NCBI RefSeq assembly: GCF_002127325.2 | Contig: NC_035449.2 | Span: 82,245,657-82,309,656, forward strand | Source of the DNA: Helianthus annuus | Taxonomy: Eukaryota > Streptophyta > Magnoliopsida > Asterales > Asteraceae | DNA: 64,000 nucleotides | Reading direction: 5' to 3' | Shown here: positions 1 to 64,000 of the stretch, in pieces | How positions within the stretch are numbered: position 1 is the stretch's first letter | How the letters are laid out: every line of letters starts with the position of its first letter | Translations under genes and position numbers: made by a program | Notes under the pieces: model-generated | Database searches by the model: none | Told to the model about the DNA's origin: nothing | Seen by the model: the letters and a program-made list of their open reading frames with translations, nothing else

Positions 1-3000
1 CCCCGTGCCTGGAGACTACTTCCTTTAAATAGATTTCTGCCAAGGTAGAAAACTTGTCCGTTTCCTTAATGGCCAAAAAGTGTGCAGACTTAGTCAATCG
101 ATCTACTATCACCCAAATAGTATCATTCCCGCGTTGAGATCTAGGTAGCCCTGTAACAAAATCCATGGAAATCTGTTCCCATTTCCATTTCGGGATTTCG
201 GGTTGCTGTAGTAGGCCTGCTGGTTTCTGATACTCGATCTTGACTCTTGCGCAGGTCAAACATTTGCCAACATAGGCTGCTATGTGGGCTTTCATGCCAG
301 GCCACCAGTAAGTGGTTTTCAAGTCGTGGTACATCTTATCTGCACCAGGATGTACTGAATAACGGGACTTATGGGCTTCGTCCCTTACAAGCTCTCGTAG
401 ATCTCCGTAGAGTGGGACCCAAATGCGCCCTGCCACATAGTAGGCGCCGTCCTCTTTCTGTTCTAGTTGCTGTCTCGATCCTCGCAGGGACTCAGCCCTG
501 ATGTTTTCTGGTTTCAGAGCTTCAATCTGAGCATTTCGAATCTGGGTAGGGAGACTAGACTGGATGGTAAGTTGTAATGCTCGCACGCGCCGTGGTATAG
601 TGTCCTTTCGGCTGAGGGCGTCTGCCACGACATTGGCCTTGCCCGGATGATACTTGATGGCGCATTCGTAATCATTCAGGAGTTCAACCCATCGATGTTG
701 TCGCATGTTTAACTCCTTCTGCTTAAAGATATGCTCGAGACTCCTGTGATCGGTGTAAATGGTGCACTTGGTACCGTACAGGTAATGTCTCCATATCTTA
801 AGCGCAAATATCACTGCTCCTAGTTCCAAGTCGTGTGTTGTGTAATTCCTTTCATGTGTCTTAAGTTGCCGAGAGGCGTAAGCAATAACTTTCTCGCGTT
901 GCATCAACACGCAACCGAGTCCATGAATAGACGCATCACAGTAAACCACAAAGTCGTCAGTGCCTTCAGGTAACGAGAGAATAGGAGCACTGCAGAGGTT
1001 ATCCTTAAGCCTCTGAAAAGCAGATTCCTGTGCTTCATTCCACTTGTAGGTGACGCCTTTCTGAGTGAGTGTAGTGAGGGGTTGTGCAATCTTTGAGAAT
1101 CCCTGAATGAATCTGCGGTAGTAACCTGCCAATCCCAAGAATTGGCGAACTTCAGTGGGAGTCTTAGGGGTAGGCCAATTCTTTATAGAGTCGATCTTAG
1201 CTGGGTCGACGTGGATTCCATCCTTGTTAACCACGTGCCCAAGGAAATGGACTTCTCGAAGCCAGAAGTCGCATTTCGAGAACTTGGCGTACAGTTGCTC
1301 ATTGCGAAGGAGTTCGAGGATAAGGCGTAGGTGCTGTTCATGCTCTTCCTGACTTTTCGAGTAGATCAAGATGTCGTCTATAAACACAATCACGAACTTG
1401 TCGAGGTAGGGTTTGCATACTCGGTTCATAAGATCCATGAACACTGCAGGGGCGTTGGTCATTCCGAAGGGCATAACGAGGAATTCATAATGACCATAAC
1501 GAGTTCTGAATGCAGTCTTGGAAATATCTTCATTACGGACCCTTAACTGATGGTAGCCTGATCGCAGATCAATCTTAGAATAGTAGCTTGATCCTTGCAG
1601 TTGATCAAACAAATCGTCGATTCGCGGGAGAGGGTAACGATTCTTGATGGTAACCTTGTTCAACTCACGATAGTCTATGCACATTCGGAACGTGCCATCC
1701 TTCTTCTTAACAAAGAGTACCGGTGCTCCCCAGGGTGACGAACTAGGGCGGATAAACCCTTTATCCATAAGTTCCTGTAGTTGAGTAGAGAGTTCCTTCA
1801 ATTCTGCGGGGGCTAGTCGATAAGGCGCACGAGCTATAGGCGCTGCTCCGGGAGCTAGCTCGATTTGGAATTCGACCTGACGATGGGGAGGGAGTCCAGG
1901 TAATTCCTCAGGAAATACCTCGGGGTAGTCGCGTACTACTGGAAAGTCTTCAATCCTCTTTTCCTTTTCCTGCGTGTTGGTGACAAGTGCCAAGATAGCG
2001 GTGTGCCCTTTCCGTAAACACTTCTGGGCCTTCAAGAACGAGATAATGCCGGAGATTTCTCCACTTTTGCCACCTTGTACAATGAGGGGTTTGTCAGAAC
2101 GGCGAGGAATACGAACTGCTTTCTCTTGACAGAGGATCTCAGCACGATGCTTGGATAACCAATCCATACCAATAACGACGTCGAAGCTTCCAAGAGTAAC
2201 AGGGAAAAGATCGATACTAAATGTCTGACCAGACAACTCTAGTTTGCAGCTTTTGACAACATGCGAGGCCTCGATGTTTCTACCATTAGCTAACTCGACG
2301 ATATGAGGAGAACTTAGTAACGAAAGCGGACGCTTAAGCTTCTTACTAATACGTAGGGATACATAACTAGCATCGGCACCGGAATCAAATAACACAGAAA
2401 CATAACGATCATCGAGTAGGAACTTACCCGCCACGACATTGGGGTCATTCCTTGCTTCACCAGCTCCAATCACAAAAGCTCTTCCTCTAGCACCATTCCC
2501 AGCATTGTTGTTCTGATTGTTGTTCCCAGCTCCCTGATTATTGTTGCGATTCTGGTTCAGCTCAGGACAATCCTTCTTAAAGTGCCCCTCAGCTCCACAC
2601 TTAAAACATGCCCGGTTGTTTCCCTGCTGCTGTTGCTGTTGAGGTTGTTGCTGGTTCTGTCTAGCTGGGAACTGACTTCTACAATCCTTGGCCTCATGCC
2701 CCATTTTGTTACATCGCTGACACTGGCCCTTCACACACTGCCCGCTGTGATGTCGATTGCACTTGTTGCACTTGGGGTGGTTTCCACGATAGCCACCCTG
2801 TTGTTGAGCGCCCTTGTTGTTTTCGGTTTTCCTTTGTTGTGCTGGGGCCTGAGTGGGGTTAGCATCCTTGCTTTGACTTCCTTCCCACTTACGCTTGCTG
2901 TCATTAGAAGTTCCGACAGTAGCACCGATCCTTTTGGGCAACCTGCCCTCTTCTACAGCCTGATCAGTAAGTTTGTGAGCAAGTCGAACAATCGGCTGAA

Positions 3001-3688
3001 TGGTAGTGTGGTTGGCTGAAGTGACATGGCTTCGAATTTCTGGAGCCAAACCCTTGATGTACAGTTCGATCCTTCGGTACATTGGTCGAGACATGTTTGG
3101 GCAGAGAGCAGCATAGTCGTTGGACAGCTTGGTGTAAGTCTCAATCTCTGACCCAACCATCTTGAGCTCATAGTACTCATTCTCAAGCTTGTGGATGTCA
3201 TCCCGGTGACAGTATTCATCCTTAATCATATCCTTGAAATCCTCCCACGCAGTAGCATTTGCAGTTTCCAACCCAAACATCTGAATCTGCGCCTTCCACC
3301 AAGAAAGCGCGCTTCCTTCAAGCGTAGCAGTAGCAAACTTCACCCAGTTCGCAGGGGGACACTTGCAAACAGCAAAAACAGCTTCAATTTTCTCAATCCA
3401 ATGCAGAAGACCTATGGCACCCTCAGTGCCGTTGAAAGGGAGAGGCTTGCAATCCATGAAAGTTTTGAAAGTACACACTGGTGGTTGCGCAGGCGCATGC
3501 TGACCTGTTCGTGAGAAGCGAAGCGTATAGGTTTAGAGGCGAAAAGTCGATGTGGCGGTAGGATCTAAACATCCTAAAACAACGAGCTTACCTATAGGGT
3601 GAGCCGCAAAAGCCGCAGCCACTGTGTTGAGCAGGTTAGTGAACTGAGCCTGCGTCATGTTAATGTTTCCTCTTCCACGTCCACTCAT
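1..3688 (-). CDS. Ty3/gypsy gag-pol polyprotein (element 1), cut by left window edge
   Basis: Polyprotein of an LTR retrotransposon: capsid, protease, reverse transcriptase, RNase H and integrase. I checked every codon from 3504 to 1 and found no stop, so more than 1160 codons are open and the frame runs off the window. Order on the minus strand: MSGRGRGN start at 3688, gag core (about 3480-2950), two or three CCHC zinc knuckles (CNKCNRHH and [14 protein letters not shown], about 2790-2570), protease [10 protein letters not shown] (near 2380), [10 protein letters not shown] (near 2150), RT with CIDYRELNK (near 1670) and [10 protein letters not shown] (near 1370), RNase [12 protein letters not shown] (near 920) and [12 protein letters not shown] (near 630), integrase HHCC (about 330-240) and DRLTKSAHF (near 90). 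An in-frame ATG also lies at 3697. The only in-frame stop lies inside 3505-3591, a putative intron. A chromodomain, if present, would be off the window. Confidence 0.93.
3505..3591 (-). other. putative 87-nt intron in the 5' part of gag
   Basis: The frame starting at 3688 meets a TAA inside this segment. The segment starts AG|GTAAGC and ends GAACAG|GT, both good plant splice sites, and has a CTAAAC branch-like site about 20-25 nt before the acceptor. Removing it joins ...HPIG directly to QHAPAQPP, the usual gag sequence, in frame. As 87 is a multiple of 3, only the TAA and not a frameshift makes it non-coding. Alternative: a small insertion carrying a stop. Splicing is inference. Confidence 0.6.
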
Positions 3689-3965
3689 TGTCTTCATAAC
3701 CAGAAAACACAGTATGAGTGTGATGCCGTAGTGTAACGAGAATGAGATAGAAGAGAGAGGTGTATCTATCTAGTTTAGGCACACTAGTACGTATAGCATA
3801 ACAGGAAACATAAAGTAAACAACAAGTAAACACTGGTCCGAGCTATGAGGTCAAAAGTGTCGAGCCTTGCACTTGGAGTGTAGTGTCGTCGCGAGTCACG
3901 GGTTATAGTCTGGTTTTCTCCAAAAAGATTTTCCCCTTTTTAAAACCAAGTTCACTATAACCAAT

Positions 3966-3978
3966 GGCTCTGATACCA
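3966..3978 (-). other. primer-binding site of element 1 (tRNA-iMet type)
   Basis: Minus strand reads TGGTATCAGAGCC, complementary to the 3' end of plant initiator tRNA-Met. It lies 3 bases inside the end of the LTR (...GGGTGTGACA). The roughly 280-base leader between it and the gag ATG (3689-3965) holds nothing else I recognise. Confidence 0.9.
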
Positions 3979-5080
3979 ATCTGTCACACCCCCAAAATCC
4001 ACCTGCGGATAACACCCGCTTCGAGGGCGTGACTGACCAGGATCCAGCCACCAATTATACCGAAAACTTAAGTTGATAACAAAAGTAATACTTACTATTC
4101 ATAACTTAGCAAATATTAAGTCCAGAGTTTAAAGTTTTAAGTTCAAAATAGTAACAAGTAGCGGAAGCATAAGTAAGGGAGTTTAAAACAAAGTTCATGA
4201 TTCAAAATAAGGTAACACCCAACACAAGGGTGAACAGACACTACACGTTCCCAAGCTGCAAGCTCCTTCGTCACTGGTTACCTGCAAAGCATGCAGTAAG
4301 GGGTCAACAATAATGCTGAGTGAGTTCACTAGTTGTCCAGTTTTAATTACTAAAAACTTTGTTTCACCGGTTAAATTATCCGTTTATACATGCCCTGGGG
4401 AGCTACCCCAAAAGTTAGCGACTAAACTGTTTTTCCAATACCGAACACTAGGTAACCGTTGCGTATCCGCAGGATGCCCCGATGTCAATGTTCTATCATC
4501 ATTGACGGATTTCTGAGTACATTAGTTCACGACCGTCCCAAACCAGGGCACGGTGTGAGGCTGGTAAACACCTAAATAGCGCTATCAACTAAATACCCGT
4601 TCGCCTAACCCGGCGACTAATCGGTATTTGTAGTAGGGACTTGAGTGATAGAGTTTCGTTTAGTGCCGTTAGTTGCAATCCGTATAAACAGTAATTAACC
4701 AAAAGGTTTCCCAATACCCGGGAAGGAAAAGTAAGTTTTGTTCCCAATAACTAGGGAAGGTATGTAAATGGTATCCCCTTTTACCAGGGGATAGGGTTGT
4801 TAGTCCCGTGTCCCAAACCACCGGGACGCATGCTTTTAAGTTGTGAACTCACCTTGGGTTGCTCGGTAGGTTTAGGTTACTTGTCAATCACGTTGGTCAC
4901 CACGTCCTAACATGGTTACCGGTATAGGTCAGGTTCGGTATACAAGCATTCACGTAAAACACATACAGGTACGTAACACGCATACAAGTAACACAGTCAA
5001 ACAGAACACAGCAACACATAGTCCACTTAACAGCTAGCCCAAGTTAACACAGAATGGCCCAATAACCAAAATGGACAGCC

Positions 5081-5312
5081 CACTCGCAACCAGCTGGTCT
5101 CGAGTCGCAACCAGGTGGTCTCGGCTTGTCACGCTGTGGTTGCGAGTCGCAACCGTGGTCTCGAGTTGTCACGTTTTGGTTGCGAGTCGCAACGGCGTGG
5201 TCTCGAGTCGCAATCTCGTGGTTTCGAGTTGTCCTGCTATGGTTGCGAGTCGCAACCGTGTGGTTTCGAGTCGGAGTGCTGTGGTTGCGAGTCGTAATGT
5301 CGTGGTTGCGAG
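5081..5312 (-). repeat. GC-rich array of GTTGCGAGTCGCAAC-type units in LTR of element 1
   Basis: About ten imperfect units alternate a near-palindrome (GTTGCGAGTCGCAAC and variants) with TGGTCTCGAGT. They stand out sharply from the AT-rich LTR around them. The array lies downstream of the presumed start of transcription and uses the same motif as the block upstream of the TATA box at 6143-6187. Confidence 0.85.
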
Positions 5313-6068
5313 TCGGAAACTGTCATTTTCATGTACACGTGATGATGCAGATGCATCAGTCCATTATGTACCAAGAATTCAGGCCCAAATCCGGAAATAA
5401 CCAATAAGATTTCTACAAACACTTTTCCTAATTTTGACCATTAAACCATATAGATCAAACTTTGCCATTTTTACATCTTCAAACCATATTCAAACAAGTT
5501 CATGTAGTGTTCATAGTTTTCTAGGGTTTTTATATCCAACAAATCCATATATTCATGAACCAAAAATCACATATTTTTAACAAGATCATGATGCACAAAC
5601 AAGAAAACATACATTTTATAATCTTGAACATAGTTTTGGTTGGCATAATCATTCCTAAATCACTATACTTTAGCCATCTTTAAACATGTTATATGAGGGT
5701 TTTCACATATGACCAAACTTCACAAATCCTCCTAAAAATCATGTAAAATACTACTAACCAAGCGTTTTTCTAGTTCATATACATATCATTCAAGCAAGAA
5801 TACAAGGCATTTCTAGTTCATAATATTTCACAAATCTTATACACTAAGAAGATAACACTAACCGGTTATGAAAGGAGGGCCGAAAACAAAGAGAAGAGAA
5901 CCGAGAAGATGGAGTATACGAGTGATGGTCTTGACCGAGTCCTTGTCCGAAATCCTTGCTTGAACCGAAAGAGGAAGAAGAGTGGTGTTGTTGTTGAAGG
6001 TTACTAGTTGAGAGAATAGAAGTGTTGTGGGTTTGTGTGTTGTAACAAATGAGGGAAAGTGAGGAGAA

Positions 6069-6187
6069 GGTGGGATATATACATGGGGTGGTTTTCGGGT
6101 TGGGCTTGGGGTTTCGGCCCAAGCCGGTTACGGCTCAACGGCCCACTCGAGACCGAGTGGCCCACTCGCAACCGCCCGGTTGCGAGT
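6069..6187 (-). promoter_or_regulatory. LTR promoter of element 1: TATA box plus upstream inverted repeats
   Basis: Minus strand: TATA-like GTATATATC at 6074-6082. Upstream lie CCACTCG/CGAGTGG arms (6143-6160, 4-base spacer) and 11-base arms ACTCGCAACCG / CGGTTGCGAGT (6164-6187, 2-base spacer). Three GGCCCA (site II, TCP-type) motifs lie between about 6115 and 6165. TATA function is inferred from position and sequence. Confidence 0.6.
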
Positions 6188-6340
6188 CATGGTCTCGGGT
6201 CGTGGTTTCGGCTCTTATATATATATATATAATACATACATACATCACATATCATGCACAAAGGTCACGTTTTCATTTAATAATATTTATATACACAAAA
6301 TATTACAAGGTGATCGTTCGGAAAAACCTCGAGTGTCACA

Positions 6341-9300
6341 TCTGACATCTTCTCGGATGTATAAGTCTCACGAATCGGAATGAAGTGAGCACTTTTTGTC
6401 AATCTATCCACGACTACCCATATAGCATCAAATCCGCGATTGGTTTTGAGCAATTTGGTTAACAAATCCATCGTGATTTGTTCCCATTTCCAAACTAGGA
6501 TATCCAGCGGTTGCAACCTACCATATGGCTTTTGGTGCTCCGCTTTGACTTGTAAACAAGTCAGGCACTTCTCCACATATTTCACAATATCTCTTTTCAT
6601 TCCGGGCCACCAATAGTTTTGTTTTAAGTCATTATACATTTTGGTCGCCCCCGGATGAATCGAATAATGAGATTTATGGGCCTCGTCAAGTAGACGCACC
6701 TTGGCCCCACACGTATTTGGAACCCAAATTCTCCCAAATCGAGTTTTCAATCCTTGGTTATCATCCTCCAGGTCTTTTAGCTGCCCAACTATCCTTTCCT
6801 TCTTCACATTTTCTTCCTTGATTGCTTCAATTTGAGATTTTCGGATTTGTTCAAGCAAACCCGATGTCATAATTAATTGCATCTATCGTACTCGAATAGG
6901 CGTATAATCTGTCTTTCGGCTCAACGCGTCTGCCACTACATTAGCCTTCCCGGGGTGGTAATGTATTTCACAATCAAAGTCTTTGACAGTTTCTAACCAC
7001 CGCCTCTGCGTCATATTTAATTCCTTCTGATTGAAGAGATACTTTAAGCTTTTGTGGTCGGTAAAGATAGTGCACTTCACCCCATACAAGTAATGCCTCC
7101 ATATCTTCAAGGCAAACACCACTGCTGCCAACTCGAGGTCGTGGGTAGGATATCTCTTCTCATGAGTCTTTAGCTGCCTCGGGGCATAGGCTATAACTTT
7201 GCCCCGTTGCATCAAAACGCAGCCAAGTCCCGAATGCGATGCATCCGAGTAAACTACCATATCCTCCGTCCCATCCGGTAATGACAATACCGGTGCATGG
7301 GTCAATTTCTCCTTGAGCGTTTGGAATGCCCTTTCTTGATCCTCGGCCCAAATAAACTTTTCATCCTTTCATGTTAGTTTGGTCAACGGCATAGCAATTT
7401 TGGAGAAATCTTGTATGAATCTCCGATAATAACCCGCAAGCCCCAAGAAGCTTCTGATTTCCGAAGGATTCTTTGGTGGAGTCCATTTTGACACAGCTTC
7501 TATCTTTGACGGATCTACTAACACCCCGTTTGCACTAATAATGTGCCCAAGAAATTGCACTTCTCGTAACCAGAAGGCACATTTTGAGAATTTTGCATAC
7601 AATTTCTCTTTCCTGAGCGTCTCCAACACTTCACGCAAATGACTTGCGTGTTCCGCTTCATTCTTGGAGTATATCAAGATGTCATCAATGAACACTATTA
7701 CTGACTTGTCTAGCATGGGTTTGCAAACCCGGTTCATGAGATCCATCAAAGCCGCGGGTGCATTAGTTAACCCAAAGGACATCACGAGAAACTCGTAATG
7801 CCCGTACCGTGTACGGAAAGCCGTTTTTGGTACATCCTCCTCTTTGACTTTTAACTGATGATACCCCGATCTTAGGTCGATTTTTGAGAACCAACTTGCA
7901 CCTTGTAATTGGTCAAATAGGTCATCAATCCGTGAGTTTATTCAACTCCCGGTAATCAATGCACATACGCATGCTCCCGTCCTTCTTTCTCACGAATAAT
8001 ACCGGTGCACCCCATGGAGACACACTTGGCCGAATAAATCCCTTATCTAGCAATTCTTGATTTTGGGACAACAATTCTTGCAATTCTGATGGCGCTAACC
8101 GATACGACGCCTTAGCCACGGGTTTCGCGCCCGGAATCAATTCGATTCCGAACTCTACCTCCCGCTCTGGCGGTATTCCCGGTAATTCTTCCGGAAACAC
8201 ATCGGCGTATTCACGTACCACTGGTACGTCTTCAATTCTCGGCGTCTCTTTATCAGGTTCGTTAGCGTATATCATAAATGCTTTACATCCTTGCCTCATA
8301 AGTTTATGAGCTTTTAATATTGAGCACATAACGGGACTGCCCCCTTTTTCGCCATAGATGGTGACTTGCTTTCCACTTGGAGATGTCAATTTTATCTCCT
8401 TACGGGAACATATCACTTCTGCACGATGTCGAGCTAACCAATCCATCCCGACCACTACTTGGAATTCTCCCATCGACATAGGGATCAAGTCTATTAAATA
8501 TTCCTCACCATCAATGTTTATTTTGCAATCTTGACAAACATCACATACAAGGAAACTTTTATTATCACCTATTTCTACCTCTAATGGCATAGGCAATTTT
8601 GTTAGCACAAAAGAAGGATGTCGAATAAATCCATGTGAAAAAAAAGATTTATTCGCACCCGTATCAAATAGCACACGTGCAGGAATTGAGTTTATAGCAA
8701 ATATACCTGAAACCACATCGGGTTCCACCTTTGCTTCTGCTGCTGTTAACTGGAAGGATCTTGCTTTTGCTCTTGGTGTCTCACTACGCGTATCCTTGTC
8801 ATCTTTCTTTCCAATCAACTCCGGGCACTCAGATTTCTTGTGACCCAGCTGATAACATTTGTAACACACCGACACCTTCCCCGAGCACAACGCAGCCGTG
8901 TGCCCGGTTTTCCCACAAATAGGACACGGCTTGTCCTTAAACCGGCACTCACCCTTGTGCCCTTTCCCGCATATCTTGCAGCTTGATGACCCACTTTTTC
9001 CTTCTTGTCTCTTTGAGGATTCGTTCGGACGTGCCTTTTTCGTTGGGCTTGGGTTGACTACCTGTGCCCTTCTTTCGCCTCTTTCTATCTGTTTCTTCAA
9101 CTCTATCTCCCGTTCCCGAGCAACGTTTATAATTTCGGTGAGAGTCTCATACTTAGACGGAGTCATAAACTCCCTATACTCGGCGCTCAGCATATTATAA
9201 TAATAATATATTTTCTTCTCTTCATTCGTTATGAGATCATCACAAAACTTCATTTTATCCATGAACGTTCCCGTGATTTTATCGATAGATTCACCCTTGT

Positions 9301-9829
9301 GTCGAAGCTACATAAATTCTTCCTTGATTTTGTTTATGATTGCCTTGGGACTATGATGTTTAAGAAACGACGTCTTAAACTCGTCCCATGTCATAGCCTT
9401 AGCCGCTTCACTTCCGATCTCTTTCTTCTTGTTATCCCACCAATCTTTCGCCTGACCCCTTAACTGACCCGTGCCATAAGCCACGAAGTCATCCTCATCA
9501 CAATGGGTCCTTTCAAATACTCCCTCCATATCACTTAGCCACCGTTGGCATATTATCGGGTCAACCTCCCCATTGTAGATTGGCGGTTTACACACCATGA
9601 ACTCTTTATAAGAACAAGATTTTCGTCCTCCCGACTTCTCCTTTGCTAAATTGGTATTATCCTCCAATTTCTTGATCCTTTCTTCCACCACTGATAATAC
9701 CGTGTTTTGGATTTTGTCGATGAAACCCGACAAACTATTTTCGATTGCCTTTCCTACCTCCTCAGCAATCACTTCTCTTGTTTGTTCGGTGACTCTTGGC
9801 ACCGTATCATCATTACCTTTATCCGTCAT
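6341..9829 (-). pseudogene. Ty3/gypsy gag-pol of element 2, broken
   Basis: Gag starts MTDKGNDD at 9829 and has an intact retrotransposon gag core. Cysteine-rich knuckles [26 protein letters not shown] and [14 protein letters not shown] lie at about 8995-8820. Protease [10 protein letters not shown] is near 8680, RT near 8000-7500 with [10 protein letters not shown], RNase H 7305-6886 and integrase HHCC 6720-6560. Damage: TAG at 9308-9310 in gag; a loss of about 25 nt at 7925, where the RT motif after RELNKLT is missing and the frame shifts; TGA at 7369-7371 between RT and RNase H; TAG at 6883-6885 before integrase; and truncation in integrase at 6341 by the LTR of element 1. It cannot make a full polyprotein. 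Confidence 0.93.
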
Positions 9830-10107
9830 CTTTAACTGAAATGTTTACATAGAGCGTAAAACATTTCATCTATGGCATATGATTTATTTACTTCGGTTTA
9901 TTCAAGTTCATAACTTGTTTTCACCGTTCTCATTTAATACACTTTCCGGGTTTGAGTGTGTTAACACACTCTTCCCATGCATATCAATTCATTATTTCCC
10001 TTTTTATACTAAGTAATTCTACTTTAGAACAATTAACTCTTACCGGATGCTTGATCAAGCTTGAACCGAACACACTTGTTAACAACCTTGAGCTGTGATT
10101 ACCAACT
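9830..10107 (-). other. 5' leader and degenerate primer-binding site of element 2
   Basis: Non-coding leader between LTR and gag. Minus strand at 10090-10104 reads TGGTAATCACAGCTC, a degenerate form of the tRNA-iMet site. Two perfect palindromes lie here: an 18-mer (GAGTGTGTTAACACACTC, 9954-9971) and GCTTGATCAAGC near 10050, possible RNA dimer or hairpin sites (inference). Confidence 0.6.
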
Positions 10108-12347
10108 TGTAACACCCTTAGTATTTGGACGGAATATAACTAATAGTTATATTAGTTAAGGTACAAATCAGAGTTTATAAAAACTTTTTCTTCTTTTAAG
10201 GACCATACATACTTGTTGAATTACCAAAACCTTGTACAATAGTGCATAACAAGTTAAAAGTTAACCCTTTCTAGTAACTAATCACTAGTTTAAGGGATTT
10301 AAAACATGATTAACAAAAGTATTTATAACATAATAAAGTTCTAGACATAGTTATATTTAGTGCGAAAGCTTCAAAATGCGTGTTCGGTTCTTGACAACAT
10401 ACTTGATCACCATCCGGGGGAAACTCATCCATACCTAGGGTCAAACACTAAATACATTAGTTTTGGAATTGATTCATTACGTATAAATGGATTCTAACAA
10501 CACAAAGTAATAAACAAAATATGATTTTTGTTCTGGGTTCCACCGTAACTTACGGTGTCACCGTAAGTTACGGTGGACCTGGAATGTCCCTGGTTCTGTC
10601 GTAAAACAGGGGCTTCTCACCGTATCATTTTAATCTCCACCGTAAATTACGGTGGAACCGTAATTTACGGTGGACTCTGCATTCTTGCCCTTTAATTATT
10701 TTCCAACTTTTAAAGATCATAACTTTTTACTCGCTTGTCCGTTTTAGCCGATTCTTTTTCGTATGAGTCTGTAATAAAATTACGGATTCAACCATGTAAA
10801 TTTTTCATCGCAGAAACCGAGATACCGACAATCGGTTCACAATTTCCTTGTCTCAATTATCCAACCCATTAGTGAAAATGCATAGCACCTCCTCTCCATT
10901 CTTAAAAACTTTTAGACATAACTACCCAAATTCCCGGGCTCATAAAATTTGGTGTATTCGTGCCATTCCATGGCTTTGCGTTCCCTTAGGACCAATTACT
11001 TGTTTCTTCGGAATTCAAGCATTCCGTTTCAAACGACACTTTCATAGAGCTTCTATTGTTTGACCTGATATCTCGGGTTCTTAGTATTAAAATTAATATA
11101 GCCAATTTAATAGCGTGGTACAATCCACCACTTAACGAAATATGAGACTTTCAAGTCTCTATTCTCATGATTCTTTTTATAAAAGCATCTTTTGACACGT
11201 TTGGCTATTCAGTGAAAACTATCACTTTGTTGACATGCCAAGCTAATTTCCAAGTCCTTATTTTGACCCGTTTAATGGTCGAGTGTACTTCGTCACTTTA
11301 ACGACACATCAAATGCATCATTTACACTACAACATCAATTACATATCAAACAAAGCATTTAAGCATAATTTAACGGGACTAAAGTCACGCACCTTTAAAG
11401 CACACCTTTTCCGCGGGTATCACTTCCGGCGTGTCCACTTGACGTTCCGGATTCCTTGCCTAAAGAGTTCAATTCATAACAAGATTAGAACTCTTTCATA
11501 AGCTTTAACGCATTAATTCATAACATATACAAATCTGCGTTTTTAGCAATCTTTAACACTTTAACCCTCATTTAGGCGTTTTCTCAAACACCTTGCGGGT
11601 CAGATTTCTACATGATCTAAACCAAGTTCATAACTTGAAATTATCACTCAAATTAACTTCAATTAGACAATATACACATATTTTAACATCAACAATTTCA
11701 GAGATTATCTCACAATTTCAGTTTTCACTAGAACAAGAGTCTTAATCCTAGTGTTTATCAAGTTCTACTAACTTACTAATCACCCACTATAGTGATTTTG
11801 ATCCTTACAACTAACATGCAAGATTTTGACAAGAAATCATCCAGGGTTTGTCCCTAGACTTCACATTACATCCAATTTCATGTTTTACAACACATAATCA
11901 ATCTCAACCTTCGATTTCAATCACATTCAAGAATTTGAGTTGTATCAAAACAACCTAATTTGACATACCTTATGACCTCCTTGACGAGGAGATCACGATT
12001 CTATGTCCAGATTTCGATTACGACGTGATTTGAGCCTTCAATTTGAGAGTTTAGTAGAATTTAGGGTTGTGAAGGTGTGGGTGTCGCCCCTGTGGTTACT
12101 TGATCGACCAGGAACTCCAAAATGGGGTGTTTGGTCTTTATTTTACTAATTATTAGTAATTTAAGTTTCAATTTTGACAACCTAGGCCCCTCCACTCTTA
12201 TTTAGTTTATATCTTTGGCTTTTTAACTCATTCCTATGTTACTACAAGACTTCTAACTAACTGGGTTATTTATCCTAGTTAGTTTATTTTTGTTTATTAT
12301 ACACTTTATAATTCTAGTATAAAGTTTTGAAATTTCGGGATGTTACA
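10108..12347 (-). mobile_element. 5' LTR of Ty3 element 2 (about 2240 bp)
   Basis: Minus-strand ends TGTAACATCCC... and ...AGGGTGTTACA. The inner end abuts the degenerate primer-binding site, and beyond the outer end the sequence changes to the Ulp1-like gene region. A possible TATA box (TATAAAC, near 12200) is weak. No coding potential was recognised; small open frames are scattered and unconvincing. Confidence 0.8.
10541..10673 (-). repeat. paired ACCGTAA.TTACGGT inverted motifs in LTR of element 2
   Basis: CACCGTAACTTACGGTG (10541-10557) is followed at once by its exact reverse complement CACCGTAAGTTACGGTG (10559-10575). CCACCGTAAATTACGGTGG (10637-10655) is followed by a matching partner (10657-10673). 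Each unit is itself nearly palindromic. The array lies in the downstream (U5-side) part of the LTR. Confidence 0.85.
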
Positions 12348-12545
12348 CCGGATTACCCATCACTTCTCCCCTGTTGTTTCTCTCAAGCCAAGAAACCACA
12401 CCGTCACTCTTTCACACTTGTTCCTATACAAACAAAAACCACGATGTTCATACTTGTTCCTATATATATATATATATATATTATATACATTATATCCTTG
12501 ATAGGTGATTTTTTATATATGAAGTGACATGTAGCTTACAATTGT
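12348..12545. other. AT-rich flank between LTR and Ulp1-like exon, with (TA)n
   Basis: Contains a TA-rich microsatellite near 12462-12491. It probably belongs to the 3' part of the Ulp1-like gene (intron or 3' end), but I see no further coding exon. A palindrome CTTACAATTGTAAG surrounds the exon edge near 12536-12549. Confidence 0.4.
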
Positions 12546-12655
12546 AAGTTTCCATATGCCGCATCAGGAAAATACCACGGTCGATGCCGTTATAAAGCAT
12601 TTGCCATGGGAATTTCAGTCTACCTGGTTTAGTAACCCTTAGTTTTGCAGCGACA
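12546..12655 (-). pseudogene. Ulp1-like exon with catalytic Cys replaced by Arg
   Basis: Minus strand encodes KLRVTKPGRLKFPW then QMLYNGIDRGIFLMRHMETY. This matches the C-terminal active-site block of plant Ulp1/C48-like proteins, where Q...N..DCG.F..RHME is expected. The codon at the Cys position is CGT (Arg), one transition away from TGT, so the protease would be inactive. A GTAAGC donor follows METYN. The upstream exon edge is uncertain. Confidence 0.75.
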
Positions 12656-12769
12656 ACTGGTTGTATTTGACTAAGGAACGCATAAAATGCACTTATCTAC
12701 AATGATACATTTTTTAAACATAAATATTATCAATTTTATAACTCTATACACACACACATATATATATAC

Positions 12770-12802
<33 letters not shown>

Positions 12803-12827
12803 GATATATATATATGTATGTATATAT
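12656..12827. repeat. AT-rich spacer ending in (TA)n/(CA)n microsatellite
   Basis: Contains CACACACATATATATA-type repeats (about 12750-12827), the TA-rich target next to the TIR element that starts at 12828. No gene seen. Confidence 0.6.
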
Positions 12828-13794
12828 GATAGGGTTCATTTGATAACCACTCTTATTGCGAGAACCATGAGAACCAACATGAACACAAAAAAACCTAAAA
12901 ATACCTAAAAAACACACTATTTTTTTATTATTTTTAATTAAAAATCGCTATTTTCGTTACCAATTTTTTTTTTCTAGCAACAACTATCAATGCACATGTG
13001 CATATGTATCATTTCTTTGACAAATTTCGTAATACACTATCAGTATTAGACAATTGCACTTTCATTTAAACTACCATCCGTAATACACTACTTTTTACAT
13101 TAGCAATATATAAAATACACATGTGCATCTATATGTATGAACATGATATAACGTGTTTTGGTACAAAAAAGTTTGCGATTTTGAATGATGAAGTAGGCCA
13201 ATATACATGATATTTGGTTAGTTATATCTAGTGGTTGATGGTTTGGTTATATTTGTCACTTTATTATGTAATATGTTGTTTGGTATGGTATTCAGGGTGT
13301 TGATTCACATGTGCATAAAGTGAAAAATACTATACATATTGGTAATGGTAGTTTATTATGGATGGTAGGAGGTAGTGGTAGTGTATTATGGATAGTAGGA
13401 GGTAATTATAGTGTATTATGAATGGTATGACAGAAGAAAATGAAAGTGTATTCAAAGTAGTCTACCAAAAACACGTTATATCTTGTTCATACATATAGAT
13501 GCACATGTGCATTTCTAATATTTGTAATGTAAAAAGTATTGTATTACTGATGGTAGTGTAAATGAAAGTGCAATTGTCTAATACTGGTAATTTATTACGG
13601 AATTTGTAAAAGAAATGATCCATATGCACATGTGCATCCATAATTATTACTCGATTTTTTTTAGAAACTAAAAGTAGCGATTTTTATATAAAAAATAATT
13701 AATTTTTTTTGTGTGTTTTTAGGTATTTTTGGTTGTGTTCATATTGGTTCTTGCGGTTCTTGCAATAAAGGGTGGTTCCTAACCATCATTATCC

Positions 13795-13795
<1 letters not shown>
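12828..13795. mobile_element. TIR element a: non-autonomous DNA transposon with long inverted arms (968 bp)
   Basis: Left end GATAGGGTTCATTTGATAAC; the right end, read in reverse, is GATAATGATGGTTAGGAACC. Similarity continues for over 300 bp on each arm, e.g. the left block at 13100-13165 is mirrored at 13465-13530. Both sides are (TA)n, consistent with TA target preference. The palindrome GCACATGTGC recurs about five times. No transposase. Superfamily not determined; the ends resemble those of the elements at 13821 and 34290. Confidence 0.7.
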
Positions 13796-13820
<25 letters not shown>

Positions 13821-13825
<5 letters not shown>

Positions 13826-14702
13826 GATGGTTCAAATGAAAACCACTTTTATTGTGATAACTCGAAAACTAATTAAAAAAGCCTAAAAAAACCTAAAAAA
13901 CATACAAAATTTTTTTTTTTTTTTACAATTTTTTTTAGAAAAACCGCTACTTTTTATATATGGAAAAAAAATTCAAAAAAAAAAAAAAATTTTTTTTTTG
14001 GTTGTACTGCACATGTGCACTAATACGGAAAGCCTAAACCACTTAACCCACCCCCCACCGACACCCCCCAAAAACCTAAACCCCCCCACCCCCCCCCCCC
14101 CCACCTCCCCCCCCAAAAACCTAAATTCACCCTCCCACCAAAAGCCTAACCCCCCCCCCAAAAAAAAACCTAAACCCCCCCACCCCCACCCTCCCGAAAA
14201 CCTAAAACTAAACCCTAAACATAAACCCGAAAAAAACCTAACCCCCCACCCCCACCCCCCAAAAACCTAAACCCCCCTCCCCCCCACACCCAAAAACCTA
14301 ATCCTAATCCTAAACCTCCAAAAAAACTAACCCTAAAAGCTAAACTAGAATCAAAAAACTAATTTTAAGCATGTAATGCACATTGTAGTACATGTTATAT
14401 TGCACATGTGCACTACTATAATAATAGTATTGAAAACAAGACGACACCATAAATCTTTTTTTATGTCATATAAAATATGCTCGAATATACTTGAATGAAA
14501 GATAAGAAAATTTGTGATCTTATGGTGTCATTTTTGTTTTAAAATGATAACGTATGGAGAAATGGGAAATGTTTGAAAAGTTATATATTTTTTGTTCCAA
14601 TTTTACCCCTCCTTCATTAAAAGTCTTCCCTCCCTCCTTTTTAGTGGGTTTTAGTTAGTTTTCTAGTTTTCACAATAACTAGTGGTTTTCATTTGAACCT
14701 TC

Positions 14703-14707
<5 letters not shown>
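13821..14707. mobile_element. TIR element b: non-autonomous DNA transposon (887 bp)
   Basis: The left end ATAGGGGATGGTTCAAATGA and the reverse of the right end ATAGGGGAAGGTTCAAATGA match over about 50 bp of terminal inverted repeat. It is flanked by (TA)n on both sides. The interior has A/T homopolymers (13910-14000) and a C-rich tract, and no coding sequence. Same end type as element a. Confidence 0.75.
14040..14340. repeat. C-rich, nearly G-free tract with CCTAAAC-like units
   Basis: Runs of C alternate with AAAAACCTAAACC on the plus strand. A few units read CCCTAAA, like the plant telomere repeat, but they are scattered and irregular. It lies inside TIR element b. Open frames here (Pro/Asn-rich or Gly-rich) are artefacts of composition. 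Confidence 0.85.

Positions 14708-14774
<67 letters not shown>
14704..14774. repeat. (AT)n microsatellite, about 70 bp
   Basis: Uninterrupted AT dinucleotides at the edge of TIR element b, immediately downstream of the Ulp1-like exon at 14790. Confidence 0.95.
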
Positions 14775-14776
<2 letters not shown>

Positions 14777-14789
14777 AATTCAACCTTAC

Positions 14790-14937
14790 CATCTTCTCCA
14801 CATTTCCGCCGTATCTTTCTTCTGCTGGCACATCACCTTCTATGTTGTCAATAATCAATATTTGGGTTGTTGACAAGTTGAAAAAGACTAGATAGTAGTG
14901 ATCCCATTCAAGATAGGTATAAATACCATCCGGAAAC
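14790..14937 (-). pseudogene. Ulp1-like exon with catalytic His and Asp
   Basis: Minus strand reads FPDGIYTYLEWDHYYLVFFN and then ILIIDN. This has the pattern of a C48 (Ulp1/SENP) protease core: His in DHYYLV and Asp in IIDN. An AG acceptor (TTTAAAG|G) opens the exon, and GAGAAGATG|GTAAGG is a good donor. No stop inside. It lies 2.1 kb from the exon that should carry the active-site Cys; TIR elements a and b sit between them. Confidence 0.75.
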
Positions 14938-15135
14938 CTTTAAACGATTTTGGTTTCGTCCCTGCCAGTACAGAGTTCATGTTTTTAGTAAATTCTTTTA
15001 TTCAGTCCTTCTCAGGTTTGTTAAATCTGCCTCTAGCTGTGTTTTAAAACATTTTTTTTACAACAAAATACATGTTATGGTGTTCTTATCACTTGGGCAA
15101 TATATTGAATCAATGCTAATGAATGAATATCATAC

Positions 15136-15316
15136 CAACATTCCAGCATTGCAGAACAATTTTGGGGCCGTTCCCATTTTCCTCATCTTTTCCTCGTAGT
15201 TTAAAATTACAGCCCAAGCATTAATCGCATCCACATGTATCGTGACGCCCGGTATTATGGACTCGAACGACCCCCTCCTTACCGAGGTGCCCCCGTCATT
15301 GCTAAATAAGACATCC
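15136..15316 (-). pseudogene. Ulp1-like exon (DVLFSNDGGTSVRRGSFES)
   Basis: Acceptor ATAG|G, then an open frame through VDAINAWAVILNYEEK to a donor TTG|GTATGA. This block (S.ESL.PG..IH..VIDAWA..LN.EE) precedes the catalytic His/Asp block in the Ulp1-domain proteins abundant in composites, as I recall them. It is on the same strand and in the same order as the neighbouring exons. Confidence 0.7.
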
Positions 15317-15426
15317 CTATCATCCAAAACACAATTCAAATGAATATAAATTTGTATACATTTGGATTTATGAATCATAAACAAATAATGTTACCGTATC
15401 ATACTATATATTAGATAGATACATAC

Positions 15427-15487
15427 CACTTGTTACGTACTCCACAGAACATGCACTTTGCAACTTTTTCTTTAGCCTTTTCTCGCT
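15427..15487 (-). pseudogene. Ulp1-like exon fragment cut by an LTR
   Basis: Reads REKAKEKVAKCMFCGVRNKW up to donor TG|GTATGT. It is the downstream part of an exon whose upstream part is at 18059-18155; the intervening LTR (15488-18058) split it. Joined across the insertion, the frame continues from ...RLRTC. Confidence 0.65.
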
Positions 15488-15895
15488 TGTCTCTCAACGC
15501 GATAAAGTTAACTAAACGCAAATCGAACTAATCTAATCAACATCGCACTCGCAAACTCGAATTACGCATTTTGGTGATTATCATACGTGTGTGTGCCTTA
15601 TGTGTTACTTGTGCATGTTTATTTATGAATGTATGGTGATCAATCGAAACGCAATGAAACTCAGTCGCAATTGAATCGCAAATGCAAAACGAATACGAAA
15701 TAAGGATGATTGTATGTTGATATAGTACGATAATTAGTGGAGAAGAGATAGCGCGAGATATAAGTAGTTGGGATTAAAAGTAATTTGACTAGGAAACTCT
15801 ATCGCATCGCAATGCTCGCAATCGAAATCGAAACAGCAAAACTCGTCGCACCGAACACTCAAAACATGCGACCGATCGATCAGGCCACCAGCCGA

Positions 15896-15998
15896 TCAAC
15901 CAGTCGTCCGTTCGGGCTGCCGTCCGATCGGACAGGCTGTCTGATCGAGCTGCCTGGCCGATCGGCCAGCCTTTTCCTCTTTTGGAACTCTATAAATA
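15896..15998 (+). promoter_or_regulatory. LTR promoter with CCGATCGG palindromes upstream of TATA box
   Basis: TATAAATA at 15991-15998. Upstream lie two perfect palindromes: GTCCGATCGGAC (15922-15933) and CTGGCCGATCGGCCAG (15954-15969), plus imperfect copies. The nearest ends 21 bp before the TATA box. Confidence 0.65.
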
Positions 15999-16648
15999 CC
16001 CCTGTCACTTTCACACTTTCTATTTCTGGAAACTCTCTGTCCGAACAGCACGCTCTCGTCACCTTTTCTTAGATTTCTCTCGATTCCGGTAAGATTTCGT
16101 CCTAAATCTTGTACTTTCTTGACCTACACGCACTTCTACACCTTTCTATCTTTTGATTCTTAACTTTTAACCGTGAAATCACCCAGATTTAAGATCTTCT
16201 AGGATGACGTCATCATGTGTTCTTGAAGAACTTCATGTTTTGGCCTCAATCCACCAAGAACAACTTAGATCTAACCGATTTCCACATAAGCTAACAAAGA
16301 TCTTTCATAGATCTAAAAATATTCACAAAGAAAAGGATTTAAAGACAATTTTCTAACTTTCTTTCAACTCTTTTACACTCAATGCCTTCAAAACCGATAG
16401 AATCGGAACTGATGCCAACTTACTACCGATCTGTGGTCGTGCTTGCTCAAGATGTATCCACGAGGTTTACCGATTTCGGGTTAAACGTGAAGCACCGTGT
16501 CGAACAGTTCACTAATCGGATTTGGGTGATTCCTGTCCGGTCAGGAGAACCAAGTACTGATAAGGTTCCCGTTGTTTGACTTGTTATCAAAATGCCTCGA
16601 TAAAATGAACAAACAAAAACAACCAAGTGTGAGACGACCAGGACGAGG

Positions 16649-17176
16649 TGCCGTCCGATCGGACAACTGTCCGAACGGTCGGTCAGCCGAATGGCTTGCA
16701 CCTTGGGTCCCACACATAATCAACTTTATCTGAAGTTTGAGTTTTGAACGAGCTGCTACCCGATCGGACTACCATCCGATCGAATTACCCTTCGAATCAT
16801 GAGATACTTGGGCTTTAACACTTAATCGATTTTTCAACATGTTCAATGCACTAGGAATGCCACCCGATCGAACTGCTGTCCGATCGAGTGACATCCTGCT
16901 GTGAACTTGTTTTCACTGAAGTGCCCAACCGATCGGGTTGCCAGCCGATCGAACGACCGTCCGATCGATCGACCTGAAAGGTAGAGATACTTCTATGTTT
17001 TCAAACGCTACAACAAAAACTTCAAAAGTCAAAACCATTATACACAAACACATCCTTCCTAAAGGAAGAAGCAATCCACTCGAACGACCATCCGATCGGA
17101 CAGCCGTCCGAACGGATTGTCACTCACACGGCCAACTGTCCGATCGGACTACCAACCGATCGACCAGCTGTCCGAC
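16649..17176 (+). repeat. dispersed CCGATCGG array in transcribed part of the LTR
   Basis: About fifteen copies of (C/T)CCGATCG(G/A) and close variants (e.g. near 16656, 16760, 16865, 16930, 17090, 17140) are spread over 530 bp, downstream of the TATA box, and use the same motif as the promoter block. The spacer sequences differ, so this is not a simple tandem repeat. Confidence 0.8.
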
Positions 17177-18058
17177 CCACTAACACTTATTCTCGTTTTG
17201 TGCGTCACTTATCGTTATGCTATCGAACTATTCAGGCTAACCTTACTCTCAAGCGCTCCCTTCAATCCATTAACCGCTGTGAGTATACTCGATCTCTTTT
17301 TGCTTTACGCACTTTTGGGTGTTACATACGCTACTTATTCAAAATCACAATCGAACACACTACGCAATACTTTAAACGCTAACCGTTACCGCATGTTATA
17401 CGTGACTTAATGAATGCTTGTTTGTTATGTTTACACATGGAATGCTGTCTACCTGCCTTAACGATGATAGTACTATTAGTTTGGACTCAGCACCCGTTCA
17501 CTCGGGGGTTGTTAAGGATAATTATTTGCATGGATTACGGTGGTGATCATGTATTACGAACTGCCTTGGGCAGTCAACCTGCAGTCATTGGTATCGATAG
17601 GTTCATGTCGATAACTAACATGCTTCATTTTCCTATGTGTACGTGCTGGTTATGCGTAAACTATTTCGAACTCTATATGCTATTATCAAATTTGTATGCT
17701 CACCTTTACACTATGTGTATTGACTTTTATTTTAACGTATGTGACAGGATCTTAGGATGCTTATCTGCTAGGAATCGAGGCTAGAATAAAACACTAGAGG
17801 CCAACAAATAGTTGTCTGTACAAATGAAATCAAGAGTCTCTAGAAGCAGATAAACAATTGGGCTATTTGAAAAGTCTGAGTTGTCGGAATAGAACTATTT
17901 GCCTAGATTTTTTCTGTAATAATTTGTTTACCTTTGAGACATGGTATGGGACATCTTCCTTTAAATTGATTGGTAATAATAATTGTTATGGAAACTTCTG
18001 GACAATCTGTTTCGCTCAGTGTCGCGCCCCGATGATTCCGCCATCGGTTGGGGTGTGA

Positions 18059-18155
18059 CACTTCGACAAGTTCGAAGCCTGAAGTCCTTAACATTTAACT
18101 GTGTTTCAGGTGTTTTATCATTATGTCCCTCTTCGATTGCTTTACCTACCTCTGC
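18059..18155 (-). pseudogene. Ulp1-like exon fragment between two LTR insertions
   Basis: 97-bp island reading AEVGKAIEEGHNDKTPETQL and NVKDFRLRTC on the minus strand. The frame continues upstream across the element at 18156-23109 (PMTLLIV|AEVG, one copy of the 5-bp duplication counted) and downstream to 15487. This shows that one exon was hit twice. Confidence 0.7.
18151..18155. repeat. target-site duplication, left copy (TCTGC)
   Basis: Identical to 23110-23114 on the other side of the element at 18156-23109. Confidence 0.95.
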
Positions 18156-19918
18156 TGTAACACCCCAACCCGGAAGGGCTGACGTGTCACAATAACGGTA
18201 ACATAAACAAAAGTCATAATTCCATTTTTATTTGATAAGTATACAACCACACGACCATAAAAATTTAGATTATTATACAAGCGGAGACAGTTGTCTTAAT
18301 TAACTAACATCTTCAGATTTATTCCTAGACTTTATTCTTTCTCTCTTTTCCCCTCTCAAAGTAACCTGTGGACCTGTATATACAAAAAGTTTACGGAATG
18401 AGCCGAATGCTCAGTACGGAATTTAGACTCAAATAACAAATAATGCTTCATATGAAATCTTATCCGGATGGAACTTTAGGCGAAAATGATACGATGCAAG
18501 AACAAAATTTCATAATCATATCTTACGGATGTACCCATGAGCAAACTTAAAACGCGACAATACACAGGTAGCTACTCCTGCATAATTATCACATGAGATG
18601 GCGAATTGGCATACCCGTTATCCACCTCCTTATACTTAAATTCTAGGATCGATCCATACGCCTCCTAATAGCCTTATGTACCACACTTGTACTTAAGAGA
18701 CGCCGTGAACTGATCTCTCCGTCACGGATGGAGCACATGATGTTGATGCCACAACAACATGCTCGTGGGACACTCCACGAGAAGCGATACTCAGGGTATC
18801 AGAGTACAAATGGTCTTATTCACATAACTTATAAAACTTATTTTCATAACAAAACAGAACATATATTGGAACATGCGATAATGAGTATAACAACATAATA
18901 CTATCGCATGACATGCAAGTTAAATCAAATGATTAGGATAGGAATCGAACGGACTGTCAAATGAATCGATAATCAAAGACGTGAGGAGTTTTTAACAGAT
19001 ATAATAATTTAGTGGTTTTATAATAATTTGAATATGAAGCAATAAAGAGTGGGGTAAGGATCCGTACCTTAATAACTCCAAAGTGAAGCTACCTTGTGCT
19101 AAGGTTTTAGATTTATACGGGCAGAGTTTAGACTACTGATTAATCTTTTAACCTAATTTAAATAACATGCACACAAACTAGGTTAGTAACTTAATACAAC
19201 ATTTACGTCAATTCACGAGATTAAACCTTCACAACAATTAACAAGTGCAATACTTCAACTCATTTATCGAATTATCGACAAACGACAAAGTATAATACTT
19301 AATAATTCGATCGGATTCACAACGAATAACAGAGCATAGTCCGAATTCGAACAGCACTCAAATATTCAAGTCGAAATCACGATGAACAATAAAGTATAAG
19401 CTCAATTTTGAGCAGCACTCGGACAATCGTCGGATAGTTATAATCGATCGGATGTTGAATCGTAATAGCGATCGAGTTATTACCCTGATTGCGGCAGCGA
19501 TTCGTGAATTGTGTGTGTTGTGAACGATTTCTGCTATAACTCAGCGTATACTGTGAGTTTTTTCGTCGTTCAAGTGCCCAATTTCAAGTCCCAGACTCCT
19601 CTATTTATACCCGAAATTTGACCCTGTCGCGTAGCGCGAGGGGTACCCCCATGGGCGTCGCGCTACGCGAGGGGTAACCTATGTTTATAGGGTAGCTACG
19701 TGTGTAACTAGGCTTGCCGTGTTGACAGTTTCTTAAATTTCAAATTTGACAGATAGTTATGAGGATAATCGTAACTAGGGTTTTGCCCCCCATGAGTTTT
19801 AGGGGCCCTGATCCTGATTCTGATGATTCTGAAAATTTTAGGGTTAGTGCAGAATTACTTGGGTGTCTTAATTAGGGTTTTCTTAGTGGTTAATGATTTT
19901 AAATTTAGGGGCATTACA
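18156..19918 (-). repeat. 3' LTR of gag-only element (1763 bp)
   Basis: Plus-strand ends TGTAACACCCC...GGGGCATTACA. On the minus strand the TATA box TATAAATAG is at 19601-19609. The paired motifs TCGCGTAGCGCGA (19627-19639) and TCGCGCTACGCGA (19658-19670) are exact reverse complements and start 17 bp upstream of the TATA box. Confidence 0.93.
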
Positions 19919-19957
19919 ACTATTACCCCCTTAAAAGAAATTTCGTCCTCGAAATTT
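19919..19957 (-). other. polypurine tract and conserved 3' palindromic motif
   Basis: Minus strand reads a 20-bp near-palindrome of the form AAATTTCG.GGACGAAATTT (19938-19957), then AAGGGGGTAATAGT directly before the 3' LTR. Autonomous relatives often have this motif at the end of pol, but here there is no pol. Confidence 0.75.
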
Positions 19958-20375
19958 TTGCAATTAAGCATATAACCTATCGCATAAGTACCAGAAATGA
20001 AAATTTTATAGCAGAGTTACTAACTTATATAACTAGAACCTCCTAACCACACATGTGTATCTGAAATTTATAACTAAGGTCATGACTATACTTGTCAATT
20101 ATCCTATATATGTGCCCTAATGGTCCTTTTTTTAAAATATTCTTTCCGTATGAAAAGTTAATAGAGATTTACAGATACTTAGAGTGACTATTAGTACTGA
20201 CATTTCCTACATAGATATACTTAGTCATAGCTAAAATATATTCACATAAGGTAAAGCGTAAATGACCGTAAACAGAAACAAATGAACATATGTCAAAGAG
20301 CAAGATTTACCGTTACTTGACTAAAATTCTATTGCGAGAATAGATTAGGGTATAAAGGAACGAATTGATTCTTCC
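19958..20375. other. non-coding internal region of the gag-only element
   Basis: About 420 bp between the gag stop and the 3' motif, AT-rich. No trace of protease, RT or integrase in any frame I could read. Confidence 0.7.
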
Positions 20376-21206
20376 CTATTTCTCTTCTTTATTATCCCCA
20401 GTTCGAGATAGGAATTCTTTCCTTTCGAATTCAAAAGTTTTGATTGCATCAGCAACTTCGGTGATATCCTTAAATTTCATGTACATGATCGACTTCCGAA
20501 TTTGATCATTAACTGCCCACTTGCATTTTTCTGCCTGGACTTCTGCTGATCCTGCAACATCTCCTACAATACTAACCAACCTTGAAAATCGAGTAATGAA
20601 CTCAGAGGCTGGTTCATCACTCCCCTGTCGAATTATTGCATACTCCCTGATATAAGCTTCTTTATCAGCGGTCGAAAAATACTTATCGTAAAAGATATTA
20701 CGAAAGTCGACCCATGAAAGATTAGCGTCAAAATCATCCCCTCCTTTGACTTGCTTATATCCTTCCCACCAAGTTTGTGCGTCATCTTCCAATTTGTAGG
20801 TAGCTAGTCTAACTTTGTATTGCTCCGGAACTCCAAGAACTCCGAAGATCTTTTCAACATGAGCTATCCAGTTTCTTGCTTCGACTGGATTAGTAGCGTG
20901 ACTAAAGGATTTCGGCTTTTGTTTTTGGAATTTACTAATCCATATGTCTATACTATAAGTAATATTGTTAGTGGTATTCTCACGAGTTTCACCACCAGAG
21001 ATTGGATTAGTGTTAGTGCGTTCTGGATGAAGAGTTTGTTGAATAACGGCCTCAGCCGTTTGAGAAACCAGGTTTGGAAGCAACTCAGCAACAGCCTGGT
21101 TGATAGCATTAATTATGTTTGGATCAACTGGAGTTTCATTCGAAGAAGTGTTGTTACGTTCATGGTTAGTACGAGTATTCCTACGTGGCGGACGACGAGG
21201 AGGCAT
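20376..21206 (-). CDS. gag: gag protein of non-autonomous Ty3 element (276 aa)
   Basis: Capsid-like structural protein with a basic N-terminus (MPPRRPPRRNTRTNHERN). The retrotransposon gag core spans about residues 85-260: WISKFQKQKPKSF, then ARNWIAHVEKIFGVLGV, DDAQTWWEGYK, FRNIFYDKYF, EFITRFSRL. It stops after ...DNKEEK before any CCHC zinc knuckle, which relatives carry next, so RNA binding would rest on basic residues or on a partner gag. The frame is intact, in keeping with the young LTRs. The start is the first ATG after the leader (21204-21206). Confidence 0.9.
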   Translation of the reverse strand: MPPRRPPRRNTRTNHERNNTSSNETPVDPNIINAINQAVAELLPNLVSQTAEAVIQQTLHPERTNTNPISGGETRENTTNNITYSIDIWISKFQKQKPKSFSHATNPVEARNWIAHVEKIFGVLGVPEQYKVRLATYKLEDDAQTWWEGYKQVKGGDDFDANLSWVDFRNIFYDKYFSTADKEAYIREYAIIRQGSDEPASEFITRFSRLVSIVGDVAGSAEVQAEKCKWAVNDQIRKSIMYMKFKDITEVADAIKTFEFERKEFLSRTGDNKEEK

Positions 21207-21329
21207 CTATAAGAATAGACATAGGAGTTAAACCAAATAAGAGATCAAGTTGAATCCTATCATAGATATCTACCCATTCCTCACAGGTCTTAATTACTAT
21301 CTTCAAGTTTTCTACAGGAAAGAGCCTTT

Positions 21330-21341
21330 GCTCTGATACCA
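21330..21341 (-). other. primer-binding site of gag-only element (tRNA-iMet)
   Basis: Minus strand TGGTATCAGAGC, separated by a few bases from the end of the 5' LTR (...GGGGTGTTACA). Confidence 0.9.
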
Positions 21342-21345
21342 TAGC

Positions 21346-23109
21346 TGTAACACCCCAACCCGGAAGGGCTGACGTGTCACAATAACGGTAACATAAACAA
21401 AAGTCATAATTCCATTTTTATTTGATAAGTATACAACCACACGACCATAAAAATTTAGATTATTATACAAGCGGAGACAGTTGTCTTAATTAACTAACAT
21501 CTTCAGATTTATTCCTAGACTTTATTCTTTCTCTCTTTTCCCCTCTCAAAGTAACCTGTGGACCTGTATATAAAAAAAGTTTACGGAATGAGCCGAATGC
21601 TCAGTACGGAATTTTAGGCTCAAATAACAAATAATGCTTCATATGAAATCTTATCCGGATGGAACTTTAGGCGAAAATGATACGATGCAAGAACAAAATT
21701 TCATAATCATATCTTACGGATGTACCCATGAGCAAACTTAAAACGCGACAATACACAGGTAGCTACTCCTGCATAATTATCACATGAGATGGCGAATTGG
21801 CATACCCGTTATCCACCTCCTTATACTTAAATTCTAGGATCGATCCATACGCCTCCTAATAGCCTTATGTACCACACTTGTACTTAAGAGACGCCGTGAA
21901 CTGATCTCTCCGTCACGGATGGAGCACATGATGTTGATGCCACAACAACATGCTCGTGGGACACTCCACGAGAAGCGATACTCAGGGTATCAGAGTACAA
22001 ATGGTCTTATTCACATAACTTATAAAACTTATTTTCATAACAAAACAGAACATATATTGGAACATGCGATAATGAGTATAACAACATAATACTATCGCAT
22101 GACATGCAAGTTAAATCAAATGATTAGGATAGGAATCGAACGGACTGTCAAATGAATCGATAATCAAAGACGTGAGGAGTTTTTAACAGATATAATAATT
22201 TAGTGGTTTTATAATAATTTGAATATGAAGCAATAAAGAGTGGGGTAAGGATCCGTACCTTAATAACTCCAAAGTGAAGCTACCTTGTGCTAAGGTTTTA
22301 GATTTATACGGGCAGAGTTTAGACTACTGATTAATCTTTTAACCTAATTTAAATAACATGCACACAAACTAGGTTAGTAACTTAATACAGCATTTACGTC
22401 AATTCACGAGATTAAACCTTCACAACAATTAACAAGTGCAATACTTCAACTCATTTATCGAATTATCGACAAACGACAAAGTATAATACTTAATAATTCG
22501 ATCGGATTCACAACGAATAACAGAGCATAGTCCGAATTCGAACAGCACTCAAATATTCAAGTCGAAATCACGATGAACAATAAAGTATAAGCTCAATTTT
22601 GAGCAGCACTCGGACAATCGTCGGATAGTTATAATCGATCGGATGTTGAATCGTAATAGCGATCGAGTTATTACCCTGATTGCGGCAGCGATTCGTGAAA
22701 TGTGTGTGTTGTGAACGATTTCTGCTATAACTCAGCGTATACTGTGAGTTTTTTCGTCGTTGAAGTGCCCAATTTCAAGTCCCAGACTCCTCTATTTATA
22801 CCCGAAATTTGACCCTGTCGCGTAGCGCGAGGGGTACCCCCATGGGCGTCGCGCTACGCGAGGGGTAACCTATGTTTATAGGGTAGCTACGTGTGTAACT
22901 AGGCTTGCTGTGTTGACAGTTTCTTAAATTTCGAATTTGACAGATAGTTATGAGGATAATCGTAACTAGGGTTTTGCCCCCCCTGAGTTTTAGGGGCCCT
23001 GATCCTGATTCTGATGATTCTGAAAATTTTAGGGTTAGTGCAGAATTACTTGGGTGTCTTAATTAGGGTTTTCTTAGTGGTTAATGATTTTAAATTTAGG
23101 GGCATTACA
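21346..23109 (-). repeat. 5' LTR of gag-only element (1764 bp)
   Basis: Same ends as the 3' LTR; differs by about ten substitutions or single-base indels. TATA box at 22792-22800 with the paired TCGCG motifs at 22818-22830 and 22849-22861. Drives gag transcription if active (inference). Confidence 0.93.
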
Positions 23110-24022
23110 TCTGCGACAATTAACAATGTCATGGGTGAAAAGGGTTCTGTTTTTTTAACAAACCTTCATTATTTTTCATGGTTGCAGGAGTATTTTCTCC
23201 ATCAAAGGCTACCCTCCCTTGTTCACCATTAATGCTTCCATGTGCTTTCTCTACATCCAGACCTACATTTTCTCCATCAGCTCTCACGCTTGAATGTCTC
23301 TTTTCTCCATCCACACTTACATTTCTTGTTCACCGTCAACATTAAGATGTTTCATAATTAACTCATTCCATTCCAATTCCTTCTGTTTCAATAGTTCACT
23401 TTCCAGGTACATAACACATGATTCTGTAAGTGTGTTTTTTTTATCCTGCATACGCAATCTTCAAAATCCTGAGATGGTGTGTTCCCGTACTGTGATATCG
23501 TTGGCACTCGGAACTCCCCACCAGTACCTATAAACAATCCCCACGTTTGGGTATCAGTTTGTGATAGTAAGTAGTCTACAAAATGTTTGTATATACCCAG
23601 GTACACGTCATCATCTTCCATTTCTTCAGGAGCTCCATCCACAAGCTCATTTTCCATTTGTATGTCCTTGTTTGCCTCTTCAGCACAGTCCGATGGTAGA
23701 TGACATGAATCATTGTCCCTTGGTGTTTTCATTCTTATATTTGTCTTTTCTGACACCAGCTTGCATTTTCCATTAGGATTACTCACTGTATCTTCTTTTT
23801 GTCTAGCAATTTTGGTTTTCCTTTTTTCTTTTTTCCCTCGAATCAACCTCTACAAATGCTTTGGTTTTTTTTTCCGACCTTTCCTTTTGGTTTCATTTGC
23901 GGATATAACACTGCATTTCCTTTTAGGTGTTGTTTGAGTGGATGGTGTCCATCTCGGTACTAAGCTTTTCCAACACGTCGTCGTCTACCAATCCGGTAAG
24001 AGGGGAACTACGCGGGGGAACT
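23110..24022 (-). pseudogene. Ulp1-like gene: long central exon, frameshifted
   Basis: Opens after an ATAG acceptor near 24023 with SSPLTGLVDDDVLEKLSTEM. The frame then shifts into KRKCSVISANETKRKGR, and later reads DDDVYLGIYKHFVDYLL with FEDCVCRIKK, characteristic acidic and basic linker sequence before the Ulp1 domain. A run of seven T (23150-23156) marks another shift, after which PMTLLIVAEVG continues at 18155 beyond the retrotransposon. Function of this linker is unknown. Confidence 0.65.
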
Positions 24023-24154
24023 ATGCACCGAATGTATTGACTTCTTCTCAATTGTGTATGCAATCTGGCACAATAATTGCAAGATGATTATTACATTCAT
24101 ATATATGTATGTTTTGTATGAACTTAAATGATATGTTAATGAGTAGCAACTTAC

Positions 24155-24972
24155 CTCGAGTAACACCATTGGTCCTCTATAAGCATCATCATCACCGTGC
24201 CATGCCCTTTTTGTTCGGTTTAGGGATGATACCATGTAGGAACACCAATCAAAACTTTTAATATCAACATTTGGTTGTATACACAGAACATAGCGCACAT
24301 TTACCGAATTGTTAGTCGTAGTTTCACCCATTAACGAGAAATAGAAAACCAGGAAATTCAAGATGAACAACCGCCCATAATCGTGTCGATCCGACATGTA
24401 AATCAGTAGCCGTAATGGTGACCACCTCTTGCGATTAATATTCTTAAATTGATTTCTGAATTCTTTCACAACTGGATCTTTCTTCTAGTTTGCTTTTTTC
24501 TGCTCAACCAGTTTAGTTTTTCCTTGAGGGAGTCCGAAGTCACGGTACACCAGATCCGATGTAATGTGTACTGGCCGACCGCCGACCTTCACCAAGATTC
24601 AACATACATGTATTCAGGTCGTAATTTGAAACAAGTGTCCTAATGTGGTAGGAACACCTGTTACTTTAAAACTGAATATGGAGCCAAACCCAATTTCTAA
24701 CACTTTCTACCGTTGCTCTTTATTCAGACCATTTGCTAGATGTAACAAATTATCTATCGACACCTTTGGCCTAATTCTAGCACCCGTTAAAGGCATATAA
24801 GGTTTTATTAACACTATTTGCTACCTCGTTCGTATTGGCAACCTTTTTGCCACTGATTTACGATGCTTCCCAGGTGGGGTGTCAACGAAATCATCGTCCG
24901 GGTCGGCATGTGAAGAAGGGTTTTGGACAGGGTGTACCACAACAGGTTCGTTTGATTTGACTAGCGAATCTA
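24155..24972 (-). pseudogene. Ulp1-like gene: N-terminal conserved domain exon with three TAG stops
   Basis: Reads DSLVKSNEPVVVHPV, DDDFVDTPPGKHRKS, GARIRPKVSIDNLLHLANGL, VLEIGFGSIFSFKVTGVPTT, then DLVYRDFGLPQG and finally FDWCSYMVSSLNRTKRAWHG, up to a perfect donor CTCGAG|GTAAGT. This is the block that precedes the protease in plant Ulp1-like proteins of transposon type. TAG codons at 24821-24823, 24707-24709 and 24485-24487 interrupt it, and the frame shifts near 24600. It cannot be translated intact. Confidence 0.7.
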
Positions 24973-25040
24973 CAATAAATAAATATAGTTTAGTACACCA
25001 TAACTTAGGAATTTCACTATAATATTAAATAAATAACTAC

Positions 25041-25092
25041 CATTTTTTGTTGGTAGTCGCGATATTACACTCACTACTACCACCTGCCACAT
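25041..25092 (-). pseudogene. Ulp1-like gene: 52-nt copy of the small repeated exon
   Basis: CACAG acceptor, DVAGGSSECNIATTNK, ATG|GTAGTT donor. It matches the 51-nt exons at 31932-32588 but has one extra A in an A-run, which would shift the frame. The retrotransposon at 25316-31807 separates it from them. Confidence 0.6.
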
Positions 25093-25174
25093 CTGTGTAA
25101 TACAATACAACCCTTATCACACAGAATTAAAAAAAACCACAAATATTAACACAACCTTATTTGGTATTTACTTA

Positions 25175-25300
25175 ACTTTTTTGTTTGTAATATCGCCGCT
25201 CTCTTAGGTTGCCAAGCATCTTGCCGTTGATTTATACTTCCTCCCGGGAGGGAGGTCTACGATTTTTTTCCTGCCTCAGGGTGTTTTGGAGGAGGATTTT
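25175..25300 (-). pseudogene. Ulp1-like gene: duplicated exon remnant
   Basis: Reads KKIVDLPPGRKYKSTARCLA, a diverged copy of DDDFVDTPPGKHRKSVAKRL in the exon at 24155-24972, with stops in frame. Edges are approximate. Confidence 0.45.
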
Positions 25301-25315
25301 GGTTTTTTCGCTTAG

Positions 25316-26529
25316 ATGCTTACGGTCCGTAAGCATTTCAAAATTCGTATATAAATAGCAGACTTTGGGACTGGAATTTGGGAGATTGAACGACGTAAAA
25401 ACTCGTAATACACACTGAGTTACGTTCTGTTTACTATCAAAATCACTAATTAGTATAGCGGGGTGCTGCTACGATACAGGGTATTAACTCGATCGCTGCT
25501 ACGATTCAATGTCCGATCGATGGAAACTATCCGATGGATGTTTTAGTTCTATCATTTGTCATTCGTCGTGATTCCGACAGGATGTTTGAGTATCACCCGA
25601 ACTTGGTGAATACTCTGTCATTCGTTGTGAATCCGATGGATGTTTAAGTGATTGCACTTTGCCATTCGTTGTGAGGGTTTTAATCTCGTGAGTTATCGTA
25701 ATTGCTGTATTAAGTTACCTACCTAGTCCGTATGCACTAGGATACAAGGTTAAATCAATAGGCTAAGCTCTGCCTGTATAAATATGAAATATATCAAGGA
25801 TTATCTGTAGACTAAACTTTGGCCATATGAATCTGCATGCTTATAATGTGAGTCATTCTCTTTTTATCAACTGTTTTACAAAACTCCAAATATATTTTCA
25901 AAGTTATAATTACAGGGATTAAGTCTTTGTAGTCACCATATTACAGCCGGTATGTGGGGTTTTGTATACATTACTTGATAATCTTCACCATTGGGGCAGC
26001 CAATGGGTGATATGACCATAATCACAGACACCATTGGACAATTAGAGGGCCAATGGGTCGAGTGACAAAGTACCGTGGGTAGTTGGTTTGATATCAGAAA
26101 CATTGTAATCGCTCTTAATACTGTAAATTCTAACAAATGTGTCGTTTTCAGTAATCTGAATGATTCACTTAGTATTTTTCGCTGACAAAACCTTTTTAAA
26201 ACGCGTTTCAGGTAATTACAGTAGATTGGTGTAAAAAGATGGATACGGCACTGAAAGGCATCAAGAAGTGGCATATTTTATTAATTGAATCAAATTAAGA
26301 AATCTTGTTTTATAAAATCAAATTTATTTATATTAAAGCTACCATTGTAAAACATGGGTTTTATCCCATCTATTTAATAAATAAAATCCGGTGTTTTTAA
26401 ACTCTGATATTTTTCCTAACTCACGGTCCTGATGAAATTTCCGCTGCAATGTTTTTCAAAATAATCACCGGTACCACTAGGCTGTTCGCGGCTCCCGATT
26501 CCGTCCAGGGTGGGTCGGGGGTCGTGACA
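25316..26529 (+). repeat. 5' LTR, truncated at the promoter palindrome
   Basis: Lacks the first 280 or so bases of the 3' copy. Homology begins exactly at the first base of the promoter palindrome (arms ATGCTTACGG). TATA box at 25348-25358. It has about 45 extra bases near 25620-25675, between two CATTCGTTGTGA copies, that the 3' LTR lacks. Confidence 0.88.
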
Positions 26530-29500
26530 GAAGGTGGTATCAGAGCCACTACTTTAAGCCTATAAGTGTTGTGATAATTATACTTAAGCTTAAATAAAAG
26601 AGTTAGGAGATTGCTATTAACTGGTAGCACATCTGATAGCATTTAGACTTGAACATAAGAAAAGATGCCTTAGTATAAGCTAAGCCACTTGTTTAAACAA
26701 TTAGAGGTTAATACCTAAGTTTAAACGTAGAGTTAGGAACTTAATATTATCTGGTAGCACCCAGGATGATAGTTAGACTTGAACTTAAGAATTTTGCCTT
26801 AATATAAGCTTCAAGATAAAATTACTTATATAAGTCTAATGTAATGAATATTGGTATGCCATAAGAACGACGATTAGCAGGCAATAACACTTAATTACTA
26901 TTTATTATTGTTTATTGATATTACTTAATCCAGAATAAAGATATGTATGGAAATACAAATTTCCTTGATTCTAGATAAAAGCTCTAATAAAAGAGGCATT
27001 TATCTTGAAAAGATACTATTTATGGGAAATAGAAAATTTTCTCCGGCAAAACTGGGTATAGAGTAGCAGACTCTCCAGCTTGTCCGGATATATTGAGATT
27101 ACCTCTCCGGCGCGAACCGGATAAGACGGGGTACATAGTATGTCAAACAAGTGACAAGATTTCCCTAAATAATATCGTGATTTGATATCTGATTTGTTTT
27201 TGGAAATATGAATCTGTTAAATACATTGACCTGATAAATGGTATGTTTATTTCAGCATGTGAAATATGTGATTATATAGATAGGTATATCTATAAGGAAA
27301 TCCAAAAAAAAAAAAAAAAAAAAAAAAACCATAAGGATTGACAATTTGAAATAAAGCACAAGCATCTGTGTCTAGATTTCTTTATCAGGAATCTCTTTTC
27401 CAATATCAGACATTATTTTGTTTGATCATTTACCTCGTAACTCGTACGAGAACCCTTTAAAGTTGGGATATCATCAAAAGTATAAGAATTTCCAATACAT
27501 TACCATAAATTATTAACACAAGTAAGAAGCATATAAAGTTGTGCTAATATACAAGAAAACCCATGAAACTTAAATTATACGTCCACAAAGGTCAAAGTAT
27601 ATCACATACGACTTCCAAGCAAAGACCTTTGGAAAATATAAATTAGGCACGATGACACCAATGCTAATTCCGTTAGTAGAAAAACTACTAATCAAAAAGA
27701 AGCACTTTGCCATATGATCCTACAACTGACATAAATCTCGCTGAGGTACGTTGTAACAAGATTTCACAATTATCGGTACACAGTCTAATCAAATTCATAA
27801 TTATTATCACTACGAGTCACATACCTTTGCAAACTTCCCTATTTCATTTTATTCGACATTCCCTAGTAATGTCACTTAACAACAGTTATCACACAAAATT
27901 CCAGATAGAAGTTCTTATATTTCTTTCATTAAAATTCTGACTTCTGCATATAAAGAGTTGACTTTCGTGTTTCTATTTCCTCTAATAGTCATCATACCAT
28001 GAGGATTTCTTTCATAATAGCAAATATTGATCTATTTCATTTCTTGGTAAATCCACATGTTACACACATGCACTGTTTGTTACACATGTGGTTCATTTGA
28101 TTTATGAAGACCACTGGAGGACTTCATTCCGATTTGTTATTTTATCCAAACTCAAATATCATTCCGCTTTTTGTACTGTGAACCGCATTATTGCAAAACA
28201 ATGACTCTTTAATATCGAATCAATGAATTTCTTGAAAAACTTGATTTTCTTTTAAAAGGTATACATGGTTTCTGTTATAATCATGTCCAAACTTCCTTAT
28301 TAAAACTCGTTTTATTCAAACCCAGTTAACTTGCTCGCAATATGTATTCAATTCAAAGTCCCATATGATATTTTCAGGCCGTCATATTTGAAATAATCCC
28401 AACAAGCACTTTGATTTTCTTTAACTATAACATGCTTGTTTGGTCTTCGATTTCACTGAATCGTTTCTTTGATCACGATCACTTTGTGGTGACGTTTTCA
28501 CAAAATCTGAAGCTTATGCTAATTTCGGATTTATTTATTTATTTATTTATATTGAATCTGCTTGGATTTATTCTATAAAAGCAATCGTAACACAATTGTG
28601 TGCTAAGATAATGATACACAAATTTATTTTTCAGTATATCTCTTAATGATTCTTACAACATCAATCGAGCCTTTCGTGATAATTATTGCTTCAACATCTT
28701 CAATCGAAAAACATTATATAAAATTAATTATATATAGAAACTTACATAAATGATTACGTAATTTACAATATAGTATGACTGTATTCTTATTAAAACATTG
28801 AGGTAAAGAATTTATATTTTTATAAATATGTATAAAAATTATGTTTGAGTTATACTCTCATTTAAGTGTATGTTTAGTTATTTATTACTAATATTAGTTT
28901 TATTATTAGTAATAAAATATTAATAGTAATAGTGTTAGTATTATTTTAAAATATTAGGGTTATTGTCAGGGGCAGGTATTAAATATCCTAGCCTTAGTTA
29001 GGCATGGACTGGCCACCTATGCTTAAACAAGGCAGCACTAACCAATATCCGCCATGATAATCACTAGTTAATTAAGTCATCATACTTATTTAGTAAATCT
29101 TAATTATATATAAAAATATTTTACTTTGTACTGTAAAGAGAAGACATATTTTCATAAAATAATATAAGAATTAGAGGGACAAATAAAACTATATAAATAA
29201 TAGTCTAACACATGTTTTGTGGTAACTATGTACAGTAACGCTCTGGCAAGAAAATGACTATATAAGAATAATATGGTTGTCATCAACTACGTTGGGTTAG
29301 GGGAACATGGTAATATATAAGAATACTCCCCGTTTTCACTTATTTACAACATTTGTAAATACATTCACAACATTATATGATTTCAAAATGAAAATAAGTA
29401 ATCACATTGAATCAACCCATTAAGTATTATATATATTTACAAAATATTTCACAAATACTTTTGTACAATAAATATTTTTACACCTTTATTTACCACTTTC

Positions 29501-30358
29501 ATTTAACGTTATAAATAAAAGTGAATTCTTTTACAAAATAATAATACTAAAATATTTTGTAATGTAATAACTTCATTGCGGTATTTTGTAATGTATATTA
29601 CATAATAAATATAAGTTATTTTACATAGTATAGTAAAATACTATAATATTTATTTAAAAGTAGTGACCATTTACATATAGTAAATATAGTAAAAATGTGT
29701 AATAAATAATATATATTACATTTGCTTTACAAATATAATATAAATTGGTCATGCCAAAACAACTTGTTCTTATTATATTTCGATCTATAGGACATAGTAT
29801 GAAAAAAAAATATGGTCACTAATAGTGTACTATCACATTGTTAAAACAACTTGGAACTTTAAACAATAATACACTAACTCTATTTTCTTTCCGTATATCC
29901 TTACGATTCACTCATGTCAGCACATTGATTTTCTCATATCATAATTTAATATTTGACAAATCATTTTTCATGCCTTTATTTCAATTGGAACCTGTCAATT
30001 CTAAAGTCTTACTCAGTTGCCAATCAAAGTAAGCTTTCTTTTGACAAAGAATTTTTATTGATTCTAAAAGTCCTTCACATTCATTCTAAATATCTATTAA
30101 TCATATATCTTTTGGATTGAACCTAGTCACCTTAGAAATTATATCATTTCATCTCATTCGTTTGTCATCAATTTCTTGAACTAATTCAGTTGAATCTTTG
30201 AATTCTACTTATGGTACAACTCGTATTCACAAAATTAGATATTTTGATTCTGTGACATCTATCTTAATATTGTTTTATTGACTAAAATATAACATAAGTC
30301 TAAAAGAAATATCATAAACCAAATCTCGAGGACGAGATTTTTATTAAGGTGGGGAGAA
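26530..30358 (+). other. interior of the LARD-like element, non-coding
   Basis: AT-rich, with scattered short open frames and no recognisable domains. It has an A25 run at 27304-27328 and, at 30321-30340, the near-palindrome AAATCTCGAGGACGAGATTT ending 18 bp before the 3' LTR. That is the motif which usually marks the end of pol. Confidence 0.75.
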
Positions 30359-31807
30359 TGTAACAACCCTCATCAAAACTATTATTTATTGTATTATTTC
30401 ATCCAATAGGAAACCCTAATTGAGACACCCAAGTGATTCTGCACAAACCCTAAAAATTTCAGAACAATCAGAATCAGGATCAGGGTCCCTAAAACTCAAG
30501 GGGGGGGTATTCCCTACTTAACGATTATCCTTATAAAACGTTGTCAAAATTGAAATTTACAAAAAAATGTCGACTCAGCAAGCATACACCCACACGTGGC
30601 CACCCGATTTCGTGTCCCTTACGGACCGTCAGGAAAAAAATGCTTACGGTCCGTAAGCATTTCAAAATTCGTATATAAATAGCAGACTTTGGGACTGGAA
30701 TTTGGGCGATTGAACGACGTAAAAACTCGTAATACACACTGAGTTACGTTCTGTTTACTATCAAAATCACTAATTAGTATAGCGGGGTGCTGCTACAATA
30801 CAGGGTATTAACTCGATCGCTGCTACGATTCAATGTCCGATCGATGGAAACTATCCGATGGATGTTTTAGTTCTATCCTTTGTCATTCGTCGTGATTCCG
30901 ACAGGATGTTTGAGTATCACCCGAACTCGGTGAATACTCTGTCATTCGTTGTGAAGGTTTTAATCTCGTGAGTTATCGTAATTGCTGTATTAATTTACCT
31001 ACCTAGTCCGTATGCACTAGGTTACAAGGTTAAATCAATAGGCTAAGCTCTGCCTGTATAAATCTGCAATATATCAAGGATTATCTGTAGACTAAACTTT
31101 GGCCATATGAATCTGCATGCTTATAATGTGAGTCATTCTCTTTTTATCAACTGTTTTACAAAACTCCAAATATATTTTCAAAGTTATAATTACAGGGATT
31201 AAGTCTTTGTAGTCACCATATTACAGCCGGTATGTGGGGTTTGTATACATTACTTGATAATCTTCACCATTGGGGCAGCCAATGGGTGATATGACCATAA
31301 TCACAGACACCATTGGACAATTAGAGGGCCAATGGGTCGAGTGACAAAGTACCGTGGGTAGTTGGTTTGATATCAGAAACATTGTAATCGCTCTTAATAC
31401 TGTAAATTATAACAAATGTGTCGTTTTCAGTAAACTGAATGATTCACTCAGTATTTTTCGCTGACAAAACCTTTTTAAAACGCGTTTCAGGTAATTACAG
31501 TAGATTGGTGTAAAAGATGGATACGGCACTGAAAGGCATCAAGAAGTGGCATATTTTATTAATTGAATCAAATTAAGAAATCTTGTTTTATAAAATCAAA
31601 TTTATTTATATTAAAGCTACCATTGTAAAACATGGGTTTTATCACATCTATTTAATAAATAAAATCCGGTGTTTTTAAACTCTGATATTTTTCCTAACTC
31701 ACGGTCCTGATGAAATTTCCGCTGCAATGTTTTTCAAAATAATCACCGGTACCACTAGGCTGTTCGCAGCTCCCGATTCCGTCCAGGGTGGGTCGGGGGT
31801 CGTGACA
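30359..31807 (+). repeat. 3' LTR, complete (1449 bp)
   Basis: TGTAACAACC...GGGGGTCGTGACA. Promoter: a 21-bp palindrome (arms ATGCTTACGG around a central T, 30640-30660) ends 11 bp before TATATAAATAG (30672-30682). A partial ACGGACCGT copy lies just upstream (30621-30629). Confidence 0.92.
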
Positions 31808-31931
31808 TGACCCGCGAATCTACATTAAGTAAATATAATGTAATACACCATAATTTAAAAGTTACAAGTAAATATAATGTAATACACCATAATTTAAAAG
31901 TTACGACTGTAATATTATCCTAAACAAATAC

Positions 31932-32588
31932 CATTTTCATTTGTACTCGCATTAACACCCTCATTCATCCTAGCAGTCACATATGTCGAATTCAATGCAA
32001 ATTTTATCATATGTTATTCATAAACAAATATATATTCACAACTTCTTTTTGGTGTTATTTACCTTGGTTGTTTGTAACATCATGCACAACATCTGTAGAT
32101 TATTCACTAACTAGATATATTAGTACAACCTAATTTTGAATATCGCACCGTATCCGACCATAACATAAACACAAACAATTACCATTTACATTTGTAGTTG
32201 CATTATCGCCCGTATTTTTCCCGGCAGCCAGATCTGTTGTATTCAACGCAACTTTTATCATTTAAGTTATGACCATAATATTATCATTAACAATTACCAT
32301 TTTTGTTTGTACTCACATTAACACCCTCATTCATCCCAGCAAACACATCTGTGGGATTCAATGGAAATTTTAACATACGTAATTCATAAACAAATATATT
32401 TTCACAACTTCTTTTGGTATTATGTACCTTGTTTTTGCATAGAATCCTACACAACGTCTGTAGATTATACATTAAGTAAATACATTAGTACAACATAATT
32501 TTGAATATCTGACCATAACATAAACACAAACAATTACCATTTATGTGTGTAGTTGCATTATCGCCCTTATTTTTCCCAGCAGGCAGAT
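31932..32588 (-). pseudogene. Ulp1-like gene: tandem array of 51- and 30-nt symmetrical exons
   Basis: Six candidate exons, each between a CAG-type acceptor and a GTAA/GTAT/GTAC donor: 32538-32588 (51), 32428-32457 (30), 32298-32348 (51), 32183-32233 (51), 32063-32092 (30), 31932-31982 (51). The order 51-30-51 occurs twice with a 355-366 bp period. The 51-nt exons encode D(V/L)xAGxNxGxNxxTNxN and start with a split Asp codon (G|AT). All lengths are multiples of 3, so any number can be spliced in frame. The 30-nt copy at 32428 has a TAG, and the acceptor at 31983 is lost (CAT). Exon status is inferred from splice sites and repetition. Confidence 0.6.
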
Positions 32589-32641
32589 CTGTTGAATTCC
32601 AAGCAGATTTTATAATTTAATATTTTAAAAAACAAATATAT

Positions 32642-32840
32642 TTGCACAACTGGGAAACATAGCATAATGTAGTCTGTTTTTTGTTTACCAATGATGTTAG
32701 TAGGCTCATGTATATAAAAATTTCTAAAAACAAAGATATTTGCAAAAATGGGAAACATAGCATAATGTAGTGGGTTTTTTGTTTATCATTGATGTTAGTA
32801 CCCCCTGTAGATTAACCGTAGACATCACAGGATTGGTTGC
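32642..32840 (-). repeat. 98-bp direct repeat in Ulp1-like intron
   Basis: The block containing GGGAAACATAGCATAATGTAG at 32651 recurs at 32749. A CTACAG acceptor-like site near 32810 resembles those of the 30-nt exons. Confidence 0.7.
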
Positions 32841-32977
32841 ACCTGGTAAAATAACCATGAGACAAAATCATATTACATACAAACACCCGACATATTCGTG
32901 AAGTAACCAAATAAAAAACTTGTGCAACCAATCATGGTGTAATGATCACTCTATTAGATAAAAGCCTACTTCACTAC

Positions 32978-33099
32978 GCTGCAAATACCTTCGTGCTCAC
33001 TATTTGATGTATCCGAATCGCTACATAGGAGCGGTGTTTCATTGGTGTTTTTGAACTTTGATTTGTACATTTTTCCTTTTAGACGTTGGCTTGTCCTAA
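32978..33099 (-). pseudogene. Ulp1-like gene: N-terminal exon (RTSQRLKGKMYKSKFKN)
   Basis: CTATAG acceptor, open frame through ETPLLCSDSDTSNSEHEGIC, donor AGC|GTAGTG. Ser/Asp-rich linker type sequence. No homologue recognised on its own; linked by strand, position and splice sites. Confidence 0.5.
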
Positions 33100-33743
33100 C
33101 TATAGAAAACATTAAAACACTACATTTCCAACCATTTTACATATTATATCCTATTTCAAAACCAAATACAACTATACAAAACCATTTACAAAACCCACTA
33201 TTTTCAGCACTTACAACACCATATAAGATCAAAAACATAATACATCCTATCACAAACCCATTTACAACACCATACCACACAGTACCATTTACAACACCAT
33301 TTTGCAACCTCATTACACCCATAAAACACCATTATCATCATCACATCTAACAAAACCCTCTGTTTCATATAACGTAACAAACAAAAAACAACCAATAACA
33401 CCATAAACACAATACATCCTCTCTCACACCCATTTAAATTTTAGATCCTATTTTCAAACCTGGTATCAACACATACAATCCCATATGACACACCGCCATT
33501 TACAACACCCAATTTACAACCCCATTACAACCTAAAAACACCATTATCATCATTGCATTTTACAAAACCTTCCGTTTCATACAACCACCTACCAATAATG
33601 TAATAAAACCAAACTATATCCGATTCTCCTATTTTGGGTGTAAGCACCACTTATTCAGTTTAGATAGGATTAAATAACAAGAACATTGTTAAGTATGTTT
33701 ATACCCCTAAAAAGTCCCAAAAAAAACGAACCTTTACGTTTCT
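33100..33743. repeat. A/C-rich intron-like region with internal duplication
   Basis: The plus strand is rich in A and C, with ACAACACCATTTAC repeated many times. The block AACACCATTATCATCATCAC...CTGTTTCATA near 33326-33375 recurs, diverged, near 33538-33585 (about 211-bp period). Open frames on both strands here are composition artefacts. Confidence 0.55.
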
Positions 33744-33840
33744 AAACTAGGTTTTTGGTTTTCTTCGTCGCCAGCAGATGTTTTCGGCCGTCCGGTGTGT
33801 CAATCGGAGCCATAGGGGAAGCTTCGGTTGTCTTTTTCAT
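33744..33840 (-). pseudogene. probable first exon of the Ulp1-like gene
   Basis: ATG at 33838-33840, then KKTTEASPMAPIDTPDGRKH. The IDTPDGRK motif resembles VDTPPGKHRK and VDLPPGRKYK in downstream exons. The donor is unclear: the frame meets TAG just before AAAC|GTAAAG. Confidence 0.5.
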
Positions 33841-34282
33841 TTTGTTTCACGTAAGTTGTATAAACTTCAAGAAATAAGAACAAAAACGGAGCAAAAAACA
33901 CAATGAAGATTGAAGGAGATTGATAATGAGTATAGAAGATTCTGTATTAAGGTTGATTATTTGTGAATTCCGATCCAATCTTTTGAAGAAACACCCCTGA
34001 TTTTTTGATTGAAATGATCGCAAGTGTGGAGGGCTTCGTGGGTTTTAGATACGGTTAATGATTTTGAATATTGTGAAAGCCCTATTATACCCCTAAATAG
34101 TCAAATCAGTCACAAAAAAATGCAGAACACTATTTACAAGTTTGCCATTAAGATATCAACCATTAGATTAAAGATCTAACGTTTTAGATTCTTTCTTACC
34201 CTTCTTGAGGAAAAAAAATGTATGGTCTAGAATGTTTCTTAACCTTTTCAATTAGCTCAGTGGTTCTCACATGATCCTAACT
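33841..34282. other. upstream region of the Ulp1-like gene ending in a transposon-like terminus
   Basis: No coding sequence. Read on the minus strand, the right end TTAGGATCATGTGAGAACCA abuts TATATA and resembles the ends of TIR elements a, b and c. It may be one end of a large element that carries the Ulp1-like gene; the opposite end was not found. Confidence 0.35.
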
Positions 34283-34289
34283 CTATATA

Positions 34290-34776
34290 TAGTAGTAGGC
34301 TCATGAGAAAACTTCTTTTCACGAGAAAACTAAATAATTTCATCTGAAGTTCTATTACATGTATGTAATACATATATCCATAGTTCAAAAAACACATTGC
34401 GGGCAATAATGAGAAAGTGTTTGTGGTCCGTAATGTAAAAAAGTTGTATTGCGTATATGCAATGTACCAAGTATTACATTATATGCAATACATGATATAT
34501 TGAATATATGCAATACAACTTCTTTTTTAATTTTTTTATAATGCATATATGAAGTATATTAAAAAAAATACTATTGCATGTATGCAATATATCTTGTATT
34601 GCATATGTGTAACACTACTTCTACTCATTGCGGACCGGAAACACTTTCGTATTGCGCTCCACGACGTTTTTTTCAACACTGAATAAATGAATTACATATA
34701 TGTAATGCAACTTCGGATAAAATATTTAGCTTTCTCATTAAAATGAGTTTTCTTATGATCCTCTCCTTATGTGTGT
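34290..34776. mobile_element. TIR element c: non-autonomous DNA transposon (about 490 bp)
   Basis: Left end AGTAGTAGGCTCATGAGAAA and the reversed right end ATAAGGAGAGGATCATAAGA share an AGG.TCAT.AGAAAACT core. TATATA lies on both sides. The interior is full of small palindromes (ATTGCATATATGCAAT type). No transposase. Confidence 0.55.
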
Positions 34777-35725
34777 ATATATATATATAATTCTTATTAA
34801 AATAATCGTATTTATTTCAGTAAAATTTTCCATAGTTAATATGATGATTAATAGTTTACTAAAAATGAGGGAGAATAAAAGAAAGTAAATAACACTAGAA
34901 GAACACAATTTTGTAAAGTAGAGTGGGACATAAGTAACTTGTGGATGTCAATTGTTGCTTGTATCCAAAAGAAGGGTGATATGTGTGGGTGAGGTTTGTT
35001 GCTTGTTTGGAACTGTAAAGTTTGAGATTCTTTGGTGCTTTTTGTTCTTATTTGGGTAACGCTAAAATTTCTTTCATGTAAAAGAACCTTGTTTGATTAA
35101 AAAAGTTTGTACTCAATCTATATCAAACTAGTTAGTTGGTTCATGCATAACTCTTTCTGATGTAAACACATTATATATAGATAAATAGCTCAAACACCAT
35201 CGATTAATATGGTGAATTTATCAAATCACACAACTATATATTATGATCTTTAATACAGGATTAATATCTTTTTCTTTATTGACCCATACAAAGTAAGGTG
35301 AAGCAATTTATGTCCCGTCTCTCTACCTTAACATATTAAATCAAATTATATACTTCATTAGCTTATAATCATGTATATTATACCCGTTGAATAATGAAAA
35401 CTGTTTATTTTCATTACACAATAAAACGAGTAGATATACCTGATAATCATACCCTAAGCTTGCTATCTTTTACTCATAGTAATCAATACCCAACCCGCTT
35501 CTAAAGTGTTTAATAATCAATTCTTTAGGAAGCTTCTTAATTATTTTTACACCATATAATAAAACAATGAAAAAGAATATATTTATATAACCCATAAATT
35601 TATTTATCCTTGTTTTGCCATGCAGTTAAGTCATATTGCCTCTCACATGTTTCAAAAACTGTTGGGAAATATTGATAAATTTATAAGTCTCAAAATAAGA
35701 AGATTAATTAAGTTGTTGATCACGT
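34777..35725. other. AT-rich sequence, nothing recognised
   Basis: No coding sequence, LTR ends or inverted repeats that I can support. Confidence 0.5.
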
Positions 35726-36600
35726 TGTAACACCCCAATTCGAATAGGGCTAACGTATCACAATTTTAGAGACTAAAGATATAGTTTCATTTATTTAACT
35801 AAAAGTCACATGCTACAAAGTGAAGGGTATTTCACGGCCTAAGGGCCAAAATACTTAATATTATACATAAGGGATAAACATCTTCAGATAACATCCTATG
35901 ATTTATTCTACTCTCTTTACCCCGCCTAAAGTAACGTGTAAACCTGTAAGGAAATAAAGTTTATGGAATGAGCCAAATGCATAATACAAAATAATAGGCT
36001 CTAGTAGTATCAACAATAACAGTAACAAATATAGCAAGAGTAACAATAATAGTATCGTATCATACATATGTACCCATAAGCTAAAAAAGGTGGCTACCAC
36101 AAAGTATGTCACATAAGATGGTGTGGGTTGGCCTACCTGACATCCATCTCCAAAAATGTTCCTAGGATATATCCATACGCCTCCTAGTAGCTATGTACCT
36201 AGGGATGTCGTGAACTGATAACTCCATCATGAGAGGAGCCAGAGAGCTAGGGTAAATGATTTTTGTCATAAACAAATATAATAGTAACATTAACAGATGA
36301 GTACAATATAATCATACACCTATTGCATGCTATGAAGTCAAATAATAATCATGTAATTGGAGTAAAAAACGAACAGATGGTCAATTAAGTTGAGATTCAA
36401 AGACGTTTGGAGTGACCAATGTGTGTGTATACATATATGATAAAAAGTAAGGGTTATAACAAACAAAGTAGATAACAAAAGGAGAGGAGTTAAAGATCCA
36501 TACCTAGTTTGCCGATTAAGTTGTTTCACACAATGGAAGATGTTCGTTACTTGCTTTCAAGTCCTACATCGAGTTTCATTGGTATCATATGGTCATGCTC
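35726..36600 (-). mobile_element. old LTR remnant related to the gag-only element's LTR
   Basis: Begins TGTAACACCCCAATTCGAATA. Stretches match the LTR at 18156 in order (AAACATCTTCAG, CCTAAAGTAACGTGTAAACC, GGAATGAGCCAAATGC, GATTCAAAGACGT, AAAGATCCATACCT), but with many differences. The outer end is not resolved; it may extend to about 37650. Confidence 0.6.
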
Positions 36601-37004
36601 AAAGGTAAAATCTTATAGTCTTTTAACCCATACTTCTTATTTTATAATCCCAGAACTTATATAATAAATCATGTTTATATAAAGGAATTAACTAATCATT
36701 TATATATTGAGGTTTATATGTTTACAAAACCATATTTGTTTAATAACCACTAATTTGGTTTAAAAGAATTAATCTAGGTTTTAGACGTTTAATAAAACTA
36801 TGAAAACATCATTCAAAAAGGGTCTGTACAAAAAATGTTAAAAGATTTATAATAAAAATGTGACGCTTGTAGGATATGAACTTGTGAACTATGGTTTAGG
36901 TATCGCATAACTTAACTAGTGGACCAGAAAATATGTTTGTTAATTACCTAACATCTATTTTAATTAACTAGAGATAGGGCTGGATTTTCCTGAGTTTAGA
37001 TAAT

Positions 37005-37165
37005 GGTTTCGTCGTCTGCAGATGGTCGTCATATGCAGATGATGGTTAGCCAACTGCAGGCGATGGTTTAGACGATGGTTCAATGATGGCCCAAACGATG
37101 GATCAGTGGTTCAGACGATAGTTCAGGCGATGGCTCAGTAGAGTGTAGATGATGGCTTAGCAGGG
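37005..37165 (-). repeat. array of GATGGTT(C/T)A units
   Basis: About ten copies of (A/G)CGATGG or GATGATGG with TTCA/TTAG spacers. If the LTR remnant at 35726 extends this far, the array sits where its relatives carry their promoter motifs. No clear TATA box. Confidence 0.5.
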
Positions 37166-38750
37166 TGGGAGCAAATCGAAAAAGAATGGATATGAATTAA
37201 TTGTTGTTGAGATTTGTTGGTAGATAAAGAAAAGAGGGTGTTTTAGACTTAAAAGGGTATAATTGGAACAATAGGTGAAAAACAAAAGATGGATACAAAG
37301 AGTCAAAGACTGACATGTTTACGACCTGTACCCGACCTGGGGTTATGAATCGTATGTGCCGCCAAGTGATTAATTGACAGGATCTGCAGTGGGAAGTGGG
37401 CCAGGGTGGTTTCAAGGGAGTTATGAGCCATAGGCCTAGTCCATGTTTACAGCCTGTAAACAAGTCGAAGAAAGGGTTTGGTCTGTAATATAAGAAGAAT
37501 ACGACTGGAAATCCTAAGAGAGGTTGGAACTCGAGAACTTGCAAAAAACAAAGGCTTAAGAAGAGATGAAAAGCAAAACCGAAACAGAAAAAGGACAAGA
37601 CTGAAGATTGGAGGCAAGGGGGAGCAGTAGACTGATTCCACGAGTTCTTCATTACAATTTTTTATTCTTTGAACTTTCGGTAATGATGATAAATTTGATT
37701 TTGATGTTTAATTTGTTTGTCATGATTGGCTAAACTTGGTTATAACTGTCCAGATGTGATGATACAATGTTTTTTTATGATTGGTGATTGATTTCCTACC
37801 TGTATGATTTTAGTAGTGTAGTATGGTAAAGTTCTTATGATGCATATATGTGTATGTTGAAATTGGTTATGATGTTAGCTATCCATGTTTGATTCAACAT
37901 TTACTATCTCTAGGGTTTATTGACGTCCATTTCCTAGGTCTTGACACTTTAATCGGTAATAGATAATTAATCATGATAACTGGGTTGACATATGTTCTAC
38001 TTACGGGAAGGGTTTGACTAAAAGGATCTAGAAACTAATTAGGGTTTTCTAAACACCTTACCTTGGTAGTCGTAATTCGCTCGGTTCGTTAACCGCCTCG
38101 AGCACTAGGTTAGAAACCGTAAATCATAAGGATTCATACTATCATTAGATTTATTGAAATAGGTCTAAAGGTGTGTTTATAGCCTTAACCCTAGTTTGAT
38201 ATGATTAACCTTAAGTGGCCATCTATTTTAGCACTTCATACACCATAGGTAAGTTAGGTCTTGGAGTGGTTTAGCAGGATCGTCCGTCATCAATCTAAGC
38301 AATCTTCGTTGATTCAATTCTAGGATGGTTATACATTCTCAACTCTTGGTAGTAATTCTTGGTAATTCAAGTTGTTAGATCTTAAGTATTGATTTTCACT
38401 AGTTCATAGATTGCATATTAAGTAATAGGTTTAGTACTAGTAGATTGTAGTGTCCACTGATGGATATTTTGGTAAGTACCTAGGTTATACTATATACTGA
38501 TAGGTACGCTTGCCTAGAACGTGTGTAGCTAGTAACCATTTTTTATGTTTTCTGTTTTTTCTATTTTTATTTTGTGTTTTTTTGTTTATGTTTTATTTAT
38601 TTTTATTAACAAACAAACACTCTTTAAATTCAACCACAGGGATCCTCCTATTGTGCCAGGCTGCTCCTATGCTCTTGTTGACATTTAACTGACTTCTGGA
38701 GCACATGCAGATTCAACTAACTCAATTACTTGAATAATGCAACCTAGGCC
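37166..38750. other. repeat-like sequence of unknown type
   Basis: Mixed AT-rich sequence. Two open frames (37197-37652 minus, 38510-38692 plus) have no recognisable domain and look like chance frames. 37860-38500 has the look of an LTR-element leader, but no ends were found. Confidence 0.35.
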
Positions 38751-38754
38751 TGTT

Positions 38755-40015
38755 TGACCTTGGGTATTGTGACAAAATACGAATCATTGAGTTTCGGAAA
38801 ATCTTTTTCATTTTAACAAAAACCTTTTCATTCTTATTTTCAACCTTCTTGGTTGAATCTATTTTTCTTTTATCACTCACATAAGTATTTTGTTTTTTGA
38901 CCACCCAAATTTTTTTCGTTTGAAACATTTCTTTGATAAACTATTGAATCATTTTGAATGTTTCGTTTTGATAAAGCAATCTTTGTTTTCCAGATTTGGT
39001 TTGATTCAAACTTGGTTGTTTTTGGTTTCCAAGTTTGTTTTGGCTTTTGATAAATCAACCTTTGGTTTCCAATTTTGTTTTGACTCAAACTTGGGTGTCT
39101 TTGGCTTCCAAGTTTGCTTTGATTCAACCTTGGTTGACTTCTGTTTCACAACATCAACATTCTTTTTCTCTTTTTCAACATTAACATACTTCAGATTTTG
39201 TGGACATTTACGACCAACATGTCTAACTTGTTGACATTTAAAAAATGTTTTCTTTGAAACATCTTTGGCCTGTTGTTGCTATTTCTTCTGAGCAAAGAAC
39301 TCTTCATTAGTATGTCGACTAAATCGGATTTCTTTATCTTCTTCAGAACTTGTTCCATGAACAAAGTTCATCTTTTTCTGAAAATTTGTCTTTTCGGCCC
39401 TTTTCTTTTGGTTTTGTTTCTTTTTATAACTCAACACAGCCTTTGTGTTTTTCTTTTTGTAACTAGGTTTGTTATAAAAAGTTTTCTTGCTCTTACCAGA
39501 AAAATTTGCAATTTCAGATTTTTCGATTTCTACCAGTTTAAAAACTTTTTCAATCTTTTCCGCAATCAAATTTTGAATCGGAACATCAATATCTGAGAAT
39601 AATTTGTCCGATCCAATCATGTAATATGCCAAGATTATCGGATCATCATTCGCATTTGTCTCATATTTTGAATTTTTCAAATAATTTTTATGGAAACTTT
39701 CCTCATCTTCATCATGTGATTCGGATTTATCATTTTTGGTAGAATCATCATTCAGAACACCTTCAACAACCTTACCTACCACCTCTGATTCACTAACATC
39801 ATCAGATTTGGAGTAAGTGACGTCAGTGTTATCTGGTAATTGATCAACCATGTCGAAAGCTTTTGCCACCTTTTCGTCATCCTAGAATGCAAACTTTTTC
39901 TCAAACGGTGGTGGAACCTGATGATATTCTGAACCAATTCCCTTCTTGTTTTTCTTAGAATCATTATCATCCAGTTTAATGTTGAAAATACGTTTAAGAA
40001 TGTATGAAGAAGCAT
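38755..40015 (-). pseudogene. Ty1/copia gag remnant
   Basis: Minus strand carries EKKFAF*DDEKVAKAFDMVD, a long acidic stretch (SKSDDVSESEVV to DEDEESFHKN), a basic stretch, NEEFFAQKK*QQ and a degenerate zinc knuckle (CQQVRHVGRKC, one Cys lost). Then follow several ESKQTWKPKT-type repeats (about 39130-38990) and KIWVVKK. TAG codons lie at about 39892 and 39278, and later parts shift frame. It resembles the copia gag at 52529-55746 (shared WVVKK). No LTR was assigned. Confidence 0.75.
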
Positions 40016-40124
40016 GATAACTGTGGCACCTGAGGAAAATCCCCAACAATCTTGATTTCTTACTTCATTTCTCTATGCTTACTTGTCAAATTTCAGGACG
40101 AAATTTCTTTCAAGTTGGGGATGA
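40016..40124 (+). other. 3' end of a Ty3 element (end of pol, polypurine tract)
   Basis: VAPEENP-type pol tail, then the near-palindrome AAATTTCAGGACGAAATTT (40088-40106) and the polypurine tract GTTGGGGATGA directly before the LTR. The rest of this element, in plus orientation, is missing; minus-strand copia sequence adjoins it. Confidence 0.65.
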
Positions 40125-41363
40125 TGTGACAACCCAAACTTTCAAGGTCTGTATCTCTTCGTCAGGTGATCCTGTTTCTTGATATTTCTATTTCATATCC
40201 TTTATGACGATAGAAATCAGTAACACTTGTGATTGTGATGGTAATTTAATTGCTAAATGTTTTATGATGAATATGACTTTATGAGTTAGCGTTGTGTGCA
40301 TGAAACTGTAAGTCTATTTGTTTATGATTATGTGCACGTCGATACGTATGAGAACAGTAACTATGATGATGATAATTTGGTAAGTTGTGATAACAAATTG
40401 TATTGCAATCTGGAATGTGTTCGTGGTGTATATTGGATGTGTTAGCACTATGGTTCCTAGTTTTAATATTGCATGATGATTGTTAATAATTCATAACTAG
40501 GGTGCATGTTAGTCGAGGAGGGTTGTTCTTGTTAATATATTGGCATTAAATTGTTACATCTCTTGTTTAGTGTTACTGAAACAGAAATTAGTAGGAATAT
40601 AGAACTCGATGGGCTTGTTATAATAAGTAAGAAAACCCTATGAGTACATTGTTCACATGTTAAGTAGAGGGTTAATTTTACTTAATGATGATTGATTGTG
40701 AATTAGGGTTTCAAATTGTTGTCATACAAATCAAACAGTATGTAACGACTCTACTACGTTGAACGGATTGGGTGTAGTATGTGTTTAAAAGTTGGGCCGC
40801 ACACATCATTCAAGTATCATTAAAACACGTTGGGCCCAATCCATTTGTTACTATTAAATTCGGCCCAACCTCCCATCACAATTAAACTCGGCCCAGCCTC
40901 TATTATGTATACGTATATCATGTATGGGTTCTTTAAACTTGTTGCAAACCCTATATTGTTCCTCAAAGATCATCTACGGCAGCACCTGGAACCTCAACAC
41001 CGAAGTCCCTCTCCTCTCTTGAATCACGACGACAGTGGACCCCTACCCCCCTCATCAGCGAGACCTCATCTCTTTCTGGCGAACCTTGGTTAGTAGATGT
41101 TGTGTTTATTATTAGTTGTGTGATCTGAGGTAACGAATTATGTATATATATGGAAGTATGATGATGCTGTGTACTTGTTATGTGCAAGTATTGTGTAAAT
41201 AATAATGGTATTTGGTACTTCAGATTGTGGTTGATGTTTTAGACAATGATATGTTGAAACTTGATTAATTTATATTGAAATCTTTAGTGTTATGGAAACT
41301 TTTGAGCAATCTGGACGCTTAGTGCCGCACCCCGATGTTTCCGCCATCGCTTGGGGTGTGACA
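40125..41363 (+). mobile_element. 3' LTR of a truncated Ty3 element (1239 bp)
   Basis: TGTGACAACCC...CTTGGGGTGTGACA, preceded by a polypurine tract. The last 70 bp match the end of the LTR at 15488-18058. U3 holds four TGGGCC/GGCCCA sites (40793-40895). Short frames at 40830-41187 lie in the LTR and have no support as genes. Confidence 0.8.
40793..40895 (+). promoter_or_regulatory. cluster of site II (TGGGCC/GGCCCA) motifs in LTR
   Basis: Sites at 40793, 40831 (TGGGCCCA), 40862 and 40890. Site II motifs are known TCP-factor sites in plant promoters of growth and ribosomal genes. The TATA box is unclear (GTATATC near 40914). Confidence 0.55.
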
Positions 41364-41429
41364 CACTAGGTGCGCATAAGCAAGTTAGCGTAGTGAGGAT
41401 GCCTTAAATCCCTATAAAGATGTTCCATT

Positions 41430-41524
41430 GGCTTTATGGTGGGAATTCCATCGCTTTACATGTTCCATGGGCTTTATGGTGGGAATTCCGTCGGTATGGA
41501 TTCATGGGCTTTATGGTGGGAATT
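41430..41524. repeat. three tandem units of about 38-40 bp
   Basis: GGCTTTATGGTGGGAATT at 41430, 41470 and 41507, with similar spacers. Part of an unidentified region running from 41364 to 42026. Confidence 0.85.
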
Positions 41525-42026
41525 TTGCCGGTATGGATTCAGTTCGTGATGGTATAACCATAAATGCATGTACCTATGTTGTTCCGTCATAATCGGTTTG
41601 GCTCATAACAACTCCAATACGGTACCGACCCTAAAAACCACTCTGCTTTGAATATCACTCCGCTTTCAAGATTGCTCTGTCAAAGGCACCTGTATGGTAT
41701 GGGCACTCACTATAACTTTGGATACAAAGAAACAACCACTTTCCAAATACAGCTTAGTTTTATATTTTTTTTTTATGTATAACCTGATTGGTATCTATTC
41801 AGTTTGTTAGGGTATTGGAATGGTACAACAATCAAAAGATAAAACCTAAAAATAAAGTTGTGAGATTCTTAATATTGACACATGTTTTACATCATTCTAA
41901 AACCAAAGAGACGAATATCGATACATGTTCGGATAATACTAGTAGATGTTCATGATATCTTTCGTTCGGAATTGGTTCAATTCAGAATGGCATAGGTACG
42001 GTTGTCAAAAACGAAATTCATTCTAT

Positions 42027-42133
42027 GTTTTTTTAGCAGCTAAATGCTACACTCACCGAGTATTGAACTCATGACCTCCTACTATCTAAACACCTAGAGG
42101 GTTTTCCCTATACCACTAGGCAACCTGAATGGC
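42027..42133 (-). mobile_element. tRNA-derived SINE with target duplication
   Basis: Minus strand: A-box-like GGTTGCCTAGTGG and B-box-like GAGTTCAATACTC (RNA polymerase III internal promoter), ending in a short A-run. Flanked by 13-bp direct repeats AAATTCATTCTAT (42014-42026) and AAATGCATTCTAT (42134-42146), one mismatch. This is the mark of LINE-dependent retroposition. Confidence 0.75.
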
Positions 42134-42146
42134 AAATGCATTCTAT

Positions 42147-43066
42147 CTATATGCTCAAAAGTAATTAAAAGAATATATAATTTACTTTTTTTTTTCTTAA
42201 ATTTGTACATTCCTATTTGTAAATTAGTTTTCAGTAAATTTATAGCAAGACATAGATAAATATAAGTAAAAATACAAACTTGGAATCTTAAAAGACATAT
42301 TATTTTAAGAGTTATGAGAGAAAAAAATATATAATAAAATACTATGTTTGTATTTTGATGACTTGTAGATTAATATTCGCAACTCGGTTTTGAGTATCGT
42401 TTTTATCAAGACACACATAAAATTACACACTTTACAATGACATTCTCACAATTTTATAAACTTCATATCTTAAAAGTCTTAAAAAAACAAAATATATTTA
42501 TCAGCAGCGTAAGGCTGAAATGGCTCCTTCATTGCCTGAGAATTCTATTGGTTTGCAGGCCAAGAATTCTTTATAAGAACAACCAAATGAGATGGTTCTT
42601 CTTCTTTTTGGGATTGGAGGTTGGATGAGTGGTCCGTGATCTCCATTCACACTGTGGCTTGGTTCATTGGTTGCACGTTTACTTCCAATTATAGAATTAT
42701 TATTTTATGCTTCTTTAATAGTCTTGATAATATATGGCATAACATCTATGATTCCTTGTGCTACGATATGTTCGATGGCACTATTATTCACTTGGTTACC
42801 GTTATTATCATTATTCTGGTTTTCCTGATTTACTTCATTGTCCATGTAAATTGTAAACATTTATCAGGTATTAATATCATAGAATAAAATTAACACAAAC
42901 AGCCATTAAAACAGATTGAACCAAAAACGTCGAGCATTGTGACTTACTCTTTTTCATATATCTATATGCATCTATTACAAATTACAACTGAAATTTAAAT
43001 ATTAATAACTATGCATCGATATATATATATAGGTGATATATCTATTATAGTTTATATATATATATA
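42147..43066. other. AT-rich sequence, nothing recognised
   Basis: Open frames at 42437-42628 and 42621-42887 are hydrophobic, low-complexity and unsupported. Confidence 0.4.
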
Positions 43067-43327
43067 TATTTATATTATATTATATTATATTATATTATAT
43101 TATATTATATTATATTATATTATATTATATTATATTATATTATATTATATTATATTATATTATATTATATTATATTATATTATATTATATTATATTATAT
43201 TATATTATATTATATTATATTATATTATATTATATTATATTATATTATATTATATTATATTATATTATATTATATTATATTATATTATATTATATTATAT
43301 TATATTATATTATATTATATTATATTA
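43067..43327. repeat. (TATAT)n pentanucleotide microsatellite, about 52 units
   Basis: Perfect 5-bp period over 260 bp, with no interruption that I can see. The 105-codon frame across it (Tyr/Ile/Leu repeats) is an artefact. It directly abuts the gag fragment at 43341. Confidence 0.97.
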
Positions 43328-43340
43328 GGTGCTGGCTTGT

Positions 43341-44105
43341 CTAGAACTGCATCTCACACTCGTCATACTTCCAGACGAGTTTCTCTCCTATCTGACGGAT
43401 CCGATTTCCCTCTTCAACTAACTCTTCACCATATTGGCGAAGTTCTTCCACATTTTCTTGGTTTATGGGTGGTAGTCGGGCTTGCACTGGGTCAGGGTAA
43501 CGTGGTATGGGTTCTCCGTAAGGATATGGGTTGTTCAATATATCCTGAGTTGACCTGTTGTCGTACCACCACGGGTCTAAAGGGTTCAGTGTTGTATACT
43601 GCTCTATAGGGTTTGGTGCAGGAATTCTAGGGATCTCATTGGGGTCAAATGTTGGGACTGGGAATTGGTCCTCCTGATTCTGTTCTAGTTCCATGGGTTG
43701 GTTAGGAAATAAAGGTAGAAGTTGTGGTTTAGCTACTTGGTTAAGATTAATTCCCCCCTCTACATTTTCAATTTCTACATTCCCCACCATGTGAAAATCT
43801 GCTAGTTGCCTGTCTAATTCCTCTTCCCATAAAGGTCTACCTATTTGGTTTTGGGTATTTCTTTCTCTATTTGCTATCATGCGTTGTTGGAGTTTTTTCT
43901 TTCTTTTCCTCCTTTCATGAGCTCCTCTACTAAACCAACCTCTCTTTTTAGGGGGATATGGTTCCTCGGATTTTGCTTTGAAAACAAAGACTTCCTCAGA
44001 ATCAGAAGTATATCCTGGGTTTGACTGGGCAGTTCCTTCATTCTTTGGGGAATGAGGTAATTGACGGTAGGCGTCAGAGGTACCTTGATAACTGATACTG
44101 TAAAC
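43341..44105 (-). pseudogene. gag: gag N-terminal fragment of a Ty3-type element
   Basis: Open frame from about 44105 (SYQGTSDAYRQLPHSPKNEG) through KKRGWFSRGAHERRKRKKK and MIANRERNTQ, with a Pro-rich middle, ending at 43341 next to the microsatellite. There is no ATG before 43880 in this frame, but TTTACAG|TATCAG near 44104 is a good acceptor, so the N-terminus may be spliced. The capsid core, knuckles and pol are absent, so the element is truncated at the microsatellite. Confidence 0.6.
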
Positions 44106-44235
44106 TAGAAATTGTCAAATAACACAAAATAATAATATACATATTTACACAGAATAACACATAAGTTATTTCCTAACACAATTGGTTAAAATTTAGGTAT
44201 TAAGAGAACACCTAAATGGTTTAAACCAGTGGCTT

Positions 44236-44248
44236 GGCTCTGATACCA
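44236..44248 (-). other. primer-binding site (tRNA-iMet) of the fragment element
   Basis: Minus strand TGGTATCAGAGCC, 5 bases inside the LTR end at 44254. Confidence 0.9.
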
Positions 44249-44253
44249 CCTTC

Positions 44254-45539
44254 TGTCGCAGCCCTGATCCCTACCCCGGGAGTGGGAGCCGCGGACAAGC
44301 AGCTGGTGGTATCGGTGTTTGTTAATTTGGCAGCGAAATTAAAACATCAGGATCGTAGTTAGAAAATCAATTTCAGAGTTTCAAAACACCAAACTTTTAT
44401 TGGGATAAAACCCTTGTTTCATTGATAATGTATTTATAGGGATAAACCCTTGTTGGTGAAAACATAAACTTTTATTTTGGTAACTTTTATAGCCACTCTC
44501 TTTAAACCTTCAGTGCTCCATAGCGGGCTTCTTATAGCTTCACATTAAGTTACCTGAAACGCGTTTTAAAAAGATTTTATCAGCAAGAAATACTGGAGAG
44601 TGCATCCCAGTTTAATCAAAACAAGCTTTTACAACTTTATGGTATTGAGAGCGATTACAATGTTTATATCTACCCATATACTTATTCAATACTTGTCACT
44701 CGACCGGATCTGTGACTATGGTCATATCACACATTGGCTAACCGTTTGTCCAATGGTTACGCTTATCAAGTAACGTATACAAAACCCCATAATATCGGCA
44801 GTAATTGTAAAATACAAAGACTCAATCACTGTGAGTATATTTGAAAATATTTAAGATTTTGTAACACAGTTTGGTAGAAAAAGAGAATGACTCACTTCGT
44901 AGATTTAGGTAATTCTATAGATTCGTGTTGATTATTTTCTATTAAAAACAGACAATGCACACATGTTAGTAAGATAACCCAAGTCACTTAGCCATACCAC
45001 ATGAGACAGACCTCCAACGAACTTAGTCAGGTAGAGCTTCGACATGCGTTACGGAGCCCTAGATCAATCGGGTAGGGTAACGAATTAGTGATCGAGGGTT
45101 AAAATATTTACAACGAGGCAGAGCTTCATGTTTTAGGGGTATAATACCGAGCTACTTTTAGCTATAATAGAGGATGAGAGAATAAAGAAATGAACGAATT
45201 GTAACTGAGGCTGAAGGCCTCCTTTTATACTTGAATTCGTCACTGGCTCGCGCCCCGCGACCCGCTAGCCTGGTCCATTTGCGCCCTGTGAGAGACCCCC
45301 TAGCTACGGCTAGGGTGGCCTTCCCACCACCTAGACTCGAAACATACCTGGACACGTGGCGCAAGGAGAATCTGGCAATCCATGGGTTGTCGCGCCCCAC
45401 GAGCCACCCTCAAGACCTAGTCGCGGCCCGCGAGCGACACCTATTTCTAATTTTATTTGATTTTTATAAAAATTAAGGTTAAATGGGACTAGTTATGTAT
45501 GTACGGGTATAATTAGGGTGTTTTATGAGGGTTGTTGTA
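44254..45539 (-). mobile_element. 5' LTR of truncated Ty3-type element (about 1286 bp)
   Basis: Inner end TGTCGCAGCCC (plus strand); outer end ...GAGGGTTGTTGTA, where a degenerate start of the TGTAACAACC type is expected. The R-U5 part is homologous to the LTRs at 25316-26529 and 30359-31807 (shared CGCGTTTCAGGTAA, TACAAAACCCCA). TATA box TATAAAAGG at 45221-45229. TCGCG-CCC-CGCGA at 45248-45260 and TCGCG-GCC-CGCGA at 45421-45433 lie upstream of it. Confidence 0.75.
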
Positions 45540-45981
45540 GGGGGCTGGTAGTTCTGTGGTGGTTGTTGACGACAATTTGGTGTTGTTTGTGAGCAGCAAT
45601 TGACGGTTCGCCTTCATTTGATGGTATATGTGTTAATTCCTTTTACTCAGTTTTCACTTTGTGCAGTTAATTGTACTAGAAAATTTATAAGTTTTTTTGT
45701 AGTTGGCGTAAGATGTTCATGGTCCACCTAACATACAAGGAAGAGGGCGTGGAAGAGCGGTAATTATAAAGGACGTTGGATTGTGGAACCTTAGTTAGAT
45801 GAGTTATGAGAAGGGACTGCACCATTTTTCTGATGATTCTGGATCAGGTAGATTGAGATGAGGCGACTTTGGGTAATCATTTGGATTATAGGACCAAGTT
45901 TCTGGATCTAACAGGAACTTTCTGTATGGTGTTCTGACCTGTGTGTTTCTTCACATATGGACTATAGTTCTTTAACCAATT
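45540..45981. other. short unassigned island between two LTRs
   Basis: About 440 bp with no LTR features and no convincing gene. A plus-strand fragment near 45737 reads QGRGRGRA but soon meets stops. Confidence 0.4.
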
Positions 45982-48900
45982 TGTCACACCCCGACCACGT
46001 AGAACAACCAGACGTGGCGGAAACGTCGGGGAGTGTTGTAACAGAATCATTGTTTCATAACCATGGAATAAATAAATTCTGTTTTATTGAATAAATGAAC
46101 TCATTGTTTTAATACAATCAAATAAGTACAACTATGATCTTCCAAGTTTTAAAGTTGCTAAGGCACGAGACCATCCTAAATGTAGCATGTATTAACAATC
46201 ATCTCAATACAGCACCTGAAACATGTGTAAAAATAGGTACGTCAACATAAAAATGCCTGTGAGATACACAGGTTTTGTGAATATAGGATTCATGACTTAT
46301 AAGTTTAGAAAGAGTTGTTCAACAAAAGTCAGTCATGATCCTTGTAAAATGTTTTGTTTTATAAATCATTCGAAAAGTGATGGTAAAGTAGATGATACGT
46401 AAAAGAGTAATGTAAGGTTAATTGAATAACCAAGTAAAAATGAATTTGTATAAGATAAGTTGTTGTAAAACAATGTCTTATGAAAAGTATGTTATTTGTA
46501 TAAAATGTTATATGACTTAAATTGAAATGATTCAAATAACGCTACGATATGTAATACCATACAAACACTTATATATAGGAAGTACCAGCGGCGTATCCAC
46601 CATGCTTGTATCATATTACACACGCCTCGTTACTTAAGTCACTTACGCAAACCAAACCACCAATATAGAGTGTTCATGTTTAAACCAATAGTCCAATGTT
46701 ATTGTATAACTCAAGTTAAATGTAAACCATGTAATGTATAAACAAAAGTTATGTATGGTAAGTAAAATGAGTTTTCTTAAACCACAAGTAAAAATGTACA
46801 AAACAAAGTGTTTGAATAAATCAAAAGTTATGCTTTGTAAAATAATGTAAGGTTAAACGAATAACCTTATAGTAGCATATTAAAAGTATACTTTGGATTT
46901 GTAAATAACATATTAAAAATATGTTTTGGTTTGTTGATAAAATATATATGTTGGTTCTGTACAATACCACACATGAGAGTATATCAATCTATACTTTTGG
47001 GAGTATATCAAAATATACTTTAAAGGTGTGATTTAAGAATTCATTCAGACCTAGTGCATCAAACTACACCTTTGAGACTATAAGGATACCACAAAGGCAA
47101 TCCCTATTTGGATGGAGAAACAAGTTGGTTTCAGACATTCCATGACAACAGGAATGGGGTGTCTAGTCCTATAGCGCTATATCATACTACCAATCGGTCT
47201 GGTGAATGTATAAAATAAGTACAATCCAATAATTCATTTTATAATTTTTGAAAAATTAGTGTTTAAACCATAAATAATCATTCAGTTTGTCAAAAGATAA
47301 GTACTAACATGTATAATCAATTTATACTTTGAAATCATGAACATAAAAAAATAGGTACACTTGCTTCACCCCAAAACATTGAAAACAGTAAAAGAGGGGA
47401 CTATGTACTCACCTGAGATTGCTTAGTAGTCCTTGAGTAACAACCAAACCATGCTAGAGATCACGAATATCAAACGGCACCTAATATGGGTAACTATGTT
47501 AATAAACCGGACCTAAGTCGGAGGATTTAGATAGAATGAGGGTTCGTAAACCAAACGAGTATAGAGGCTCGTGTCATATGGTTTAACAAAGCCTACATAC
47601 TAAATGAAACCTAACCTAAGTGCTTACGACCCATTACGACTCGTTTAGGTAGCTTATGCTACTTTAACGCGTCGTTCGCGTAAAACGCGTTCGGACCGCC
47701 TAACTAGCCCTATGATAAGTAAAATATGCCTTAACATGTCTAATATTGTTGCCAAATCAGTTTAGATATCAAAAGTTATGTTACATATGCTTAATATAAA
47801 TTTTGGCGTAAAAAGGGCATTTTGGTAATTTACCTAAGGCATATAAACTACCTATCATACAACTACTTAAACGAAGCGACCATAAGGTATAACCTCGGAA
47901 GGTTATTCCCTATAAACTATGGTCACCTAATGTGCTTGGTCGGATCCTAATGATCGACCAAACGGGTCGGGTTCGAAAGTATAAGCGATTGTTTAGATCG
48001 CTTACCTTACGACCCTATATAAGCACTAAACTAAAAGTGACGAGCTAAGCATATTAGAACATGCTTAACTATGTTTAGAAAACATGTTTGGTATCAAAAC
48101 AAACGGTTTTGATACCTAAGAGTAGTTTGGTTACAAAATACGCAAGAATGCGCATTTTGGCCGAAACTACGACTCGTCACTAAGCCTAGATAACGTGGTA
48201 ATCAGTAGGTATAGTCACTAGGGACTATAACCATCGTAATTACGCACACGTTATGAAGTTCAAACGAACTTCGCATCGACCATAAACTGGTCAATGTAGA
48301 AAGTCAAACATAGTTCGACTTTCGGACTAGAAAGCGATAAAAGAACGAAGGAACATTTCAAAGGGTCCCCGCTAGTAAATCTTGATCGAGTAGCTCAGGT
48401 ATGAAGTGATTGGCTTCAACTTATAGCATTTTTTATCAGATTTGTGAGGAATGAGTGAAGTTGAGGTGGCTATTTATAGTAAATGGACAATCGTTAGGAT
48501 CGATTCTTGGATAACGTGCCTTGATCTCGCCCGTATACTTGTCGGAATGTTGTGGTAACTCATTTTGCCCCCACCACAAGAGTTTGACATGTTGCATTGG
48601 CCCTTGGAGGGTTTATGGGCTGTTAACAGCTGAAAAAATGACTTTTGCTGATCAGAAGGGGCCTCGCGTGACGCCAAGGGGGCTAGGTGTCACGCTAAGG
48701 TCCCCCTGATCAGCAAACACTTTCCAATGTTTTCATTTCAGTCCTCGTTGTGTATTAAGGCCATTTCCGACATGTTTAAAGCTCGTTAAGCCATTTTCAA
48801 GGCCCTAAAATGATGTCTAAACATTGTGGACATGAACATGCTCAAAAATATGCCGGATGTTGGCTCGTTTAGTCGTACGACCGCGATGTTCGGTTAATTA

Positions 48901-49541
48901 CGACGGAATGCGCATAAGCGCGAAAAACAATCCAAATTGCGTGACGAATGGATTTTTCTTATGCCAAACACTAAAATAAAATATTTTAGTGCTTACATAA
49001 ATTTTTGGATGTCCGGATGTATTCAGAACGTAAGTTATGCGCGAAAGTGCAAACTTGTGCACTTTTTGACGCTTTTAGTCATTGAATGACCCAAAAGTTT
49101 ATTTTAGCACACCGAACCCCTCAAAGCCTATTTCTAAGCTATGTGAAGGATATTTATGGTATGTTTAACTCATGGTCATGTTCCGGAATGTCTGTTACAG
49201 TTCAAATCGGCATACTTTCGCAATTTGTCGAATTTAGTCCTTGTAAGCGATTTAACTTGATTTTGTCATACCAAAGCCTTCAAAACTTATTTCTAAGTTA
49301 TGTAAAGGTTATTTAAGGTATGTTAAGCCTATGTCACTGTTCTGGAGTGTTTGTTGCATTAAACTGGTTATATTTATGCATCGGTGCGCGTATAACCTTC
49401 CAGAAAGCGATATAGAGTTTGAAATCGAACAAGAATTTATATGTGCAAATGATACACACATTTGTACAAATCCCAAGTATGAAATACAATATTTCATTGG
49501 TTTGGCATTTGTTTGATGGTTGAAGTGACACAGGTGTCACA
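45982..49541 (-). mobile_element. 3' LTR of gag-only Ty3 element 3 (3560 bp)
   Basis: Plus-strand ends TGTCACACCCCGACC...CAGGTGTCACA. Nearly identical to 59065-60702 over their shared part. Minus-strand TATA box CTATAAATAG at 48470-48479. About 165 bp upstream, 12-bp arms TTTGCTGATCAG / CTGATCAGCAAA (48644-48655, 48706-48717) enclose a GC-rich core with GCGTGACGCC and GTGTCACGC. Frames inside (e.g. 48474-48709, 49086-49540) are unsupported. Confidence 0.88.
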
Positions 49542-49934
49542 GTCTCCCCTACTTTAGGAAATTTCGTCCTGAAATTTAATTCTAGAGGAAACCTGTGAAG
49601 ACAGCTGTGACGGTTTCTCCTTCTAATAGATCCATTGAACCCTTAAGTAAAACTCTGGGCCATGTTAGGACTCTTAGCGAATTTTTAACCTTCAAAGTGA
49701 ATTCCTTGTAATAGTAAAACATGGAATTTTGAACTACGGACAGAAGAACGTTTCTTATGAAGACTTATCATAGGAAACTTGGTGTGTGATTGAGATCAGA
49801 ATTGGGGAGTGTGAAAATAAATGACATTGGTCGAGGTCCAAGACTTCTCCCGTATCATTATTCTTGTCACTATAGGTCTTAACACATGACAAAGCTTCCT
49901 GTGGTTTCTGTGCACTGAATTCCATAATTATGTA
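49542..49934 (-). other. 3' interior of element 3: polypurine tract and non-coding sequence
   Basis: Minus strand AAGTAGGGGAGAC abuts the 3' LTR, and AAATTTCAGGACGAAATTT (49559-49577) lies 17 bp inside. No pol. The copia insertion starts at 49935. Confidence 0.7.
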
Positions 49935-50284
49935 TGTAGGATCGAGGACTGACCCGAATGAGTCGATTAGAGCCGTTCTTCTATGTTTCAGGGGCGGAAT
50001 TACAAGAAACACGGATAGAAATAGCTTGTTCTTCACCTAATCTACTGTTTTATTGATTTGACAACGATTACAGCTCAATCTTCACACCGGCAGCACTTCG
50101 GTATGGAATTCGATCACGTTCACTACTCCTGTTTCGCTTCAAATGACCTGCTATATATAGATGATGATGTTTCGCTTATGTGTACATGACACATAAGCGA
50201 AACCTTATCATGACCGAATAAGCGAAACTAACATCTTACGGTCATATAAGTGAAACTTCTACCTAAAACACATACACTCGCCTA
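49935..50284 (-). repeat. 3' LTR of gag-only copia element (350 bp)
   Basis: Plus strand starts TGTAGGATCGAGG. TATA box CTATATATAG at 50151-50160. A hairpin with 15-bp arms GTTTCGCTTATGTGT and a 5-base loop (50169-50203) ends 8 bp upstream of it. Further AAGCGAAAC copies follow. Confidence 0.9.
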
Positions 50285-52528
50285 TTTCCTCGTATATTAA
50301 GCCCTAATCTATACAATGCAATGTTTGACTTGATCCAAGACGAAATCAACAGATGTAGTGCACCAACAGACTCCCCCTCAGATGTTGATGGAGTCGTTCA
50401 TCAAGTCACGACAATGCTGTGTCTTCACCTCTTCACTCTTGATCTGTCTCTGGGCTTTTCTCTCTTCCTATCTTCAGACTCCCCCTCTCGATTTACTGGC
50501 ATTATTTTGTTCTTCAGTAACATCTTCAGGATCGTAGTCTGACCTTCACAGGTTCTCAGAATCGATCAGCCTGGCTCAAACAGAGGTCTTCAGGAATTGA
50601 AACCTGGCACTCTATCTTCAGATCCAAGATCAAACCTAACTATACCTGCACATTCTTAACTCAGCAATAAGATTTCTAAATTTAACAACTTGAGTGCACC
50701 AACACTAACTCCCTCTCAAATTCATGTACACCATCTTCAACTCTTCCTCAGATTACTTTCTCTAAGATGAACCACTTGTTCATTAATCAAAACAAAATTA
50801 TTTTGACAATTTAGACACACTCCACTCCCTCTCACAACAAGATCATCATGTCTAGCACTTTGAAATTTTGAAAATCAGCTTTCCAACATCAGTTGTCAAA
50901 AATATTTTTGAATTTTCTGAAACTTTATGCTAAAACTCACTGAAAATCTTTTTGGATTTTGTAATAAAGAAATATGAAAAGCAGTAAAGAAATATTTACA
51001 GACAATATTTTTGTGAGTTCGTGTAAGAGGGTCATATCAGTTTATGAGACATGTCACTAACACCGTTAAGCTTCATTACATTTTCAGTTCAAAACAATTC
51101 ACCTAGATTGTCAGTATATCGGTCCACTGAAATTCTCACACAAAGTTCAATTGCTCCGAGATACGATGTTAATATCTTAGATACTGACTTATTCATGTGT
51201 CCCACTTCTTGAATATACTCCCGTATCCAGATCCCAATATTCAGTCTTACAGGTGAGTATACCACAGCTGATATCTGTATAGGGGTTAGATGCGAGGGCC
51301 GTGAGAGCTCAGGTCGATACTTCCGTATACGCAGAGAGATGACGGCTTCGACTTTTGGTGTGTCCCCTTTAGAGGATCTTTTTTATTTCAACAGCAGCGA
51401 CTATCAAATTTATTGTTTCATCAGCATGCTGAGGGCGAAGCTATGTTTCAAGCTTTTGCGGAAAGCATTATCCGGGGACTAGGTCAGTACTTCCATACAG
51501 CAGAAGTCCCGGGATAATACCCCAGATATCACTGAGCATAAAGACCTAGTATCTCAGAATAAGGGACCTTTCAAACAAGATTTCAGGGGTTACCTATATA
51601 TCCAAGTTTGTGTTAACCCACAGAACAAGCAAGTTTGAAATTTAGTTTATATCTCATCACAATTTACAAAATGTGTAAAAACCTACTGACATATCCACAG
51701 TAAGACTGTTTATCACATATTATCTTTCCAATTCTTTAGCATGTTGTGACAGCCTACTGACGTACTATCATTTCCTCTTTTCACAACAAAACTCATTTTT
51801 GAATTTTATCATGTTTTTGTCTTTTTCAAATTTTCAAATGTTTTTGGATTTTCTGAAATTTCCCTACTCCCCCTAAAATGCAAACACATTTCAAAGAAAA
51901 TTTGAAAACTACTAGACTTTTGACCCATTTGAAAAGTAAAAAATAAAACAAACTGTACAGAAACTTGACAACCGACATCGAATCATATCAAATCGCCATT
52001 TACGCGGCATAAACAATCTGAACTCCCCCTTTCACAAACCATTTTCTCATTATGATTTCAAAACACTTAAGTTTGTTTTAATCAAAATGATTTTTTCCGG
52101 AAAATGAGTTTGTTTTTACCACTCGTAAGTTAGCATCATATTCGGGGATGTGGTTCATCATCTTGTCTATTTTAACCATATTTAGTAAATCAAGTACAAC
52201 TTAATATCCCTGATTTACCATTCACAGTTCACAAACCTCTGTACCACTTGTAAAAAATAACCACTTGTAAGATCACAACCAATACCACTTGTATGTATAG
52301 CAAACCAATACCACATGTAGGAATATTACGTCTACATGTATCATGTTACCAATCAAGATGCCGATTCCTGCTTCACACTTACCAATCTGGAAGCTCCGGC
52401 GTAGTCATTCAACCTGTAAACATTCAAACACTTATCAAAAATTTTCATACACAATCATCAAAACACGAATGATGCCGATTCATGATCCACGATATAAACT
52501 CGGGATCTCCGGCGTAGTCCTTCGACTA
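50285..52528. other. non-coding interior of the gag-only copia element
   Basis: AT-rich and pyrimidine-rich on the plus strand (ACTCCCCCTC-type purine tracts on the minus strand near 50371, 50480 and 51868). No pol-like frame. The frames at 50321-50542 and 52343-52786 have no recognisable domain. Confidence 0.65.
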
Positions 52529-55500
52529 TCATGGAAAGCAAACTTCCATCCAAGTCTTTTCAGACTTGATGGCTTTCAATTCTTGCGCAGTGGGGTTGTA
52601 TGTTGCCTTTTTAGTTGCATAAAAATCTTTAACCCCCTTTGCTTTCCCATACAACATTTTCCCAAAAATTTTCTTTACACTTCCATTAAAAGTTTTCTCG
52701 ACATCAAATTCATTTTTCTCAGTGTAAAACTGTTTCGAGATATCAACTTTTCCAATTTTCCTTTTAACTTCTTCAAATTTCAGTGATGGAAATTCATCAT
52801 CATTCACCGAAATTTTCTCCTCAACCTGTGGCTCTTCTGGCTTTGTGGAACCAGATTCATCGCCGATATTCACATCACTTTTCTTAACCACCCACATTTG
52901 GTTGTCTTTTCCTTTCTTTTCATACATATTCTTCTTCGATCATTCACCAACCTCATAAGTTGAATTTTCAAAAACTCTAAGTTTTTCAGTTGGTGGTTCA
53001 ATATCAACAACTTTTTCTTTTAATTTCTGAGAAACTCCCTGTTTTGTTTTTGCATTCTTGGAACAATTCCATGCAATGTGACCAGTTTCATTGCATTTGT
53101 AACAGGTTCTAGTCTCTCTTTGATACACACCACTTCAGCTCCATTCTTTCTCTTCTCAGCAAGAAACTCTTGATTTGACTATTTCCAGAATGGTTTCTTC
53201 TGTTCCTCATCTGAGCTTCCACCACACTCTTTATTCTTCTTCGGCTTCTCGTCTTGAAAAACTTCCATTCCTGCAACAGTTGGGTAAATACGATCAATGA
53301 GATAATCAGAACTAGAATAACTTTGAAGTAAACGTCTAATTCTTTCATTCTCAATCTTTTCTGTTTCCAACTCTTGCTTCCATTTCGCACTTTCTTCGAT
53401 GTAGAAATTTATGGCTTTTTGCTTTGATATCATGACTGCATTCATCATCGTCAGTGCTTGTTCTCTTTCTGAGTTTGTCTTTTGGAGACCAGTTACTGTT
53501 TTATTCAAGACATCGTACGACTCTTTCACGTAGTTGAGGTTGAACAATAACTGCTCCTTCTTCTTCTCATATTCAGCAATTATTTCGTCTTTTGCTGCAC
53601 ATCCCTTGCAAGCTTCCAAACATTTCTCGCAAGGCTTTATAACTTCAACAATCTTCTCAACCTCGATTGTCTTTACCACTTCAATCACTTTTTCTTCTTC
53701 TTTCACCTTCTTAGCTTCAATTACTTTCTCAACTTCAGTAATCTTCTCAGCAACACTTTCAACATTTTGAACATCATCTTCAGATTTATTTTGTTGTTCT
53801 TTAGCAGCTCTTTTCTCCTTCAGTTTTTCCAATCGATCTGCAAAATAGAAATGAAAACTTTTAGGAGAAAGATGAGATTTTGCAATATTGATATGTTTTT
53901 CTTCCTCATCATCACTGCTACTATCAACTGGAGACTGATCAAACTGTACAGATTTTTCAGAATCAGCATCTGATGAACAAGAATCTGACGGTGTTTGATC
54001 AAATACAATTTCTTTTTCTGAATTAGCAACATTTTCAACACTCTCATCTGAACTCTCTGAAATTTCATCAGACGTAACAGACTTTTCATCCTCACTCGTC
54101 ACATTCACTCCAGTAGACTTCATCCATGTAGCAAACATGTCTGGCTCTCTGACAATCTTTGCAATAAAGGCTTTGAACTCTCCTTTTTCATCAACGAACA
54201 TATCCCAGCTGAAGCCTTCAGGTAGTCTCTCATCATCTTGATCAACTATACAGGCTTTGCTGTCAGGAGATATGTATTTGTTCCAGCTAAAGTCCACTAA
54301 ACATGCTCTCTTAGAATCTTCAATCTTCCTACCATGAGCCGTCTGTGAGTCTTGTGATTGACCAACCTGCTGATAAATGGCTTTCCGGTAGTAATCATCT
54401 TTTCCGAATGGATTCTGAGCACCGCTAGCTTCTCTACCCTTGCACTCCCGTTTGAAATGGCCTTTCTCCCTGCAACGAAAACAAGTAACTTTAGATTTAT
54501 CAAAACCTAAAGTAGATACATGAGCATCAAGAAAGTCATTTCTCCCGGTAATAGTCTTAAACTTTTCAGCACGCCTAAGAACACTAGCAAGACACCATTT
54601 GATATCCATAAGTTCCATTTCTTCGGCGTCTATTTGATCGTAATCCTCTTTGGTGAGCATGGGATTCCCGATCCGACCAGCTACTAGACCCTCATAAGAT
54701 AACAACACATAACCAAGAAGTGCCATGAGGTCTTTAGCAGTGTCTTCTGAAAAGCTTTGTCCTTCTGGAAGGTTTAGAGCTATGTTGCACTGAATCACGT
54801 ATCCATTTCCTGTCTTTGTGCCCTGAGACTGAAAGCCTGTGTTAGATTCTTTAGGATTTACACTTGGATATGATGAGAATCCACTGCTGCTTTTGGTTGA
54901 ACTCTGATCAGCTTTTTCCGTTGAATCACCAGCACTGAAAGCAGTTTGGATTTTCGGACTTCTCTAAGCTTCAGGAACTGGAATGCTACCTTTATAGTAC
55001 ATCTTTACATCCTGTTGACCACTGGGACTGTTCATCCTAGCAATCTTCTGTTGTTCCAAATCCTGACTCTCGATCTTCTCGATGAACTGTGAGATTGTTA
55101 ACCCATCATAAACACCCGTATTCTTCAGAATCATCAGATAAGTTCCCCACTCTTTTTGCGGTAACGCATCAGCTAACTTGTCCACCCCCTCCTCACGATC
55201 TTTTGTAATGCTCAACATGGACATGGATCGTACAAGGTGACAGTATCTCTCAATCAGCTTCTTTGTATCCTCTCCCAGTAAGCTGCTGAACAGATCAAAC
55301 TCCTTTTTAAGCAGTGCCTTCTTGCTCTTTATCATGTTCTCGCTTCCCTCAAATTTTACTTTAAGAGCATCCCAGATCGACTTTGCAGTTTTGTCATGCT
55401 GTAACAGAATGAATATATCTTCTTTGATCGCTTGTTGCAACAGACTGATCATCATCTTTTCTGCTTTGTACATAACTCGTTCCTGATCAGTAAATTCTGA

Positions 55501-55746
55501 TAACTGTTTGATGACCTGCAATTCTGTTCGAGGCAACACATATTTCTTCAGTATACATTCCCATGATCTAAGATGGTTTGCCTGAATCCAGTTCTCGAAT
55601 CGATCTTTCCACCCGTAATATTCTTCGATACTCATCAATTTCGGGGGCTTTTGGGTGGTTCCCGTCTCGTTCTCTAAGTTCATAGCCTGAGCAATTGCAG
55701 CTGGAGTAGACGGTGTTGCAAACGCATTATAAAATTCGGTATCCAT
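52529..55746 (-). pseudogene. gag: copia gag, long form, with nonsense codons
   Basis: MDTEFYNAF start at 55746. A UBN2-type copia gag domain (EEYYGWKDRFENWIQAN, AKSIWDALKVKFEG, LIERYCHLVRSM) spans about 55650-55060. The first CCHC knuckle CFRCREKGHFKREC is near 54490-54445. Then come an acidic region, a heptad-like E/K-rich region (about 53850-53400) and a second knuckle CYKCNETGHIAWNC near 53100. The KDNQMWVVKK tail starts near 52905. Breaks: TAG at 54964-54966, TAG at 53179-53181, a frameshift near 53130, TGA at 52940-52942. No protease follows. Confidence 0.85.
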
Positions 55747-55780
55747 GATCACTTTGCACGTTTTTCAAAAACAGTGACGA

Positions 55781-56165
55781 ATAAGCGAAACTACTGATGT
55801 CCACAGAAGCGAAACTAGGGTTTGTCCAGATAAGCGAAACCCTGTTATGCACTTGGAGCGGAACCTTAGATGTTCAGATAAGCGGAACCTTGATGATCAC
55901 TGGAGCGAAACCTTGATGTTCACTGGAGCGAAATCTAAGTGTTCACTAAAGCGAAACCTAATAAGCGAAACTCCAAATATGTCCTTTGAAGCGGAACCTT
56001 TCAAGCGGAACCTTGATGATTTTGAAGCGGAACCTCACTTAAAATGACACAAAAGCGGAACTATGTTGCAGTTTGGAGCGGAATCTCTTAATTAATGTGA
56101 CACAGAAGCGGAACTATGCTATTCAGATAAGCGAAACTATCAGATGTCCAAATAAGCGGAACCTA
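55781..56165 (-). repeat. leader array: 17 copies of (A/G)AGCG(A/G)AA(C/T)
   Basis: Lies between primer-binding site and gag start. The plus strand shows AAGCGAAAC, AAGCGGAACC, GAGCGAAACC and similar motifs at irregular spacing, with unrelated sequence between. The same motif forms the promoter hairpin arms in both LTRs. Confidence 0.9.
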
Positions 56166-56377
56166 TTCGAAGGTCAATTTGATCCACTTTTAGTCCATAT
56201 TTTGGCATGAAACTTTCCAGTGTTTGTTAATGCCCAGTAACACACAATCTGTGAAATTTTGAGACAATTCTGACCGTCGCAACTTTCTGAATTGAAAATA
56301 GAAGGTGTAGAAGTAGAAACAAAGATGAAATCCAGCTAAGTTCTGTAGAAAACCTCCACCCAAGCTCTGATACCAAT

Positions 56378-56727
56378 TGTAGGATCGAGGACTGACCCGA
56401 ATGAGTCGATTAGAGGCGTTCTTCTATGTTTCAGGTGCGGAATTACAAGAAACACGGATATAAATAGCTTGTTCTTCACTTAATCTACTGTTTTATTGAT
56501 TTGACAACGATTACAGCTCAATCTTCACACCGGCAGCACTTCGGTATGGAATTCGATCACGTTCACTACTCCAGTTTCGCTTCAAATGACCTGCTATATA
56601 TAGATGATGATGTTTCGCTTATGTGTACATGACACATAAGCGAAACCTTATCATGACCGAATAAGCGAAACTAACATCTTATGGTCATATAAGCGAAACT
56701 TCTACCTAAAACACATACACTCGCCTA
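56378..56727 (-). repeat. 5' LTR of gag-only copia element (350 bp)
   Basis: Differs from the 3' LTR at about seven positions. TATA box at 56594-56603, hairpin at 56612-56646. Its inner end abuts the primer-binding site. Confidence 0.9.
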
Positions 56728-57388
56728 ATCAGATTTTCAAAATCAATCTGTTTAGCCAGACCATTCAAGAGGTCCAATTATAGAATAATACTTTATAACC
56801 CGAGGGACTTAACTACAATGTTGAAGTCCATTAAGGATTTAAGATAGTATCTTTGGATATCTTATTATGAATCTCTCGTATGAGATATGGAAGATTCTAT
56901 GAGAATTTGGATGGATCACATACAACCACAAAACATGTAAGAAAACACATAAGCACAAATTTAGTTAACTTGATTCTTTAATTTGTGATCTTTAGGTATG
57001 GATATTTAAGGCACACTAGGAATCCAATCCATGGATTTTATTTGGCACTTTAATGATTTTTAAGGATCTATCTATAAAGATAGAGGGATTCTCAATAAGA
57101 GTTTGGCTTTGTTTCTTAAAAGAAACGAGTGTTTAAGGTTCTTGGGGAGATCACAAGTGATCATAAAATGACAGAACCACACGAGTAGTTTGTCTTTGGG
57201 TTGACATCATAAGATTGCATCAAGCATTCACACAAACGCATAAATTTTGCAGAAATAAAAACAACAAATCTTCATTTATGTAACAACCGAATTGTCTTGA
57301 AGTTGAAAGATAACAACCAAGGAAATACAAAACACTAATTGTTCACTGCTGCATCATTGTTCATGTTTGCCTCATTGATGTTAAACAC
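56728..57388. other. interior of element 3 downstream of gag, non-coding
   Basis: AT-rich. Continues at 49542-49934 beyond the copia insertion, so in total only about 1 kb follows gag and none of it is pol. Confidence 0.65.
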
Positions 57389-58480
57389 TCATCCACACGT
57401 TGAAGGTATGTTAACAAGTCTTGGGAAATTGTTCCTGTAGTGGGTAAGGTCACCACAGTTATAACATGACCCCGGAGGGAACCGTGCTTGAACAGCAGCA
57501 GGGTTTGCAGCAGCTTGATTTGCATAACGACAAACATTGATCAAATGTCCCAACCACCCACAGTGGGTACATTTGTGACACTGCTCTTGCTCTAGATGAT
57601 GACGGTTGCACTTGTTGCACAAAGGTGCGGTACCAACATAGTTTTGTCTTTTGCGAGGTTGTGCTGGCTGGTTTGGTGCAACCTATTTGTCTTGAGCAGT
57701 TACAGCGTAGTTTTGAGAGGCTTTGCGCTTCTTCTTCTTGGACACCTTAGCATTTTCTTCCTTTGGTTCCACATGAGCAGTCTTGTTAGATGGTCTTAAG
57801 TCGCCCTTCCGAAACAGCTTGCGCTTCCTGATATGGGATTCAGTCAGAGTGGCAGCCAATTCAATGGCTTGTCTGACAGTAGTAGGGTTGCTGCCAGTAA
57901 CGATATCCTGAACTACGTCAGGAAGACCATCAATGTATATCTCAATCGCCTTATCCAGAGGCGTAACCATAGCAGGGCATAACAAGCTCAATTCCTCATA
58001 GCGGTCAGTATAGGCTCGATGTTCCCCAATGTCTTGCTTCAAATCATCAAATTCCCTTTCTAGAGCCCTTAGCTCATGACGAGGACAGAATTCCTTCATC
58101 ATAAGAGCCCTAAGCTCGGCCCAAGTCTGTGCTAATGCAACCTCAGCACCGCGGTCTCTCATAACCCCGTTCCACCACGTAAGAGCCCTCTTTTGAAACA
58201 TACTCGAAGAAAACTCGACCTTGCGATTTTCAGGACACTGAACATGACGGAAAGTATTCTCAATGCTCTCGAACCATTGAAGAAGCCCAGTTGCTCCCTT
58301 AGAACCACTAAACTTGAGCGGTTTAGCCGAGTTAAAATTCTTGAAATTGTATGGAGCATTGTTGTTGTTGATGGCTTGAATCTTTTGAGCATAAAGATTT
58401 GGGAAGGCGGCAGCCATTTGCTGCGCGATGATTTCTGCCAGTTCGGCATTCGCCATCTGATTGTCGCGTCGAGGAGGCAT
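57389..58480 (-). pseudogene. gag: gag of non-autonomous Ty3 element 3, one TAG stop
   Basis: MPPRRDNQMANAELAEIIAQ start (ATG 58478-58480, chosen over the upstream extension because relatives start MPPRR). Gag core: GLLQWFESIENTFRHVQCPE, ALTWWNGVMRDRG, LRALMMKEFCPRHELRALER, LDKAIEIYIDGLP. A Lys-rich stretch follows, then TAG at 57683-57685, then [22 protein letters not shown] and CYNCGDLTHYRNN, the last knuckle having lost its final Cys. The CNKCNRHH knuckle matches element 1, suggesting element 1-like elements as helpers (inference). Confidence 0.85.
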
Positions 58481-59043
58481 TCTAAAAGAGGAAACATGAG
58501 AGGAAACGAGTGAGAGAATTAGACGAAAAGAATGAGATGAAACAAATTTGATGAAAGCAAGGATAGTGGTCATTTGTTTGTTACTACAAAGCAACAAACG
58601 ACCCCAGTGATTAATCAAAGTAAATAGGTCAAAAATGATGTATCGCGAAGACATGCTCGCCTATAAGTGGAAACTCACCCCAAGAGTTCCCAGGTAAGAG
58701 TGACTGGTCCGATTATGTGGATTTGTACGAACACTCTAGCCTTAGACAGAAAACTCAGGGTACAGGCACCCACCCTTCCAGTTTGCATGTGTTCACATTA
58801 TTTAGACCAACTTTGACGGGATTTTGAAAACTTAAAGGGTTCAAAACCATATAATAAATCATCCTAGAACAGATGATTAGTTTTAAAAGCAGGATAGAAA
58901 TTTATGTTCTTATTGTGGTTGTCACCTAAGAATAAGTGACGGTATTGTTTTAAAACTAAACACAAGAAAACTTGTGTTAGGGTCCTAGGAAGGTTATAGT
59001 CTAGGTCAAAGCATTACTAATAACCTAATTCCCTATAACCATT
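58481..59043. other. 5' leader of element 3
   Basis: Non-coding leader between gag and the primer-binding site. The in-frame extension upstream of MPPRR to 58654 is hydrophobic and unsupported. Confidence 0.6.
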
Positions 59044-59056
59044 GGCTCTGATACCA
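59044..59056 (-). other. primer-binding site of element 3 (tRNA-iMet)
   Basis: Minus strand TGGTATCAGAGCC, preceded by a short A-rich spacer after the LTR end at 59065. Confidence 0.9.
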
Positions 59057-59064
59057 ACTTTTTC

Positions 59065-60702
59065 TGTCACACCCCGACCACGTAGAACAACCAGACGTGG
59101 CGGAAACGTCGGGGAGTGTTGTAACAGAATCATTGTTTCATAACCAAGGAATAAATAAATTCTGTTTTATTGAATAAATGAACTCATTGTTTTAATACAA
59201 TCAAATAAGTACAACTATGATCTTCCAAGTTTTAAAGTTGCTAAGGCACGAGTCCATCCTAAATGTAGCATGTATCAACAATCATCTCAAGACAGCACCT
59301 GAAACATGTGTAAAAATAGGTACGTCAACATAAAAATGCCTGTGAGATACACAGGTTTTGTGAATATAGGATTCATGACTTATAAGTTTAGAAAGAGTTG
59401 TTCAACAAATATCAGTCATGATCCTTGTAAAATGTTTTGTTTTATAAATCATTCGAAAAGTGATGGTAAAGTAGATGATACGTAAAAGAGTAATGTAAGG
59501 TTAATTGAATAACCAAGTAAAAATGAATTTGTATAAGATAAGTTGTTGTAAAACAATGTCTTATGAAAAGTATGTTATTTGTATAAAATGTTATATGACT
59601 TAAATTGAAATGATTCAAATAACGCTACGATATGTAATACCATACAAACACTTATATATAGGAAGTACCAGCGGCGTATCCACCATGCTTGTATCATATT
59701 ACACACGCCTCGTTACTTAAGTCACTTACGCAAACCAAACCACCAATATAGAGTGTTCATGTTTAAACCAATAGTCCAATGTTATTGTATAACTCAAGTT
59801 AAATGTAAACCATGTAATGTATAAACAAAAGTTATGTATGGTAAGTAAAATGAGTTTTCTTAAACCACAAGTAAAAATGTACAAAACAAAGTGTTTGAAT
59901 AAATCAAAAGTTATGCTTTGTAAAATAATGTAAGGTTAAACGAATAACCTTATAGTAGCATATTAAAAGTATACTTTGGATTTGTAAATAACATATTAAA
60001 AATATGTTTTGGTTTGTTGATAAAATATATATGTTGGTTCTGTACAATACCACACATGAGAGTATATCAATCTATACTTTTGGGAGTATATCAAATATAC
60101 TTTAAAGGTGTGATTTAAGAATTCATTCAGACCTAGTGCATCAAACTACACCTTTGAGACTATAAGGATACCATAAAGGCAATCCCTATTTGGATGGAGA
60201 AACAAGTTGGTTTCAGACATTCCATGACAACAGGAATGGGGTGTCTAGTCCTATAGCGCTATATCATACTACCAATCGGTCTGGTGAATGTATAAAATAA
60301 GTACAATCCAACAATTCATTTTATAATTTTTGAAAAATTAGTGTTTAAACCATAAATAATCATTCAGTTTGTCAAAAGATAAGTACTAACATGTATAATC
60401 AATTTATACTTTGAAATCATGAACATAAAAAAATAGGTACACTTGCTTCACCCCAAAACATTGAAAACAGTAAAAGAGGGGACTATGTACTCACTTGAGA
60501 TTGCTTAGTAGTCCTTGAGTAACAACCAAACCATGCTAGAGATCACGGATATCAAAGGCACCTAATATGGGTAATTATGTTAATAAACCGGACCTAAGTC
60601 GGACGATTTAGATAGAATGAGGGTTCGTAAACCAAACGAGTATAGAGGCTCGTGTCATATGGTTTAACAAAGCCTACATACTAAATGAAACCTAACCTAA
60701 GT
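59065..60702 (-). mobile_element. 5' LTR of element 3, interrupted at 60702
   Basis: Nearly identical to 45982-47620 (a handful of substitutions), then cut within CCTAACCTAAGT by another LTR. The promoter half of this LTR lies beyond the insertion, off the window. Confidence 0.9.
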
Positions 60703-63700
60703 TGTCACACCCCGATTTCCACGTGTCTCACCGGTGGGCCCGGTGGGGGATTACCGTGACGCAGTTGGCAACAATATAGTCAAACCACACAATATATGAA
60801 TGCACAGCGGAAGCATAAAGATAAATATATTTCAACATTAAGTGTAATATCAATGTATCACCATAGTTGAAATAATAATCCACAGGGGATCTAATAATAA
60901 TAACAAAAGTATTGTTCAACAGACTTCAGGCATCTTAAGCTTGCGAGACTTCTAATGATGCTAAGGAGAAATCCCAGCCAATTACGCATAGTACCTGCAT
61001 TTAGTCTTTTGGGGAAAATACGTCAGTTTACACTGGTAAATACATTCAACTGACACTTTTGTAAATGTTTGATAAAATTTGGTTTAAATGCTCAAGGCAC
61101 AAACTCTTTATAACTTGGGATAATTTATAATCAAATCTTGTAAAGAATTACATGTTACTATGCGTTCGGTCGCCCGAGTCGTATCGGGTTAAAGTTTAAT
61201 AGACACACCACATAGTATAAAACCGTGGCGGGTAACCAACGGCTACACTTTTATAGTCATAGACCTAATGTCGGGTGTACGCCTACACCGGGATGTCAAG
61301 GTCGTGGCCATTCATAAATGCTGCCAAGGATATCCGGGACATGGTCATTAAGCCCCCAAAGGCGTAAAGCCAACAAAACAAGTTTTTAAACGGGTCACAT
61401 TGATAATACCCAACTACTAATGAGTTGGGGTCAATTGCCCGACCAAGCGGTATTTTAGATACCGTAACCCAAGCCCGTATAACGGAAAATAAGTTAAAAG
61501 TATTTACCTTTGCAAGTATAATTCCTTAATTTGAAATAAATTGCAGATAGCTTTTACTGGTCCCCTAATCTGGAACGAAGGTTTAAATTAACCTATTAGA
61601 ATCCTAACGGGTCTTTAATTTAGCCGTAGCCTAGACCGGTCAGTTTCGAAGGATAGTTACGGTTTAATAGCGTGAAAGGCGAAAACCGTGAATGGAGTGT
61701 GAATTTGACCCAACAAGTTGGAATACACGTTTTATATGGGTATAATAATCATACTCCGGATTTTGGGGTCAAAACAATATGGTTTGACCCGTTTCGGCTA
61801 ATTTATGTAAACTAGTTACATAAGCCGAACCGTGCGCGCAAAAGGCGCAACGGGTAACCGTAAGAGTCCTAAACTGTTTTCCTAATTTAACATGCCTTAA
61901 AGAGGTTGTGGTATCAGTAGGATACCTTCCGTAATGCCCGTAACAAGTTTAAGTTCATATTATGCCCCGTATGGGTATTTTGGTCTTTTTAAAGATTATA
62001 AAAGAGGTTTTAGAGTTCTACAGGAAATCTGAGTTTCCCGAATAGTTTATAAAGTCTAAGATACTTTATTTATTATTTAAAATCAGTAGCAACTGGAATC
62101 GGGTCAAAAGACCTTGTAGAACTTAAGTTATGGCCGAAAAGGGCATATTCGGTATTACCGAACCGTTGCCAAAACCACAGATTATGAGCAGGTTAAAAAT
62201 AATTAAAAATCTTTAAAAATCCCAAAATATTATTTTACAACAGTTATTAAAAGGTTTGGTGTCGAAATCCGGGTTTAGATAGGCGTTATGCTAATTGCGC
62301 TATTTAATTACTAAAGTTTCGCAATTTGCGCTATTTAGCATAACTCCTATTCTGGACCTCGGATTGACATGAAATTTTAGGGACATGCTTAGAAATCAGT
62401 AACCAAGGTCATGATCCTTTCACGTGTCCGAAATTCTCGTTTTAAATTAAAAAGGGCGTTATGGTCAACTTTTAATCATTTAATGGAAATGTGTAAAAGA
62501 CTCAGACAAACAACGAACCGGTCACATAGGGTTATACCATCATGTAACCTGGTCCTAAGAGAGTCCTAAGGCATATCTATATCAAACTTTAACGGGTCAG
62601 AACTGAAGTCAATGCAAAAGTCAAACTTTTGCGACTTTCGGCTCCGAACCGGGTCAAAACAGAAAATGGTCGGATCAAACAAGCTTAGACTAGTTTATAT
62701 ACTTATTATCATGTTTTATGAGTGTTCAAACAGGTTACATATCATCTACATTACAGATTACGCAAGAAATCGCAAAATGACATTTCTGTTGACTTTTTCT
62801 AAGCACGTTTGACTCGACATTTGGACTAGTTAGAGTGGGAATCAAAGGGTGCCCTTTTAGGGGTTTAATGCCCACATGATTTCCATTATATAACTATCTT
62901 TGATTCGACAAACCACTGGACCATTCGTGATTTATCGCAAAGTCAATCGTTAATTGCGACGGTTTGACTTTTAAGCTAAACTAAGCAAAAACTAAGCCAT
63001 AAAAGGGTTGGCATACTTACAGAAGCTTGGTGCACGACTTAGGATGTTAGAAGAAGGCTTGAGAGCTCCAGGAATGATCAGAAGGAAAGTTTTGAGGTGT
63101 GTTTCACTTATGCACAATGCCTTGCCTTATATAGTGAAAAAATGGGCTTAAGATCATTGCACATCACCCTACCATGGAGCATGGATGTTCAGCAGGTGGC
63201 CCTGGGTGCTAGGGGTCATGTAGAGGGCGCCCATGCTTCATTTATTGCTCAAATGATCGTTCACAACTTCAAACAACAAGTCTGTCCAAAGTTTTTGCAT
63301 CTGGGACTTTCACGCGGCCCGCATGAGAGATCAGGCAACTTGTATGCGGGCCGCCTGAATCCTCAAGTCAGAACGCGTGTTTGCAGGTGGCTCGCAACCC
63401 GCATCAACTCATGCATAACCTTTACGCGGCCCGCATTAGACTTAATTTTCAAGATTTCTAAATCTTTTGTAATCATTAACCAAATCTTTGGTAATTAATA
63501 ACCTAACCTTTCGGTTTTGAAGGGGTAACTTTGCGATTTGGCCCTCGATTATTTACCGTTAAGGGCCTCGTGACTTTTACTCGCATTATTAAGTCCCCGG
63601 TTAGTTTAATTATTATCTGAAAAGCCTTAGCTTTCATTGTTGACGCTTTTAACCCCTCTCATACGAATTTGATCATAACTTTCTCGTTTTAAAACGGAAC

Positions 63701-64000
63701 TTCGCAAAATTTATATAGTACATTCTAGTGAGCGTATTTTACTGTTATAAAGCCTCGGGTTCGTCAAACGGTCACTCAGAGGTATTAATTAAACATGTTG
63801 ACACAATTAACCCCTGTAGCTTGTAATCTCTCACTTTCTTCCGCGTTTCGCTCCGTACGATCCATGATTTATTCGTTTGAAGGTACGAGCATCGTTTAGG
63901 GTTACTATACAGTATATTTACCCTTTGTTGACATTTATATCCCTCGAATTTACATACTTTCAAGGTTTGTCAACTTTAGTCCTTTATTTAATATCTAATG
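60703..64000 (-). mobile_element. LTR of another Ty3 element, cut by right window edge
   Basis: Starts TGTCACACCCCGATTTCC on the plus strand; over 3.2 kb with no coding support. Minus-strand TATA box CTATATAAGG at 63125-63134. GCGGCCCGCAT at 63314-63324 and 63426-63436, and its reverse complement ATGCGGGCCGC at 63344-63354, lie upstream. Frames such as 63097-63498 only traverse this array. Confidence 0.8.

Follow-up and report, generated by a model that had tools for sequence, protein, structure and literature searches.

The LTR promoters of a large clade of sunflower retrotransposons carry, just upstream of the TATA box, a cassette of two classes, from one to the other of which the letters differ while register and symmetry are constant. 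The window analysed here is a stretch of 64,000 nucleotides of Helianthus annuus contig NC_035449.2, and the cassettes of its elements A (class I) and B (class II) each consist of two dyad-symmetric sites, the proximal one centred 24 bp before the TATA box. The site has the same form in both classes, a 13-bp dyad TNNCG-N3-CGNNA, which reads TCGCG-N3-CGCGA in class I and TTACGG-N-CCGTAA in class II. Both classes have this dyad at -24 from the TATA box and 39 bp from a CACGT box, and the distance to the partner dyad is mostly 31-32 bp in class I and 23-25 bp in class II. The original prediction described the two cassettes as unrelated. Since both carry two dyads, this holds for their letters only: the frame of the site, the -24 position and the CACGT register are shared. 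From these sequence features we consider it rather probable that the cassette serves the LTR promoter as a paired operator, to which a dimeric DNA-binding protein would bind.

Element A (18156..23109, minus strand) is complete. It ends in TGTAATGCC..GGTGTTACA and is flanked by the 5-bp target duplication TCTGC (18151-18155 and 23110-23114). Alignment of its 5' LTR (21346..23109, minus) with its 3' LTR (18156..19918, minus) gives 99.4% identity over 1769 columns. The cassette lies at 22813..22880 (minus) in the 5' LTR, with dyads at 22818-22830 (centre -24 from TATA) and 22849-22861 (centre -55), and at 19622..19689 (minus) in the 3' LTR, with dyads at 19627-19639 and 19658-19670. The TATA box TATAAATAG is found at 22792..22800 (minus), its 3' LTR counterpart at 19601-19609. 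The 1.4-kb interior contains a PBS (21330-21341) and a gag ORF of 276 aa (20379..21206, minus; PF03732; best relative from Helianthus annuus, 93% identical) as its single sense-strand ORF of at least 110 aa; a 134-aa frame is present on the opposite strand. With two LTRs, a target duplication and gag as sole long sense ORF, element A is a TR-GAG element, and it has the LTR-gag-LTR plan described for such elements in sunflower (PMC11728184). Element B, on the plus strand, has a truncated 5' LTR (25316..26529) that begins at the left end of the proximal palindrome and lacks U3 up to there, and a 3' LTR (30359..31807) that is complete. The cassette of the latter (30606..30661) comprises an imperfect dyad at 30618-30632 (centre -49) and a perfect one at 30638-30662 (centre -24), followed by the TATA box at 30674..30682. 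The imperfect dyad, CTTACGGACCGTCAG, was absent from the original prediction. The coordinates predicted for both LTRs of A and for the 3' LTR of B are correct, and all the flank and inner motifs quoted for them are present, except that one copy of A has TCAACGACG and not TGAACGACG.

LTR C (44254..45539, minus; ends read from the sequence; TATA at 45229) has R/U5 in common with B (z 27.8), but its U3 is different. It has class I-type dyads at 45248-45260 (centre -25), 45390-45402 and 45421-45433, the latter two being 31 bp apart as in A, and this pair spacing reappears here with an unrelated spacer (0 in 100 shuffles). The ORF behind LTR C has the position of the 5' aORF of sunflower Tekay elements as described in PMC11728184, a paper in which no word starting with "palindrom" was found. 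A tblastn search of B for relics of the C-type ORF gave none at an E of 1. When compared with viral contigs, the U3 block gave 0 matches and the gag protein 13 pattern stretches, 0 of which were confirmed.

As had been predicted, the U3 flanks of A and B are homologous around a cassette that does not align. The upstream flank has 189 identical among 226 ungapped columns (z 23) and the downstream 120 bp have 83 among 110 (z 11), values that 0 of 1000 dinucleotide shuffles equal in either case, whereas the cassettes (68 bp in A, 56 bp in B) give z -0.7, with 728 of 1000 shuffles scoring as well. The drop of identity is not confined to the cassette, as the original prediction would have it: a second block of low identity spans about +55 to +105, and the 3' 948 and 736 bp of LTRs A and B do not align (z 0.5). 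Matches to TCGCGN3CGCGA with at most one mismatch number 9 in the window against 0.11 expected, 4 of the 9 being in the two LTRs of A. CpG counts in -150..-1 versus -300..-151 are 12 versus 1 in A and 10 versus 1 in B.

In the 3-Gb host genome, the conserved U3 block together with the TATA box has 2,624 matches. A cassette-blind sample of 65 promoters was taken from 100 of these matches, all on one contig (C1). Among the 35 dropped, 28 lie within 18 kb of a kept row and are mostly LTR mates; the others are 3 A-type rows, 2 whose sequence resembles that of a kept row, and 2 belonging to one element, and one row of the A family (L111) was retained. Another sample, of 53 promoters, comes from a first genome pattern with 99 matches, and comprises 30 loci, 20 chosen rows (12 class I, 8 class II) and winA, winB and L010X. 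This first pattern is without long class I pairs such as that of A because its gap was too short, and both patterns demand TATAAATAG, so that LTRs with another TATA box fall outside the samples. A set of 93 promoters used for a tree adds 40 of the 65 cassette-blind ones, picked for class balance. The cassette-blind sample contains 50 class I and 15 class II promoters, in which the two dyads are mostly 31-32 bp and 23 bp apart, respectively. Each was assigned to the nearer class, so that the statement that there is no third class depends on the mismatch counts: at most 1 in 61 promoters, 2 in 3 and 3 in 1. Many alternative cassettes had been anticipated; instead, two classes cover 61 of the 65 promoters within 1 mismatch and all 65 within 3. 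The original prediction named intermediate sequences between the cassettes as grounds for refuting it, and among these 65 promoters no graded series links the TCGCG and TTACG half-sites.

The proximal dyad keeps its position in nearly all promoters of the cassette-blind sample. At least four of five symmetric pairs occur at -25..-23 in 62 of the 65 cassette-blind promoters. Of the 46 unique cassettes in the first sample, 41 are symmetric in this interval (mean of 2.3 and maximum of 8 in 500 shuffles) and 37 at position 39 counted from CACGT (shuffled mean 0.7, maximum 5), the shuffles ignoring the kinship of the promoters. Mean symmetry over the 53 promoters is 3.9 of 5 at -24 versus 0.4-2.0 elsewhere within -40 to -10. 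Strict dyads occur in 30 of the 31 class II promoters, and in all 30 the last one lies at -23..-25; in class I, 20 of 22 promoters have one, and in 14 of these the last lies at -24/-25. Ten class I promoters have a short cassette with a single strict dyad, which is still at -24/-25. A "best centre" count gives only 17 of 53 (shuffled mean 1.7, maximum 7) because ties were assigned to the distal dyad. Exceptions exist: L034, of class II, has a single imperfect dyad off the -24 register, and the proximal dyads of L036 and L069 are broken. Class I and class II are distinguished at arm positions 4 and 5 by paired changes (G-C/A-T and C-G/T-A); of 33 unique sites, 30 pair at position 4 and 27 at position 5, versus 14.7 and 14.8 after shuffling. 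As the promoters are homologous, register sharing within a class is partly due to descent, and the only independent evidence for the register is the agreement between the classes.

Within the window, LTRs D and G have dyads some 200 bp from TATA and LTR K has no such dyad. For the band -45..-10, picked after inspection of the data, Fisher's test gives p 3.4e-6; wider bands give 7.5e-5 and 6e-4, and A alone p 0.086. CpG palindromes with perfect arms of at least 6 within 300 bp of TATA are found at 4 of 9 anchors versus 0.73 expected, a count that misses A itself. For repeated CpG 8-mers in -100..-1, A, B, I and J are within the top 1-2% of windows, and C, D, E1, G and K are outside it.

The operator that we propose would be made of two 13-bp dyads TNNCG-N3-CGNNA, the proximal one centred 24-25 bp before TATA and its partner farther upstream, in most cases by 31-32 bp in class I and by 23-25 bp in class II. 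A symmetric, probably dimeric, protein may bind these dyads and help the TATA box to fire. The half-sites TCGCG and TTACG could correspond to two binding proteins or specificities, and selection would keep symmetry and register. Sites of the TCP, E2F, CAMTA and NAC types were considered as candidates. Alternatively, the palindromes could form RNA hairpins within the transcript's 3' U3 and feed small-RNA silencing, as proposed for maize Sireviruses (PMC10760457), which provides a precedent. Folds of the A and B cassettes do exceed those of shuffled sequence in stability (z -4.9 and -5.3). The same is true of D, I, J and E2 in the window (z -5.1, -6.5, -6.5 and -8.9), but not of two stretches of U3 flank (z -1.35 and +0.5). 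However, folds are weak for E1, G, C and K (z -2.2, -2.8, -1.4 and -0.6), and in the ten single-dyad class I forms the arms of 5-7 bp around a 3-bp centre are too short for a 21-nt hairpin. Hairpins also leave the TATA-fixed register unexplained, and we judge this role unlikely.

Palindromic DNA is prone to template-switch events. The dyads could thus be a selfish or neutral mutational product, namely quasi-palindromes made and perfected by template switching and functionless, and dyad number (1 or 2) and spacing (20-38 bp) do vary across promoters. This is quite improbable in our estimation: the register to TATA stays constant while number, spacing and letters vary, and conservation of the cassette equals that of the remaining LTR across 25 near copies of A (1691 of 1699 positions identical, 0.995, no worse than the flank), these copies being the best matches to A and hence alike by choice. 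Hypervariability of the promoter module, as originally suggested, is not supported by these near copies or by the class II pairs, which show no trough in the cassette (0.77-0.82); only class I pairs do (0.39).

Between class I and class II (21 and 31 promoters, L010X excluded), identity ranges over 0.61-0.91 in the upstream stretch from -289 to -89, drops to 0.30 within the cassette and is 0.71 directly past TATA. In the downstream R region it falls to 0.38 at +91 and to 0.11-0.18 at +331 to +351, so that fast change is not peculiar to the cassette. Such troughs outside the cassette, and between-class upstream flanks that are only about 75% alike, are what plain divergence of two old subfamilies in a change-tolerant region could produce. 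It is nevertheless very improbable that this explains the cassette, because the edges between flank and cassette are sharp, the between-class differences are symmetric and paired, and a graded half-site series is missing from the 65 cassette-blind promoters. The original prediction had already argued against plain divergence, and was supported here by the cassette identity of 0.30 against higher flanks and by the tree of the upstream flanks. This tree of 93 promoters has 10 class-label changes (bootstrap 7-10), at least 4 of which are forced by well-supported branches; the AU test leaves a single origin of class I unrejected (p 0.15, or p 0.099 with 53 rows).

The moving unit is demonstrably U3 with its cassette, relative to R/U5. 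Relative to A, the identity of L009 and L010 is 97% from +120 onward but only 76-82% for the upstream flank and 44% for the cassette, the pattern of a modular U3 with the rest alike. Class I and class II LTRs reach 95.7% identity at +130..+290 with upstream flanks 71-74% alike. A tree of +60..+300 has 12 class changes, 7 of them forced (quick method, three long rows), and the breaks of U3 exchange fall between the cassette and about +130. A possible mechanism of this exchange is a template switch within R during the copying of two different RNAs that share one particle. For a switch confined to the cassette, support is no more than moderate. That the cassette of about 70 bp was swapped on its own between elements, by recombination or gene conversion, agrees with the class changes on the flank tree and with L072, which lies within a supported clade of 10 class I rows and has a class II block from -73 to +130 between class I-like flanks. 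We hold it to be decidedly unlikely, as the upstream margin of L072 is thin (0.84 vs 0.82) and its block extends to +130, a single class I origin is compatible with the AU test, and 0 of 2,160 I/II pairs among the 93 promoters have upstream flanks more than 82% alike, so that a recent exchange limited to the cassette was not observed. Replacement of a 70-bp unit, as originally predicted, thus gives way to movement of U3.

Several known systems resemble the present one in part. Sirevirus RM boxes, described in PMC2829016 as Ty1/copia motifs that number at least 8 per element and that classic elements lack, are likewise palindromic and upstream of TATA, and the CGG-N-CCG core of that report is present in class II but not in class I. 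Here, in contrast, the elements are Ty3/gypsy, the register is fixed to TATA, the class I core is CGCG-N3-CGCG, and there are 1 or 2 dyads, 2 per complete LTR in A and B. Membership in the Sireviruses was rejected: the gag of A is PF03732, and the pol region of the longer relative in L029 aligns with pol of the window gypsy elements E1 and E2. Tnt1/Retrolyc1 subfamilies, too, differ mainly in U3 with other parts alike; their U3 diversity is reported as sequence groups (PMC1838419), whereas the changing part here is a symmetric site that keeps its register. The "plastic" CpG islands at the 5' end of Del elements are a similarly variable CpG-rich stretch near the LTR promoter end, but the eudicot Del elements of that report (PMC4029996) have no LTR CpG island, and for A and B the CpG-rich stretch is described by the CpG counts given above. 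In crapaud of Podospora, variation is also mostly in U3 before the TATA box, and inter-subfamily recombinants are attributed to a proposed template switch (PMC10787394); crapaud is fungal, and a palindromic register was not found in what that report describes. The anti-silencing motifs of VANDAL/VANC are comparable as family-private short noncoding motifs with fast turnover, but VANDALs are DNA transposons with dense motif arrays and an element-encoded binder (PMC5735166), and element A encodes gag only.

These observations bear on how mobile elements alter their promoters without losing them. They suggest that such elements can alter the letters of a control switch with its geometry retained, and that a promoter can change its identity and keep its geometry. 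A more specific form of the paired operator is tentative: it would be register-locked, with a dyad at -24/-25 and a partner at a set distance, and its TCGCG and TTACG alphabets might switch repeatedly between lineages, answering to different, perhaps fast-evolving, paralogous DNA-binding proteins. If this is true, U3 exchange would be a one-step change of activator or an escape from a repressor. The thousands of copies in one genome constitute natural operator variants, which differ in dyad number (one or two), spacing (several) and half-site alphabet (two) but have one register, and through them the binding protein and the spacing rule can be tested directly.

This stretch of a 3.01-Gb plant genome is crowded with LTR retrotransposons. 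Element A (18156–23109, minus strand) is intact, with target duplication TCTGC and LTRs that are 99.4% identical; its only long sense ORF is gag, which shows 93% identity to a Helianthus annuus protein. A longer element related to A, which includes a pol region (L029:314–9071), bears a chimeric LTR and is 93% identical to A across the 5' LTR and gag stretch. Element B (plus strand) has an intact 3' LTR (30359–31807) and a 5' LTR (25316–26529) that starts at a palindrome: it is truncated at 25316, where the proximal palindrome has its left edge. Reading of the sequence gave no apparent target duplication for B; the host DNA around it at 24953–25045 is similar to 31803–31895. The original prediction, that homologous U3 flanks in A and B enclose a non-homologous cassette before the TATA box, agrees with the alignment and with a base-by-base check of both. 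The drop in identity is sharp as proposed, but it is not confined to the cassette: identity falls again in a second block from about +55 to +105, and the final 948 bp (A) and 736 bp (B) of the LTRs are not alignable. R/U5 is common to B and LTR C (44254–45539, minus strand). Judged by sequence comparison, the LTRs of A, B and C are mosaics. Directly after the PBS of element C lies a 257-aa ORF (43344–44114), a candidate 5' additional ORF. A Pfam search with it gave no match; it has 32 relatives, all of those with a named source being from Helianthus, and one cluster has 135 members. A basic stretch, KKRGWFSRGAHERRKRKKK, was read in it by eye.

The two cassettes, previously described as unrelated, have a common build of two symmetric sites (dyads) each, the nearer centred 24 bp before the TATA box (-24). 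In A these are TCGCG-TAG-CGCGA and TCGCG-CTA-CGCGA (centres -55 and -24), and in B CTTACGG-A-CCGTCAG and ATGCTTACGG-T-CCGTAAGCAT (centres -49 and -24). LTR C has TCGCG-CGCGA arms at -25 and a further pair elsewhere, with the 18-bp gap of A and different spacer letters. Most U3 CpGs sit in the cassettes (12 and 10 for A and B in -150..-1 versus 1 and 1 in -300..-151). Cassette hairpins are more stable than those of shuffled sequences; two flank stretches showed no such excess.

Promoters across the genome were assigned to class I (TCGCG-N3-CGCGA, as in A) or class II (TTACGG-N-CCGTAA, as in B). The pattern CACGTRGCYACN{45,75}TATAAATAG found 99 promoters (reversed control, 0). The set of 53 that was read (30 loci and 20 chosen rows from these, plus the promoters of A and B and L010X) comprises 22 of class I and 31 of class II; symmetry in it is greatest 24 bp before TATA and 39 bp from the CACGT box, far above shuffled cassettes. 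Among 48 typed rows, class I centres were CCA (6), TCA (6), ACA (5), TGG (2), TAG (2) and CTA (2); in one row, L036, a deletion breaks the dyad and no class was scored. A second pattern, CAGAATCAGGATCAGGGN{168,198}TATAAATAG, silent on the cassette, gave 2,624 genome matches (control, 0), and 65 promoters were read among the matches listed, all on contig C1. Sorted to the nearer class, 50 are class I and 15 class II, and no third class was seen among them. A perfect class dyad is present in 54/65, and 62/65 are symmetric at -25..-23. Many alternative cassettes had been expected; instead 61/65 lie within one mismatch of one of the two classes. Class I dyads are spaced by 31 bp in 33 promoters, 32 bp in 12 and other distances (20, 24, 30, 33, 38) in 5; class II dyads by 23 bp in 12, 24 in 1 and 25 in 2.

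Nor is the module hypervariable among near copies of A: in 25 of them (its best hits), identity is 0.995 in the cassette and 0.991 in the upstream flank. Over 33 promoters, mean identities of flank and cassette are 0.76 and 0.57 within class I, 0.81 and 0.82 within class II, and 0.75 and 0.44 between classes. The flank tree of 53 promoters needs 4 class changes, 2 of them forced (AU p 0.099 for a single origin), and that of 93 needs 10, 4 forced (AU p 0.15). A +60..+300 tree, built by a quick method and including three long rows, has 12 changes, 7 forced. The trees thus favour repeated class switching, though the AU test rejects a single origin for neither flank tree. LTR pairs of different class reach 95.7% identity at +130..+290, with flanks at 0.71–0.74. 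The LTR pair of one element on contig C4 (L009/L010, mutual identity 98.8%) matches A at 97% from +120 on, versus 76–82% in the upstream flank, 44% in the cassette and 75–76% in the core promoter. Locus L058 has an upstream flank like that of B (0.93), a post-TATA likeness to B of just 0.68, and a cassette identical (1.0) to those of L041, L049 and L057. Break points between the cassette and about +130 would be consistent with strand transfer in R. The best candidate for exchange of a smaller block is L072, where the candidate block spans -73 to +130.

Other LTR families in the window have private CpG-bearing dyads near TATA, most motifs being restricted to their own element. In the copia element J (49935–50367, 56378–56727, 55783–56163), GTTTCGCTTAT lies within a 35-bp inverted repeat at -27; GTTYCGCTT occurs exactly at 22 places in J, including 13 in the leader preceding gag, and at one other place in the window. 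The probable LTR I, ending at 18061, has its dyad at -29.5 and carries CCGATCGG palindromes before TATAAATACC and again in the transcribed part (15900–15970, 16651–17149). LTR E1 (5082–5315, 6140–6187), with dyads at -70 to -95, has GGTTGCGAGT upstream of TATA and again as an array in its transcribed part; all 8 exact places in the window fall within E1. On reading, E1 (3983–6336) seems to have inserted into element E2, within its integrase region. Two long double palindromes from CACCGTAA/TTACGGTG at 10539–10674, in the 3' half of the E2 LTR, are the strongest dyads in the window; their TTACGG half-site is that of class II. Dyads of D and G lie near -200; LTR G (60703–64000, inside the D 5' LTR) has three exact ATGCGGGCCGC sites and one looser, some 180–300 bp before TATA. 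LTR K is without such a dyad and has TGGGCC repeats instead, and reading of H showed no recognisable promoter.

The dyads are symmetric, are held in register and show paired arm changes. In the open-access library searched, no title or abstract listed concerned dyads in fixed register in the LTRs of sunflower or of Ty3 elements. Since the promoters are homologous, descent accounts for part of the shared register inside each class, and the independent evidence is that the two classes agree. The preferred reading of the dyads is a paired operator beside the TATA box, bound by a putative dimeric protein. Because A encodes gag alone, such a binder would have to be host-derived or come from another element.
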